From Aspidiotus rigidus (taxonomy: Eukaryota > Arthropoda > Insecta > Hemiptera > Diaspididae), in NCBI GenBank assembly GCA_035079385.1, contig JAVHKY010000056.1, forward strand, positions 1,488,001-1,552,000: DNA of 64,000 nucleotides, written 5' to 3'. The position numbers were made by a program, and so were the translations under genes. Shown in pieces: positions 1 through 64,000 of this stretch. Every line of letters begins with the position of its first letter. Position 1 is the stretch's first letter. The notes below the pieces were generated by a model that saw only the letters and a list, made by a program, of their open reading frames with translations, made no database searches and was not told the origin of the DNA.

Positions 1-1
1 T

Positions 2-127
2 CGAAGGGAAGGGAAAAAAGAAAGGTACCAAGACACCTACCGAAATCGTGCTTATAAGATTTACATTCCTTTGAAATATCCGGACTTCTCATACTTGAAA
101 GCACGTCGCGTCGCTGCTCCCTTTTGA
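2..127 (+). CDS. Possible C-terminal end of an upstream gene (partial)
   Basis: The frame starting at base 2 is open for 41 codons and stops at TGA 125-127. The peptide is basic and looks protein-like, ending in KARRVAAPF. Only this fragment lies in the window, so it may be the last exon of a + strand gene that starts to the left. I do not recognise the family. No clear poly(A) signal follows before the Polinton insertion site. It could equally be a chance open frame. Confidence 0.3.
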   Translation, partial: RREGKKERYQDTYRNRAYKIYIPLKYPDFSYLKARRVAAPF

Positions 128-276
128 GATTAAAAGCTCAGAGAGGGATGTGGTAAATTTTATTCAAACTTGTTGCTATTGATATAAACGTAATAGTCTA
201 ATAATGATCTCTTGCTCTATTCCTGTTCGCCTCTTTCGGATTGTAATGCTACTCTTCGCGATCACTCGTTTTACTC

Positions 277-282
277 CATATT
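277..282. repeat. Left 6-bp target-site duplication (CATATT) of the Polinton
   Basis: CATATT directly precedes the first base of the left terminal inverted repeat. The same six bases directly follow the right terminal repeat at 14109-14114. A 6-bp duplication is the known signature of Polinton/Maverick integration. Confidence 0.85.
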
Positions 283-602
283 AGTAGTACAGGCGGGTCT
301 TTGGTACACTTTCCCTATGATAAAAATTCATTAAATTAACAAAAAATACACTCCAAAAAAAAATTAATGCACAAACGTTTCCCAAAAACATTCAGACATT
401 ATTTTACTCGTTTCTCATACTTTTCCAGAGAAAATCACCGATCTGGTATAAGAAAATGGACTTTTTAAAATTGTAAGTTTCTAGACTACATATTGGTTCT
501 GACTTGTATTTCAGACTTTTTTCAGAGAAAATCGCCGATCTGGTATAAGAAAATAGACTTTTTAAAAATTATAATTTCCTAGACTGCATATTCATTCTGA
601 CT
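283..602 (+). repeat. Left terminal inverted repeat of the Polinton
   Basis: These 320 bases match the reverse complement of 13789-14108 with few differences. Matching stops abruptly at 602, where the left side continues with a third internal repeat and the right side does not. The outermost bases AG...CT agree with Polinton ends. Confidence 0.85.
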
Positions 603-690
603 TGTATTTCAGACTTTTTTCAGAGAAAAATCACTGATCTGGTATAAGAAAATAGACTTTTTAAAATGATAATTTCAGACATTATTTTAC
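421..690 (+). repeat. Three tandem sub-repeats of about 96 bp in and beside the left TIR
   Basis: A unit containing GATCTGGTATAAGAAAAT followed by GACTTTTTAAAA occurs three times, starting near 421, 516 and 612. The right TIR carries only two copies. The third left copy lies inside the TIR boundary, so the two ends differ in copy number. Repeats at the ends of a linear protein-primed replicon could serve as replication origin or terminal-protein binding sites, which is inference. Confidence 0.7.
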
Positions 691-861
691 TTGTTTCAAT
701 CAAAATGATTGATATTCAACCTTTCTCTCTGTGTTTCTCATGTAGGAGTTGAGACCTAGGTACCTTTTAAAATCTTAATAAAAATGGTGTTATTGAAAAG
801 AAAGTATAAAACTTATAAGTAAATCTAGTCTACAAATAAATGTTTATCAACTTAGAAAAAT

Positions 862-1236
862 ATGAATACTTGTGAGAGCAGCTACCAAGACAATATCTAT
901 GAAGTTCATTTTGAAGAAAATCCTGAAGAGTATATGGAAGTTATAAGAGCAATCAAAAATGCGGAAATCTTATTCCTTGGTGGTAGTCCACTTTTTGATG
1001 ATATTCGATTCTATGATCCACAACCTCAAACTGATCTAGGATATGAATCAGATATAGATGAACCTAATATGGAGATAGTCAATGAACCAGATATAGATGA
1101 TCCAAATATAGATACCGGTATAATAAATGAACCAGATATTAAGATAATCAATGAACCAGATAATAGCTTACTATCAGCTAGCACATCTTGTGATAACTTG
1201 AGAAATAAATCTAATCAGGGAACAGAAAATAAATAA
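862..1236 (+). CDS. Acidic hypothetical protein of the Polinton
   Basis: This is an intronless 124-residue ORF starting at ATG 862. The protein is strongly acidic. From about residue 65 onward it contains a degenerate repeat built on NEPDI, occurring about four times with DEPN and DDPN variants. There is no membrane segment, and I recognise no family. It lies on the + strand, opposite the polymerase, at the left end of the element. Its AT-rich codon use matches the other element ORFs. It could be a small virion or regulatory protein, but nothing in the sequence proves a role. Confidence 0.55.
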   Translation: MNTCESSYQDNIYEVHFEENPEEYMEVIRAIKNAEILFLGGSPLFDDIRFYDPQPQTDLGYESDIDEPNMEIVNEPDIDDPNIDTGIINEPDIKIINEPDNSLLSASTSCDNLRNKSNQGTENK

Positions 1237-1284
1237 ATACCCAATTATTTTTTAAACTAGAAATATCAATCAACCTTTTTATAC

Positions 1285-1296
1285 TTATATAAATAA
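1285..1296 (+). promoter_or_regulatory. TATA-like 12-mer before the 1303 ORF
   Basis: TTATATAAATAA lies six bases before the ATG at 1303. The identical 12-mer lies directly before the ATG of the 7552 ORF. The sharing suggests a promoter motif of the element; AT-richness makes a chance match possible. Confidence 0.4.
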
Positions 1297-1302
1297 TCAA
1301 AA

Positions 1303-1470
1303 ATGGAAAATCAGAACAGCATGCAAGATAATTATAATGACTATGAAGAAGAATATGAAAAATTTACTCAAAAATGTAAGGATAGAACAAGGGAGAGAAT
1401 GAGAGAAAGAGATAGAATAAAGATAGATAGACCTATTGATAACTATGATAAATCACCTACCTATATTTAA
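1303..1470 (+). CDS. Small charged hypothetical protein of the Polinton (55 aa)
   Basis: ATG at 1303 opens a 55-codon frame ending with TAA at 1468-1470, just before the convergent end of the polymerase gene (stop at 1489). The peptide is acidic at the start (NDYEEEYEKF) and then highly basic (KDRTRERMRERDRIK), so a short coiled or nucleic-acid-binding peptide is plausible. It is preceded by the TATA-like 12-mer shared with another ORF of the element. I do not recognise a family. The short length keeps confidence moderate. Confidence 0.4.
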   Translation: MENQNSMQDNYNDYEEEYEKFTQKCKDRTRERMRERDRIKIDRPIDNYDKSPTYI

Positions 1471-1488
1471 TTTTCAATAATTTCATTT

Positions 1489-4400
1489 TTAGTACCCATA
1501 TGGTATAGTATCATAATTAGGTAAGATTACTCTTTTATCATACTCAAATTTAAACTTTTTGGTCTCTACTATATTTACTAAATTTTTAGTTTTTATGTCT
1601 CTATGTATTCTATTGTAAGTCAAGTCTACAGAAGTCTGTTCAAGCTTATTCATATTTTCCTTAATTAGCTTTATCATTGTATTACCATTCAATTTTTTTA
1701 AATTTTGATAGTTCAATGTAAAACCTTTTATTTTAGTCACATTTTTACCCAAATTAGTTTTATAATAATAACTTTTAGGACCTGTTGATGCCCACAACTT
1801 GATATATTCATCCTTTTTGAGCTCATCTGTCCATTCTCCTAGCATATCACCAGTTTTGATAGTATTTAAACCATTATCAAAATAAACTATAGAATCTGTA
1901 TCACAATAAATCACAGCTTCACCTAATTCATTTAATTTTTCATACAGTCTTAATCTAGCATTTGCTGTTGTAAATAAAGCTATATAAATATTAGTACTAG
2001 TATTATTTTGAACATAATAATCCTTAAATTTATAACTCATTTGTACTGTCTCTTCTGTTAGATAATCTACATTTATATCAATTAATCTATCATCTAGTAA
2101 AACTTCATAAAACCTTTGCACACTAGTCACATACTCTGTTTGACTCATATTTTGTCTCTGACCAAACTTTCCCCACAAACTATTTAAACATATTTTTGCT
2201 ACAGCTCTTCTACCAGGATTTACTTCAATTTTTTGAGGATCCAAGTCAATACCCATTTTTTCCTTTATATCCTGTATATATTCCTCATTTGAATTATAAT
2301 TATGAGGACTAGATTCTAGTTTAATCTTCATAAAATTTTTTACATATTTTTTAAATAAATTTTTTCTTTTCTCTGGAAAATCCCAGACTTCATAAATTTG
2401 TTGAATTTTATATCCTTTTTTGATTGCTTTATTAACTTCAATAGTTGACCATGTTCCTGTTATTATTCTTTCATTATCAGTATGAGGACATTTACTTATT
2501 TTCTTTTCAGCACATTTTAAGCACAATGGGAATAATAATTTTTCATTTTTATCCATTTTAACCTTAACAGGTAATACAGGATGATACAAGTTCTTTGGAG
2601 GTAGAATTTTACATTTTATTATTCCAAACCAGTTCTTATCATGACGCTCTGGTTCAATAAGTTTTTCAGGATGACCAATAGGATAATAGTCATAATATTG
2701 AACAGTTGGGTACAAACTACAAACATCTATATATTTAATTTTCCTATTCTTTGTAGATTTTGTCCACAATTTAAATGTATTAGTTCTTCCTCCAAAGAAT
2801 GCATCTCTTGGTTTCAAAGGTTCAATTATCTCTGGTTTTATACTAGTTTTATACTCGGATGATTTAGTCCATTTACATTCCCACATCTCTGCTAAATTAT
2901 ATCCAGCTTCCTTTATTCTGTTACTTCTCTCTGTTGTTTTTTCATACAAATCACCCATTTCTTCCTGATTCACATTATTTATTCTATCCTCACTATAACA
3001 CTTTTGACAACCATGCCAGAAACATCCGTGATATTGGTATACAGTGTTAGTTTTCTTATCAAAACCATCAACTTTTGCTCCACAGATCATTTGCTCACCA
3101 CCATTCAAAGCGTGTTTTATATTAGGATTTTTAAGACTATTTAACCAACTTATAGACTGTCTCGAATATTTTTCTTCTATCGGCTCATTCACAACAGCTA
3201 TAGTATCTTTCCATATATATTTAGATCTATAGATAGCCATACAGACACTAGCAATTGTCAAATATTGGAAAGGATCTATATTAGCTATTTCTAGAAATTC
3301 TTCCCTAAATTTTAAACAACCTTTTCTTAAAATATCAACATCTGATTTACAATATTCTATAATTTCTTTCTTCATATCAAAAATATAATTTTCTTGAACT
3401 CTTTGTAAATACCATTCTAAGAATTTTTTCCTACTTTCAGGTTTTATCTGATTATAACAATAGTACTCTTTTGCAGGGATTGGTCCAACATAATTTTCAT
3501 TTTCTTTAGTATTAAATAAATGTGGAAAGTACCCTTTTTTCAATTCAGTTAAACCAAATGTTTTTGGAAAATCACTTAGGGGTCCATTAATGAAATTACT
3601 ACTGTCAATGATTTTCAAATTTATTCTTGATAGTTCTAAAAGCATAAGTTTTGTTCCATTATAAATTGTATAAGGCTTAAGAGTATTTTCAACACAATAT
3701 TTCAAAATGAACTGAGAATCATAACCTTTTGCATAATGAGCTATACACGTATAATCTCTATGTTCTTTTGATATCAACCATTTACAAAATTCGTCGTTTG
3801 TTTTAAATTTATATTCATTACCTTTAAAATCATGAGCAATCACTAAATTAGGTATATGAGTTCCTGTCTCCTGTTGGGCTTCATAATCAAAGAATATATA
3901 ATTTTCAGTGTAAGTACAGTTAGGCAATTTTTTCTCTTCTTCTTCTCCAAAAATTTCATTTGCAAAAGGAAATGGATTTAGTCTATTTTGTAATTCTTGT
4001 TTACTCATCTTACTAAAACCTTTTATTTTTTCTACTTTGGCTTTATTTCTCAATTCAATCAAATTATAGTCTTTTATAGGTTTAACAAACTGTTCATGAT
4101 TACCTCTACAGAGGCAAACTTCTCTTTTACATTTACCACCTTTTTGTCTTTTCCACTGCATATAACATTTATGAGTTTTTGTTTCAACTACTTTCCAACA
4201 ATTTCTATATTCTTCAAAACCACATTTATGGGGTTCAGTAGCAAACAATCTCAGGGTACTATTATAGTTGATCTTATCTTCAAATATTTTATCTCTTAAA
4301 CAGATTTTATTACACTCTAAACACTTGAATATAGTATTACAAACAGTTTCAAGACCATCAAAACTATTTTTGTGATTTTCAAGACACTCTTGATTAAAAC

Positions 4401-5718
4401 AATATCTATTACAATCTTTGCAGAAGATTTTCTTCTTTGAGTCAACTACATGCTCTTTCTGAAGACATAATCTACAATTTATTACCCTGTCAATGCATCT
4501 ATGTTTATCTTTATGTTCATAAGGTTTATTGCATTTATGACAATAATAACTAGATCCATGAAAACCAGCCATTTTAGAAATTACATCATAATGATTACCA
4601 TTTTTATACAAGTATATTTTTATATCTTTTTCAGGTCCTTTGTATATGATAGAATTAAAATTTTCTGCACAAACAACATTTATCTGAATATTTATTAGTT
4701 TCTCCAAATTTGCTATATCATCTAATGTAAAACCTTCCTGGTTATAATCACCAAGTTGATTACATAAGTGAGTAGTAAGATCTGTTTGTAATTTTATCCC
4801 AATACGAATATATTTAATTTCACTTTTAGAAAATTCTTTACTAAATACAGTATTAATAGGGGGGTTCTCTTCAGGGTAGGTTAATGCTACAACAACAGCT
4901 CGAGGGCAACATAGATTATCTTTATTTCTTATTTCAATAATAGATTTTTTAGTTTGTTTGGCTAGGGCTAAATTTAAAATTTTGGTATTACGACCTCCTC
5001 GAGGCATTGCAATTACATTTATATTGAAAGTAGAAGTTGTAAGATCAAGTTCTTCATTTGAAGTCAAAATTTGTGAAATTCTTTCCAACAATAATTCTAC
5101 ATACTCTCGAGCTGAATCCCCTCTTTGATAGCCTGTTGAAATAGGATTAAAAAGTACAGGGTTTCTCACAATAATATTTATTCTGTCGCCTGTTCTAAAG
5201 TTAGTACGTTTTTTAACTACTTTAATCATTTCTTTGAGAGCTCTTGTTATTAAATCTGTTTGCGCATCCTCTGAGGAGTCTTCTATTAATACATCATTTT
5301 TAATAGAAATAGTATAATCAGATGAATAAGCGTTATATTTTTTAATATATCTAGATGCAATTTCTTTGATTTGAATAAGCTCCTCAATATTTTGCAGTTT
5401 TTCCAGTTCAGGTTCATAGAACAAATCCTCAAATGGAAATATATGTGTTAGCGGAACAGTCTTGTGTGCCAACAAAGCAGATTTGTCCTGATCCTTTGAA
5501 TTTGTAGAACTTAATACATTGATTAGATCTGTTTTATTCATTTTACAGTGTCCTTTTATATTTTTATCCTTTGCAATTTTTCTGAGGTCTTTCATTGTTG
5601 GGGGTTTAGTTGGGGGTTCAAGATTCAATACTCTGAATAAATCAGCTTTACTCATTTTACTGTAGCCTTTTATGTTTCTACCTTTTGCAAGGATTTTCAA
5701 TTCTTTTACAGATGTCAT
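1489..5718 (-). CDS. Protein-primed family B DNA polymerase (Polinton PolB) with SAP-like motifs
   Basis: This 1409-residue intronless ORF starts at ATG 5718 on the - strand. Two SAP-like motifs lie at the N-terminus (about residues 3-34 and 41-70), each with a [I/V]KG.[S/C]KM.K core, and a third lies near 547-580. A Cys/His-rich region follows at about 390-540, with CHKC, CRLC, CKDC and CLEC pairs. The 3'-5' exonuclease motifs are visible: FDYEAQ near 608, DSSNF near 704 and YCKSDVDIL near 791. A GGE...HGCFWHGC block, typical of Polinton and linear-plasmid polymerases, lies near 890-920. The polymerase motifs are DVCSLYP (A, near 1000), KICLNSLWGKFG (B, near 1179) and YCDTDS (C, near 1274). 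All catalytic aspartates seen appear intact, so the enzyme may be functional. It would copy the linear element in the nucleus using a protein primer. The length is at or slightly above the family range because of the extra N-terminal modules. Confidence 0.92.
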   Translation of the reverse strand: MTSVKELKILAKGRNIKGYSKMSKADLFRVLNLEPPTKPPTMKDLRKIAKDKNIKGHCKMNKTDLINVLSSTNSKDQDKSALLAHKTVPLTHIFPFEDLFYEPELEKLQNIEELIQIKEIASRYIKKYNAYSSDYTISIKNDVLIEDSSEDAQTDLITRALKEMIKVVKKRTNFRTGDRINIIVRNPVLFNPISTGYQRGDSAREYVELLLERISQILTSNEELDLTTSTFNINVIAMPRGGRNTKILNLALAKQTKKSIIEIRNKDNLCCPRAVVVALTYPEENPPINTVFSKEFSKSEIKYIRIGIKLQTDLTTHLCNQLGDYNQEGFTLDDIANLEKLINIQINVVCAENFNSIIYKGPEKDIKIYLYKNGNHYDVISKMAGFHGSSYYCHKCNKPYEHKDKHRCIDRVINCRLCLQKEHVVDSKKKIFCKDCNRYCFNQECLENHKNSFDGLETVCNTIFKCLECNKICLRDKIFEDKINYNSTLRLFATEPHKCGFEEYRNCWKVVETKTHKCYMQWKRQKGGKCKREVCLCRGNHEQFVKPIKDYNLIELRNKAKVEKIKGFSKMSKQELQNRLNPFPFANEIFGEEEEKKLPNCTYTENYIFFDYEAQQETGTHIPNLVIAHDFKGNEYKFKTNDEFCKWLISKEHRDYTCIAHYAKGYDSQFILKYCVENTLKPYTIYNGTKLMLLELSRINLKIIDSSNFINGPLSDFPKTFGLTELKKGYFPHLFNTKENENYVGPIPAKEYYCYNQIKPESRKKFLEWYLQRVQENYIFDMKKEIIEYCKSDVDILRKGCLKFREEFLEIANIDPFQYLTIASVCMAIYRSKYIWKDTIAVVNEPIEEKYSRQSISWLNSLKNPNIKHALNGGEQMICGAKVDGFDKKTNTVYQYHGCFWHGCQKCYSEDRINNVNQEEMGDLYEKTTERSNRIKEAGYNLAEMWECKWTKSSEYKTSIKPEIIEPLKPRDAFFGGRTNTFKLWTKSTKNRKIKYIDVCSLYPTVQYYDYYPIGHPEKLIEPERHDKNWFGIIKCKILPPKNLYHPVLPVKVKMDKNEKLLFPLCLKCAEKKISKCPHTDNERIITGTWSTIEVNKAIKKGYKIQQIYEVWDFPEKRKNLFKKYVKNFMKIKLESSPHNYNSNEEYIQDIKEKMGIDLDPQKIEVNPGRRAVAKICLNSLWGKFGQRQNMSQTEYVTSVQRFYEVLLDDRLIDINVDYLTEETVQMSYKFKDYYVQNNTSTNIYIALFTTANARLRLYEKLNELGEAVIYCDTDSIVYFDNGLNTIKTGDMLGEWTDELKKDEYIKLWASTGPKSYYYKTNLGKNVTKIKGFTLNYQNLKKLNGNTMIKLIKENMNKLEQTSVDLTYNRIHRDIKTKNLVNIVETKKFKFEYDKRVILPNYDTIPYGY

Positions 5719-5790
5719 TTTAATATTAATGTTTTTCTTAATGAAGTTTTCCTTTTTATTTATTAAGAAAAAAATTTTTAAAAGAAAAAA

Positions 5791-6267
5791 TTATTTTTTA
5801 AACTGTTGTTTTATTTCTAACATATCTTTGTGTATTTGAGTTGTCTTATGAGCTTTGAGTGAAACTAACAAAACAGTTCTTCCACATTCACAAGCAGTTT
5901 TCACTTGTTTACTTTTATAATTTTTTAGAACTACTGTTTTATGATCATTTCTATTCTTCTCATAATATTCTTTCATTAATTTACTCTTGCATTCTTTACA
6001 ATAATCTTGTTTATTACTAAAATCCTTTTGATCTCTTACAGACTTACAACCTGTACAATATTTTTCATTTTGAGATAAATCTATTGTCATTTTAGTTTTA
6101 GGTGGAGTAGCACATTCCTTACACATTGTTTGAGTGGTATTTTCAATCGATGTAAGGACTTTATTTGAAGGTGATTGTTCAAATTCATTTACATTCTTCA
6201 CCTTTTTACACTTAGAGCAATATCTTTCATTTTGTGCTAACTTAATGATCAGAGATTTGTGTTTCAT
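5791..6267 (-). CDS. Cys-rich zinc-ribbon protein of the Polinton
   Basis: A 158-residue ORF lies 72 bp upstream of the polymerase on the same strand. It contains two similar units, near residues 18-52 and 70-110, each built as CxxCKxxK/R....F followed by CKEC. The second ends in LMKEYYEKNRNDHK. This Cys pattern plus the YYEKNR tail is seen in small zinc-binding proteins of phages and large DNA viruses, often linked to HNH or endonuclease VII-like folds, but no catalytic His-Asn-His triad is evident. A third Cys pair (CECG) and conserved His residues lie near the C-terminus. A nucleic-acid-binding role and co-expression with PolB are inference. Confidence 0.6.
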   Translation of the reverse strand: MKHKSLIIKLAQNERYCSKCKKVKNVNEFEQSPSNKVLTSIENTTQTMCKECATPPKTKMTIDLSQNEKYCTGCKSVRDQKDFSNKQDYCKECKSKLMKEYYEKNRNDHKTVVLKNYKSKQVKTACECGRTVLLVSLKAHKTTQIHKDMLEIKQQFKK

Positions 6268-6788
6268 CTTTTCTTAAATAATTTTCAAGTATTTACATAG
6301 GAAAATTTTTAAGAAGAAATTTATTTACACAATGACCTTTTCAAAATACGTTCAAAATAAGATATGAAACCTTCCTAAATCCTTCCAAGTTATAGAAACC
6401 AACATAAAAGCTTCCTAAATCCTTTTCAAGTCATAAAAACCAACATTAATGTATCATGAACATAAGTTATTATATTATAACAACATTAGATAATTTATCA
6501 AAGTATGTAAAGTGAAATTATTTTAATTATTATAACTAGAAATCTCAAGTTTTTTGATTGGTTATTCAAACTAATTGCAGACAGAATTCAGATAAAGATT
6601 GTCTATATAGACTGCAGTTTGATAAAAAGCAACCCTTCTTGAAATAGATGTAAAACCTTATTAAGATTTTTCAAACACATGATGATATTTGATACCAGTT
6701 ATTAAATGTTCAAATTTAAGTCAACATTCTCAACCTTTGGTTAAGCGGCTTTTGCAAGATTCTTTACACCAGCTACCAAATTCTGTTT
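6268..6788. other. Non-coding spacer with a two-copy direct repeat
   Basis: No ORF of note is present. At about 6366-6446 a unit of roughly 40 bp (CTTCCTAAATCCTT... followed by AAACCAACAT) occurs twice in tandem. The rest is AT-rich spacer between two - strand genes. Confidence 0.5.
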
Positions 6789-7403
6789 CTAATTCTGTAT
6801 AATAGTTACATCATTATTTATACTGGGGACATTTACAGTTGTTATTTTCTTGATATTATTAAATCTAGGTCCCTTTTTAGGATCAGATTTCATGTGTTTC
6901 AATTCATCACGAGTGAATTCTTTAGTGCCTACTTCTGAAAATGCTGGTTTAAAATCATCATGAAATTTTATATCTTTCAAGGTTTTCTTCATATACTTTG
7001 ATAATTTCTTATCCTTAGAGTCTACAATTATAGTTGAGAAGACATTATTTAGTTCTTCAACTCCAGAATTATCATTATGCTTTTCAGCTTGAGATTTTAT
7101 GATTTTCTTATATTTCTCCTCCCTTTCAAGTAGATTTTCTATCAACTCCTGATTTTTAAAATTGGCATATTTATAAATATCTGAAGTCATAGTTGTTTGC
7201 TGTAGAGCTATAAAGAACTGTCGAACAATAGTTTTCATATTAGTATTCATATTTTTTAAACCATCAATAGCTTGAATTATTCTTGCTAGATTACTTTCCT
7301 CATTTCTTATCAATTCTTCCAATTCTTTATTTTTTGAAATTATTCTATCTAACCCTTCTAGCTCAACTTTGGAGGGCATATATCTTTTTATTTGGCTTTC
7401 CAT
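6789..7403 (-). CDS. Coiled-coil hypothetical protein of the Polinton
   Basis: This is an intronless 204-residue ORF. Residues about 15-110 are rich in Glu, Lys, Leu and Ile in heptad-like spacing, consistent with a coiled coil. The C-terminal third is basic and contains a conserved-looking GTKEFTRDELKHMKSDP segment. No signal peptide or membrane span is seen and no family was recognised. It is transcribed divergently from the HTH ORF at 7552 across a GGTA-rich spacer. A structural or DNA-associated role is possible but not shown. Confidence 0.55.
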   Translation of the reverse strand: MESQIKRYMPSKVELEGLDRIISKNKELEELIRNEESNLARIIQAIDGLKNMNTNMKTIVRQFFIALQQTTMTSDIYKYANFKNQELIENLLEREEKYKKIIKSQAEKHNDNSGVEELNNVFSTIIVDSKDKKLSKYMKKTLKDIKFHDDFKPAFSEVGTKEFTRDELKHMKSDPKKGPRFNNIKKITTVNVPSINNDVTIIQN

Positions 7404-7435
7404 TTATTAGAAAAAATTTTATATTTTTATATTGT

Positions 7436-7530
7436 ATGGTGAGGTAAGGTAAGGTAATAAGGTATGGTAAGGTAAGGTAATATGGTACAGAAATAAGGTA
7501 ATATTGTATGGTAGTATGGTATGGTAAAAG
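7436..7530. repeat. GGTA-rich minisatellite between divergent Polinton ORFs
   Basis: Irregular tandem copies of GGTAAGGTA, GGTATGGTA and GGTAATAT fill the 148-bp gap between the divergent ORFs ending (5') at 7403 and starting at 7552. The position fits a bidirectional promoter or replication-related site. The repeat itself is visible; the role is inference. Confidence 0.6.
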
Positions 7531-7551
7531 AAATAAAATTTATATAAATAA

Positions 7552-7956
7552 ATGACTCCTAACGAGTTAATTAAAATATTAAAAGAATATGACTTTAAGA
7601 AAAATAGTGTGAGAAGCTTTTCTTTGAAATATAAAATTACTGAGAAGACTATACTAAAATATTTAAAAGAACATAAAATACCCTACAACAATAGGAAAAT
7701 AAGTTATGAAATGAGTAGAAATTGTCTAGGTCAATACACATTTAAAAATGCAACAACAAAGCAATCTAATGCTATATATGATTCAAATAAATGTCAAAAT
7801 CAAAGTCAACCTAAGAGTAATATGATAGATAAGACTTATTCTACATTACAAGTTAGTAACCAATCAAGTCATCAATATAAAAATAATTCTGGTACAGTAA
7901 AAAATTTTGCAGAATTTAATAAAAAATATGAAAAATTTTTCTCGAGAACTTCATAG
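7552..7956 (+). CDS. HTH-type DNA-binding protein of the Polinton
   Basis: A 134-residue ORF starts at ATG 7552, directly after TTATATAAATAA. Residues about 3-40 resemble a resolvase- or Psq-like helix-turn-helix (NELIKILKEYDF...SFSLKYKITEKTILKYLKEH). The remainder is polar, rich in Asn, Gln and Ser, and probably unstructured. No catalytic domain is attached, so it is more likely a regulator or DNA-binding accessory protein than a recombinase. The last few codons fall where base composition changes toward host-like DNA, so the true C-terminus may have been replaced. Confidence 0.5.
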   Translation: MTPNELIKILKEYDFKKNSVRSFSLKYKITEKTILKYLKEHKIPYNNRKISYEMSRNCLGQYTFKNATTKQSNAIYDSNKCQNQSQPKSNMIDKTYSTLQVSNQSSHQYKNNSGTVKNFAEFNKKYEKFFSRTS

Positions 7957-8274
7957 CCTCGAAAGTATGTAATATTTCCACAAAAACCTAATACAACAGA
8001 ATTTTTGTAAGTAAAAGCAATGAATTCGTTGACAATAGCACTTCGACGGATTGTTCCATGTTGTTGCGATCTTGGTTGCGATGGCCTGCGATGGTGTAGG
8101 TTCCAGTTTGTAGTTCGCTGGAATCGCGTATTATTCAAAACTTTGTCTCATATTGTGCAAACTTTCTGCACTCAAAAAATACCTTCCAAGTTTTTCGATC
8201 TTGAGCTGGAAAAAATTTAGCGCGAAGTTGTAACTGACAGTTTACATTGGTCTGCTACTTCTTGTTCATCTTAA

Positions 8275-8948
8275 ATGTCGAATTTCCCCAAAGTTCTTTG
8301 TAGTGTAGCACCCATAGCCAGAGTTCTGAGCATGGCTCTGTCTGGTTCATCTGGTTGTCAATTATTCTTTAACGTGAGTATACATTGTTAATAGTTCTCA
8401 TCAATTGTTACATCTGATAACGTACAAAAATACGATATGTTTCGATCTCAAATTACAGACGGCCAGAAATTTCTCAAAATATCATTCTGGTGCTGCATTG
8501 GTGAAGGTAAGTTCTAAATAACATTGACTTCGTGTAAAAGTTGATTTAGAAATATCTGCCCAACTAATGCTTCAAATTTGTAAGTCAGAAATTAATTCCA
8601 TATTGACCTGAAAAATGTCTCGTGCAGGCAGGAGTAGATGTATATATCAGCAGATAAGAGACGAAAATGCACCCTGATACCAGGAGATGGTGTTGGACCA
8701 GAATTAGTTCATTCATTTCATAATTTTCAAACTTTCGTACTGAACGCTTGTTTCATCTTCAAAATCTGACTTTTATTCAATTGTTTCAGGCTGCCCAAGT
8801 ACCCGTAGAATTCGACATGCAAACTTTAATTATGAAATTAAGACGTGCTTCGGATTTGCACGCCAATGTGGTTCATGATTACGCGATTAGAAATAATCGT
8901 AAGAGAGTTACCGCTGTTCATATGAGTCTTCGATTTTATTCGAACTCC
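8275..8948 (+). pseudogene. Rearranged NAD-isocitrate dehydrogenase beta (IDH3B-like) fragment inside the Polinton
   Basis: IDH3B is the mitochondrial TCA-cycle subunit that partners IDH3A and IDH3G. Exon-like block 1 (8275-8373) starts with ATG and encodes a Ser/Ala-rich presequence ending at GTGAGT. Block 2 (8459-8506) encodes NFSKYHSGAALVK between AG and GTAAGT. Block 3 (about 8652-8715) encodes KCTLIPGDGVGPELVHS, the family's N-terminal signature, but no acceptor keeps it in frame. Block 4 (8790-8948) joins three family segments without introns: AAQVPVEFD, then MKLRR..DLHANVVH, then IRNNRKRVTAVHM. In intact enzymes these are separated by roughly 50-100 residues. The catalytic C-terminal half is absent. 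Introns are retained, so the piece did not come from a fully spliced mRNA. I judge it non-functional as IDH, although blocks 1, 2 and 4 join in phase 0. Confidence 0.75.
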
Positions 8949-9024
8949 GTAAGTTTCATGAAAGCTACGAGAATTGGATAGAATAAATTTGATAGTATTA
9001 TCCTTGTTAATTTTGTTTTGAAAG

Positions 9025-9115
9025 GCACAAAAAAGCCGGATGAATCGTCGAAAAAGCCAAATGAATCGTTGTCGGAGGTACCAAAAGAGCCGAATGAATC
9101 ATTGAAGGTACCAAA
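9025..9115 (+). repeat. Short tandem repeat coding-like for KKPxES units
   Basis: Three imperfect copies of a unit like AAAAGCCGGATGAATCGT, two of them followed by GAGGTACC or AAGGTACC, lie in a row. In one frame they read KPDESSKKPNESLSEVPKEP. They lie between the IDH3B-like block and the next predicted gene and may be a low-complexity exon or simple repeat decay. Confidence 0.4.
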
Positions 9116-9132
9116 TATTCAAATAGACCATA

Positions 9133-11045
9133 ATGAGTATTTATTACATCAAATCAATTCCCATTTTTTTTTTGGTCTTCTGGGTCTGTCGCTTTATTTT
9201 CTCAATGTATATGTTGTGTTTTTATAAGATGATTTTAGATTACACCAAAAATTTGAAGCGAAGTCAACTGTGTGAGGTAAAAAATGTGAATAACCTTTAT
9301 TGTTACTTAAATGTTCGCTGTTTGCATGTGGGATCAACGTTGCAAGCTTTCAATGGACAAATGAACGTCGATTTCGAAGAAAAACTGAAATTGAACGAGC
9401 TACCATGTAGTGTGAGAAAAATTTCTTATTCTATTCAATAAGTGTTCGATTTGTAAATTTTAGTTCGTCGCTACTTTCATTTGTCTATAAGTCATATTGT
9501 AACTCTTGTTTGATAGTCGCCAGCTGCTAGTACAAGTAAATGATTTTAATTTTGCATGAAAAAAAATATTGGGTTGTGTATTGATTAACCTTTTTAATTT
9601 CTTTTACGAGATCATATTCATCACTCAGTTCTTGAGCAATTGTTACAGTATTATCAAGATCTAATGCATCAATATCCATATTTTTCAACGAAAAAATAAG
9701 ATCTCATCATGGTTCAATAAGTTCAACAATAATATCGAAAATCGTGAAATTTTAATCAATTTAATTTTGAATGAATACAAGGATCTCAAAAGAGCAGTCG
9801 TAACCTTACTAATTTTGTTGTGTTTCAACTCTTTCTTGCTGGAAATCAATTTCTTAACGATCGATAGTTCTGTAGATTCTATGATTTTGTTCGTACTTTC
9901 TGGGTTGCTGTGACGTTATTAATTTTTCGAGACCAAATTCAACCTGATAATTTCTTGTTGTTTGATACTTCCAGGTTAACCCAGAGTTTGATCAATTAGT
10001 GAAGAGATTCCCAGAGGATAAGTCGTATCAGATGGGATTAGAAACCGCGCGGGTTTTCTTCGAGCCGCAACTAGTGAGTTCTAGGACGCAGTACAGTTCT
10101 GTTTTGAGAATATTTTGTCAGTATTTTTCTAACGATAGAAATAGTGAAAACTGAACGTGAATTTTGTTCGATGTTTACGAAATTGAATAATTATTGTGAG
10201 TTGATTGAACCAAAAATTACGATCAAGATGCTCAAATCTCTTCCCTGATTTCCTGATTCTTTTTTCTAACGCACGATAGGAATCCAATGAGTACTCGATT
10301 CTAAGCTATTTCTTGACGTCATTCGATACAAACTTTTGAGTGATAATTTATGATACAAAGATGAAAAAAATAATCGAAAAACGAAACGTAAATTCTGTTT
10401 TGAACGAATTTAAATTAGCTGATGAAAGTTTTTTCTTTTGAATATGATGTAGTCGTGCACCAAATTTAATTTCATGAACTCATTAAATTAATTTTTTTTC
10501 AGGGCCAGGAGCAAGAAAGATTCCGTGAAGTTCTATTTAGACGTGTATTACGTCAGCAAATCGAAGGTGTCGAAATCGAATTCAAAAAATTAGTGTATCT
10601 TGTCCAGGTTTTAAATTCAGACGCCAATGCCTTAAAGGAATGGAATCAACACCATCCGGGGCTAAATCTCCCCATAACATATGTGAAACCCTCATATCTA
10701 AAGATAAAATTTACCAACGGTGTCCTGGATATTATTCAAGAACAAAGAGAAGAAAAATGGTATTATTATTTGGATAATTCGCCGTCAGTCGACAAAAAAT
10801 TTATGCCTTGCTTCTTTAATTTTAAAGAAAAACTGCAAGAGCGTAATATAGACTTTAGAGTTGCAGCAAACCATACCGCACGGATTTATAGGATAATATC
10901 GAACCCGTTTCACGAAGAGAGCACATATCTATTGGACAAATATCCAAAAGACAAGCGAGTATCTATAGTAAGTAAAACAAATGAAGTAGTACGAGTGTTT
11001 ACGGATGGCTTGGATATTCTAAAAGAAGAAGAAAAAACCAACTGA
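9133..11045 (+). CDS. Predicted 3-exon cargo gene A, membrane-anchored protein of unknown function
   Basis: Predicted exons are 9133-9411, 9975-10073 and 10503-11045. Introns begin GTGAG and end CAG, and all junctions are phase 0, giving 306 residues and a TGA stop. Residues about 8-31 form a hydrophobic stretch (IPIFFLVFWVCRFIFSMY core), suggesting a signal anchor. An alternative start at 9229 would remove it. The rest is soluble-looking, with LVKRFPEDKSYQMGLETARVFFEPQL in exon 2 and EWNQHHPGL and KDKRVSIVSK in exon 3. I recognise no family. The spliced structure and higher GC differ from the left-half viral ORFs, so it looks host-derived although it lies within the Polinton ends. Exon prediction is from splice consensus and open frame only. 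Confidence 0.5.
9527..9679 (-). CDS. Short antisense ORF (50 aa) in the first intron of cargo gene A
   Basis: ATG at 9679 on the - strand opens 50 codons. The first 30 are acidic and protein-like (MDIDALDLDNTVTIAQEL), and the tail is AT-driven. It may be an exon start, because GTAAAAG occurs after codon 24, or a relic. No family is recognised. Confidence 0.2.
   Translation of the reverse strand: MDIDALDLDNTVTIAQELSDEYDLVKEIKKVNQYTTQYFFSCKIKIIYLY
10146..10475 (+). repeat. Copy 1 of a roughly 300-bp duplicated intron segment
   Basis: This stretch in the second intron of cargo gene A is closely similar, in the same orientation, to 11312-11605 downstream of that gene. Shared blocks include TTCGATGTTTACGAAATTG and GTGATAATTTATGATACAAA. 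It shows that part of the cargo was duplicated in tandem. Confidence 0.65.
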
Positions 11046-11311
11046 TGTAATGATTTTATATTCTCCTTTCGTGAGACTGTATATTTTTATTTGAAATTTA
11101 AAAATATCAATTTACTATTTTTGTTGCGTACTCATTTTTGAATACGTGCACAGATTCCGCTGAAAATATCTTATAATTCGAAGAAAAAGTTTTTGTAGAC
11201 ACTGATTGGTTACTGCTCTAGAGAAATAGTACATCTTGTACCTCTGAAGTGACCTGGGAAAAGTTAGCACGTTTTGTGGTTTACATTCTTCGTTAAGGGT
11301 TCTATCAATAA

Positions 11312-11605
11312 TGAAAACAGAATGTGAATTCTGTTCGATGTTTACGAAATTGAATAATTATTGATTTGATGAATATCACTCTTTGTGATTCTTTTTTCTA
11401 AGCTATTTCTTCACGTCATTCCATACAAACTTTTGAGTGATAATTTATGATACAAAGATGAAAAAAAATAGTTATTTCTCGATTCCTATCGATCGAAAAA
11501 CGGAACGTAAATTCTGTTCGAACGAATTTAAATTAGTTGATAAATGTTGTTTCTTTTGAATATGATGTTGATAAATACTCAGCCGTGCATCGAATTTAAT
11601 TTCAG
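11312..11605 (+). repeat. Copy 2 of the duplicated intron segment
   Basis: See 10146-10475. This copy also ends in ATTTAATTTCAG, an intact splice-acceptor-like end, suggesting that an exon-intron unit was duplicated and its exon then diverged. Confidence 0.6.
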
Positions 11606-11738
11606 TACGGTTGAATTCTCATTTTTTCCCATATGTTGAGCGTTTTGTACGAAATTCAAGGAGTAACGAGGATATTTTCACGCCACTATTTTTTATTCAA
11701 TGTGAGGTTTCTTTCGTTTGAGCTAAGAAGACGAATCA

Positions 11739-12075
11739 TTGGATTACACGTCATTTGCCCGAAGAAATATCCCCGAAAACTCGATGTCCAAAAACAATCT
11801 GCCTGAAGAAGAAAACCCGAAAACAGAAATCCTGAAACAAATCGCGCGAAATAAAATATTAACTCCAACGCCTACGAGATTTTCGCACAGAACGTCATTT
11901 GTCCTTGACGAGGAAGTGTACTTCCACAACGGTATACGCGAGTCAGCTACTGTGTATCAAAATTGTCTCGACAACTAGTTGAGTGTGCACAGATTCAAAG
12001 CATGAAAATTATCGAAGTTGTCCTTGATGAGGAAGTGTACTTCCACGAAGGTATACACGAGTTGGCTTCTGTCAT
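11739..12075 (+). other. Decayed repeat tract: spaced CCCGAA motifs, then a duplicated VLDEEVYFH segment
   Basis: From 11757 to 11850, CCCGAA/CCTGAA motifs recur at irregular 10-25 bp spacing. At about 11900-11953 and 12019-12072 a 54-bp segment occurs twice (period about 119 bp) and reads VLDEEVYFHNGI and VLDEEVYFHEGI. The preserved reading frame between the copies suggests past coding, perhaps an exon of a cargo gene. No family is recognised. Confidence 0.4.
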
Positions 12076-12282
12076 TATGTACGAGTATATTGAATTTTTT
12101 TGTTGGAGTGAACGGACGGCACAATTTCGAACGTTAGTGCTCCTCCAAAGACAATTTGCTCGTTTAGGTCTTTCTTGTACAAGTATTTACGATCAATTAT
12201 ACGTAACCTGTATATTTTCGATCAATTATACAAAGTGTTAATGTGGATGTCTAATTTAATATATTTCATATTTTCTGTTTAG

Positions 12283-13263
12283 GATACATTAAGAAGTAAT
12301 AGTTTAAGAGTTGTTGTCGTCCCGTATATACTGATGAAATTCGAACTATATAGATTAAACTGGGAAGTAAAAGGAACAAATTCCCCTTAGTGAGTTAGAA
12401 ACGTTCGATGCAGACTACGAGAACAGAGTATCAGCTGTCGATGATTAAGACGTTTCTTGCAAACATAACGTCTTGTGCGAACCTTTGTTTCTTTTGTTTG
12501 AACTCCATTCAGTCTCCTCATGATATTTTTCACATTTTTTGGATTTTTTTGTTTTCAATGTTTGAAAACTTACTCCAAAGAAGATTTGTTTTCTAGTAAT
12601 GGTAAGATGCTTCGCTGAACTTTGTATATATGTCAATTAATCGTATCTACTTTAGAAAAAAGAGGCGTTCTTTGCTGGAAAATTTATAGAATTCTGGGGT
12701 GATGGATTTTACTGTGGACTTACCTTGGTAAAAATGACAGACAGGTGATTTTCTCTAAAAAATACCTGAAATAATGTCTCAACAATTTCTGAACGAGTCT
12801 GATCTTTTTTTTTTTTTGAAGCTTATTTTCTGTGAGATTGATATAGTTTTTCGGGTTTCTTTTGGGTTATTTGAGCTACGAAGACGAATGAGAATTGTTT
12901 TCAATATTATTTTATTCTTTCGTGTTAATCCGATTTCAAATAACTCGTTGAACAATCTATGACACAGTAGAAGTCTTCTTCTGGTTCGTCATAAATGTGA
13001 GTGTTGTGTTAGGGCATCGTTCTAACTCGTGTATATGACATTCTTAATTGGTTTTTCAGAAAGCAAAAGATCAAGAAATTCTTAAAATGAAGCCCATACT
13101 AACGATAAGAAAAAATACAGAAATTTGGGAGGGGCTTTTAGCCCCAGAGCTAAGAGACCCGAATTCCGTTTTCAATCATGCTGTGATCAAAAATACCAAA
13201 CAACTGATGGACTACCATGAAGCGAAATGGACTGTTATCCTGTTCTCGTCAAGGACATCGTGA
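12283..13263 (+). CDS. Predicted cargo gene B, three phase-0 exons, unknown function (5' end uncertain)
   Basis: Exon-like blocks are 12283-12366, 12656-12727 and 13060-13263. Each starts after TAG or CAG and the first two end before GTAAAA, and all are phase 0. Together they encode about 95 residues ending in FSSRTS and TGA. Block 1 reads VVVVPYILMKFELYRLNW, block 2 FFAGKFIEFWGDGFYCGLTL, and block 3 is charged (KAKDQEILKMKPILTIRK). I recognise no family, and no start codon is assigned. AATAAA follows the stop directly and a 12-A run lies 20 bp further on. It could instead be the 3' part of the same transcription unit as gene A or the IDH3B-like blocks. Confidence 0.4.
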
Positions 13264-13265
13264 TG

Positions 13266-13303
13266 AATAAATTTTATACCTACTGTTATTTAAAAAAAAA
13301 AAA
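13266..13303 (+). promoter_or_regulatory. AATAAA signal followed by a 12-A tract
   Basis: AATAAA at 13266-13271 is followed 20 bp later by twelve A residues at 13292-13303. This is the spacing of a real mRNA poly(A) tail copied into DNA, although an encoded A-run is possible. Confidence 0.5.
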
Positions 13304-13788
13304 TCTGATGCGCTAACCATCAGTAATTTGGTTGAAATGTGACCGAACTAAGTGTTAAATCATGACGTAGTTACGAGAAAATAAATACAGACCGAACTAG
13401 TTGTTGCGGCCATAAGACCGAATGAGTAAGAGAGAGAGAATCTAAATCGTTATCATACGATGCATGAATGATTGACGTATGTACGTTTCATACTCTGTAT
13501 ACTGACTGCGTAAACGCTCGCGCTTCTCGTTGTTGCGGCTATAAGACCCGATAAGTAAGAGAGAGAAGGTTCTGACCACACGTGGGTGCTATTGATATTT
13601 AATAAGACCTAATGAGTAATAGGTTCTGTCGTGCGCGGTATAACTCTTCATATCTGGTAATGAACACGTGTTGTATGCAATGATGACTAGAAGATGTTCG
13701 ATTGCAGATCCCTATTGTATACGAAGTAAAATTGTGGTGACTAGAGTGATAGAATAACGTGTTATAATGAGTTCTCTTTCAGAAATAG
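13304..13788 (+). repeat. Spacer with degenerate direct repeats next to the right TIR
   Basis: A unit reading GTTGTTGCGGC, ATAAGAC, GAGTAAGAGAGAGA occurs near 13399-13440 and 13530-13570, with a weaker third copy near 13590-13620. No gene is visible. The composition differs from both the viral and the cargo parts. Confidence 0.5.
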
Positions 13789-14108
13789 AGTCAGAATGAA
13801 TATGCAGTCTAGGAAATTATAATTTTTAAAAAGTCTATTTTCTTATACCAGATCGGCGATTTTCTCTGAAAAAAGTCTGAAATACAAGTCAGAACCAATA
13901 TGTAGTCTAGAAACTTACAATTTTAAAAAGTCCATTTTCTTATACCAGATCGGTGATTTTCTCTGGAAAAGTATGAGAAACGAGTAAAATAATGTCTGAA
14001 TGTTTTTGGGAAACGTTTGTGCATTAATTTTTTTTTGGAGTGTATTTTTTGTTAATTTAATGAATTTTTATCATAGGGAAAGTGTACCAAAGACCCGCCT
14101 GTACTACT
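13789..14108 (-). repeat. Right terminal inverted repeat of the Polinton
   Basis: This is the reverse complement of 283-602, ending in GTACTACT, with two of the internal sub-repeats. CATATT follows at 14109-14114. Confidence 0.85.
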
Positions 14109-14114
14109 CATATT
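14109..14114. repeat. Right 6-bp target-site duplication (CATATT)
   Basis: It is identical to 277-282 and lies immediately outside the right TIR. Confidence 0.85.
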
Positions 14115-16351
14115 ATGTAATCACTATACTGAATTTTTATATTTTGTCAAAGTCTGGAGAAAATTCCTCCAAATTTAAATACGCCAATGTTTAAAGTCAA
14201 TTAGAATGAAAGTTTCGTTTTCCTTTTATTGTGTTCGTTGTTGTTGGTCCCCCTCTTCCTCTTCCTCATCCTCTTTTTTTTTTTTTTTTTTTTTGAGAAA
14301 AAGGTTAAAATCCGGACGTCGTGGTCAAAATATTCAACGATCCTATAGAACCAAAGCCTCTTATGGTAACAAGCCATGAACGTAAAATTGGCAACTGTAC
14401 AACCGTGGACGAACTATTAAATTATAGCCTCTTATGAGAGAAACAATTTTAGCGGCTGTATCTCAAGAAATATCGAGTTCCATGAACAACTGAAGGAATT
14501 AAAAGATGTAGCTCTTGAAATTTTCTTTCAATAAAGGTTTAAAATTGGAGAGGTGTTTGACATGTAAATGCATGAGCTGGACGCAGCGTTGAGTTGCATT
14601 TCTACGTTCATGGGTTGTAAAATATAGGTGGCTTTGTTGGAACCACGGTTGGAACCAACTTATTTTTCAGTCACTCAATTCTTCTGACTCTTCTGATCTA
14701 CCTACGCTACGCCGATATGTGCTTCATCGTTTAGGCTATAGCATCATTTAGTATAGACTGTGTTGAGCCGTTTCCGTTACAGGTTGAATGATGATAATGA
14801 ATCAAACTTGACGTGTAGTTACCCTCCCTTTTTAATGAATAGGCGCCATCGTATCGGCGGACGAAATATAAAAAATCTACATACCTATTGCTTCTATAAA
14901 TGCAGATAATGGCCACTCAGTTCCAGTAATTGGTTTGACTTCATATTAAGTGTGCAGTTGTGCAGTAGCGTATTCGCCTACAACAAGAAATTCTAATGAA
15001 AAACATAAGAATAAAATACACTATGTATTGTACAATAGTCTAAAGCGCTTAAGTTTTTATTTGATAAGTTACTTGTACGGTTTGTTCAATATTATAGTGT
15101 TTTTCACTCTTGTGTTTTCCATTAAAATATCCCGCAATATCTTCCTTCGATTAACTCAAAAAGAATTTTAAAGGTGGTATCAAGTCATGAAAACCAGAAT
15201 TTTTCACAACAACTTTCTGTTTATTTTATTTTGGTCTCTGCACACTTGCTTAGTTCATGTTTTGGAAGTTGTATTGGAAACATTCTCGATTCTTTTCGCA
15301 TCCCGAAGAGCAGACGTTACGCAAATAGCATTGCACGTCGCCGTTTTTTTTCCTATCTGAACTGAAAGAAGTGATAGTACGCTAATTTGTATAAAGTTTG
15401 GGTGAAGTGAGAGGAAAGGGATGGGAAAGAAGAATAATTAACAGAGAGCAAGCGGAGAAGCTTCTATAAAATTTGAGAGATAAGGGAGGCAACATTACGG
15501 CTCATCATTTTGATCAAAATTCGAAAATCCTAAGGTTTTCATTTTACGAGTACAAACCCGGTGGTTTGTGAAATTAAAACTCGAATTTTTGACCGTTTGT
15601 AAAATAAAAACCTCGAATTTTCGAATTTTGATTCTATCGAATTGTTCCTTTGTTCACTTATTTTTCACTATTGTTTGGCCTTCAACTTGATATAACCAAT
15701 TTTTTGATTTCTAAACAAATTTGAATTCATAAGTAAATACTCTCCTCGTCAGAGACAGTATAAGGCAATGTCGGAAACTCGACGTCACTTCACTAGGTGG
15801 TTTATGTTGTCAGTCCCATAAGGAACACTTTGATCCGAAGTTTTATTTTTCAAATAACTAATTGAATAAAAATTTCTGTGGAAAATCATGAGAATGAAAG
15901 TGATAGAGGTTCAAATTACCTTTAATTTGAGCCCAGTTCAAATATCTTTGTGCGATTTTTTTTTTTTATCATCTCCCATGAAGAAATGTAATTATTCTAT
16001 CTTTGTAATTGACCGTACTCAGGTATGATTTCATTTATTGATTTCTTTATTCTTTTTCCTTTTTATAGGTAAAAACAACCGTCGGTTGTAGTGGTATTCA
16101 TCAATTCATCAATAAATTTTCCTGGTCAGTCAAACAACGTTCGGAAAATTCATTTATTCAAATATTTATGTGTTCAACCTGTGTATTGAAATATTCATTG
16201 AATGTCAACCTTTCATCGTTTGTATTCCTGATGACATGTGACATCAATGTTGAAGTTGATTATCCCGAGCCATGAATGATGAGTCAACAAGATGTCCGGA
16301 CAAAATTTTACCTTCTCTCTATGAAACGATGTCCAGTATATTAATTGGCAG
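14115..16351. other. Gene-poor DNA between the Polinton and the MICAL-like gene
   Basis: A pyrimidine-rich microsatellite (CTTCCTC repeats, then about 22 T) lies at 14250-14294. I could not find CH- or LIM-domain exons of the MICAL-like gene here. A short open stretch from ATG 16273 ends 80 bp later and is not a convincing first exon. Confidence 0.4.
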
Positions 16352-19300
16352 GAGATAAATTCTTTTTAATAGGACAGACGAGACAATCTCACAATACAGT
16401 TAGCAAACACTCTTTGTCTATGAACTCAGAAACTACGCTGTCAAGAGTATCACATGAGAAAATGGATCTGTACCAAAAGCAAAATAGCAGAAGAAACAAA
16501 AATTTTGAGAATGATGACACAAGTACATTATGTGTATCTATCGAAAAATTACCCTTGAATGATCAAATGTCACGTGATGCAAGTGATCCTCTGTCTCCAT
16601 ATTGTTCGGACTTGAAACCTTCAAATCCGCTGTCGGCGTCATTGCTTTCTTCTAGTGATGACTCTGTGTATGCAAAACGTTTGTCTTATAACCAAGCTGT
16701 ACATCAAGGTTCTGGAATGAGTTCGCCTTCATCATTGGCCTTAAATGTAAAGCAGAATGGAAATCAGTATCTTTTAAAAAGCAAGTTGCAATTTGATGAC
16801 AAATTTCCAAGACATGATTTAATTGAGGTAAGAGAATCAAAAGAAGTGCAAGAGATGAAGAACCATTGTATTTTACAGGATGAGGCCATAGAGTTACTTG
16901 AAAAGTGTGCTGTGAATATTTGCAAAGATTCAATTCCCATTGAACGGAAGGATTGTAACAGTGTCAGTAATAGCGTCCCTCCAACTTACAGTGTCAGTAA
17001 TTTCAATTCTAAATTTGATGCTACATTTGTTGGTCACGCTGAATCCGAGAAGAACAGTAATGATGAAGATGAAACTAAGAATGTTGAAGATCATAGAAGT
17101 GAACATATTAATGCTGTTATTTTTGGGACTAGAACACCAACGCCTTCCGATTATCCAGAAGAACTGAATCCATTTGCAGAAGACAGCATAGATGAAAAAA
17201 TCTCCTTAAATGAGCAAAAACTAGAAAGTAAAAAGGAAGAATTGGTCGCTGACCACAATCCTTTTGAAGACGACAAAGGAGGGGACGAGAAGATGAATTT
17301 TAGAATAGAGGAATTAGAATCGAAGACAAGCAATCCTTTTTGGGATGCCAGTGATGAAGATGAAGCCATAGAGGAGGAGGAATCAAGACTAAATAGTGAA
17401 ATATTGAGAAACAAATCGTGCAACAAGGTGCCTGTACCCTTACCAAGGTATGTTACTTGAAATCATCTATGAATTTTTTCGATATTAATTATTGGTAGGC
17501 AGAAACGCGTTCTCTCCGCATCATTGCATGAGACATCGACGTCATGATAACCGCCAACGCTCTGGGAGTATGGCAGCGCAAGAAGAAGAAACTGAGATTG
17601 AAGGGAAAATTATATCAAAAATGAAGAAAGGAAAAAATTGAATTATAATAATTATAATGCAAGGAAAGATGAGGTTTTGATGAAATACTATAAGCTAATT
17701 TTTGGAAGTCAGAAGTTTAATATGAAAGTATTGATTGACCGTTCACAGAATTCTTAAATCAATTTTTTTTCAATCCAAAATAGTTGTTTCCAATATTCTT
17801 TATTTTCTTCTTCTTTGATTTTGAATGACGTACTATTTATTCATGTTACATTATTATCTGTTGGTCTTTTAAAAAACTTGTATATACCTTTCTGTATGCA
17901 GATTCAAAATACAAAGTACAGTACAATTACCCGAGTTGAGCCCAAGACATTCTGTCAACTTCTCTCCTACCCCGTGCAGTAAATTTCAAGATAATTCAAG
18001 CGAATTGATTTTCCAAAGTGAATCAAAATCTACTCCACAAAGGAAAAAAAAAGCACCTCCTCCACCCACTGTCATAGCACCCAATCAAGTAATGAGTCTA
18101 ATACCTACTAACTTTCATCATTAATTGTGTGTACACACATTTTTGAACAGAATAAAAAGTAATTGTCTCTAAATTTACATCACAGCATTGCACCAAGGAC
18201 CAAGAATCCATTTCTCCAATGTTGGAAAAAGAAATCTCTCCCACTGCCGGGCCAGGTGTTACAAACATTGCAAAAGAAGATTTGACATCAGTAGGTAAGC
18301 TCAGTAAATATTATGATCAATGGACTGATCTTATTATTTCTATAATTTTTGCCTCAAATAAGTAATAAAATTGTAAGGCCTTTTTGAGTTAATAACTTGA
18401 TATATTAAAGTTGTAGGTACTATATTTCAGAAATATTGTGATAAATTTTGTTATTCAAATTTGTATTAATGCAAAAACCATCAGTAATTGCCCACACTAT
18501 TCCTATTAAACCTCCAATTTCTAATAAATATATCATTCAATGCAGCAAATATGTCACCCTAATATTGTTGCAAAAAGCACAGGCTTTATTCGCTAATAGT
18601 AGGGTCCTCTCAGTTCCACGCGCACATTCAAGTGCCAAAAAAGGGAAGAAAATAATGATTATGAATATTTCTGCCTACTTTGCAGGAGATTTTGTTATTT
18701 TCTGTATTTTTGAATGAGATGAAACACTTTTCACAAACGTAATAGTATTTATTATATTTGTAACAAAACTAAATTCCATTCAGAGGAAAGGACAACTGAA
18801 TTGTGTTTGTTGGAAATACATTCCTTAACTGTGAAGTCATTGGAAAGACTTACAAGATGGAGTCATAGATCATTTCCATATTCTTGAGGGAAAAAGAGTG
18901 ATTGCGTGAATATTATGTATAGGATGCTTCAATTTCAAATTTAGATGGATTAATGATCAGTATTATCTATCAATTGTTGGAGAATAGCTGGCCAATGGTT
19001 GCTAAACTTTTCTCTTAGTGTAGTTACTACCAAAAATTAACTTCGACCCAGTTTGTTGACTGTTTGTGAGTTTTTAAACAAATAATCCATCATGCATACT
19101 TCTATACTCCAAATTTTTCTTTTATTGACCTGTGTTTGTTAAGTTGGGTTGTTCTTGCCTCTGGAGGTTGATATTGCTTACCTTCGAGCGGTTTTCCCTC
19201 TTTCTTTTCATAGGAGTGCGGCCTAATATCGGAAACGCGGGAAAGAGGAAAAAGGGTCCAGCACCTGCTCGGCCCACGGCGCTACGACGAACAGTTAAGA

Positions 19301-21951
19301 AAGTGTCATTTGACAACATTCAAACCGAAATTGGTGACATTCAAGTCCGCGAACAAGAGCTAGAACGACAGAGCCAGCAGCTTGAACAATTGATTCGAGA
19401 AAAAACAGAGATTGGTTAGTTTCTCGCCCTAGCTGCCGTATACCGGTATACTGTATATAATGAAAAATACATATTATGTACAGAAACGTGTTATTTAATT
19501 ATTTCCACTCATATAGCTATTTTTCCTTTCTTTTTTTTTCTTCTGTTTCAGAATCTGCACAATCGCAAATTGTTGAGGAGATGGTTTTACAGCTTTTTGA
19601 ACTGGTCAATAAGAAGAACGAATTATTTCGCCAACGCTCTGAGTTGATGAATATGTGAGTATATTTACATCACTGCTCTTAATAAATGAGAATAAATAAA
19701 TCTGGAAAATAACGCCAAAAATGTGATCATCAAAGTGTGTGAATAAAAGTGTTTCGACACTATGTTAAACTTTTTTTTTGTTTCAGGCGTAAAATGATTC
19801 AACTTGAAGAAGAGCACGCTGATCTAGAATATCAAATTCGCTGTTTAATGTTGAAGCCAGAAAGCAATAAAACAGATAACGATAAAATAGAAGAAGAAGA
19901 ATTAATTAAAAAGTAAGTGTTTATTGAGAAGAGAATAAAAAGAAAAGTTAGATATTTGTACTTCTATTGACTCTTTCCCCCTCTGAAATATTATCTTTTT
20001 TGACGTACATTTTATGGAAACGCATTGCCATGATTGTATGTGCACTTATTTTATTCAAGCAAGCTTGATGGAAAACCAGTTAGCTTAATGCTCATTGGAA
20101 ATCAATGCGTTCTAATCAAAATTCTTCAAGTAATTGAACTTTAGATACCTTTTATATGCGCACTGTATTCAACTTCACTAGTATGTAGTGCCTATGTGTA
20201 CAGGAGAGGTAGGATTTTCTACGGTTTACTGTAGCGCCTCGCGCTCATCCACCGTTCTTTTCGTTTCTTTCATTTAATAGTAATACAAGTAAAAGGAAAA
20301 AACACAATGTACTTTCTATGATCTGCTTTATTGGCATTTCTTGAACGTTACTTATAAGCAGAGCCCGGATTTTTCGGCTTTTAAAATGAAAATTTTCGGC
20401 ACTTGAGAACTGTATTTTCGGCGTTTTCGACATAATTGAAAAAATATTGAAATAATCATTAAAAATTCGGAAAAAGACTAATGTTGAGCACTACTTCACA
20501 GTAAAAAACTACAACAATTATTCATTGTGCATGACAGTTAAATGCTTTTCTAAATTGTCCTGTAGAAAACGCGTTCATCGATCCATTAAAACATTCTTAT
20601 ACTCAGAAAATGGACGTTCTACTTCAACAGAAGTGATGGGGGCATAATGTAGCAACTACGAATGGCTGGGTTGGTAGGGATAATTTCAGGTATATCGCAG
20701 TTTCCGTGAATCACCGCGGCGGTAAGCTGTCTCAACGTTGAGTAGCTCGTAGAGTAGCCCGTGTTTTTTGAAAAGACCTCATTGGCTTTCAGCTTCATTG
20801 CTTCTTCTTTAGTCCCTTGGAGCGCAGCAATTTTTGAACGTACATCCTCTACAAGCTGTATTTGCTTCCTTGATGAAAGACCCCTACTCTGAAGCTTGTC
20901 GATAGAGTCAGGAAGATGCGAATTTATAAACACCAAGTCAGTTGCTGGTGTGCGAGTTTCCTGGAACAACATTTTCATCTTCTGCGTATTCGGCAAAGCC
21001 TCGATGAGGGAAATAAAATTCTCGAATTTATTAGCGGAAAATACTGCGGCAGAAATCCAAGTTCCCAATCGGGTGACAACAACGTCCGGTGGGAGCGGGC
21101 AATTCATCTTTTCTTTGTAAATTGTAATTCGCGCTGGACATTTTAAGAAAATTTTTCTTTACCAACTCAATAGATCACTTACAAGAGGAAAAATATATCT
21201 CATTTTCTCAGCAATACGGTGTATAGGTACCATGGACAACACAAGTTACGTGGATAATTGAACTGAAGATTTCATTCAAATTGATTCTTCCATCGCAATG
21301 ACATGATTGTGCGCAGGCAAAATTAATTTCCTTCGATGATTCATTTTTCATAGTTTTCTTCAAACTTGTAAGAACGTTTTTTTAGTCGGAAATGGTTGAT
21401 TTCAGTTTTTTTTTTTTTTTTTTCGTCGGAAATGGTTGATTTCGGCATTTATCTCATTTTCGGCACTTTTCAGCAAAATAAAATTTGTTTTGCAGGTTCC
21501 TCTACCCCTAAAATGAACTTCTATCTGATTTTCAAGTCATTCGCCCTTAGCAAAATGATTCGACAAATGCCGAGGAATCCGGTCTCTGCTTATAAGATAC
21601 ACGACTGCAAACTTAGAGAGTTTATGTGTGCGCTTTCAGTTATTCTCGCTCTTCGGACGCTGTGTAGCAGTCTAATTTGAACTTCTGGTTTCAAAAATTA
21701 TGAGACAGATACCGTGATTTATGAACCATGTTAATGCGCTTTAGTCTTTACATAATATCTTTTTAACCTTTGCATTATTTTGGTGTATTGTCTATATCTG
21801 CAGATTGCTGGAAGTAGTTGAACGGCGTAATGAAATCATTGAGGCAATAGAAAAGGATCGTCAACGTGAGGTAGTAGAAGATTGTAGCGTCAATACTCAG
21901 CTAGGTATCCTCACTTCAAATTCCAAATGTATTCATCGCCTAGTACTCTAA
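16352..21951 (+). CDS. MICAL-like protein (MICALL1/2 homologue), 3' seven exons with bMERB domain
   Basis: Seven exons fit GT-AG junctions in frame: 16352-17447, 17902-18088, 18186-18294, 19214-19414, 19552-19654, 19787-19912 and 21804-21951 (TAA), about 655 residues. The large first exon is disordered and acidic and carries three NPF motifs (NPFAED, NPFEDD, NPFWDA), which bind EH-domain proteins. A basic proline-rich stretch (KKKAPPPP; KRKKGPAPARP) follows. The last four exons encode the bivalent Mical/EHBP Rab-binding helices, with LFELVNKKNELFRQRSEL, EEHADLEYQIRCL and EKDRQREVVED, closer to MICALL than to EHBP1. Such proteins link Rab8/Rab13 or Rab35 membranes to EHD-driven recycling and actin. 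The expected N-terminal CH and LIM domains are not found between 14115 and 16352; they may lie left of the window, with the Polinton in an intron, or this may be a short isoform starting at ATG 16420. Confidence 0.85.
20359..21588. mobile_element. Non-autonomous hAT element in the last MICAL-like intron
   Basis: The element starts CAGAGCCCGGATTTTTCGGC and ends with the complement of CAGAGACCGGATTCCTCGGC, and is flanked by the perfect 8-bp duplication CTTATAAG (20351-20358 and 21589-21596). The CAGAG ends and 8-bp TSD are hAT hallmarks. Inside lies a fragment of a transposon protein at 20619-21107. It sits in intron 19913-21803 and leaves the splice sites intact. Confidence 0.85.
20619..21107 (-). 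pseudogene. hAT-type transposon protein fragment
   Basis: This is an open frame of 162 codons within the hAT element. The start LPPDVVVTRLGTWISAAVF resembles the TRWGTWL.AA segment seen C-terminally in a widespread insect group of hAT-associated proteins, with the usual Trp replaced by Leu. There is no BED finger and no catalytic core in the element, so it is a remnant rather than a working transposase. Confidence 0.55.
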
Positions 21952-22052
21952 GTTGGTGCAAGCGCACGTAATCGGTTTTTTATAATGAATTGGGATTTTT
22001 TGCGCAATATATTTGCACCCTTAAAACCAATGAAGGTTCAACAATTGTGAAT

Positions 22053-22058
22053 AATAAA
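22053..22058 (+). promoter_or_regulatory. Candidate poly(A) signal of the MICAL-like gene
   Basis: AATAAA lies about 100 bp after the predicted stop at 21951. It is the first such hexamer downstream. Confidence 0.45.
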
Positions 22059-25000
22059 TCACAATTGAACAAACTATAAAATTCTAGTTTTATTTCTTGT
22101 TGATCAAACCCACTTTGTGATTGTTTGTATTTGATTTTTCTGTAATTGTTGATTTTATTTTATACATAATTATAATTGTTCGCATGTTCTCTTTTCCAGA
22201 AAATTTTTGATACTATACATTTTTTCATGTTATTCAGCTCGCGCATACATTTATCCGTCAGTTTGTATCCGTCTGGCGTAATTTTTATGACCGCAAAGGT
22301 CGATTTTCAAGCTGATGAAGTAAAAGAAAAAAAAAAGAAAATATATTAAAAGTTTTACAAAGTGAAGAAAAAAGAGGAAATTGGGCAGAACACATAGCTG
22401 TATAATAACGCACGGGAGGTGGACAAAGATGAATAACTGGTGTTTTAAAAGAAAAAAACTGATAAGTTTTTGAACGATGTTGAACAAAGAGGGCGGGGAA
22501 CCTGTTTTATAGGGAAGGTGAGATTTGAAAAAATTTTGGCCTAATAACTCCGTACTTAATTTGATATAACTTGAAGCTTTTGGAAACTGGATGGTAGCGT
22601 GGAACGGAGTTCAATGGACTATTGTCTTCAATTTAGATGATTTTAATAGATTAATAGATCGCATATCAATGGTTTTAAATTCCCACCTAACGTATATAGC
22701 TCGGACCTAAAGGTGGTCGTAATATCATTGGTAATAGCAGCTAGCAAACCTTGACACTTTGAAGAGTCTTCTTTAGTATGCGTTGCATGTGCGGAGCCCC
22801 TAAACATGTTGTGCAGAGCCCGGCTCCCGCACAAGACTATTAGAAAAGCGCTGCTCTACAGTATAGGTAATCCCATAATGACGCATAGTTACACATTGTA
22901 AAAACCTATTTTGTAATTTCTTAGGAAGCATTAGTTTTACTATCATCCTTATTGACGAATCTACATTATTTTTTGAGATTGAGCGTAACTAAATCGAGGA
23001 GCTTTACTTGTGGGAATGTTTTGTTACGTTGTATCCTCTAAGTACTCAAAGATTCTAGTTCACATTTTTGAACAGTCTATGAGTAATTTTGTAACTGGAG
23101 TCCTTTCCTACATTTATTCTCATTTTTTATATTACAAAATCTTATTCCACACCAAATTCTTAGTTTCGTTTTTCTCTCCGTCACTTTTAAAATCACACTT
23201 TTGATGATGTTACCTTCGATGAAGCTGCATTCAGACTCCAAATCTATTCAACTTCGGTTTCCGTCCTCGAGTCCTGTTAATATTCGAACAAAATGCAAAT
23301 TGAATCAGATTTCTGCGCTTTTCCCAGAAAAAATGGAAGAGTTGAATATGCGGTGGAGAACAATATAAATTTAATACTAAAATCTCTTGTGAAAAATTTA
23401 CTGAAGAGGATTACGAATGCGTATCACTCAAAGACTATCCAAAGGGCCCTCCTGTAGGAAGTAAGAATTTTATCTTCAGGATTCCAGAAATAGACACACA
23501 AATTTATATTTTGGAAAAGAAAAAAAAAAAATAGCGCGGTTTGGTGGAAGCTGATGATTTACTATCCTGCGATTTTGAATTTTAGTATGCCATAAAAATG
23601 TGTACATAGGCAAAAAGTGATTGAAATTTCTGAGAAAGACTATTAAAGTTGGAGATTTTTCTTGGGGTTTGAATGATTATGTTTGAAAAGAATAATTTAC
23701 ACGTGGTTTTTTATAGTATACTTTTGATCAACACCTAATGGTATCGCGTGAGTAACGAAACGTCGGTTTCCTGTGGAATATTGTCATAGAAGCTGTTTTT
23801 GAAGCCGTTCTATCTCTGTTTTTTAAAATTAATGATGATATCACGCTCAGGTAACCGTTGAAGCACAGTTTCAGCGTACCAAGTTGTAATGTTCCTTTTT
23901 TTTAATAAAATAGATTGAAATGTTATAGAATACAATCAGGTGCGCACCTGAGGAGGAGCCTAGGGAGCTAAAGCCCCGCTCTTAAAACTCGGAAGTAAAT
24001 CTATTTGATTGACCATTACCGAATAATAATACATGTTTTCAGCGCATTTGCTTTTTTTTATTTTTTTTTTATTTTTTGGGAGGGAATATCCCCCCAAAGG
24101 AAATTTCGGTGTACGCACCTGAATACAATTAGGTACAGGTTGCTGGAGCAATACGTTGTATAGGCCTAAAGGTATCCGTGTGTGCTCTTAAAGACTAACC
24201 GGCGAGCTTACTATGACTGATACTTTTTTCATCTGATTGAAATAGACCGATTTCTCTATGATGCCATATCTATCAATAACGTACATATCAGCAAATAGGA
24301 TGTACCCCCTAGTAATTTCGAAAGAAGGAGGAGAACGTGTATTTTAATGTTGCGACGGTCTCGAAACAAGACAGTAATTGGTATGGCGTAACGTTTTGTG
24401 TTGTTAGTATTTATTTAAAAATTATCTCAGGATTTAAAAAAATGCAGCACTCCTTCCGTTTTGTTCATACGATACGAAATAAATAGGTACGGTAGGTAGC
24501 CTATACCAACCTATCACGACGAGTTTAGCTAGATCGGGAATTTTTGGCGCAACAAAATCATGCACATGCATTGCGCTTGATGAAAACTGCTGCATGCGTT
24601 CGTTCGTTGAGATAAAAATGTCATCATCGAAGTGTCAATAATTAAAGCCAAATAGTTTTATTTCAAAGTTATCCCTTGAACGTTCGATACCCTCGAAAAA
24701 TATGAAATGTCATCGCCTTGCGTTTTCTTGATAATATTTTCACAACATAGGTAATTATTTTCAAAATCATCAATCGAAGGTTGTCAATATAAAATGTGTT
24801 CCAATAAAACGTTTGCAATCCGCGTAGCTTCTCCTTGGTGTTCATTACGAAGTTCAAATTTTTCAAGTCTTCATTTCTAATGCACATTATTCGGTGCAGT
24901 GGACGGACGTTGTGCGTAGTTTCCCACATTGCTGAGCAACCATTCAAAACCTAAATATGGTAAATTTCTATATTGTCAATTTGCAAATGAGATTAAAATG

Positions 25001-25425
25001 GTGTAATAAATTGTGTATTTTGAAACTACGTTGTATTATTAGTATCTAACCGAAGAAAAAAAATACTACTTACGTTTTTTAAGAAATTGTGTTCTTATAG
25101 ACCCTTCCTAATAATATTAGCATAGGTAGTACTAAAGGTTCCTACCACCATACTATAACAATTAACAAAATTATATTTTACTTTTTCATGGGTTCTTAAT
25201 AACTTTTTTTTATGAACTCACTTTTCTTTCGTTTTACCTTACGTAGGTATGAGTAGGTATTAAATTAAATAGGCGACGTTTTGAACATTAGTTAGGTGTT
25301 CATACTTTCTCATCACATAATAGGCAGTATTTTGTTTTTTATTCACTCTTAAATATTTTGATATTATTATTATTATTATATTTCATTCGTTATTTATCTT
25401 CGTGTTTTTTTTTTCTCTCCTCTAG
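22059..25425. other. Intergenic DNA between the MICAL-like gene and troponin C
   Basis: No coding exon is recognised apart from a possible untranslated or ATG-only first exon of troponin C that cannot be placed. A hAT-like MITE lies at 23937-24121, and short ATT repeats lie near 25361-25380. Other open frames here lack any protein-like pattern. Confidence 0.4.
23937..24121. mobile_element. 185-bp hAT-like MITE with 8-bp TSD
   Basis: The ends CAGGTGCGCACC and (as reverse complement) CAGGTGCGTACACC are flanked by AATACAAT at 23929-23936 and 24122-24129. It has no coding capacity. Confidence 0.75.
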
Positions 25426-28400
25426 GCTGCTGATTTATTGTCGAAAGATCAGATCCGAAGTGAGTACATGTTCACATCTTCTTTTACATTCGTTAAACCT
25501 TGTAGGCACTATTGTAACCTATTTACAAAAAGATCAAATAATACCTATGTGTTGAGAAGAATGCTTATATCGATTTGAAATTTGATTGTTTTTATGCAGT
25601 GCAAAGCGAAAAGTAAACATTAAAACCTTAGTGCCTATTACCATACTTTTTTAAATTATGCTTATTGATTGAATGCACATGCAAGTATGCAACACGTAAA
25701 TAGGTAAATGGGTCTTAGATTTTTTTTACTCATTTTTCCATTTGGTGACTACCTACGTTAAAAAAACGAAGAAAAAACGAAGGCTTTTCCCGCACAAATT
25801 GTTTAATTTTTGTACAACGTTTCGACCAAACTAGTGGTCTTTTTCAAGTACGAAATGGAACCGAAAAGAAATTAAACTATGAGAATACAGCAAGTGTAAA
25901 CGATGATTCAGAAAAAAAGTAAAAGTAAAAAACATGAAATTATTTGGAATTCTTGATAACGGGTGTTTATAACGAGGCGAAATTCGCAGTATCGCTCTTA
26001 TAGTTCACGGTGTTGGCGCGTTTTATAATCTCGATAACCTACCTGAGCTTACGTTTTTTGTTGTTACATTCGTTGGCCAAAATTTTAACGTTCTTAAAAT
26101 TAAAGCTGTGACCCATTTCTTTAGAGTGACCAGCGAGAGCAGTGTGATCATTCTGTATTCTTTCATCATATTTATGTTGGGAGATTCTGGCAGATAAAAA
26201 TTGTTTGGTCTCTCCAACATAAACTTGGGGACAATCAGAACAAGGGATCGAATAAACAACACCAGCTCTTTTATTGAGGGGGGTAGGGTCGTTAGTTCGA
26301 GATAAAATTTTTTGGTCGTGGAGGGTGTTGTGATTAGCGAAAGAGATGCAACTATTTGGATCTAAAGAGCGTAAGAATTTTTGAATGATCATACTGCTCT
26401 GGCCTACATAAGGTATAGAGAAAAATTTGTGGTTTTTTATGGTAGTATTATCTTTAGGTTTATAACTAAGCACGCGCTTGATAAAAGTATCAGGATAGCC
26501 ATTATTGGTAAAAGGATACGGAAATCGGAGATAAGTTGGTTGTGGAATTCAGGATCAGAAACATTCAACCATTTTTCTATGAGATTGAAAGCAGTATTAA
26601 ATTCATAATGGAAAGGTTGATTTGACCGGAAATGTATTATATGACCAGTACGAGTAGGCTTTTCGTAGAGACAAAATTTCAAATTATTACTATTAGTACG
26701 CAAAATAAATATGTCAAGAAAATTAATAGCATTATGACTTTTTTCGTAGGTAAAACGTAGGCTATACGGTAAACGTTGTACAAAAATTAAACAATTTGTG
26801 CGGGAAAAGCCTTCGTTTTTTCTTCGTTTTGCATAGATCGATCCTTGCACGTATAAAAAAACCTATTAAATTTACCTACGTTAACTCCGATCGTTCATAG
26901 GATTTATTGATTCACTTTAAAATTTTTTTCAAATAAGAGCAATTTGAAAAGTCGTTGATGAATGTTTGATAATCATAGAGGAAATGAGAACGTACTTTGT
27001 TTCTGTTTGATTTTTATTTTGTCGCATTCTCGAAGAAAAAAGAACGAAAATATCATTCCCAGAAGTATTTTAGAAAAAAAGTGTCCGAAGTGATTTTTCT
27101 TGAAATTTTTCAAGTCGAGGGATAAGAAAATAGTATATTTCTATACGCAAAGCCTAGAAAGAGAAAATAGAAAAGAAGCTCTATCGAGAATAGTAAAATC
27201 ATAGAGAAAAGTAAAAAATCCTGGAAAAAAGAAAGCAAATAAGCGGCATCGGGAAAAATGACCTTTTCTCTATTAAAAACGATCGACGAAAGCGTACTTT
27301 TCAGTCATAAGTATACAGAATTACAATTTCAGTTCACGTTTTTTATTTTTGTTCTTGTGATAAGAAAACGTAGTTTCAGAGATTAAGAGATGATTTTTTT
27401 ACCAAACGTTGGTGTCCCATAGAAGGCTATATTTAAAGTTGGAAATCAGAAAGAAAATTATGATTCAATTTCGAAAAAATCGAGCGGAGATGATCGCTCC
27501 AGTATTCAGCAGATTTCTAGCTGAATACGTACTATATTAGTAGGTATATTATTGTATACAGTATGGGCCTAAAGATAGGCTTCTTCTGTTGTGAAATCTG
27601 TAATTCATCATATTTTGAAGTTACGTATTAGTTTTTAAAATTTAATTTTCGTTTTTATTCATTTTTTTTTCTCACTTTCTCTTTCACCGACTTCTATTAC
27701 CAACTTTTACCGATTTCTAAAAGACGAAAAAATTTGCGCACGTACGGTGTTTTATGATGGTTTTTGAGCAGTTTTAAGATGCTAATATATTCCTTACTGA
27801 CTGTCTGGAGAAAGGTCGGTTTCTACTGCATTCAAAAAATTTTCTCTTTTCCTTTCCCTTTTCCTTCCTTTTTTTTTAACATACACACGGATCAAATTTT
27901 GAATTACATTTATCGACACAAACTTCAAAATTGAAATCGACGATATAAATAGTTATTCTACGCCAAGTACCTATAGTGTATGTATAATATACATTAATAA
28001 GGGTAAAAAAAAAATTGTTCACGACCTTGCAGAAAAATTGGCGTACCTGAATAACTATGTCTCAATTTTTGCTGCAATAATCTACCTCTAACTTATTTTT
28101 TAGAATCTGACAAAGTTCCAAATTCGATCTTGTGATCCACTTCGCGATCATGCTGCCGGGGTACTTATAACAAAATTCACAATGCGTAATCGTATACTTA
28201 GCTTGCGCAAAAGTACATAATGTACATAATATTTAAACTAGTATTGAGTAAAAAGAGCGTCCGTCTCATAAAAAATACATTGAGCGGATGTCCTTATAAC
28301 AGATACCTCCTCAGTATTGATTCCTAATTTTAAGTTACGACTCGTCATATTTAATTAACTAACTCGTAACTCCTCGATTATTATTTAAATTTGCAAATGC

Positions 28401-31400
28401 TTCGCTATGGATCACAATTGAACCGAGTTTTGTAGAAACCGGCCAAGCGACAAGCCCACGAATGCATAGAATAAGGTCTATCGCACGACTACGAGAAATC
28501 TTTTCCCCCGAACTGTTGGTTTGTCGCTTGCCCGGCTTTTACAGAACTCGGTTCAATTTATGGTCGTGATCAAACTAAATCAAACTCGTGATAAGCAGTT
28601 TCTTATAAATAATATTTTCTGGCCGCCGCGCTGAGATTAGTGCAGAAGATCATTGATATTATTAATCATCATTAGACACGCGTGTCAATGATACAGGACT
28701 ACCTGAATTTTAGTTTGAAGTCGAGCGCTCCCTCGGTCAGTGGGGTAAACCCCTGTAGTGGTCTCATTGACGGACATTGCACAGCGCGCGAACCTTCAGG
28801 AGAAAATGGCGTCAGGTCACTCTCAATGAGGACTACGACGCAATGCCCAAAACAGCGGATATCCGGTGCCGGAGGTGCGGTTTTTTGGTCACCATTTTGG
28901 GTGTGCATGCACGGTCATGCGCTCCCATTTAAAAGGCGAATTCCTATTATTTACATCCAGTCCTTAATTTATATTCAAGTACTTCGTTTTTTTCATTCAA
29001 TTTTCTTGAACTATAAATACTCGTAGAGTATAATATGATCACTCTCCTTATCTAAGGCTGGAATTTTGGTGAACCCTGTTCTTGAGTATCTGGAGATAGC
29101 TCGTGCAGTATTTAGAACCGTGTATTACTCGCTAAATCTACTGATTTTCATTGCAAAACATTATGATTTTGAGTTTTCAAGACAACACTGTTTTATGTTA
29201 CAGTTTTACGCAGAGCCTTCGATACTTTGGATCCATCAAAAAAAGGCAAAATCAATGCGGAAGATTTGGGAACTATACTTGATATATTAGGACAGCATCA
29301 CAATGACCAAACTCTGAAGGATTTGATAGCCTCCGTTTGTAAAGATGGTAATTTCGGTTGTGCATCAATCTCAATAACGGGTCGAGTACCTACTTATCAA
29401 TATGTGTAATCGGTACTAGACATACCGTGTTTTGAACTCGCCTCCTATAGGCCTCACGTTCTCTTTTCACCAAGACTTTACAAAACAATAACTTATTTCA
29501 ATCGATTTATTTTACTGGCTTGTACCGTAAAAAGTACTTTTTTGCACTCTTCAAGTAGGAATGGCCGCGCGGGAGTTATATCGATCAGTTTCGTAATGTA
29601 AGTACCGTATTTACGATTTCTTCGAAAGTTCTTCCTTCTATTCGATAGGTAAAGGTGAACTAACATTCGATGAGTTGTGTGAACTCGGCGTAAAATTTAT
29701 GGGCGAAGAAGAAGAAGATTTAGAAAAAGTACGAGAAGAATTACGAGAAGCATTCAGATTATACGATAAAGAAGGTGAGCATCGCAATTTAGCGAAATTA
29801 GGTAGGTAATAGAAAATTCATAAGTAGATACGTACCTCCATACAAGTAAAATCTAGGTCTATGGATACATGGAAGGATTACTGAAACAATCGGTTTTGAA
29901 ATTAAGGTGAATGACCGTTAAACGCTAGTCGAAGCTGACTTATGATTTTTGGGCTAAATATCTAGGTCGATTATCTGCAGAAATACATTCATAACAGAGA
30001 GACACGAATGTCGGGGAGGGGCTAGCGAAATACGACTAGATAAGGAAAATTTTTACCATAATTGTTCTATGAAAGGGATCATCGGATTCATTTGTTTTTT
30101 CTAGGAAACGGATACATCACGACCGAAGTTTTGAGAGAAATATTACAAGAGCTAGATAATAATTTGACGTACGATGATCTAGACCAAATAATAGAGGAAG
30201 TTGATGCTGACGGTTCTGGCACAGTCGATTTTGAAGGTAAATAATGTTACATCTTGGTGCTGGAAATTTACTCTTTGACCAATGCCTTTCTTGAGTGAAA
30301 TAAGTACTACTTTTTTCATCACTTGTTGAAATTGGTGAGCATATAGTAGGTACAATGTAAGTTTTTTTGATTGAGAGTGTAGCTTCAAATTTTTCCATCT
30401 TCTGATGACGCCGCAATCTAGATGCGGATGTTTATCCGCGGAGTATTACCTCCCCCTTCCCTCAAAAGGGTGTGATTTTTCAGAAAGCAAAAATTTGGTC
30501 GATGCCACGCGAAGAAAATGCAATGGACGCGAAAAAAATTACTTCACAAGAAGAAAAAAGTGATTCACAGTACATAAAAAAATTAATTGGGAAAATAATC
30601 CAATTAGCGCTATAAAAAATTTTTGCGTAACTAGAAAAGAAAGAGACCAGTCATGAAAATGATTGTATGCGAAAAAATCTATTTCCAAGAGTAGCTCGGA
30701 ATCGAATTGTATGCGAAGAAAATCTATCTGCAAGAGTAGCTCGGAATCGAAAATTCCTACAGCGACTTTTTCAAAGCATACTTCGACTTCTGAGCTTGTT
30801 ATAGGAAGGGAGCGTAGAATTTATGTTGATAAGCTGACAATATGAGGAGAGTTCTTGGGCACATTTCAGACTTTCCGTCCAGGAAAGAAATTTGAAAAAT
30901 TTTCGATTTCTGAACACCCACAATTTGAACGAGGGTGGAGAAATATTTGTAAAAATATTGTAAATAGATTAGGACCATAAGAATGGGTGGCACTTGATAA
31001 AATTTCGAATTCTGAACCTCATCGATATACGACTTGGCTCAAATGTCTATTCGAAAGTAGAGTTTTTGGAAGTTCTCAAGCTTTGAACCCTTGTAAAGAC
31101 GAGACGGTTGAAAGTTTACCACTGGGCTAAATAGCTTGTTTTATCGATTGGAAAATATGAGCCCAAGAAAAAACAAAAACAAACAAAAAGAAAAAAAAAA
31201 ACTCCTAAATAGGCAACTGTTCTACGGATTTATCGCGTTCATTTCTGAAAACAAGCGCGTTTGTTTGATTTATTGGAAATCATTACTTCTCGCGCGTCAT
31301 CTCATTTCTTATTTCGTCCCAATAATTAATTATAACCTCACTCAAAGAAAAAAACAAAACAAATAACAAATGAAGAAATAGAACAATTTGTACAATTTTT

Positions 31401-32030
31401 ACTTCGTAGAATTTAATTTTGAAATTTATTTGGAGGTCTCTCTGTCTTCGACGAATTCCCAAGTCCATCTCTATCAAACTTTTTCGAATCTCCTCGAGAG
31501 TGCAGAGTGTTCATTTAACGAGAGGATTATAGAGACATTTTATCCTCCCCAAAACTTGATATTCTCAGTTACCTCCCTGTATAAAAGTAGAGGCTCAAAA
31601 TATTTCTTAAGTCTTTTTCTAAAGGAATGGAAGCTGAAAATTGTATCTAGTTGTCGTATGACGTCATTACCTTGGTATTCCAAGCTAGGTCCCTTCTCCT
31701 CCATTATAGGACTCACACCATTTATTATCGTATTCCTCAAATAACACTAATTTGAAATTGAATTTGAGAACTGAGATAAGAAATTTTTATTAAAATTGCA
31801 AATAATGTAAAATAAGGCTCGAGTATAAGAACCCCTTCCTAAAGGGATTTGTGAAGACATTTCTTTGTAAAATTTCCAAGTCCAATTTCTATCACAAAGT
31901 GTACTTTGATACTTGATAGGACAGAACTGTATCAAATCAATGAACGCTTTCTTGTTTCATTTTATTTACTTATATCCTCTATGTATTATTTCCTGATGTT
32001 ACAGAATTTATGGAGATGATGATTGGTTGA
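25426..32030 (+). CDS. TpnC: Troponin C, insect muscle type
   Basis: Exons 25426-25459, 29204-29347, 29649-29774, 30105-30236 and 32005-32030 join in frame at GT-AG sites. They encode about 153 residues after an ATG that must lie in a separate upstream exon, as in other insect TpnC genes where an intron follows the start codon. The protein starts [11 protein letters not shown] and ends EFMEMMIG. Four EF-hands are present: [12 protein letters not shown] (degenerate), [12 protein letters not shown] (first loop residue Cys instead of Asp, so probably weak), [12 protein letters not shown] (position 12 Val) and [12 protein letters not shown] (canonical). Calcium binding chiefly at site IV, perhaps also II, would switch on thin filaments with troponin I and T. 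The first intron is 3.7 kb and contains a Penelope-like element. AATAAA at 32177-32182 is a candidate poly(A) signal. Confidence 0.92.
25762..26872 (-). mobile_element. 5'-truncated Penelope-like element (EN+ type) in troponin C intron 1
   Basis: On the - strand it carries the end of a Penelope-type reverse transcriptase followed by a GIY-YIG endonuclease domain. A 60-bp perfect inverted repeat joins the two ends (25763-25822 with 26771-26830), as expected for an inverted Penelope pLTR next to a 5' truncation. TACCTACGTTAA flanks it on both sides (25750-25761 and 26873-26884), a 12-bp target duplication. The - strand around 25822-25855 reads GAAAAAGACC...GGTCGAAACG, resembling a degenerate hammerhead ribozyme core found in these repeats. 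Confidence 0.85.
26039..26850 (-). pseudogene. Penelope reverse-transcriptase tail and GIY-YIG domain, frameshifted
   Basis: The reverse-transcriptase C-terminal segment ([18 protein letters not shown], then [12 protein letters not shown]) lies in the frame open from 26850 to 26437. The GIY-YIG nuclease ([19 protein letters not shown], with [10 protein letters not shown]) lies in the frame open from 26473 to 26039. The frames change near 26505-26515, where one frame gives NNGYPD and the other does not, so a one-base frameshift separates them. Most of the reverse transcriptase, including the catalytic YADD-type motif, is missing. The first 20 or so codons of the upper frame are antisense pLTR, not coding. 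Confidence 0.8.
28415..28560. mobile_element. Palindromic MITE, about 146 bp, in troponin C intron 1
   Basis: The left arm AATTGAACCGAGTTTTGTAG... and the right arm pair over about 38 bp with few mismatches, including the GGCCAAGCGACAA / TTGTCGCTTGCC pair. No ORF is present. The TSD is unclear. Confidence 0.6.
28690..28940. other. Unusually GC-rich block of unknown nature in troponin C intron 1
   Basis: This stretch is clearly GC-richer than the surrounding intron and contains short self-complementary pieces such as GGGGTAAACCCC. An open frame on the - strand (28908-28699) has no recognisable product. It could be a SINE, a structured RNA or a fragment from elsewhere. I cannot tell which. Confidence 0.35.
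30661..30752 (+). repeat. Two-copy tandem repeat of about 45 bp in a troponin C intron
   Basis: Two copies of a unit with TGTATGCGAA followed by AGAGTAGCTCGGAATCGAA lie head to tail. No further meaning is seen. Confidence 0.6.
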
Positions 32031-32428
32031 TTTCAATTGTAACAAAAAGTTCTCCCGATTATCTTCAAAACTATAATTGTGGTAAGACAATTCCTGGGCT
32101 CAACAATTCCTGGGCTCAACAATTCTGTATGAAATTTAAATCATTAATCCATCTACCAATTGATTGATTGTATTGGAATAAAAATTGTTATATTTTCAAC
32201 ATTATGGTCTCCTTCATAGTTTGAGTGGCGCACATTAATTACAGTAGCTCCTAGAATATATTCAATTCCTGTTGTACGCCTCGCTCTCGCAAAATAGATA
32301 AAAAAATAACTTGCTACACTGGTTGCTAGACACGTCACTTTGAATCCTCTGACAGTCCTAGCAGATGTTACATTTCTGCGTTCAAAACGTGCAAGAATTC
32401 AACGATAACTTTAGAACAAAATATTACA

Positions 32429-32449
32429 ATCAATCAATCAATCAATCAA
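32429..32449 (+). repeat. AATC microsatellite
   Basis: About five copies of AATC occur in tandem. Confidence 0.8.
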
Positions 32450-32949
32450 TAACAGATGATAACTTATGTGAAGTTCTCAATATTTTTACGTTGAATTCAG
32501 GTCTGCAAGAACTTACATTTCTTTCAGGTGACGGATTTCTGAGACCATATTTTCCCGACCTTGAATTGAAAGCATGTATGAGTGCCGTTATTCTTTCAAT
32601 ATATTTAATAAGTAGTTGCTTCACAACCGACAAATTCTGGGTAATTTTTCCCTTCAAAAATTTCATAACAGCAGCAGCATTGCGACTGAAAAACTGAAAA
32701 TTGCAGGATAGATATCTTTTTGAACCGACCACTACGGGCCTAGGCACATTAAATCCATAATCATACCCACTTCGTACTCTCTCTTTTTGTGCTCATACGT
32801 TCATCATATTTCTGTGGTTTTGTAATTATGTGACGTGTTGTGAGAATATCTAATCGATTGTAATTTAAAAGAATCTGAAGTGAGACTATAATGATAACAG
32901 GTCAATCATTTACCTCAATTGATTTTTTGTTGACGATTTGTGTCCATAA

Positions 32950-33309
32950 ATGTGTCATAAGGTGTGGGAAGTCGCTGAAAAAGAAAAACAATTTTGCGAC
33001 TTGCCCACAAAATGTGTGCAGCACAGTTTTTTGGGGGTCACATTGAACTCGGTCCACACACCCCCATTTCACTGTGCTCCATCCCTTACAATTCCATCGA
33101 CAAAGGAGGAACTACTTTCAATGAATGGCACAGCCTCCATGACGACCATTGACCAGCTGCATCAAGATGTGGCCCGTCACAGCTCCTCTGCTGGGAAAGG
33201 CGGAGATACTCTGAATCCACTGGCCTTGGAACGGCTGATACAACAAAAGAAGGGAATGATCCCCCTCCTTATACAATACATTCATATAGGTAGCCACTTA
33301 TTTGAATAA
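32950..33309 (+). CDS. Unidentified open stretch, possible exon of an unknown gene
   Basis: The frame is open for 119 codons from ATG 32950 and is GC-richer than its surroundings. It reads VAEKEKQFCDLPTKCVQHSF near the start and GKGGDTLNPLALERLIQQKK near the end. A possible donor (ATAG/GTAGCC) follows at about 33289. The FCDLP.KCVQ.S phrase resembles one edge of extended Tudor domains, but the rest does not follow that family. It lies about 0.9 kb downstream of troponin C on the same strand. It may be an orphan exon or a captured gene fragment. Confidence 0.3.
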   Translation: MCHKVWEVAEKEKQFCDLPTKCVQHSFLGVTLNSVHTPPFHCAPSLTIPSTKEELLSMNGTASMTTIDQLHQDVARHSSSAGKGGDTLNPLALERLIQQKKGMIPLLIQYIHIGSHLFE

Positions 33310-33468
33310 CGCGGTATCTGTGTTCCTTGCTTGACTGATTTTTAATGTCTACGTGGACATCTTCCGGAAGCACAGAGATTAATTTATTTACAGTCTTTTT
33401 TGAATTACATACTATCACGGTCGTGCGTGAACTTTACTTTTTATCTGCAGCATAATTTATGAATTTTA

Positions 33469-33667
33469 GAGCCGCTTGTACCAACTAATTAACCTGAATT
33501 TAAAAACCTAACTACGGTTTAATTTAACTGATCAAAATTGGGCAGTCAACTTAAACCTGGTTTAGCCTCGAATATGCGTAGTTAAACTAGGATTAAATGG
33601 GTTGGTACAACTGAACAATGTCTTAGTCAACTTGACCACGCAATTAAGAAGTTGGTACAAGCGGCCC
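33469..33667. mobile_element. PIF/Harbinger-like (Tourist-type) MITE, 199 bp
   Basis: The TIRs are GAGCCGCTTGTACCAACT and (reverse complement) GGGCCGCTTGTACCAACT, flanked by TTA on both sides (33466-33468 and 33668-33670). A 3-bp TTA duplication with GGGCC-type ends fits PIF/Harbinger. Confidence 0.7.
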
Positions 33668-33994
33668 TTAGAATCTTGTACGATTTGAATAATTAGAGCT
33701 TCGGCTACTGTACAGCAATTTATCGAACTGATGACTATACTTGGGGGGTTCGTCTTGTCGGCTAGACAGGACCCCCGAGAGAGAGCACGTAGAGAGCCTA
33801 ACTACTGCCGAGGAGAAAAAAAGAAAAACCAGGCGTCGTGTGAATAAGACGCCGACTGGCTCTTATTGTGAGAAAAGATACATTGTCACAATTCAAAATA
33901 GTAAATAACCCTTTGCACACAACTGTACGCTTAACTCTATCAACCAGGCGCTTAACTCTATCAACCAGGCGTATTTATAAGCGCACCTTTTCCC

Positions 33995-34223
33995 ACTGTG
34001 CGACGTTAAGAAAGGGTTTTTGAAGGTTTTTCTCAGAAGGTAAATTTCATTATTTCAACGTTTGAAACATTGTGATAATTTTTTTTTTTTTTCTTCAGTG
34101 AGAATGGGTTACAGACAGCCCTGGTTACAGAAGAAAGGAAATTCGTCAGGATGTTTTAAACATTATAAAATAATGAAATTTACCTTCTCATAAAAACCCT
34201 TTCTTAACGTGAACAGACTATAG
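33995..34223. mobile_element. Inverted-repeat MITE, ACGTTAAGAAAGGG family
   Basis: The left arm GTTAAGAAAGGGTTTTT...GAAGGTAAATTTCATTA pairs with the right arm TAATGAAATTTACCTTC...AAAAACCCTTTCTTAAC. The same terminal core (ACGTTAAGAAAG) occurs in the element at 43324-43467, so the two belong to one family. Confidence 0.65.
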
Positions 34224-34351
34224 TCATATCAATACTGCGGTCAATATACTAAATCATCGCAGAATATCTTGAAAACAAGAGCATTTATTAAAAAATTGAA
34301 GAGCATAAAAGATGAAGCGGGTAAAATTACCTTTCAGATGAGTCTATTTTC

Positions 34352-35383
34352 TAGGGCTTGGAATTTAACCGTTATTTAACTGTTATAACCGTGACCGAAA
34401 AAAAAAGTATCGATCTTGACCGATTGACCGATAACCGTTTCAAAGAATGATCGATAGTTCATAACAGTTATAACCGATATTTTATAACTCTCAAACGGTC
34501 ATAACAGTTATCATGACCAAAATAATAACTGTCAAACTCGCAATAAGGAGAGAAAGCTTCGATTCAGGAATTCAACCTGAGGTTCGGCCCAGCCGTCCAA
34601 GACATACTTTTCAGCAGATTCAGTTTTGACTTCGTAAGTTTGTAGCTGTTGGGTTGTTGCCGTTTGCCGTTCGCATTCAGATAACAACAAGAAAGAGCCT
34701 TAGTTAGGCACAAACCAATCAGCGAGAAAGCTTCACCTACATACAACAAGTTGGACAAAAGATCCTTGTTTTGCTGACTGATTGGTTTGTGACAAAGTAC
34801 GACCCTTCTGTCTCATGTTATCGCCTCATTAGCTCATCGTTGGCTCATTGCAAAGTGTGTATGTTCGACTTCAGGACAAAGAAAAAAATGCGTTTCGACT
34901 TCGAGTTTCAACAAGATTAAACTGTGTTGACTATTGCATTAAAATTTTCAACAATTTTTCTTTATTGATTTATTCTATGGTGCGCTTTCTAATTTTTGTT
35001 TGTTCAAATTCTCTTCCACTTCCACAGATTCTTTTGCCTGAGACTGAGATCTACAGCAAATCTTAGGGCAATTGCTGTATCAATCTTCAAATCAAATCTC
35101 CTCAATGTAATGAGAGTTCAATGGTCAAGAAACGTGTAAACAATTTATCAAATGTGCAGCTGGTCACAACATCGAAAAAATAATGTTGTACTACACTACT
35201 ACCCAACTTCTTTCAACTTTTCATTTTCTTTGTGTGACCGAAATTTTTCGGTCATAACAGTTATAACCATTATTTGGCCAACGTTTTGACCGTTTGACCA
35301 TTATGACCGATAATCGTTTCAAATGAAATTTTCTGAGTTATTTGAGATTTAACCAAAAAAAAAAATAACGGTCAAAAGCCCTA
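34352..35383. mobile_element. Non-autonomous hAT element with 8-bp TSD
   Basis: It begins TAGGGCTT and ends AAGCCCTA. CTATTTTC flanks both sides (34344-34351 and 35384-35391). Subterminal regions are rich in ATAACCGTTATAACAG-like motifs in both orientations, probable transposase-binding repeats. No transposase ORF is visible in the 1.03 kb. Confidence 0.8.
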
Positions 35384-35490
35384 CTATTTTCATTTCAGTC
35401 CAAGCACTCCAAGCATTTTTTTTAAATTCATCATCTTTTCAGTAGTTCATCTTTCATCCGCCATTGAAATTGTAGAGTGTGACTCTTTGG

Positions 35491-35994
35491 CACGGTACAT
35501 TATAGAGGTATTGACACAACGCAAAATTATTTCTGTCGCACAAACTGTGTTAATTCATATGGAATTCCGCTACGCTCGCAGCGATCGTTTGAATACCTTC
35601 CACACCCCACCAGTGTTGGAACCTTACCGGTACCCTAATATTGACGAAATTTTCGAGGGTTGTAAAAGATGAAGAAATTTATCTAAGAAGATAATTTTTT
35701 TTTTAATAAGTAGAGCATAGTGAGTTGTCTATTCGTACCCAGTTTCAGATTTTTAGGTTAATACCTGATTGCTCTACGAATTTTTAAAAATTGATGAATT
35801 TACATTACGTAGTAATCATGTAGTTTTCCTGCTTAGTAATACCTTGCAACGCTCCTAGCGTAGATTATATCAAGTACGTTCCAAATAAGAGTGCCCGCTT
35901 TTGATAAGCAATCGCCCATATGCGCTGTTGTCAAAAGCGGGCACTCTTATTTGGAACGTACACATTCGTGTCAATACCTCTACAATGTACCGTG
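35491..35994. mobile_element. Inverted-repeat element, 504 bp, with a nested hairpin
   Basis: The ends CACGGTACATTATAGAGG and (reverse complement) CACGGTACATTGTAGAGG continue into TATTGACAC for 27 bp with one mismatch. A related copy lies around 47632-48110. A perfect 30-bp-arm hairpin is inserted at 35875-35960. The superfamily is unclear. Confidence 0.65.
35875..35960. repeat. Perfect hairpin with 30-bp arms and 26-base loop
   Basis: 35875-35904 is the exact reverse complement of 35931-35960 (ends TACGTTCCAAATAAGAG). It is probably a palindromic MITE nested in the 35491-35994 element. Its transcript would fold into a long stem. Confidence 0.8.
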
Positions 35995-36510
35995 CTAGCG
36001 TGCAGACGTAAATAATACTAGTGGAACTGTACTACCCTACCGTGCCCTATAATTAGTCTATCACTGTTGGTAGACGTTGCATGTTGCTTGTATAACTTGA
36101 ATTTTTGTTTGTGTGTAATTATCCTAACTTAGATTGCACGAGGACAGAGGACTCACCAACGTATCAGGGATTCACCGTCTGGTCTACCTCCTTGCTATGC
36201 TATGCTATACTACTCACTACTCAGTAAGTTAGTACAGGATGCATAGAAGAAAGTGATGTACGACGACAATTTTTATATAAGGTTTTTTCAGTTTTAACTA
36301 AAAGGGTTACCATTTTAGTTTAGATCTATGAGAATGTCAACTTATGAAATCTGTCGGTTCCTATTGAAAACGCGTAGGAATAGTCTGTAGTACGGTCTTG
36401 AGTACTTATTCATCTGGTTCATTCTCATAGAAGTAACTACCATCAGTTTATAAGGGTGGCTTGAAAAATATCAGTATATTAATGAACAATTCGTACTTCA
36501 TGTTTCTAAC

Positions 36511-36962
36511 ATGGAGAAGAGAGATAATGGCGAAATTGAATTCAACGTAGATCTAGTTGCAGATGGTAGGAACAAAGAAAAATTGATATGTCCAAGATGT
36601 CCTTCGATAATCCTAACCGCTGGGACGGCCATCTACAAAGAAATTGAAGTGAGTATGTTGAATCATGAAGAGCATTCTCTTTCTAAGGACATTGAAAAAC
36701 TTTATGCATATTTTTGAAGCACCCACTGCCCATGATGACTCTGCAGAAAAAACGCGAGGATAATGAAGTCCAGATGGAAAGTTTTAGACATTATTGGGAA
36801 ATCGAGGATAAATTCTCGTTTGAGAACATTGGGTTCTCCAATACAGTTTCCGGAATCAAGTACCTTACGTGCGCGGATTGCGAAATCGGTCCTCTAGGTT
36901 GGTTTGATTCTGAATCACAACGAAGTTATGTTTGTATAAACAGGGTGAGATACAAAATATGA
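36511..36962 (+). CDS. Mss4: MSS4 / RABIF, Rab-interacting guanine-nucleotide-release chaperone
   Basis: There are two exons, 36511-36648 and 36720-36962, joined in phase 0 across a 71-bp intron (GTGAGT to AAG), giving 126 residues against about 123 in mammals. Both zinc-binding pairs are present: CPRC near residue 30 and CADC near residue 100, the latter within KYLTCADCEIGPLGW, the family signature. HYWEIEDKFSFENIGF is also strongly conserved. MSS4 binds nucleotide-free exocytic Rab GTPases such as Rab8, Rab10 and Rab13 in the cytosol and stabilises them. The gene faces RCC2 tail to tail with about 1 kb between stops. AATAAA at 37120-37125 is a likely poly(A) signal. No defect is seen. Confidence 0.93.
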
Positions 36963-37119
36963 ATTAGGGATCTTATCTGCATATTACCTTCGCTCACGTT
37001 GTGATATTGAGTGTTTGCACTCCTTCATGGTGTACGGTTATTGGCATCCAGAAGTTGAACTTGTCTTCAGCTGAATTAATTTTCATTATTATTGAACTTT
37101 TGTAGCTCATTCCTCATAA

Positions 37120-37125
37120 AATAAA
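37120..37125 (+). promoter_or_regulatory. Poly(A) signal of MSS4
   Basis: AATAAA lies about 160 bp after the MSS4 stop, in the spacer before the convergent RCC2 gene. Confidence 0.5.
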
Positions 37126-37969
37126 CGAATGTCTTTCGAAATCCATTTATTGATCGAACAGAATACATGAACAGTAAAATAAATGTTTATTTGACTATTG
37201 AGTTCATTTCAGGAACAGTTCTCACAAAGAACAAAACCAAAAACGAACATCAAAATTGGTACGAGAGGTTACGGTCAGACGAAATCGAAAAAAAACAGAA
37301 ATAATACTAAAGGTAAATGAATGAAATGAAGAACTTTTTAAAATGTGGAGAAATGAACTAATTACTAAAATCATCATCTTGCCCCACATAATTTGTAACT
37401 TTAGCACTAGATAATTCATAGAATTCAAACAGTTCTGAAAAATGAAGACGAAAAGAAACACTATAAAGGCGGAAATACACTTATGCCTATCATTAACCTT
37501 AAATTAAAAATTATCCAAATTATAAAAACGTTTATTCTATTACCTACAAAATTATTTATATTCCTTAAGTTACAAAAGTAAGTAAATTGAAACGAATATT
37601 TCTCGTCATGACGATTAACACACAACTCATATCGAGAGGCATATTTTTCTTCAAGTTCCTTCATTATTCTTTTTTCCAATTTAATTTTTTAAATTTTTTT
37701 CGTTTTTTGTGTTTTTAATTATAGAAATACACTATTAATATAAATGCTCTATGCGGAAAGAAAAAAAATAAAAACATAATACTGAGTAAAATAAATATTG
37801 ATCGATAGAAACTTTTGAGGTACCGTGACGAAGGTAGAATAGCCGCAATACACCACGACACTTCTAAGAGAATAATTCAAATTTGCACGATGCGTTCATC
37901 TAGATATAATCGCTGATCACAAATCTTGAAAATCTGATATCGTGAGGCGATGTCCAAGAAGTAGATGCC

Positions 37970-38753
37970 TCATTGAGGATTATAAGAAGGCAGCGCTGCA
38001 ATACGTTCTTTTTCTTCTTCGGTCTCGTCTCTCGCGATCATTAACGTGTGGCACATGCCACAGGAAATTTGTTGTACGTAGATACCTTCCAATTTTTTCA
38101 CCTCCAATGGAGTAGATGAACTTTTACGGTTCTCACCCAAACCCTAAAAAGAAGAAAAACGTTATCTCATTACGATCAAACTCAATAAAAATCTGATTCA
38201 GATGATTTCACAAAATTACCAGTTCGCCGTAAGTAGGACTGCCCCCAAAAGCGATTACACTATCGTCGGCTGCTACCACTATACTTGTATACGCGCACCC
38301 TACACTACGAACTTTCCAACCTTGAAGATCGCGAATAGGTTTCGGGTACATGTTGGCTTCGCCCGTTTTTTTCGTCAGACCAAATAAATACACCATACCT
38401 GTTCAAATTCATATAATTTGAAAATAAGAAACGACAATTATAATGATATACCAAACCGATACCGTAGAAATACTTGATATTCCGCTTACAGGATCAATTG
38501 ATTGATCATATAATTCAAATTAACGAAAAATGCAGAAAGTTCTTTCGTTCATTGTTAATTCATGAATTCTGATTAGTTAGTCATACGTAGCTCTTCAAAA
38601 TGTTACTGTTTTCTAAGACCTTATTTGAGAAGAATGTCCCCCGCCCGGTTCCAAAGGAGGCAGGAGCTGTAACTCATTTTAGTATTAGGAAAAATTCTTA
38701 CTATTGAGCTGTATACATTAGGAGTGGGACTTGGAAAGACAAATTTCGACCAA

Positions 38754-38784
<31 letters not shown>

Positions 38785-41700
38785 TTTAGTTACTTATTTA
38801 ACAAGGTTCCTCTAGACATGTATACAGCAACAAAAACATGCTACCTACATAATAGATTAATTTAACCAAGTTAGACTAAACGATCCTTATCTTTTATTGA
38901 AATTAAAAAATCTCCCACAAAACATGGTCTCTACTCTCCTAATTAAGGAGACGGTAGAAATTTGATGAGAAAAAAAAAATCTTGAATTCATTGAAAAATA
39001 CTCCTTATGCGTACAGCAATTAGATTGCCGTATTTATAATTTTGAAAAAGTATGCAATCCTATGGCTAGTATTTTCAATCACAAATATCCTCTGTTACCA
39101 CCAAAATCTGAGTAGAAATTGGACAGTGAGAAGAAGTGGAACGATTATCAATAGAATTCCGTGAAAATGTCCGTACATCTGATAGGGTAACATGACGTTT
39201 TCCCGAATTTGATCTCGCGAACGACGAAAACCCGAATAAAGCATTTCCCGAATGGTAACTTCCCCGAATCACGTATTCCTGAAAGACGGTATCCAGAATG
39301 CCAATGTCCCCGAATTTACCCGAATCCCGAACAGATAGCGAACGATAATTTACACACAATGTTTTATTTTACAAGCGGATATTGTGAGCTGTGTTACGAA
39401 GGTATCCGAGGATGTCATTATTATTTTTGTAAGTCAGATAATTGGCAGCAATGCCCATTATTCTGTTTCGTAGATCCGTGTATTTCTTCCTAGGCACGAG
39501 TTTGACTCGCTTCCCTAGTGCTAGTTCCGCCACACACGATTCCATAAACGATCGTTCCTTCTGGAATTCCGTGACTGCAGAAAATAAGTCAGGTGGTGTT
39601 TCGCTACAATAATGCGAAAAAAGTTATGCCACCCTTCGCTATTGTTATTCGTCCTTGAGGTCCTGTTTATTGCGGCAGCGTACTGTTTCCACAACAGCGG
39701 TTCGTACCGCGGAGGTACAGCACGGAGTCGTCTATCTCGTATAGGTTTACCCTTCACGTACATCAAAATATCAATAGCACTTACAATCTTGATTGAGGTC
39801 TGACCCAAAGATAGCACTGGTAGTGTTTAGGTACAAAAGAGAATAAGACAAATTTAAGGTCGAAAGACTAAAGAATTTGTCGTATTGTATACGATATCGT
39901 TGGCAGTTAGCAGATCATTCACAATCACAGGCAATTTACGACTTTGCTACTGATACGAAGCGTTTCTTACAAAATGCTGTGAGTAAAAAAAATATTCAAG
40001 ATACCTATAATATTGTAAAGGTAACAGATAGAACAGTTTTTTAACTATATTGCTTTGAACCGTTTTTAGTTTTCACAAATAGGAAAAGGGCGAGAATATA
40101 AAAAAATATAAAATACAGAATGATTGAATAATGTGAAAAATAAATAATCTCACCATGCTCATTTACGGCCATACTATAAGAAGATCCACAATGCACGGAC
40201 TTCACACCACGACCGGCCGTGCTGAAGAATTGTAATAAACGTGGTACCATTTCATCTTTGGTATCGGCATGACCTAATCGACCGTAGCCACCAAAACCCC
40301 AAGAATAGACCCGTTTGCGCGAATCCAAAGCAACCTACAAAAATTCAGAATAAGCATTTTACAGTAGACGTGCGATGATAACAGATAGTTTCTACTTTTT
40401 CTACAGACAATCGTATTTCGATGGAGAGCGTCTATTTCTCATTAATTGAAAATAGTTCAAAAATATTCGATATTTTATTTTTCTATCAAGCACTCTTTCA
40501 GATTACATTTCCATTTCCAAATGGTTAGTCGCACAAGAAGTAATAAACTCCGAAAATATTCTTCGAGAGTATAATCACAAAGGTATAACTAAGAAGATAC
40601 ATATGTGACTACTTCCATCAAATTCCGTACACAAAATTATACTATACCGAGGATTCCAAAAGTATATCATAAATTTATCGAATTAAACTGGTTTCCCCAA
40701 CAAATAATTAGGAAAAATTTGTTAAAGTGTCATTAGAACCTGGCATAGGGAGAAGAGCGTATACACTCGCTCGTTGATCGAAGTTATGACTTGATTTTCA
40801 ATGTATTTTATTCAAGTGAAACTACATATTTTTAGAACCCCCGCATCAAGTAGAATCGTTAGTATATCATGTACAGAAGGGATTCGAAGGTAGTTGGATT
40901 CTTTACCGTAAAGATACCAAGGAATTTTTTTCAACATCAAATTTTACCACTCGAACGACTGGCGACTAGCAATCCTTCTAATTCGATATGTTGACGTTCT
41001 CTTAAACGATTTATGGTTGATCTGATATATCAATGTTCGCGTTCGTATTACTACGAGATTCAAGTTCATAAAATTTCACTTTTCAATTTCTGCCAATGAT
41101 TTCGTTCAACTTCGAATGGAGTTCTAGAGAGCTTTTCTCGTACGTATGTTCAAATGAAAATTTAGAGATGATTTCAAGTGAACGGTCACTGCATTTATCG
41201 CCCGCAAAATTTTGTTATTACTGATAGTATCGGTTTCTTTATTCTTCCAAGATAAATAAGTCCTCTGGTTTGATTATCTTAGTTTTCATTGAATAACGTC
41301 ATTCGTCAGCAGAGTTCGGTTCAGGTTCATTCACTTAATGTCGAAAAAGATGACTTCATAAATTTTTGATTTTTTGAACAGGAATGAAACTAGGTATTCT
41401 AGTAAATTATCGACGTCGACAGACACTTATTTCATAATCTTGGAAAATTCGAGTCTAATACATGTTGCACTTTAAAAATAAAATGGAGCAATAAAATAAC
41501 TTGTACTTATTCGTGGACTTACCGAGTGATTAGTCCCGCACGAGATGTCAATAATTTCGGGAAAATCAACAGGATTTGGACGGTTGTCGCGGCCTTTTTC
41601 GACATAGATAGAAATACGTTTTGGTATTTTTTCAGTGTTGTATGACACTTTATTCGCCTGTGCAATGTACTCGCCAGTCGTTCCATGACCTGCAATTTCA

Positions 41701-43015
41701 AGATCCGCGGTGTTCATTAAAGATGGAAATAACGCGTGAGCGTAGTACATAGTAATGACTAAGTATTCCGCCTGAACATACCAAGCTGACCGTACTCTGG
41801 CGACCCGAACGAATATAATACGCCTTTACAGTCAAGTATCATACTAAACTCGGCACCACACGCCACTTTCACAATCGGTGGACCAGTGTACTTTATCTGA
41901 AAAAGTTTAATATGAATACACCTTGAAGTGATAATTGTAAATTCAATGATTTCCAATGAGCCTCTCAGTTCGACTCAGAAGAACTCACTCGAGTAGCGAC
42001 GGGAACGATAAGATTCACCGAGTTCACTCCGCATTGCCCCATTTTATTGTCTCCGCACGCGTATACCGTACCTCTATCTGTGGGTGAAATGGCACAAAAA
42101 TTTATCCAACTCATTAACACTCTATTTGGCCATAGAATTCCTATGATAGAATTGCAAACCTGTTAAGAATAAGGAATGATGTCTACCCACGGCTGCGCTT
42201 ACGAAAGTATGGTCTTGCAAACCCTCTACTAAAGTCGGAACGTCTTTTCGAGAACAGTCTTTCAGACCAAGCTGATTTTTATCATTACGACCTGTTAACA
42301 GCAAAAATAAACCACAAAGGTCAAATCTTCCAATCACTGTCTACAAATAAGATTCAGCGTGTCTCATTTATCACACATACCGAAGGACATAATTTTCCCT
42401 TCTTCGGTAATTATAATGCTGTGCGCTGAATTCGGACCGCTAACCACAAACTTGACCTGACAATTCAGTGGAGCGAGAGTGTGAGGAATGTACAGATTAC
42501 GTCCAACCGGGGCTTTTACTCCTTTCGGTGGAGCTCGACGACCAGCGATATCCCAGTTTGTTGCTCCGCAAATTAAAAGCGTACCCTTGTGCGGGGGACC
42601 CGGAACACGCTATAATAAATGGTAATAAATCAAATTCAATCTGAAATGCTATTGGTATATCGGTGGCGACTTCACGGAATTCTCGAAACACTAAAAATGC
42701 GTCGTGAGAGTTCATCAGCGACCTAAATTCCATCATTAGTTCGACAATAATACATTGCATCTTTCGTTGATAAAAACCATGCAAGTATTTTGCATAGTTA
42801 AATACTTCAAATCGAGGACAACTTACTAGTCCGGAGTCCTCTCCAAGAAGATCATCTATATCATCTTTCGTGTCTTTTAATTCTTCGCCACTTCCTCCGG
42901 ATACATCTTCAAATTCGCTATCGCCGCTACCGTCTTCCCCTTTAGTTGATTTTCTTTGTTTTCGTTTCGCAGACCCATCTCCGGTACTCTTCCTTTTTAT
43001 ACCAGGTGCAGACAT
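37970..43015 (-). CDS. RCC2: RCC2 (TD-60 homologue), RCC1-repeat protein
   Basis: Nine exons on the - strand are: 43015-42827, 42609-42381, 42291-42160, 42077-41989, 41896-41782, 41689-41523, 40334-40154, 38398-38220 and 38143-37970. All have GT-AG junctions with matching phases, and together they encode 484 residues. The N-terminal 60 residues are basic then acidic and disordered (KRKQRKSTKG; GEELKDTKDD). Seven RCC1-type blades follow, with LLICGATNWDIAGR, GRNDKNQLGL, CGDNKMGQCG, SFGSPEYGQLGHGTTGEY, WGFGGYGRLGHADTKDEM, FGLTKKTGEANMYPK and FGGSPTYGELGLG. The tail EEEKERIAALPSYNPQ matches the family end. RCC2 acts at centromeres and the spindle midzone and in Rac1/Arf6 control. The 1.75-kb intron between exons 7 and 8 carries a transposase fragment. 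No coding defect is seen. Confidence 0.94.
38755..38788 (+). repeat. TATG microsatellite in RCC2 intron 7
   Basis: Eight tandem TATG units are visible. Confidence 0.9.
39190..39335 (+). repeat. Spaced CCCGAA-motif tract in RCC2 intron 7
   Basis: Motifs CCCGAA, CCCCGAA or CCAGAA recur about every 10-20 bp. The same kind of tract lies at 11757-11850 in the Polinton cargo. It adjoins the mutator-like transposase fragment at 39521-39817 and may be part of that element's end. Confidence 0.5.
39521..39817 (-). pseudogene. Mutator-like (MULE/FLYWCH-type) transposase C-terminal fragment
   Basis: The 98-codon frame contains WKQYAAAINRTSRTNNNSEG followed by WHNFF, matching the W..Y....RTNN..EGWH..F segment near the C-terminus of MULE-type transposases of insects. 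The catalytic DDE region is absent. It lies inside RCC2 intron 7 on the same strand as RCC2. No flanking TIR was found. Confidence 0.6.
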
Positions 43016-43323
43016 GATCAATTATTGATTCAAAATAAAAACAAACACAAATAGTAATCGAACTACAAATACGAACACGATGAACACACACTATTACGAT
43101 CGAAAATCGAAGTATTTTCAATTAATTTTACTACTCTCAGTACAATAAATTAATCTACACGGAATAATTATAATAATAGTCAATACAGAAACGATTAGAG
43201 TAAAGCATCGAAGCCGTTATTCATTCCCCTTGCACTTCGGACTTCAATCGGTCAACAACAGCAGAAAAAGAAAAGTGACGCTCAGTCGCTCACAACTTTC
43301 ATGGTCTACGACCGTCACTTGTT

Positions 43324-43467
43324 GTATACTCCGTTCACGTTAAGAAAGGATAGAAAGTAGTATGAACTACGAGATACGTACCTCGAGCTCGTTCTCGAGG
43401 ACGAAGAGTCGAGGTGTGTTACTTCCTACTACTTTCTAATAAACTTTCTTAACGTAAATGGAGTATA
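43324..43467. mobile_element. Palindromic MITE, TATACTCC...ACGTTAAGAAAG family
   Basis: Left TATACTCCGTTCACGTTAAG pairs with right CTTAACGTAAATGGAGTATA, and a TA dinucleotide flanks both ends. It lies about 310 bp upstream of the RCC2 start codon, so it may sit in the promoter region. Confidence 0.7.
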
Positions 43468-43637
43468 ATGAAGGTACGTGAACGGTATTCGTCCATAATA
43501 AGGGCTCTGCTAGGAGCGCCACTTTGCATTCTACAGTCGAAGGTGATGATTAGGACGTGACGTGTGATGAATTCGAACCGGACAGCGCTGATATTGCGCT
43601 ACAGCGAAGAGAAATTGTAGAAGGTAATAATCAGGCC

Positions 43638-44302
43638 CTGACTGGTAATAATGAGGAAAAAACCGGTATTTTTGTATAACCGGTTATTCGGTTTTACAAA
43701 AGTTCTAATCAGTCATTTTTGAAATAAAATACCGGTTAACCGGTTAATAACCAGTTCTTTAGAGAAATTTCTAAAAATTGATTTTTGGCTCAAAACAGAA
43801 TGGGAATTGGTCATATCATTATTCACTATTATTGTTTATTAACGCGTAACGGCAAACATATCAACTTTGGTACTACCGCTATGGAACAAAAGAAAAGTAT
43901 TACTCCTAAACCTGAAAATAAGTAAATAAGAGAAGAGCAATCTTGAATCTTTCTTGTTGACTGTTGGCCAAAAACTCGAAGAGGCAAAGAAAAAGAAAAT
44001 GTGAAAAGCATCATTGATTACTGATACGGTAATTTTTGTGAAAATCACAATAATCCATTAGTTCATTCCTTGTTCCCTTAGTTCCAACTGAGTGGTAGAA
44101 ATCACTACGCGGCGCGCGCTGTCGATGTCATTTTCTATATTTTGGCCTTGTATTCTTTCATTTTCAAAAACACCGGTTTTTCTCAAGAGTACTCGGTCAA
44201 CTACTCGGGTTTGTTTTTGAACAACAATACTGGTTATGAAAGGTTATTATGAAAGAAAAAAATGGTTTAACCAGTTATTAATTGGAGCATGCTCAACACT
44301 AG
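43638..44302. mobile_element. hAT-like remnant with ACCGGTTA subterminal motifs
   Basis: Repeated ACCGGTTA/TAACCGGT motifs cluster at the left side, and the right end reads GAGCATGCTCAACACTA. CTAGTGTTG-type ends with ACCGG repeats fit a hAT family. A related fragment lies at 46624-46732. The left end and TSD are not clear. Confidence 0.45.
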
Positions 44303-45385
44303 TACAAGGTATCAAAACTGTGGTTGTATCCACAGAAGAAAAATGAAAAAACTCTCGAATGAAGCAAAATCGAAGGTTTTTGTCATTGCATCCAATTTGT
44401 AGATTGTGTGTTTAATAAGATCTCAGCGGTTTGTTTAGTGTGGTTCAATATTTCGCTACTCTCTTGTAGAGTACAACTTTTGTATCATTGTCAATGAACA
44501 TCTTTCATGGGATGTCAAGAAGCCAAATCTGCTTCATTCAAGTGCTATTCCAGATTTTTCATTTTTCTCACTGTCATTGAGTCTCTTTTAATGGACCGTA
44601 TTTTTTGGAAGCCCCACCTTAACACAGTCTTACCCCACTTTACCATTTGTGTTCAAAACAAAAATTTTACTCCATAAGAAATACATAGGGACGTTTTGGT
44701 CAATTGTGATTATTTGAAAACTATAAATATTTAACCAGAAGAACATTTGCAAATACCTTGTAACTTCCAGATTCTGAATATAAACTTCAAATTTCTTATA
44801 TCTTCCTTTCATTCAAATAATGATGAATGATCAAAACGTTCCCATGAAATTCTTATGGGAATTGATAGTACGTTTGAACAAATAAGGTAAAATATCGCAA
44901 ATTTCATGCGGGTGCATTTGCTTGAAGTGGGGCAAATCCAAACGTGCCGGCACGGATAACACGGTCCATTCGGGTATAAATATTGACTACAGACCCCTAG
45001 AAACACAAGATCACTAACTCGCCATCTACGCTGTATTGAATTTTTGTATCCTGAAATTGTTTCTATAAGTAGTTTATCCCACCAGATGTCGCAAAGTCGC
45101 ACTCAATGTATTCTTATGGGGGGAAAAAAATTCACAGATCCGCTCAAAGTTTGACGCATATGAAAGGAAATTTTATGCAGAATAAATTCACATCTCTTCA
45201 TTTTTTTGAAAAACTGAATATTTGTGGAGGAAAATGAGTTTTAGTGTCAACTCTCCATAAGAGCCTGTGTTAAAGTGCTGAAGGTTGACTGCAGCGATTT
45301 TTGTACGTGTGGTAGAACCAACGAACTATCGAAGTAAGCGATCTTGTGTTTTTAGAGGTCTATAATATTGACTATACATGTAAAA

Positions 45386-45533
45386 AGTTTTCACTTCGCT
45401 GGATACTACCACCAGAGTGTGCTGCGTGTCAAGACATAAGTGTAAGAGAGAGGGAAAGATGTTCTGTCTCTTTTACTCTGCTGTTTAACACACAGTATGC
45501 TCTGGTGGTAGTATCCAGCAAAGTGGAAACTTT
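45386..45533. mobile_element. Inverted-repeat MITE with about 48-bp arms
   Basis: Left AGTTTTCACTTCGCTGGATA (continuing into CTACCACCAGAG) pairs with right CTCTGGTGGTAG (continuing into TATCCAGCAAAGTGGAAACT). The centre is purine-rich. No ORF is present. Confidence 0.65.
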
Positions 45534-45760
45534 TTTAACAACGCAAGTATTTGTCTGATACATGTATAATCAATGGTATAAAGTACACGCGACCGCCAGA
45601 GTACAAGTCAACTATCAACAGGAGGTTAGTCCGAGCCGCGCGGAGGCAATTGCAAGATGCACTGAATTCTGTGACAAGAGAAACATGGCGAGTAATCGTG
45701 ACAATGTGAGAGTGTGACGTCACGCTTCTACAATGACACCACCATTACACACTATAGTAA

Positions 45761-46062
45761 AGAACTATAGGGGGAGTGGAGACATGCGCCATTTTGGGTC
45801 TTGGGAAGCGTCCGCGTGACATAGCGGTTGCGCGACGGCAGTCTCCCCGGTCAGCAAAACCTGTCAAAATAATTAAGATTTATTTCCTAAATAATTAACT
45901 TTTCCAAAAGAATATGACCTTCTCTTCAAATTTCGTTCTCTTCATTTTCTTCATGATCCTCTTAGTTTCAGAGATATTTCAACGTGAATATGTACGTGCA
46001 CTTATGTGATTTCGTTTTCTAAGACCCAAAATGGCGTATGTCTCCACTTACCCTATAGTTCT
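45761..46062. mobile_element. Inverted-repeat MITE with AGAACTATAGGG ends, 302 bp
   Basis: The outer 12 bp of both ends are exact complements. The pairing continues through GTGGAGACAT, CGCCATTTTGGGTCTT for about 45 bp with few mismatches. No clear TSD is seen. Confidence 0.65.
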
Positions 46063-46124
46063 CCAACCATAGTCTTGAGACCTCTTACAATTTTGGTAAA
46101 AGCACCGTTATTGTTGAACAAATT

Positions 46125-46215
46125 GCGTATATGAAGAGGGTTTTGGCAAAAGGGCCTCAGTTCCATGAGAAATACATTGTGCGGAGGCCCTTTTGCCAGA
46201 TACATCCTCATATTG
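46125..46215. mobile_element. Hairpin MITE with AAAAGGGCCTC arms
   Basis: TTTTGGCAAAAGGGCCTC pairs with GAGGCCCTTTTGCCAGA, and the flanking arms pair more loosely. The central GAAATACATTGTGCGGA resembles AAAATACATTGAGCGGA at 28272-28288, so a second copy of the family may lie there. Confidence 0.55.
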
Positions 46216-46268
46216 TTAGCGATCCTGGTAGATACACGGTTCAAATAATGTAACACAGGAATGGTCCG

Positions 46269-46609
46269 AATAGGAAAAAACTTGTCACGACGGATGAAAG
46301 TAATTGTAGAAGAGAATAAAATTCACATTTTTTCACGGCTCTGCCGTCGTCTATTGATTAAAAAACTATACGACCGACGTTTCGGTATAACGTATACCAT
46401 CTTCGAGGTCTTGGAACATACTGAAAAAGTACGTGACAAAAGCTCAACTAAGTACACTTGCTCTCCTGACTGTACTTAGTTGAGCTTTTGTCACGTACTT
46501 TTTCAGTATGTTCCAAGACCCCGAAGATGGTATACGTTATACCGAAACGTCGGTCGTATAGTTTTTTAATCAGTAAACGACGGCAGAGCCGTGAATTTTA
46601 TTCTCTTCT
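46269..46609. mobile_element. Palindromic Penelope-like terminal repeat with 14-bp TSD
   Basis: Two inverted arms of about 140 bp meet near 46460-46475. Each arm contains CGAAGATGGTATACGTTATA followed by CCGAAACGTCGG, the hammerhead-like core typical of Penelope pLTRs. ACAGGAATGGTCCG flanks the insertion (46255-46268 and 46610-46623). No coding region remains. Confidence 0.65.
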
Positions 46610-46623
46610 ACAGGAATGGTCCG

Positions 46624-46732
46624 GTTGACCAGTTATTTTCATGAAAAAGTAACCGGTTAACCCATTATCAAGTTTCTAAATAACCGTATAACCGGTTAAT
46701 GAAAAATACCAGTTTTTCCCCAACACTAATTC
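46624..46732 (-). mobile_element. hAT-like end fragment split by the Penelope insertion
   Basis: The - strand begins TAGTGTTGGGGAAAAACTGG and carries TTAACCGGTTA motifs, like the remnant at 43638-44302. The target duplication of the adjacent Penelope insertion overlaps its inner edge. Confidence 0.4.
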
Positions 46733-47067
46733 ATAACTCATATATCTGTGGATTCATATGAAAGGAAAATGTATGCGCTGCAAATTTTACTCTCTTCATT
46801 ATACTCGCCCTCAAAAATGAGATATTTATTTTGAAAAAAAGAAAACAAAAATCATCCTTTTTTTATCAATAGACCGTTTCCCTGTTACGTCAGATATCTA
46901 ATGAACGACGGTGACTTCGTTCAATACAGACCTGCGTGCTGCAGGCTTGTCTCGGAGTCGAATGAAAATGTAAGCAAACAGTTTCGCGTGTTAATTCCCA
47001 TAAGGATTCTGGAGCCATAGCAAAAACGCAAATATTTCAAAAATAAACGATATTTGAACCCTTTTTA

Positions 47068-47179
47068 TAGCCAAACCCAACCAAGCGACATGATACGATC
47101 TGGCGAAAAGGGGAACCTTCGCTTAAGTAAAGGAACATTTCTCTAGATTGTTATCATGTCGCTTGGTTGGGTTTGGCTA
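47068..47179. mobile_element. Palindromic MITE with perfect 28-bp arms
   Basis: 47068-47095 is the exact complement of 47152-47179 (TAGCCAAACCCAACCAAGCG and onward). Flanking bases pair partially (GAACCCTTTTTA with AATAGGGTCC). No ORF is present. Confidence 0.75.
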
Positions 47180-47631
47180 AATAGGGTCCATTTTGAAGAT
47201 CGGTTTTCTTGATACACCAAGTCAAATGTTTATATTTCATGAAACAAGACCACTCATCTCTAAAATATCGTTCATTTCTAAAATATTCACGTTTTTACGA
47301 ACATTACATGATCCTTATGGGAATAGACCACGGTACATTATTTGTGTCCGGCCCCAAAAGAGTCGCCCTCTACATTTACTATACCGACCATTTGTGGAAA
47401 CTGGACAAAAAGTTGATGTTTCAGATAATTGGTGAAATTTTGATTTTTATGAGTTTCATACTATTCTACTAGTCAAGAAAGTCAAAAAAGGTCATTATAA
47501 GTGGTACTTTTTTTTCAGTATTAACAGAGATATAGCTAGTTGAAATAACATACGCTCTTATGTAAATTTTCATGTGATCACCTTTTTGTCCACGACACTA
47601 GCGCGTCTACAGTAGTGGCCTGATGCGAATA

Positions 47632-48110
47632 GAGGTATTGACACAACATAAAATTTCTGTCGCACATACTGTGTTAATTTATATGGAATCCCGCTATGCT
47701 CGCAGCGATCGTTTGAATACCTTCCACACCCCAACTGTGTTGGAACCTTTGACTATATAGTACTTTGTATGGACTGACATGACAAGGCATCTGCGGGTGG
47801 GTAGAATGAAGCCGATATGTGCGGTAGGGAAGCAGAGGGAATACACTTGCTCAGGGATAATTGTTGAGCAGGTTGCATTCACAACGTAACACAATTCGTC
47901 AAGGGGCTATGGGTTTGCCGTCAACGCTGGATGCAATCCTCCTTACTTTTATCCTACGAGTTACCTCCCCTGCCGCACGATACCCGCTTCACTTAACGCG
48001 TTCGTTGTATCAGTCCATACAAAGTACTATATAGTCAAAGGTTGGAACCTTACCAGAGGTACTCTAATAATGATGAAATCACGGTACATTGTAGAGGTCA
48101 AAGTCGTATA
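47632..48110. mobile_element. Second copy of the 35491-type element, split by a nested insertion
   Basis: 47632-47746 matches 35505-35627, including AGAGGTATTGACACAAC and CTCGCAGCGATCGTTTGAAT. The match resumes at 48049 with CTTACC and GGTAC. Between them lies the nested element at 47747-48040. The right end is rearranged relative to the first copy. Confidence 0.65.
47747..48040. mobile_element. Nested 294-bp MITE with 8-bp TSD (GTTGGAAC)
   Basis: The TIRs start CTTTGACTATATAGTACTTT and pair over about 30 bp. GTTGGAAC lies on both sides (47739-47746 and 48041-48048). The uninterrupted copy near 35624 shows a single GTTGGAAC at this point, confirming the duplication. An 8-bp TSD fits hAT or P elements. 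Confidence 0.85.
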
Positions 48111-48837
48111 GAACACCAAGTTGAGTAACTCGCGCAGTTTCATGTTGTTGCCACGGAACATGAATGTTGAGCGCTGGCGTAGCATTGCTCACGAGTTTTT
48201 TGGAAATAGCTGGCTTTAGATGGAGAAAACGTATTTTTCAAATTTTAATTTCTAAAATTCTAATGAACCGTTTATATTCATGTATGGCTTAAAAAAAAGC
48301 TGGAAGCCTCGTCTTTAATATTCAAAAGAAAAAATAGGTAGGTGTCGATCGATTTTTGGAGATAACACGCAGTTTCTAAACATACTTTTTACGTGTATTT
48401 CTCCCATAAGAGCATAAGCAATGCGACGCTGCGCGCGTATAGTGATAAATTTCGTTACATTTTTTTGTATTCATTGCGTATATAGGAAGATGCACAACTT
48501 GTTACGTTAGTAATATAGGCCTATATGACTTTGTTCTCGACGTTACACGCTTCCACATCGAACTCTCAACGCTATCTTTCGAGATTTTCGACAACGATTG
48601 TACATTTTAAGAGATTAGTAATATAGATAGTGAGTATACATGATACACGTGCGATAACCGTCATCCTTTTGGTAATAGTCTTCTTTATTTCTTTTTGGGC
48701 ATCTTATTGATAAGGTCGCGACACATTTTGAGACGTTTAATACAGAAGAGAAGTGTATTTTGATTTTCTACCGCTCTAAAAATCTCGTTCCTTGAATTTC
48801 GCCTTTGGTGAATGCTTTAGTGAAGTTGGTCTGAAAG

Positions 48838-51800
48838 ATGCCGTCAGAAGCGAAGAAAAAACAACAACAGAAGAAGAAAGAAGCAGCGAAGGCTCGCCAA
48901 CAGAATTCAGTCAAAGCGACAACAACCTCGACATCTGCTTTAAAATCGAAACCATCCGATCAGAAAAAACCCGATCAAACCGGTGATGAAATTGAGAATG
49001 GAGTCAATGGGAGTGAGGTCGCTCAATTACTTGCTGAAGGTAAAAAATATCTGGAAACTGATGAATACATGATCGCCGGTTACGAAAATAGTTTGAAATG
49101 AATTGTTTTGTAGAAGCCCTATGCAAAAAGTTAGAGGAAGATATGAGACTTAACGCGGAGGCACGTTCTTGTACCGGCGCTCTAGCACTGCATCCGCGAT
49201 CGCGTGATATCAAACTGGACAATTTCTCCATTACGTTTCATGGCTGCGAACTCGTTCAAGATACCATGCTCGAATTAAATTGTGGTCGGCGTTATGGATT
49301 GATCGGCCTCAATGGAAGTGGTATGTGTCAAATTATCAGTGGTTCGGTTTTAAGTACTCTTTAAAGCGAGCTTGATGAACGTGTGCTGCAGGTAAATCAA
49401 CATTGTTAGCTGTGCTTGGCAATAGGGAAGTACCGATTCCGGATCATATTGATATATTTCACCTGACTCGCGAAATGCCCGCAAGTGAAAAAACCGCCTT
49501 GCAGTGTGTAATTGAAGTAGACGAAGAACGTCTTCGATTGGAGAAATTGGTGGATGAACTTGTAGCTTGTGAAGATGATGGTAAATACATATAATTCATC
49601 CATTTTATTCCAATTCATCAAAAAGTATTCTTCATTTGAACAATCCAATGGTTTTTAGAATCTCAAGAACAACTTATGGATGTCTACGAGAGACTGGATG
49701 ATATAAATGCGGACACAGCCGAGGCTCGAGCTGCATATATTTTACACGGATTGGGATTCACGCCTGAAATGCAGCAAAAGAAAACTAAGGATTTCTCTGG
49801 TTTGTGTCAAACATAATTCTCACCCCATTAGCTGCATTTCGAATAAAATTTGTCTATCCCGACTGATCTGTACACATATTTCGCATCAGTGATTGTCCTT
49901 ATTTTCTGCGCGTAATGTGTTGACTGAACTTTATCTGTACGTGGTAATGGTTCTTTAAACTATCTTTCAATTTGCGTCTATTCGTATGAGTAATTAAAAA
50001 TTGCCGTTTGGCAGGATGTATCAGTACTTCTCTGTTCTTTCATCACCTACTAAATATCATTATTCGAAAGTATCGAAAAGAGCGGAGATGATGAATTTAA
50101 TGAAACTTAGGTAGTGTAATACTGTAAATGGAAAATTATACGTTATAGGTGGCTGGAGGATGCGAATTGCTTTGGCTCGAGCTCTGTATGTAAAGCCTCA
50201 TTTATTGTTACTCGACGAGCCGACTAACCACTTGGATTTGGACGCTTGCGTTTGGTTGGAAGAAGAACTGAAAACGTTGGTAGTAATATCAACTATGATT
50301 ACGATAGAAATTCATCTTTGTCTGTGAAAATCAATCTTTTGTGCGTTACAGATACAGGCGTATTCTAGTAATAATCTCCCATTCGCAAGATTTTCTCAAC
50401 GGCGTATGCACCAATATTATTCATTTGAATAAGAAACGATTGAAATACTACACTGTACGTTCATTATACTTTATCTTCATATTTAAATTGTTGAACTTGT
50501 TGTATACCTTCTTGGTTGTGTATGCATATTAGGGTAATTACGATATGTTCGTCAAAACTAGAGCCGAATTGTTGGAGAACCAAATGAAACAATATAACTG
50601 GGAGCAAGACCAAATTGCTCATATGAAGGTAAATGTAAGCGTTGTATCTCCAGAAATTCATTCAGCATTAAACTAATACATGTATCTAATGTAATTGTAG
50701 AACTACATCGCTCGTTTCGGTCATGGCAGCGCAAAACTGGCACGACAAGCTCAAAGTAAAGAAAAAACATTAGCAAAGATGGTAGCCGGAGGTTTAACAG
50801 AAAAAGTTATCAGTGACAAGTTGGTAACGTTCTACTTTCCCTCTTGCGGAACTATACCGCCACCCGTCATCATGGTTCAGGTAAACTAGTGAGGGTCTTT
50901 TGATTGTATGGCATTTTATTTTGCATGATTTAGAAACTCACTTGAGGCGATTACTACTTTTGCAGAACGTGAGTTTTCGATACAACGACAATTCTCCCTG
51001 GATTTATAAAAATTTAGAATTTGGTATTGATCTTGACTCGAGAGTTGCCCTTGTGGGACCGAATGGAGCCGGAAAAAGTACTTTACTCAAATTATTGTAC
51101 AGTGAAGTAAGTATTGGGATGTACTTGGTACGGGTGGTACCTATTTTGAAAGAGAGTTCTGATTCAGTATCTTGCTGATATGGAAGTTGATTGAAACAGC
51201 TGAGACACGACTAAAGCGTAAATTCCTGGTTCCTGATTCTTACTAGTTGAGATGATTTGAGCAGTAGGTCAATGAACACATAAAAAATACGTTAATTCGT
51301 GTCTCGCCTAGAAGAGTTTTATGTATTTATCGGTCAATGAAAATACTTGAATAAGATCATCACGGATAGATATTATTCGATCATTGCATTTAGCTTTAAT
51401 AATTTCTGTAATTGTTTGAGATGCATATCATAAGAAAGGATCGTAAGTCGGAAAAGTCAAGTTTCTTATGAGTGCTCATAATCTTTTTTCTGCACCCTTT
51501 CTAGTTCTTTTCAAGCTACGAGTGCAACAATCTGTGATTTCTGTTTTCGTTACCGACTCTTTCTTTCATCTCGTGGATAAGTGTCGTCACATCTTAGTAC
51601 TAGAGCATTTTCCTTGTTTTTGAGATTAGAAGTTTGAAAAAGATGTGGAAACATAATCTAGAGGTCGAAAATCTGCTTCTTTCCCGAAAAGAATTCAATC
51701 TAGGAAATCCACGTTAAAATTTTTTTCTTTCACGAAATAGCCAGCCGTCGTATTTAATTCCTTATTATCGTTGTATTTGCCATTCTCTTGTTTCGCAGCT

Positions 51801-53260
51801 GATACCCACGGAAGGGATGATTAGAAAGAATTCACATTTGCGTTTCGCTCGTTACCATCAGCATCTGCACGAACTTCTTGATTTAGATATTTCTCCATTA
51901 CAATATATGTTACAATCGTTTCCTGATGTCAAAGAACCTGAGGAAATGCGCAAAATCATTGGTAGATACGGCTTAACAGGTCGGCAACAGGTAACGAAAA
52001 ATATGTAAGAAACGCAAAATAGTGGCGGAAATAGAGGAGACATAAGGAGCTAAGCTTCCCAAAATTTGAAATTATCTCCTCAAAATTCTTTCACTGACTT
52101 GTTCATTTTACTGATTTTACATACAAAACCTAGAAAAAATGCAAAGTACATTTTTATTTTATTTTATTAATTTTTTTTTTTTTTTGAGGGAAAGGCCTCC
52201 TGAAATGTTTGATTCATTTCCGTCACTGCGCAAAACTCTTTTGTTGCTATACTTACATGAAATAGACAACATCGTCCCGTGTTGTTCTCATTTTACGTTT
52301 TTTCCTCTCTCCAGATATGTCCAATTAGGCAACTGAGTGATGGTCAACGATGTCGAGTGGTATTTGCCTATCTGGCGTGGCAAGCACCTCATTTATTATT
52401 GTTGGACGAACCTACCAACCATCTAGACATGGAAACTATTGATGCTCTGGCTGATGCGATTAACGATTTCGAAGGAGGTCTCGTTCTAGTTAGTCACGAC
52501 TTTAGGTTGATATCGCAAGTGAGTTCAATATTCTAGTACTTAACACTAGTCGTGATTTTTTATGATGTATAACTTGTAGTATTCAACATTGAAGAGGAGA
52601 GTAACCGATGAGTAGTGAATGTGCTTGGCAATCACAACAATTTTAGAGTGAAAAAATAACTGGCAAGACACATAAATTGTGATTTTTCGTAGGCTTTAAT
52701 TACCATCCGTTTCTATTCTATATTTGGCGTGAATTTCATCTAAAATATTACTGCGACATCTATTTCTTTCAATGGTTGCTGTTAATCTCTTGTAAGATTC
52801 TCAATTTCTCAAGAGAAATATATAACACCGAAAGGATTTTCCAGTTCAACTTTTTGCAACAGAAAAAAATTATTAAAAAATCACATTTTTCTGAAAATAA
52901 TATGTGAGAAATAGGTAATGTACTACTAATATTATCTTTTCTTTGATGTGTGCCTCGTGGTCAAGCGGTCAGAAGCTTGATAGCATGACTTCGTTCACCG
53001 TAGTTAAATAATAAAAATCATCATTTTCTGCAAAACGCGTTCTTCGAAACCACGTCAAAAATGTACTCACTGATTATCTACCCCCATGTACTTCTGTATG
53101 TATATTTAATGGCAAGTATTTCTTGGCTCGTTTGCAGGTAGCCAATGAAATTTGGATTTGTGAACATGGTACTATTACGAAATGGAACGGTAATATATTA
53201 GAGTATAAGGAACATTTACGCGAGAAGATAAAGTCGAATTGTAAAAAAGTAAATATCTGA
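48838..53260 (+). CDS. ABCF2: ABCF2, cytosolic ABC-F ATPase
   Basis: Twelve exons join in phase with GT-AG ends: 48838-49039, 49114-49320, 49392-49580, 49659-49799, 50149-50275, 50352-50454, 50533-50628, 50701-50880, 50966-51106, 51799-51990, 52315-52518 and 53138-53260. The product is 634 residues (mammalian ABCF2 about 623). The N-terminus is basic ([20 protein letters not shown]), as in orthologues. NBD1 has [24 protein letters not shown] and [14 protein letters not shown]. The linker has [23 protein letters not shown]2 has [25 protein letters not shown] and [14 protein letters not shown], then LVSHDFRLI. There are no membrane spans. ABC-F proteins act on ribosomes rather than as transporters. 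The exon 5 donor (GTTGGT) is weak, but the frame supports it. AATAAA at 53607-53612 is the likely poly(A) signal. Confidence 0.95.
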
Positions 53261-53606
53261 AGAGTAATCACCGGAAACCATTTTAATTTCTTATTGTGTA
53301 TAAGTGTTTTCCCAGGCACTCATGAGTCTTTTTCTATGATCGCCAATTTTCTGCAGATTAAAAAATTCTCCTAATCATATCTTCGTTTTACCTTTTTTCT
53401 CTTGGTATCATAAGTGTTGAATATGTAAGTGAGAAATCATTGGTGGTGCACCAAGGATCAACTTTGAGACTTATTTACTGTCTCTTTTGTTAGACTATAG
53501 AGACAGAATACGAAGTCAACTCTGCATTTTGAGGGAGAGGCTTGACTAGATGTCTCAAATAACTTCACGAAAAAAAGAAAAAAAAAGACGTTCTTGAATT
53601 TTAAGT

Positions 53607-53612
53607 AATAAA
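53607..53612 (+). promoter_or_regulatory. Candidate poly(A) signal of ABCF2
   Basis: AATAAA lies about 350 bp after the stop codon. Confidence 0.4.
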
Positions 53613-54355
53613 TGACTGCAGAACCGTTAAAACTGAAATTGATTTTTTTCCTGGTTGGGTCGTATAAACAAAGTACTCGTATACGATTTTAGAAGTATCT
53701 TGGACGCTAAGTACAATACCAATGCCGTTTACCATTTTTTTGTTATTAGCTGTAGTTATCGCACATCTACTTACAATCTAGACCGTAGTCGTCTCTACTC
53801 TGTATCATAAATTAATGACAGGGTTAATTCATATAAAACTTGTTGAGAGTACCGTCATCACTGAACGTTGAAGTTTTCTATTGAATAAAAGCTTACGCAG
53901 CAGCGTATCCACTAACAACTTTTCATCTGTAAGGTTAATTATCCAAATTCAACTATGTAGCAATATTCATTTACATGGCTATGTTTCAAGTACATCTATA
54001 ATAAAGGAAGCCTAGACCTAGTATGAGGCAGAGTTAGTATAAAGGAGGCTTAGACCTAGTATAAGCTTAGTATAAAATTAGTATACTGCATAGAGAGGGA
54101 AAATATCGAATCAGGTCTAGACTAGTCGGAAATTTTATAAGTTTATCAAGGGAGGAGGGGGACCAACTCGGAATTAAGCCTATATTATCATGAAGGATGA
54201 ACTTCCCCATATACATGTCAAAATCACAAAAACAACTTCAGATACATGACTATAATTTGACCACTTCTGAAGAAAATCCACTTATTAGTTTTGGAGGACT
54301 TGAGCTAAAAAAAAGTTGTAAATATTATACATAATGAAACCTGGAATTTTTAACG
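53613..54355. other. Intergenic DNA with CCTAGACCTAGTATAA-like repeats
   Basis: No gene is seen. At 54001-54080, AAGCCTAGACCTAGTAT and close variants occur two to three times. The same motif lies inside the element cluster at 58329-59799. Confidence 0.4.
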
Positions 54356-54695
54356 GGGAACCTGTTCTATGGGGGGCTTTTTGAGAAATTTACCGTGCGT
54401 CGTCCGCCGTCCAACAAAAAACTTGGAAAAATTTCGACTCTCGAGATATATATGATAGGAGAGGAACTTAGAACAATTGTGGCCTTCAAGCTATCATATG
54501 TAGCTCGAGAAACAAAATTTTCCCGAGTCCCCTTCCTATCATATATGCTCGAGATTCGAGAAAAATTTAGACTCTCAAACTATATTATACTAGGCTTGTA
54601 GTAGGTCTAGGCCTTCTTTATACTAGCTTTATCTAAGTCTAGGCTTCCTTGAATTCTCAATACCAAATCCCATATGACTTTTAAAACAGGTTCCC
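54356..54695. mobile_element. Solo copy of the GGGAACCTGTTTTAT-ended element
   Basis: It starts GGGAACCTGTTCTATGG and ends AAAACAGGTTCCC. The interior has CTCGAG-centred repeats (TTTCGACTCTCGAGATATAT) and TCTAGGCTTCCTTGAATT near the right end. It is the same family as the 58.3-59.8 kb cluster. There is no coding capacity. Confidence 0.6.
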
Positions 54696-54699
54696 TGCA

Positions 54700-56480
54700 T
54701 TCTTCGTTTAACTTTTTTATTAGTCTCACAGTGATACGGGACATGTAAAACGTCGAAAAAATTTATTCACTGACTCCTCCACGACAACTGAATCGAGAGC
54801 AATAGGTACATGCAGTGAAATTGTGGCCAATACATCGAGCTACGTAATGTTCGTATGACAGCTTCCTTTTCCATCGAAAAGAGAATCATAAAATGGCGCA
54901 GTGGCGAAACGAATAATGGCGTGCGGAAGCCTCACGTCATTTAGCCTGCATATGCCAGCCGCGACTCCTGAACGTATGAACAAATTTTCGTTCAACTTCC
55001 CTCGTGGAAACGAGCCCCAATGCCTGTTAAAAACTCACGTGCTTACGTCGTACGATTGTATTCGCGTTTGCTCGCGATTACACGATCGAATCATCTATTC
55101 GTGCGTTAATAGACGCACTCATCGCATTTGTACATCATAACAACCGCGAGGCGATTGATACGCGCGACTTCTGCTGCTCGAAGAATTTTTAACGTTCGGC
55201 ATTTTTGTTTCTTTCTTCTTGAACAAGTTGCGCGCTTACATATGCGACACATTTTTTTCTTTCTCATTTCTACGAGTACCTTAAATGCCGTGTACCAGCA
55301 GCAGATAAAATGAGAATCATCATCTTCATCTATTCCTCTTTGATTCATTTTTCTTATCACTCGAGCGCACCCGCCGGTAAGTTTCTATAATCATAGCGTA
55401 CTCATACCCTATACTCCTACCCATTAACTCAATTAACGAAAATTTGTCACCTAAAATTTGGCTTACCGTACTTACCTACCGTATTTTAAAAGGCGAGTTA
55501 GTGAACCCTCCGATTGAGAATTTGTCTTCATCGGCATCATGGCGATGAAGTTGTTATACCGCCCCGACGTGCAGAATGAGGTCACAACAGGGAAAGTATG
55601 TGAACAGAGCCGTCTTACCCGTGTGACCGTAAAATAAGGCTGTATTGTGTTAGGTAGTTAGTCAATCAGAATTTACAGAACGGAGAACACCTTCTAGCGT
55701 CGGTAAGATAGGGGAATTTTTACGTGACCTACGTCACAGGTGTGACTTAAGATACTTACAGGTTACTCATGAGGGTACGCATTACGAAAAGTATTGCAGA
55801 TCAAATCAAAGAATCATAGCTACTTTTTTGTGACCGTAACATTTTCGTTTGTGATCATGAAATGACTTATCCGTGACCTTCTTTTGCCAACTATTTCCTC
55901 CCATGTAGGATTATTATAACGGTCTTTGTAAGTTATTTAGTATATCTTCTTCATCCCAAAACGCCATCTTCTCCATAGCTCGCTGAATGAGGTGAAGGTA
56001 GCAAAGAAGATCGGCTCTGGATTCGTAAGTGAACTTGCTATGTACGCCGAGGTTCTGTAATTTTCATGTAAGAAGGAAAAAAGTTTCCTCTGACGTGACC
56101 ATATCGTGGACCTTGTGTTGTTTCCTGGGTTCACACGTACATCACATCTGAGAAACACTGTACCTAGCAGTTTACTTCCCGAGATATGACTATATTGTAC
56201 CACCGAATCTACAGTCCAGGAGTTGAAGTTCTAAACAAAGGAAAAATTGAGGATAAAGGTTTCCTTGCGGAATTATGTTCTATAGGATCATCGGAAGTAT
56301 ACCCCAAGAAGTTTACCGCCCCATCGCGTCGGGGAGGCTGGGACGTTCTTCAAATTAAGGTTTTTTGATTTTGCTCGGAAAATAAGCCGCTTTAAGAAAA
56401 ATATCGAGACACCAAAATTGTCCCCCTCAGAATTCTCTATCAAATGATGCACCTATTTGGATAAACCGAGTCCATGTAAA
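54700..56480. other. Gene-free DNA
   Basis: No exon, repeat array or RNA gene is recognised. Short open frames on both strands lack protein-like patterns. Confidence 0.35.
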
Positions 56481-58044
56481 TCGCATTTTTTGTAGTAAGA
56501 ATACTTAAAAATCTCAAAAATTGATGGGTTTTTCAAATTTTTCTTTTAAAATATGCACTTTCAGGCCAATATATAAAGGCTGAACACTTTTCAGCATCAC
56601 ATTTACCTCGCCGGGGAAATTTTTTGGGAGCTCGAACCTTTTCTAAATTGATGTTTTTTCGATTTTCCTCGAAAAAGAAGCCATCTTAAGAAAAATTTGA
56701 AAATACCAAAATTGTTCCCCTCGAAATTCTCTATCAAATGGTACCCAATGTCATCATTTTTATGTAGTAATAATAGTTATTTATTACATGAGCGTTTCGC
56801 GTTACTAGCCGAACGCGAGTGTCAGGAGCTTAGCGTGAGTTTTGTGAGGCTGAGTTCGCTCCCGTTGTTAGCTTAGTATACGTGTAATGGGCTGAGTGGT
56901 TAGAGAATTAGGTTGGGTGGTTAGAATATGAGCCCGAAGGGCTTCGAGGGCTCACGCACTCCGCTCATTGACCCACATTCTATTTAGTATACGTCTGAAA
57001 CATACTGCACATGAGGCTAAGTGGCTCACGGGGCTTACTCGCAGTCGTTGCTCACTTCAAGTCTAGTATATACTGTATATTAGGCTGAGTGGCCGTAAGA
57101 GTCTAGTATATTGTATATTAGACCGAGAGACTCGTTATGAGTTTAGACACTTGGTGTAGGACCAGTGTAAGCCTGGTATAAAAGCCTAGTACTGGCATAG
57201 CAAACTAGCTCTCCTAGGTGGGCTGAATAGGCCTAGTTTAAGCGTAGTATCAAATACTGGAAATTCTCGTCGATTTTGTGGTCACAAGCGACTAGCGAAA
57301 GGGATGAAATTAACGTGGGATGTGACTGTGAATTCGTGTATATTGTTTGCGTATAGTGGTACTTTATCAACAACCCGACCATGGCTTATGAGGTAACATC
57401 ATCACCCCGCAATGCTACATAGCGCTGCGTCGCGTGACCGAAAGCACTCAATGTATTTAGATAGGAATTTCCAGTATTATCGTTTATAGTATTTGGTAAT
57501 ACATGGACCTAGCTACGAGTTCAAACACCTAGTATAGGTTTAGTGCTAGTATAGAAAAGCGTAGCTCCCTAGTTTTCCTAAATAGTCTAATATGAGCCAC
57601 GTGCTCAGACGTCTAGTATAATCGCTAGTACTTTTGTTCGGCGTTCATACCGAGGAAAAGACCTTTGTATGTATGACCTTGTCTGGATTTAGAAGCTTAG
57701 AAATTCGCTTTTCCTCTCCTTTAGAAGGGAATAGGTTGACCTATTTGAAGAGCTTGAAAAGAGATCGCATAAAGAGGTGCTTAGTAGGAAGGCCTACGAA
57801 AGTCTTTTAAAAGTATCCGATAAAAAATGGTATTTTAAAATTAAAACGGTTTCTTTTTCGAGGAAAATCGAAAGAACATCAATTCAGGAAAGAATCGAGC
57901 ACCTCAAGAATTTCTCCGGTGTGCTGGGGAGGTAAATGTGAAGCTAAAAAGTGTTCCGCCTTCGTACATTGACCTTAGAGTGCATATTTCAAAAGAAAAA
58001 TTTGAAAAAATATCAATTTTCAAGATTTTCAAGTTTTTTTACTA
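56359..58044. repeat. Large inverted repeat with about 200-bp arms and an internal duplication
   Basis: 56489-56690 and 57848-58044 are imperfect inverted copies. Shared blocks include CAAATTTTTCTTTT, AAATATGCACT, TCACATTTACCTC and TTTCGATTTTCCTCGAAAAA. A direct duplication within the left side links 56359-56450 with 56653-56750 (ACCAAAATTGT.CCCCTC...ATTCTCTATCAAATG). The 1.1-kb centre has TAGTATA-rich low-complexity DNA. No ORF is recognised. It may be the ends of an unidentified transposon. Confidence 0.55.
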
Positions 58045-58328
58045 CAAAAGAACTACTCTATGACGTCATCAGATTGTGACGTCGAAGGATGGAGAAATTG
58101 GTACTCAAGCTTCATTAATACATCACTTCTCTCGTTACTCATTCCTATAATTTCTTATCGACCGCATGGGGGAGGAGTGAGGGCGAGCGGAGATAATTGC
58201 CCCAGACGAAAAGTAGGTAGCAGTCCCCCCCCCCACACCCACAAAAGAGAGAAAAAATATTTTAAAATGCTTGATTTAGCAATAGGATAAAACGACGGCT
58301 TCCTTAACGAAGTTAAACGAGGAACGCA

Positions 58329-59799
58329 GGGAACCTGTTTTATGAGTCGAATGGGATTTGGTATTGAAAATTCAAGGAAGCCTAGACCTAGATAAAGATA
58401 GTATAAAGAAGGCCTAGACCTACTATAAGCCTATCATAATATAGTTTGAGAATCTAAATTTTTCTCGCTCGAGAGACGAAATTTTTCCAAGTCCCCCTGC
58501 TATCATATATGGCTCGAGAGTCGAAATTTTTCTAAGTCCCTCTCCTATCATATATGACTCGAGGGTCAAAATTTTTCTAAGTTTTTCGCTGGACGGCGGA
58601 CGGCGCACGGCGTATCCCAGGTTTCTCAAATAGCCCCCCATAAAACAGGTTCCCTGTTAAAATAAAAACGACTGCTTCCTTAACGTAGTTAAACGAGGAA
58701 CGCAGGGAACCTGTTTTATGAGTCAAATTGGATTTGGTATTGAGTATTCTAGGAAGCCTAGACCTGATATAAAGCTGGCATAAAGAAGTCCTAGAACTAC
58801 TATAAGCCTAGTATAATATAGTTCGAGAGTCTAAATTTTTCTTGACTCTCGAGCTATTATATGATAGGAAGGGGACTTAGAATAATTTCGACCTCCAAGC
58901 TATATATGATAAGAGGGAGGCTTGGAAAAATTCCTATCATATATAGCTTGGAGGTCGAAATTATTCTAAGTCCCTCTCCTATCGTATATAGCTCCAGAGC
59001 CGAAATTTTAACAGGGAACCTGTTCTATGGGGGGCTTGCTGAGGAATTTGCCGTGCGCCGTACAACAAAAAACATGGAAAAATTTCGACTCTCGAGCTAG
59101 CCTATATGTGATAGGAGAGGGACTTGAAAAAACGACGTCTTCCTCAACGAAGTTGAACGAGGAACGCAGGAAACCTGTTTTATGAGTCATATGGGGTTTG
59201 GTATTGAAAATTCAAGGAAGCCTAGGCCTAGATAAGGCACCTACTACAAGCCTAGTATAATATAGTTTGAGAGTCTACATTTTTCTCGAATCCCGAGCTA
59301 TATATGATAGAAGGGGGACTTGGAAAAATTCCTATCATATATGGCTCGAGAGTCGAAATTTTTCCAAGTTTTTTGTTGCACGGCGCACGGCAAATTTCTG
59401 AAAAAGCCCCTTATAAAACAGGTTCCCTGTTTGAAATTTCGTCTCTCGAGATATACATGATAGGAAGGGAACTTAAAAATATCACCTATAGCTCAAGAGT
59501 CGAAATTATTCTAAGTCCCTCTCCTATCACATATACTCGGGAGTCAAAATTTCTTCAAGTCCCCTTCCTATCATATAGCCCGTGAGTCGAAATTTTTCCA
59601 AGTCCCCCTCCTATCATATTACACTTTGACTCATAGAACAGGTTCCCTGCGTTCCTCGTTCAACTTCGTTGAGAAAGCCGTCGTTTTTCCAAGTCCCCCT
59701 CCTATCATATATGGCTCGATAGTCGAAATAAGTTTTCTGTTGGATGGCATATGGCGCACACCAAAATTTTCAACCCCCCCGTAGACGAACAGGTTCCCT
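58329..59799. mobile_element. Cluster of four to five nested GGGAACCTGTTTTAT-ended elements
   Basis: Ends GGGAACCTGTTTTAT and ATAAAACAGGTTCCC recur near 58329, 58654, 58705, 59013, 59169, 59432, 59655 and 59793 in alternating orientation. Units of about 260-330 bp contain TCAAGGAAGCCTAGACCTAG and repeated TCCTATCATATAT, CTCGAGAGTCGAAATTTTTC motifs in both orientations. Several unit edges carry an extra CGAGGAACGCA tail. Copies are inserted into or recombined with each other. No coding region is present. Confidence 0.65.
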
Positions 59800-62700
59800 G
59801 TTAAAAATTAAAAATCAATCAAAAAAAATTATTTGCCCCCTCCCCTAAGCAAAATTTACTCCACCACCCATGACCGATCGTCAGTTTTTATTCAGATAGC
59901 GTGAAAATGTTGTTTCTTTGCGGTACACTTGGAGGATTCTCGCGGCCCACCCGTGTGCCACAAAAGGGCTTTTGAGAACTATTCAAAGTTTGTAGCAGTA
60001 GTCTCACGCTGAATCATACACACACGATCACCTACATTTACATCACACTAAGCTATCAGTTCTTCGAACTCTGCAAGTTTTATCTCTAATTGCTGAAAAA
60101 AAAAGAAAAAAAAAATTAATGAATAAAAAATAAATAAAGGGATCCTTTAGCTTCAGCTTTTGCCATCACTAACATTACAGCTTCCTCATATAAAATGTTG
60201 TATTTTTTTAATTATCATCAAGTTTTATGGTAGTTTATGGGTACTTCTTTAGAGTTTCAGTCTTCCGTGCACAATTTACTTATCTAAAAAAAATCCGCTT
60301 TTATCGCAGCAGAGTTTCCTTACCCAGGGATCCTTTTCTCATAGAGCAACATTTTAATCTTACAAGCAATAAACAATCATGCTTGTTGCTGCTACTGCGT
60401 GCAGCCCATTTTTCCTATATAATTTATACTTATTTGCCTCATTTTTATCGTAATGGTACTTGCTTTACATTGGTCTTACGGTGGCAGGAGAATTGAATAA
60501 CATGCAAAAAATGTATTCCCCGCTATCACATTAAGAAAGAATCAGGCATACGAGTACGCATCATGAAATATGAGAAGCTCTAAGTAGTGGACTTTTCAAT
60601 GTTGCGGATTTTGCAGTAAGGAGCTCCAATGATTGACTGGCTAACATTCAAGACTTGTTGCGACCTTCAGATGTTGCGACTTATAATTCGTCTATGCGTC
60701 TAAAATCTTAAAAATTTTTCGCCCTTTGAATCAATTACACTGGTGTAGATAGGTAGCGAGCGCTTGTAAGTAAATTATTCATCCTAATTAATTACCACGA
60801 CCAACTTTTTGCGAGTCGAGTATGAATGACATTGTGCATATCAGTTCAGTACAACTTACATCGTTTTTTAAAGATGCACTTGACAAGATGAAGTCTACTC
60901 ATGTCTCACAACGTGTAGCCTATTACTGAATCAATTTGTTTCAGATACCCCTGTGACAACATTTATTAGGGCGATCTTAAAAATGCGTTAAGGCAACAAA
61001 AACACGTAGCCCAAGTTGTGTGCGTTGTAGTTTGTACATATACTGGCTGGCTCTTGGTTTTGACCATTGAATGATGTTTTTAAAATTTTTTTCATTCGAG
61101 CGATTAAGAAACGAGCTATAAAAATAACGCGATAAAACGAACAAGCGAACTTCTAATAAGCAAACAAAAGTTCGTTTATTGGATAATTCTTTGAGCTATT
61201 AACGTTGTGTCGCGTTGCGGGTTGCGTAGAACGCGATATCTGTAGTGGACCCATCAAACAGCGATGGGTAAGTGCAATAAATGTTTCTCTCGAACATATT
61301 AACACTCACTCAATACACGCATCAGGCGCAGGGCGTACTAAGTATTCACATAGACTAGTTCGCCCTTGATGATACCCGTAGTGATGTGTAGTGATGAACC
61401 GGTGGTCAAGAAGCCAACGATACTGTGTGTAATGGAGGCAGTTTTAACTCGATCGGATATTAGATGACTCGCTATCACGCAGCCAATTAAAGGAAAATAT
61501 TCGGAAATATTCGTCGTACGGTCTGGTCTCGTAACTCATGAATCATGATTCTTTCTCCTTCTTTTTTTTTTTCTCATCAATGAAATCTTAATTATTTGGA
61601 ATGTACCTACCTCCCGTCGTATAAGATACAAGATTATCCTGTACCTGTATAATAAAAGAGTCTACATCATAAAGAAGAGCCATTTTTCTGGACGAACAGG
61701 CTCCACTCGTATAGAACCAATTTTAATAAAGTTTGAACGTCCTCTCCTATTATAGGGCACAATTGTTGATAGGGGGGGTTTTAAAAAAAACTCTCCCTTT
61801 CGAAGCCATAGCGAGGGATGAAAGTTGAATGTCTTTACTGTAGGATAAATTAAAGCTTTTTACTTTGACAAAGTCGTACAAAATTGCTTGAAAATACGGA
61901 TTGTGAGTCGACGAATGGCCGTGTATAATTTCGAGCGATTTCCGATGAATTTTTCATCCGTCACAGTCAATTTATGAAGTCCATTCGCCGAAAAAGGGGA
62001 GCGACGTCGTATCAAAACTCGAGAAAATGTACCACTGGGCGAAAATTGGTGCATAATGTCAACTATTCTGAAACACCGATCTAGGCGGCGAATTGCGAAA
62101 GGAAAACGAGTTTTCATCATTAATTTTTTCAAAAATACACATATCGTCTTGAAGGTTTGTCAAATAAACATTGTTCGCCGCTTGGAAATGTTTTATGGAA
62201 ACAATTTTTACACTGTATTATTGGTTGACCTTATTATGTTGGGTATCGTTTTCTAGATCCTAAAATTGAAAAAGCTCTTCAATATTACTACTCTACTTAC
62301 ACCTTACTCACTCAATATGAGTTACAATAAAAGACTCTAAAAGTTTTTGAGTCACTGATGTATATTCATTTGCGATGAAATAATTCAAATCATGTGTATA
62401 AAACAACGCGTTCCAGGGGAAGAATTTGAAAATTAAGTATTACTACCATTTACTTGCAGTTGTAAAGACATTTTTTTATTAGTAAATCGAGCTCTCGACA
62501 CACAACGATCTAGCCACACTTTCAGCCTGTGTGTTGAAACTGGTAACCTCTCCCCTTGATACCACTTCTTAACTTTCACTGCCAATTTTTGTGCATCCAC
62601 AGATCAATTCACTCAGCTTCCAGTTTACGCACCCGCACTCTGCCATCATAATTATCTCTTCCACCCTCTTGAATCTGAACTAAGCCTACTCAATACTTCA

Positions 62701-64000
62701 AATTGAACGATCTACCCCCATATCATTCACTTTTTAGGGGGTAAGTAACTATAAAAAGTTTGAGAAAATTAGGTTGGGAGTTGGGAAAGGATTAGCGACT
62801 ACAGTAGAGAGTGAAAGTACGTGAAACGCAGATAATTAAGGGAGTTCGTGACCGTAGTGGAAGACGTGGAGAAACAGAATGAGAGAGACGGATATATTAT
62901 CATAGTGGCAGTGTTGACAATAACAGAGGAGGAGAAAATAGACCTGAAGAAAGATACAAATAGGTGGTATGTGAGTGACCAATTCTGAGGCGGGAGAGAA
63001 AGATCTCTTTACGATGGTTACATCGATTGGAAGAAGTCCAGGCGCTAATTGCTTTTGATTGCTGACTTTTCCAAAAGTCATGCCTGGAGTCAGGTACCAG
63101 GAATTGAAAATAGTTTCTAAGGTCAGAAGCAGGGGTCAGTACAGGGTCAGAAATTTTTTGGATAGAAGGGAATCTTTGGCAGCAAACACGATTGCGTTAT
63201 GTTCCGCGGGAAGTAGATGTGACCCAGAATCCATAGGAGGAGACAGATGTAGAAGTGGATGATAGTGATTGCAGGAGTAAACGAATGCACGGATTTGAGG
63301 AATTAGTTTAGTATGAGTCCTGTACATATAGACAGGAGAGATGAAAGTGAATCAGTCAACAGTAGAAATTTGAGCTGGGGGTGAGGAGATAAGGATGAGA
63401 AAGACAAGAGTGTATGGCGTTTTGTTTGGTAGTAAAAATGGAGTCAGAATTTTTCAATCAACGACTGATTATGACTATTTGGGCCGAGTACGCGTTTCCT
63501 GTTTCGGGTCCAGATTTAGATCGGTCGGTAAAATGGGGCTGGTAGGTTGGAAAATTGGTATAGAGATACCGTTTCTAACCAGTCGTCGGTATAGTGTTTT
63601 GATTTTGGAGATTATCAGCTAGATTGAGTCGGATTACTGGGGGGAGGGGTCAGCTGTAGAGAAGTGAATGATATGATAGTGGTTAGAATCGTTAAATGGT
63701 TAAATTTGAGGTATTGAATAGTTCAGATTCAAGAGGAAAGAGGAGAAAATTATGTCGGCAGAGTACGAGTGCATAAATTGGAAGCTGTATGAATTGAGCT
63801 ATGAACGCAAGAAAATTGGTAGTGAAAGTTGGAAAGCGGCATTTGAGGGGGGGGGGGAGTACCAGGCTGAGAGTGTGGCTAGATTGTTGTGCGCCGAGGG
63901 CTCGATTTACTTCAAAAGCGATTATATTACCAGACAGAAAAAAGTTGTATGGTTTATAATTACAGAAGAACAGAAGATTCTGTTGAGTTTTTGCGTTGCA
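59800..64000. other. Gene-free DNA at the right end of the window
   Basis: No exon of a known family is seen. A purine-rich stretch begins near 62756 with several 60-75 codon open frames that do not resemble known proteins. Poly-C/G runs occur (63848-63857). It may contain decayed transposons that I cannot identify. Confidence 0.35.

Follow-up and report, generated by a model that had tools for sequence, protein, structure and literature searches.

Limits, ends and left half of the element

The window, the whole 64,000-nucleotide stretch of Aspidiotus rigidus DNA that was analysed, contains a Maverick/Polinton-type insertion of 13,826 bp at positions 283-14108. The 6-bp target-site duplication (TSD) CATATT lies directly outside it on both sides, at 277..282 and, identically, at 14109..14114; chance alone would produce agreement of 6 bp at two fixed sites about once in 4,096 with even base use, and somewhat more often in AT-rich DNA. 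The left terminal inverted repeat (TIR; 283..602, + strand) starts with AGTAGTACAGGC and the right TIR (13789..14108, - strand) finishes with ...GCCTGTACTACT. The two repeats matched at 320/320 bp (0/320 mismatches), and base-by-base reading showed that divergence begins at position 321. The termini of the element, AGTAGT...ACTACT, follow the (AGT)2//(ACT)2 motif, which with the 6-bp TSD on both sides corresponds to the ends of Maverick/Polinton elements; these ends, with 6-bp duplications, are given as the commonest among vertebrate Mavericks in PMC8097293. Comparison of the first 20 kb with itself revealed this single long inverted-repeat pair. Tandem units of ~98 bp occupy 421 to 676 and extend beyond the left TIR; self-comparison detected no second copy of the element within the window. 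The identity of the TIRs suggests that the last insertion was recent, with the caveat that replication may even out TIRs.

The left half of the element is dominated by an intact family-B DNA polymerase gene of 1,409 aa (1489..5718, - strand; PF03175, E 2e-46), whose product also possesses N-terminal Rho_N repeats and vOTU-like Cys/His regions. In its exonuclease and palm motifs the polymerase agreed with 17 aligned relatives apart from small variants, one row of the 18-row alignment having DTHS in place of DTDS. The vOTU-type Cys and His regions were gapped in 2/18 rows of the same alignment. The order vOTU, exonuclease, palm has been described for Maverick/Polinton polymerases in a preprint (PMC11071308). 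The enzyme, in which all three regions were recognized, is accordingly classed from its motifs as a putative pPolB type, for which protein priming is predicted. The closest relative was 74 % identical, and the 120 listed of 1,554 relatives included sequences from Aphis glycines and from the scale insect Parthenolecanium corni.

The remaining four ORFs of the left half are small and without a clear family. Protein-family searches assigned neither the acidic 124-aa ORF at 862..1236 (+ strand) to any family nor the 204-aa ORF at 6789..7403 (- strand) to a family above the cut-off, whilst the Cys-rich 158-aa ORF at 5791..6267 (- strand) gave a weak HNH-endonuclease-like match (phrog_2255, E 0.00028). 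The fourth, encoding 134 aa (7552..7956, + strand), stops at a step in base composition and was probably cut off by the DNA that follows it.

No related locus was found in viral contigs using the polymerase alone, an 18-sequence polymerase alignment, the relative P0010, the last exon described below or a 27-base TIR pattern as queries. When genome contigs were queried with a 12-sequence polymerase alignment, 25 loci were obtained among at least 593 pattern matches, all of them in bacterial records; these were short matches of 25-38 % identity, confined to polymerase residues 823-1010, and were not used.

Host-like DNA between the viral ORFs and the right TIR

At ~7950 the GC content rises from 0.24 (7800-7949) to 0.39 (7950-8099). 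The segment that begins here (7957..13788, 5.8 kb, + strand; referred to as the cargo) has a GC content of 0.344, compared with 0.275 for 661-7956 and 0.343 for the host DNA at 14115-20000, and its trinucleotide distance was 0.052-0.084 to each of seven host blocks vs 0.128 to the viral half. The initial sequence-only reading, which placed host-like DNA of higher GC between the viral ORFs and the right TIR, was therefore borne out by both measures. It had given the segment as 7950..13303 (5.4 kb), of which the start held; the end lies at 13788, where the cargo adjoins the right TIR (13788/13789), position 13303 being the end of a 12-A run. The window contains 11 A/T runs of at least 11, this one included, and the longest word common to 13296-13345 and ~7851-8650 was 7 bp, so that an origin of the cargo by retro-insertion was unsupported. 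Both junctions are sharp, which is all that would favour an assembly chimera at ~7950 or ~13789; such an artefact is very unlikely, as the matching 6-bp TSDs and the paired TIRs fit one real insertion and the window is without N.

The absence of integrase, ATPase, protease and capsid ORFs, noted at the outset, was upheld by six-frame Pfam scans of 283-13788, run with no positive control, in which none of these was matched. Within 283-7956 only the polymerase and Rho_N matched Pfam at E up to 0.1, and no Pfam domain was detected in six frames of the cargo at E up to 1. Thus no RVE-family integrase was recognized by Pfam in the six frames of 283-13788, and the scans likewise gave no ATPase, protease, or major or minor capsid gene, bearing in mind that the coverage of capsids by Pfam may be weak. 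Because integrase was not found, the element was classed as a Maverick derivative and not as a complete member of the group. Host-derived gene sequence does lie between its ends, as indicated by the host composition and by exons derived from IDH3B (see below), and in this respect it resembles a cargo-bearing Maverick.

Splice signals were unevenly distributed. The cargo contains 10 GTRAGT donors on the + strand and two on the - strand (shuffle mean 3.6; 1/300 shuffles reached 10), whilst 603-7380 has three (+) and one (-) and the host DNA at 14115-20000 three (+) and two (-), corresponding to 1.71, 0.44 and 0.51 per kb on the + strand, respectively. Spliceable ORFs were sought by computationally linking consensus donors to acceptors; the longest in the cargo was 1,086 nt on the + strand and 153 nt on the - strand, whereas shuffled sequence averaged 252 nt and never exceeded 534 nt (0/200 as long). 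Among eight host blocks, read on both strands, the best spliceable ORF was 1,041 nt, in a block with a 371-codon host ORF, followed by 678 nt. The earlier claim of spliced structure in the cargo is thus substantiated by the + strand donor excess and by a spliceable ORF beyond all 200 shuffles. The longest uninterrupted open stretch of the cargo was 191 codons (2/400 shuffles); the second longest, at 110 codons, was unremarkable (46/400).

A candidate chimeric gene

Five segments on the + strand (8275-8373, 8459-8506, 8790-8948, 9975-10073 and 10503-11045) chain to 948 nt running from ATG to TGA and encoding 315 aa, giving a gene model at 8275-11045 with five exons and four phase-0 GT-AG introns. 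Exon 1 (8275..8373) supplies the ATG and a leader-like sequence, MSNFPKVLCSVAPIARVLSMALSGSSG..., and is followed by a gtgagt donor at 8374; exon 2 (8459..8506; TARNFSKYHSGAALVK) lies between ag and gtaagt. The third exon (8790..8948) is a mosaic with an open frame and similarity to IDH3B, the fourth (9975..10073, exon X) has one open frame and a gtgagt donor, and the last (10503..11045, exon Y or gene A), which lies in the 191-codon open stretch, ends with the TGA stop. Each of the first four exons has a length that is a multiple of 3, and frame 0 is the sole open frame of 8275-8373, 8790-8948 and 9975-10073. An additional IDH3B-like segment at 8638..8736 (+ strand; SADKRRKCTLIPGDGVGPELVHS) has weak splice sites and may be an optional exon or a relic; its inclusion keeps the ORF open, giving 348 aa.

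The similarity to IDH3B was found with a composite query consisting of exons 1-2 and the IDH3B-like, X and B pieces (E up to 1), which matched 46 proteins. All of these (46/46) carry PF00180, the isocitrate dehydrogenase family, and the best match was IDH3B of the mealybug Planococcus citri (E 2.3e-15). At 8647-8715 (the SADKRRKC...VHS piece of 8638-8736), 22 of 23 residues were identical to P. citri IDH3B 40-62, whilst the exon at 8790-8948 fuses P. citri residues 69-78, 122-140 and 199-213 in frame (AAQVPVEFDM / QTLIMKLRRASDLHANVVH / DYAIRNNRKRVTAVH). With the pieces aligned by hand, 67/379 IDH3B positions are retained, 61 of these 67 being identical to P. citri, and therefore no working IDH3B is carried. 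Three residues are replaced in QTLNMKLRRALDLYANVVH, a pattern that fits decay and new function alike. The 315-aa fusion gave no match to Pfam, and the IDH3B part is therefore too fragmented to be recognized by the family model.

For the other parts of the predicted protein the searches gave no relative. Exons 1-2 did not match P. citri IDH3B, and the N-terminal half found nothing better than E 0.17 in the PDB. A set of 99 word-sharing candidate proteins contained no relative of exons X and Y at E up to 1, nor did X+Y match any PDB chain at E up to 1, and the AlphaFold model of the last exon was uninformative (pLDDT 39).

Codon usage was scored against three host and three viral ORFs of the window, which gave host-like values for exons Y (+10.7) and X (+10.7) and for E1 (+7.3) and E4 (+11.4), compared with -293.1 for the polymerase gene. 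These values bear on whether gene A (and B) could be fast-evolving Maverick genes that gained introns, rather than host genes, a view with which the failure to find a cellular relative is consistent. It is most improbable given the host-like composition, the codon usage of exons X and Y, and the possibility of splicing gene A into one frame with IDH3B sequence.

Frame 0 was the best-scoring frame for exons X, E1 and E4; the coding score of exon Y vs background was about zero (-0.1), with -43.7 and -26.9 in its other frames. The five-exon chain was chosen by eye before the scripted search, so that the choice of model is post hoc, and the 1,086-nt optimum follows a different path, starting at 9133, omitting the IDH3B exon, including exon X and most of Y, and leaving exon Y at 10967. 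For these reasons (a post hoc chain that differs from the scripted optimum, and the near-zero score of exon Y) the fusion gene is regarded as probable, not proven. The + strand donor excess, the spliceable ORF and the continuity of frame support it, and on this sequence evidence the cargo probably encodes one spliced chimeric gene, part IDH3B and part orphan, of 315-348 aa on the + strand.

At least three gene pieces had originally been distinguished in the cargo. The IDH3B similarity of the first was confirmed; its separation from gene A was not, since both fall in one spliced frame. The third, gene B (13060..13263, + strand), is preceded by an acceptor ending at 13059 and followed by AATAAA and the 12-A run, and its open frame scored -0.5 for coding vs 4.0 for another frame; it is doubtful as an exon because it has no relative and its open frame is not the best-scoring one.

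The last exon is flanked on both sides by a direct repeat of ~260 bp, with copies at 10140..10450 (+ strand, in the intron before this exon) and 11307..11568 (+ strand, 3' of it), the matching pieces of which are 82 and 93 % identical. As the TIRs are identical, this divergence makes part of the cargo look older than the last insertion.

Origin of the cargo and relation to known elements

On balance we favour the explanation that a Maverick/Polinton derivative without recognizable integrase or capsid genes captured intron-bearing host DNA and was then inserted using an integrase supplied in trans. Because the introns and the order of the exons are preserved, the 5.8 kb of host sequence would have been taken up as DNA; template switching or break repair may have brought it in while the linear element was being replicated. 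It would have come to sit in place of the integrase, packaging and capsid genes, with the ends and the pPolB-type polymerase retained, and the whole unit would then have been inserted at CATATT. Since the polymerase and both ends are present and integrase is not recognizable, the integrase most likely came from a complete relative. If expressed, the fusion product would combine a leader-like N-terminus, the IDH3B patchwork and the orphan C-terminal part; from the make-up of the leader and the location of IDH3B, our guess is that it may be delivered to mitochondria.

The order of these events could be reversed: a complete Maverick would have been inserted first, its right part would later have disappeared at that site, and break repair or ectopic gene conversion would have put host DNA into the gap, so that the cargo has never travelled with the element. 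The junction of the cargo with the right TIR coincides with the point at which the two TIRs cease to be identical, so that 320 bp of the right side remain, and the IDH3B parts are as fragmentary as in filler DNA. This sequence of events is nevertheless rather unlikely, as the identical TIRs and intact polymerase suggest that little time has passed and the cargo has a long, ordered, in-frame spliceable structure.

Helitrons encode a Rep/helicase protein and have TC...CTRR ends with a hairpin. Another mobile element, a Helitron for example, nested in an internally deleted Maverick would account for a mosaic of gene fragments all in one orientation, and Helitrons are described as taking up gene fragments, not full genes (PMC6431247). 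We consider this improbable, given that no Rep/helicase or transposase was matched by Pfam in six frames of the cargo and that, to the right of it, nothing Maverick-like but the TIR was recognized.

The favoured reading, capture before insertion, joins features that are known separately. The 6-bp TSD, the (AGT)2//(ACT)2 TIR ends and the PolB with its vOTU-type region are shared with Maverick/Polinton elements (polintoviruses), from which this element differs in having no detected integrase, ATPase, protease or capsid domain, in containing an intron-bearing segment, and in length (13.8 kb vs the 15-20 kb given for Polintons in PMC4028283). Nematode Mavericks, as reported by Widen et al. (2023) and summarised in PMC10680173, encode integrase, polymerase and capsid proteins, carry cargo genes (wosp, krma) and move cargo between species. 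Host genes on a Maverick are common to both cases; unlike in those elements, as that summary presents them, the cargo here replaces the modules except for the polymerase, keeps introns, looks chimeric and was seen in one copy. Polintons that have jointly lost the major capsid protein (MCP), protease and ATPase genes have also been described (nine elements; PMC4028283), and compared with that account, in the present element integrase was also not found and host DNA fills the space.

Capture of DNA by Pack-MULEs and Helitrons yields introns and chimeric genes. Gene fragments are captured by them at the DNA level (PMC6431247), as also appears here, except that the carrying element is virus-like and encodes its own pPolB. 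Maverick cargo and capsid-less Polintons are thus already known, and what is new is their occurrence together, with integrase not found and with intron-bearing, partly chimeric host DNA. No report of a mealybug or other insect Maverick with host cargo was found among the titles and abstract openings searched.

The element may hypothetically represent a new cargo-bearing Maverick type or lineage, of which one copy was seen, and with a single copy spread of the cargo is not demonstrable. Much more speculative, and in our view quite unlikely, is a gene-carrier lineage that dropped integrase and capsid, retains its ends and polymerase and is mobilised, perhaps packaged, by intact relatives, spreading a newly made, spliced fusion gene whose product would be directed to mitochondria by its leader and might act as a selfish or host-modifying factor.

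Gene movement between animals is largely unexplained, and Mavericks are among the few carriers reported, in nematodes, according to PMC10680173. This young insect copy, with its clean ends, intact polymerase and intron-bearing host DNA, would, if the favoured reading is true, show that cargo is taken up as DNA and not via mRNA. It would also show that an element of this kind need not encode capsid or integrase itself in order to persist. It suggests how Maverick-like elements could acquire host genes.

Repeats and an insert within the element

The family-B DNA polymerase of the Maverick/Polinton-type element carries a Vsr/endonuclease-like insert at residues 890–953 (window 2860–3051, minus strand), which matched phrog_13076 with an E value of 7.5e-05 and TIGR00632 with an E value of 0.022. 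At least 25 bacterial loci with weak matches around this insert were found in genome contigs by the PolB alignment search. In the host-like cargo segment, a 55-bp stretch occurs twice (11899–11953 and 12018–12072; copies 87 % identical), with the open frame VLDEEVYFHxGIxE.

Host coding sequences to the right of the element

An ORF of 371 codons (16345–17460, plus strand) had no Pfam match at E values up to 1, and was judged by eye to resemble a MICAL-like protein. Further right, domain matches identified two host gene exons, one from an RCC1-repeat protein (40041–40328, minus strand) and one with an ABC-type ATPase domain (52279–52536, plus strand). The latter, together with the ORF at 48838–49101, which had no domain match, is probably ABCF2.

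Possible retroelement remnant and repeats outside the element

The Pfam match to a GIY-YIG domain in the ORF at 26039–26473 (minus strand) was barely over the cut-off (score 22.9 against 22.6), and the adjoining ORF (26437–26850) had no domain match; the two look like a remnant of a Penelope-type retroelement. The 264-bp stretch at 46332–46595, a 94 % match to its own reverse complement, may be a palindrome or a simple repeat. Diverged repeats, 80–92 % alike and many of them inverted, cluster at approximately 54344–59809, outside the element, and are no part of the Maverick insertion.
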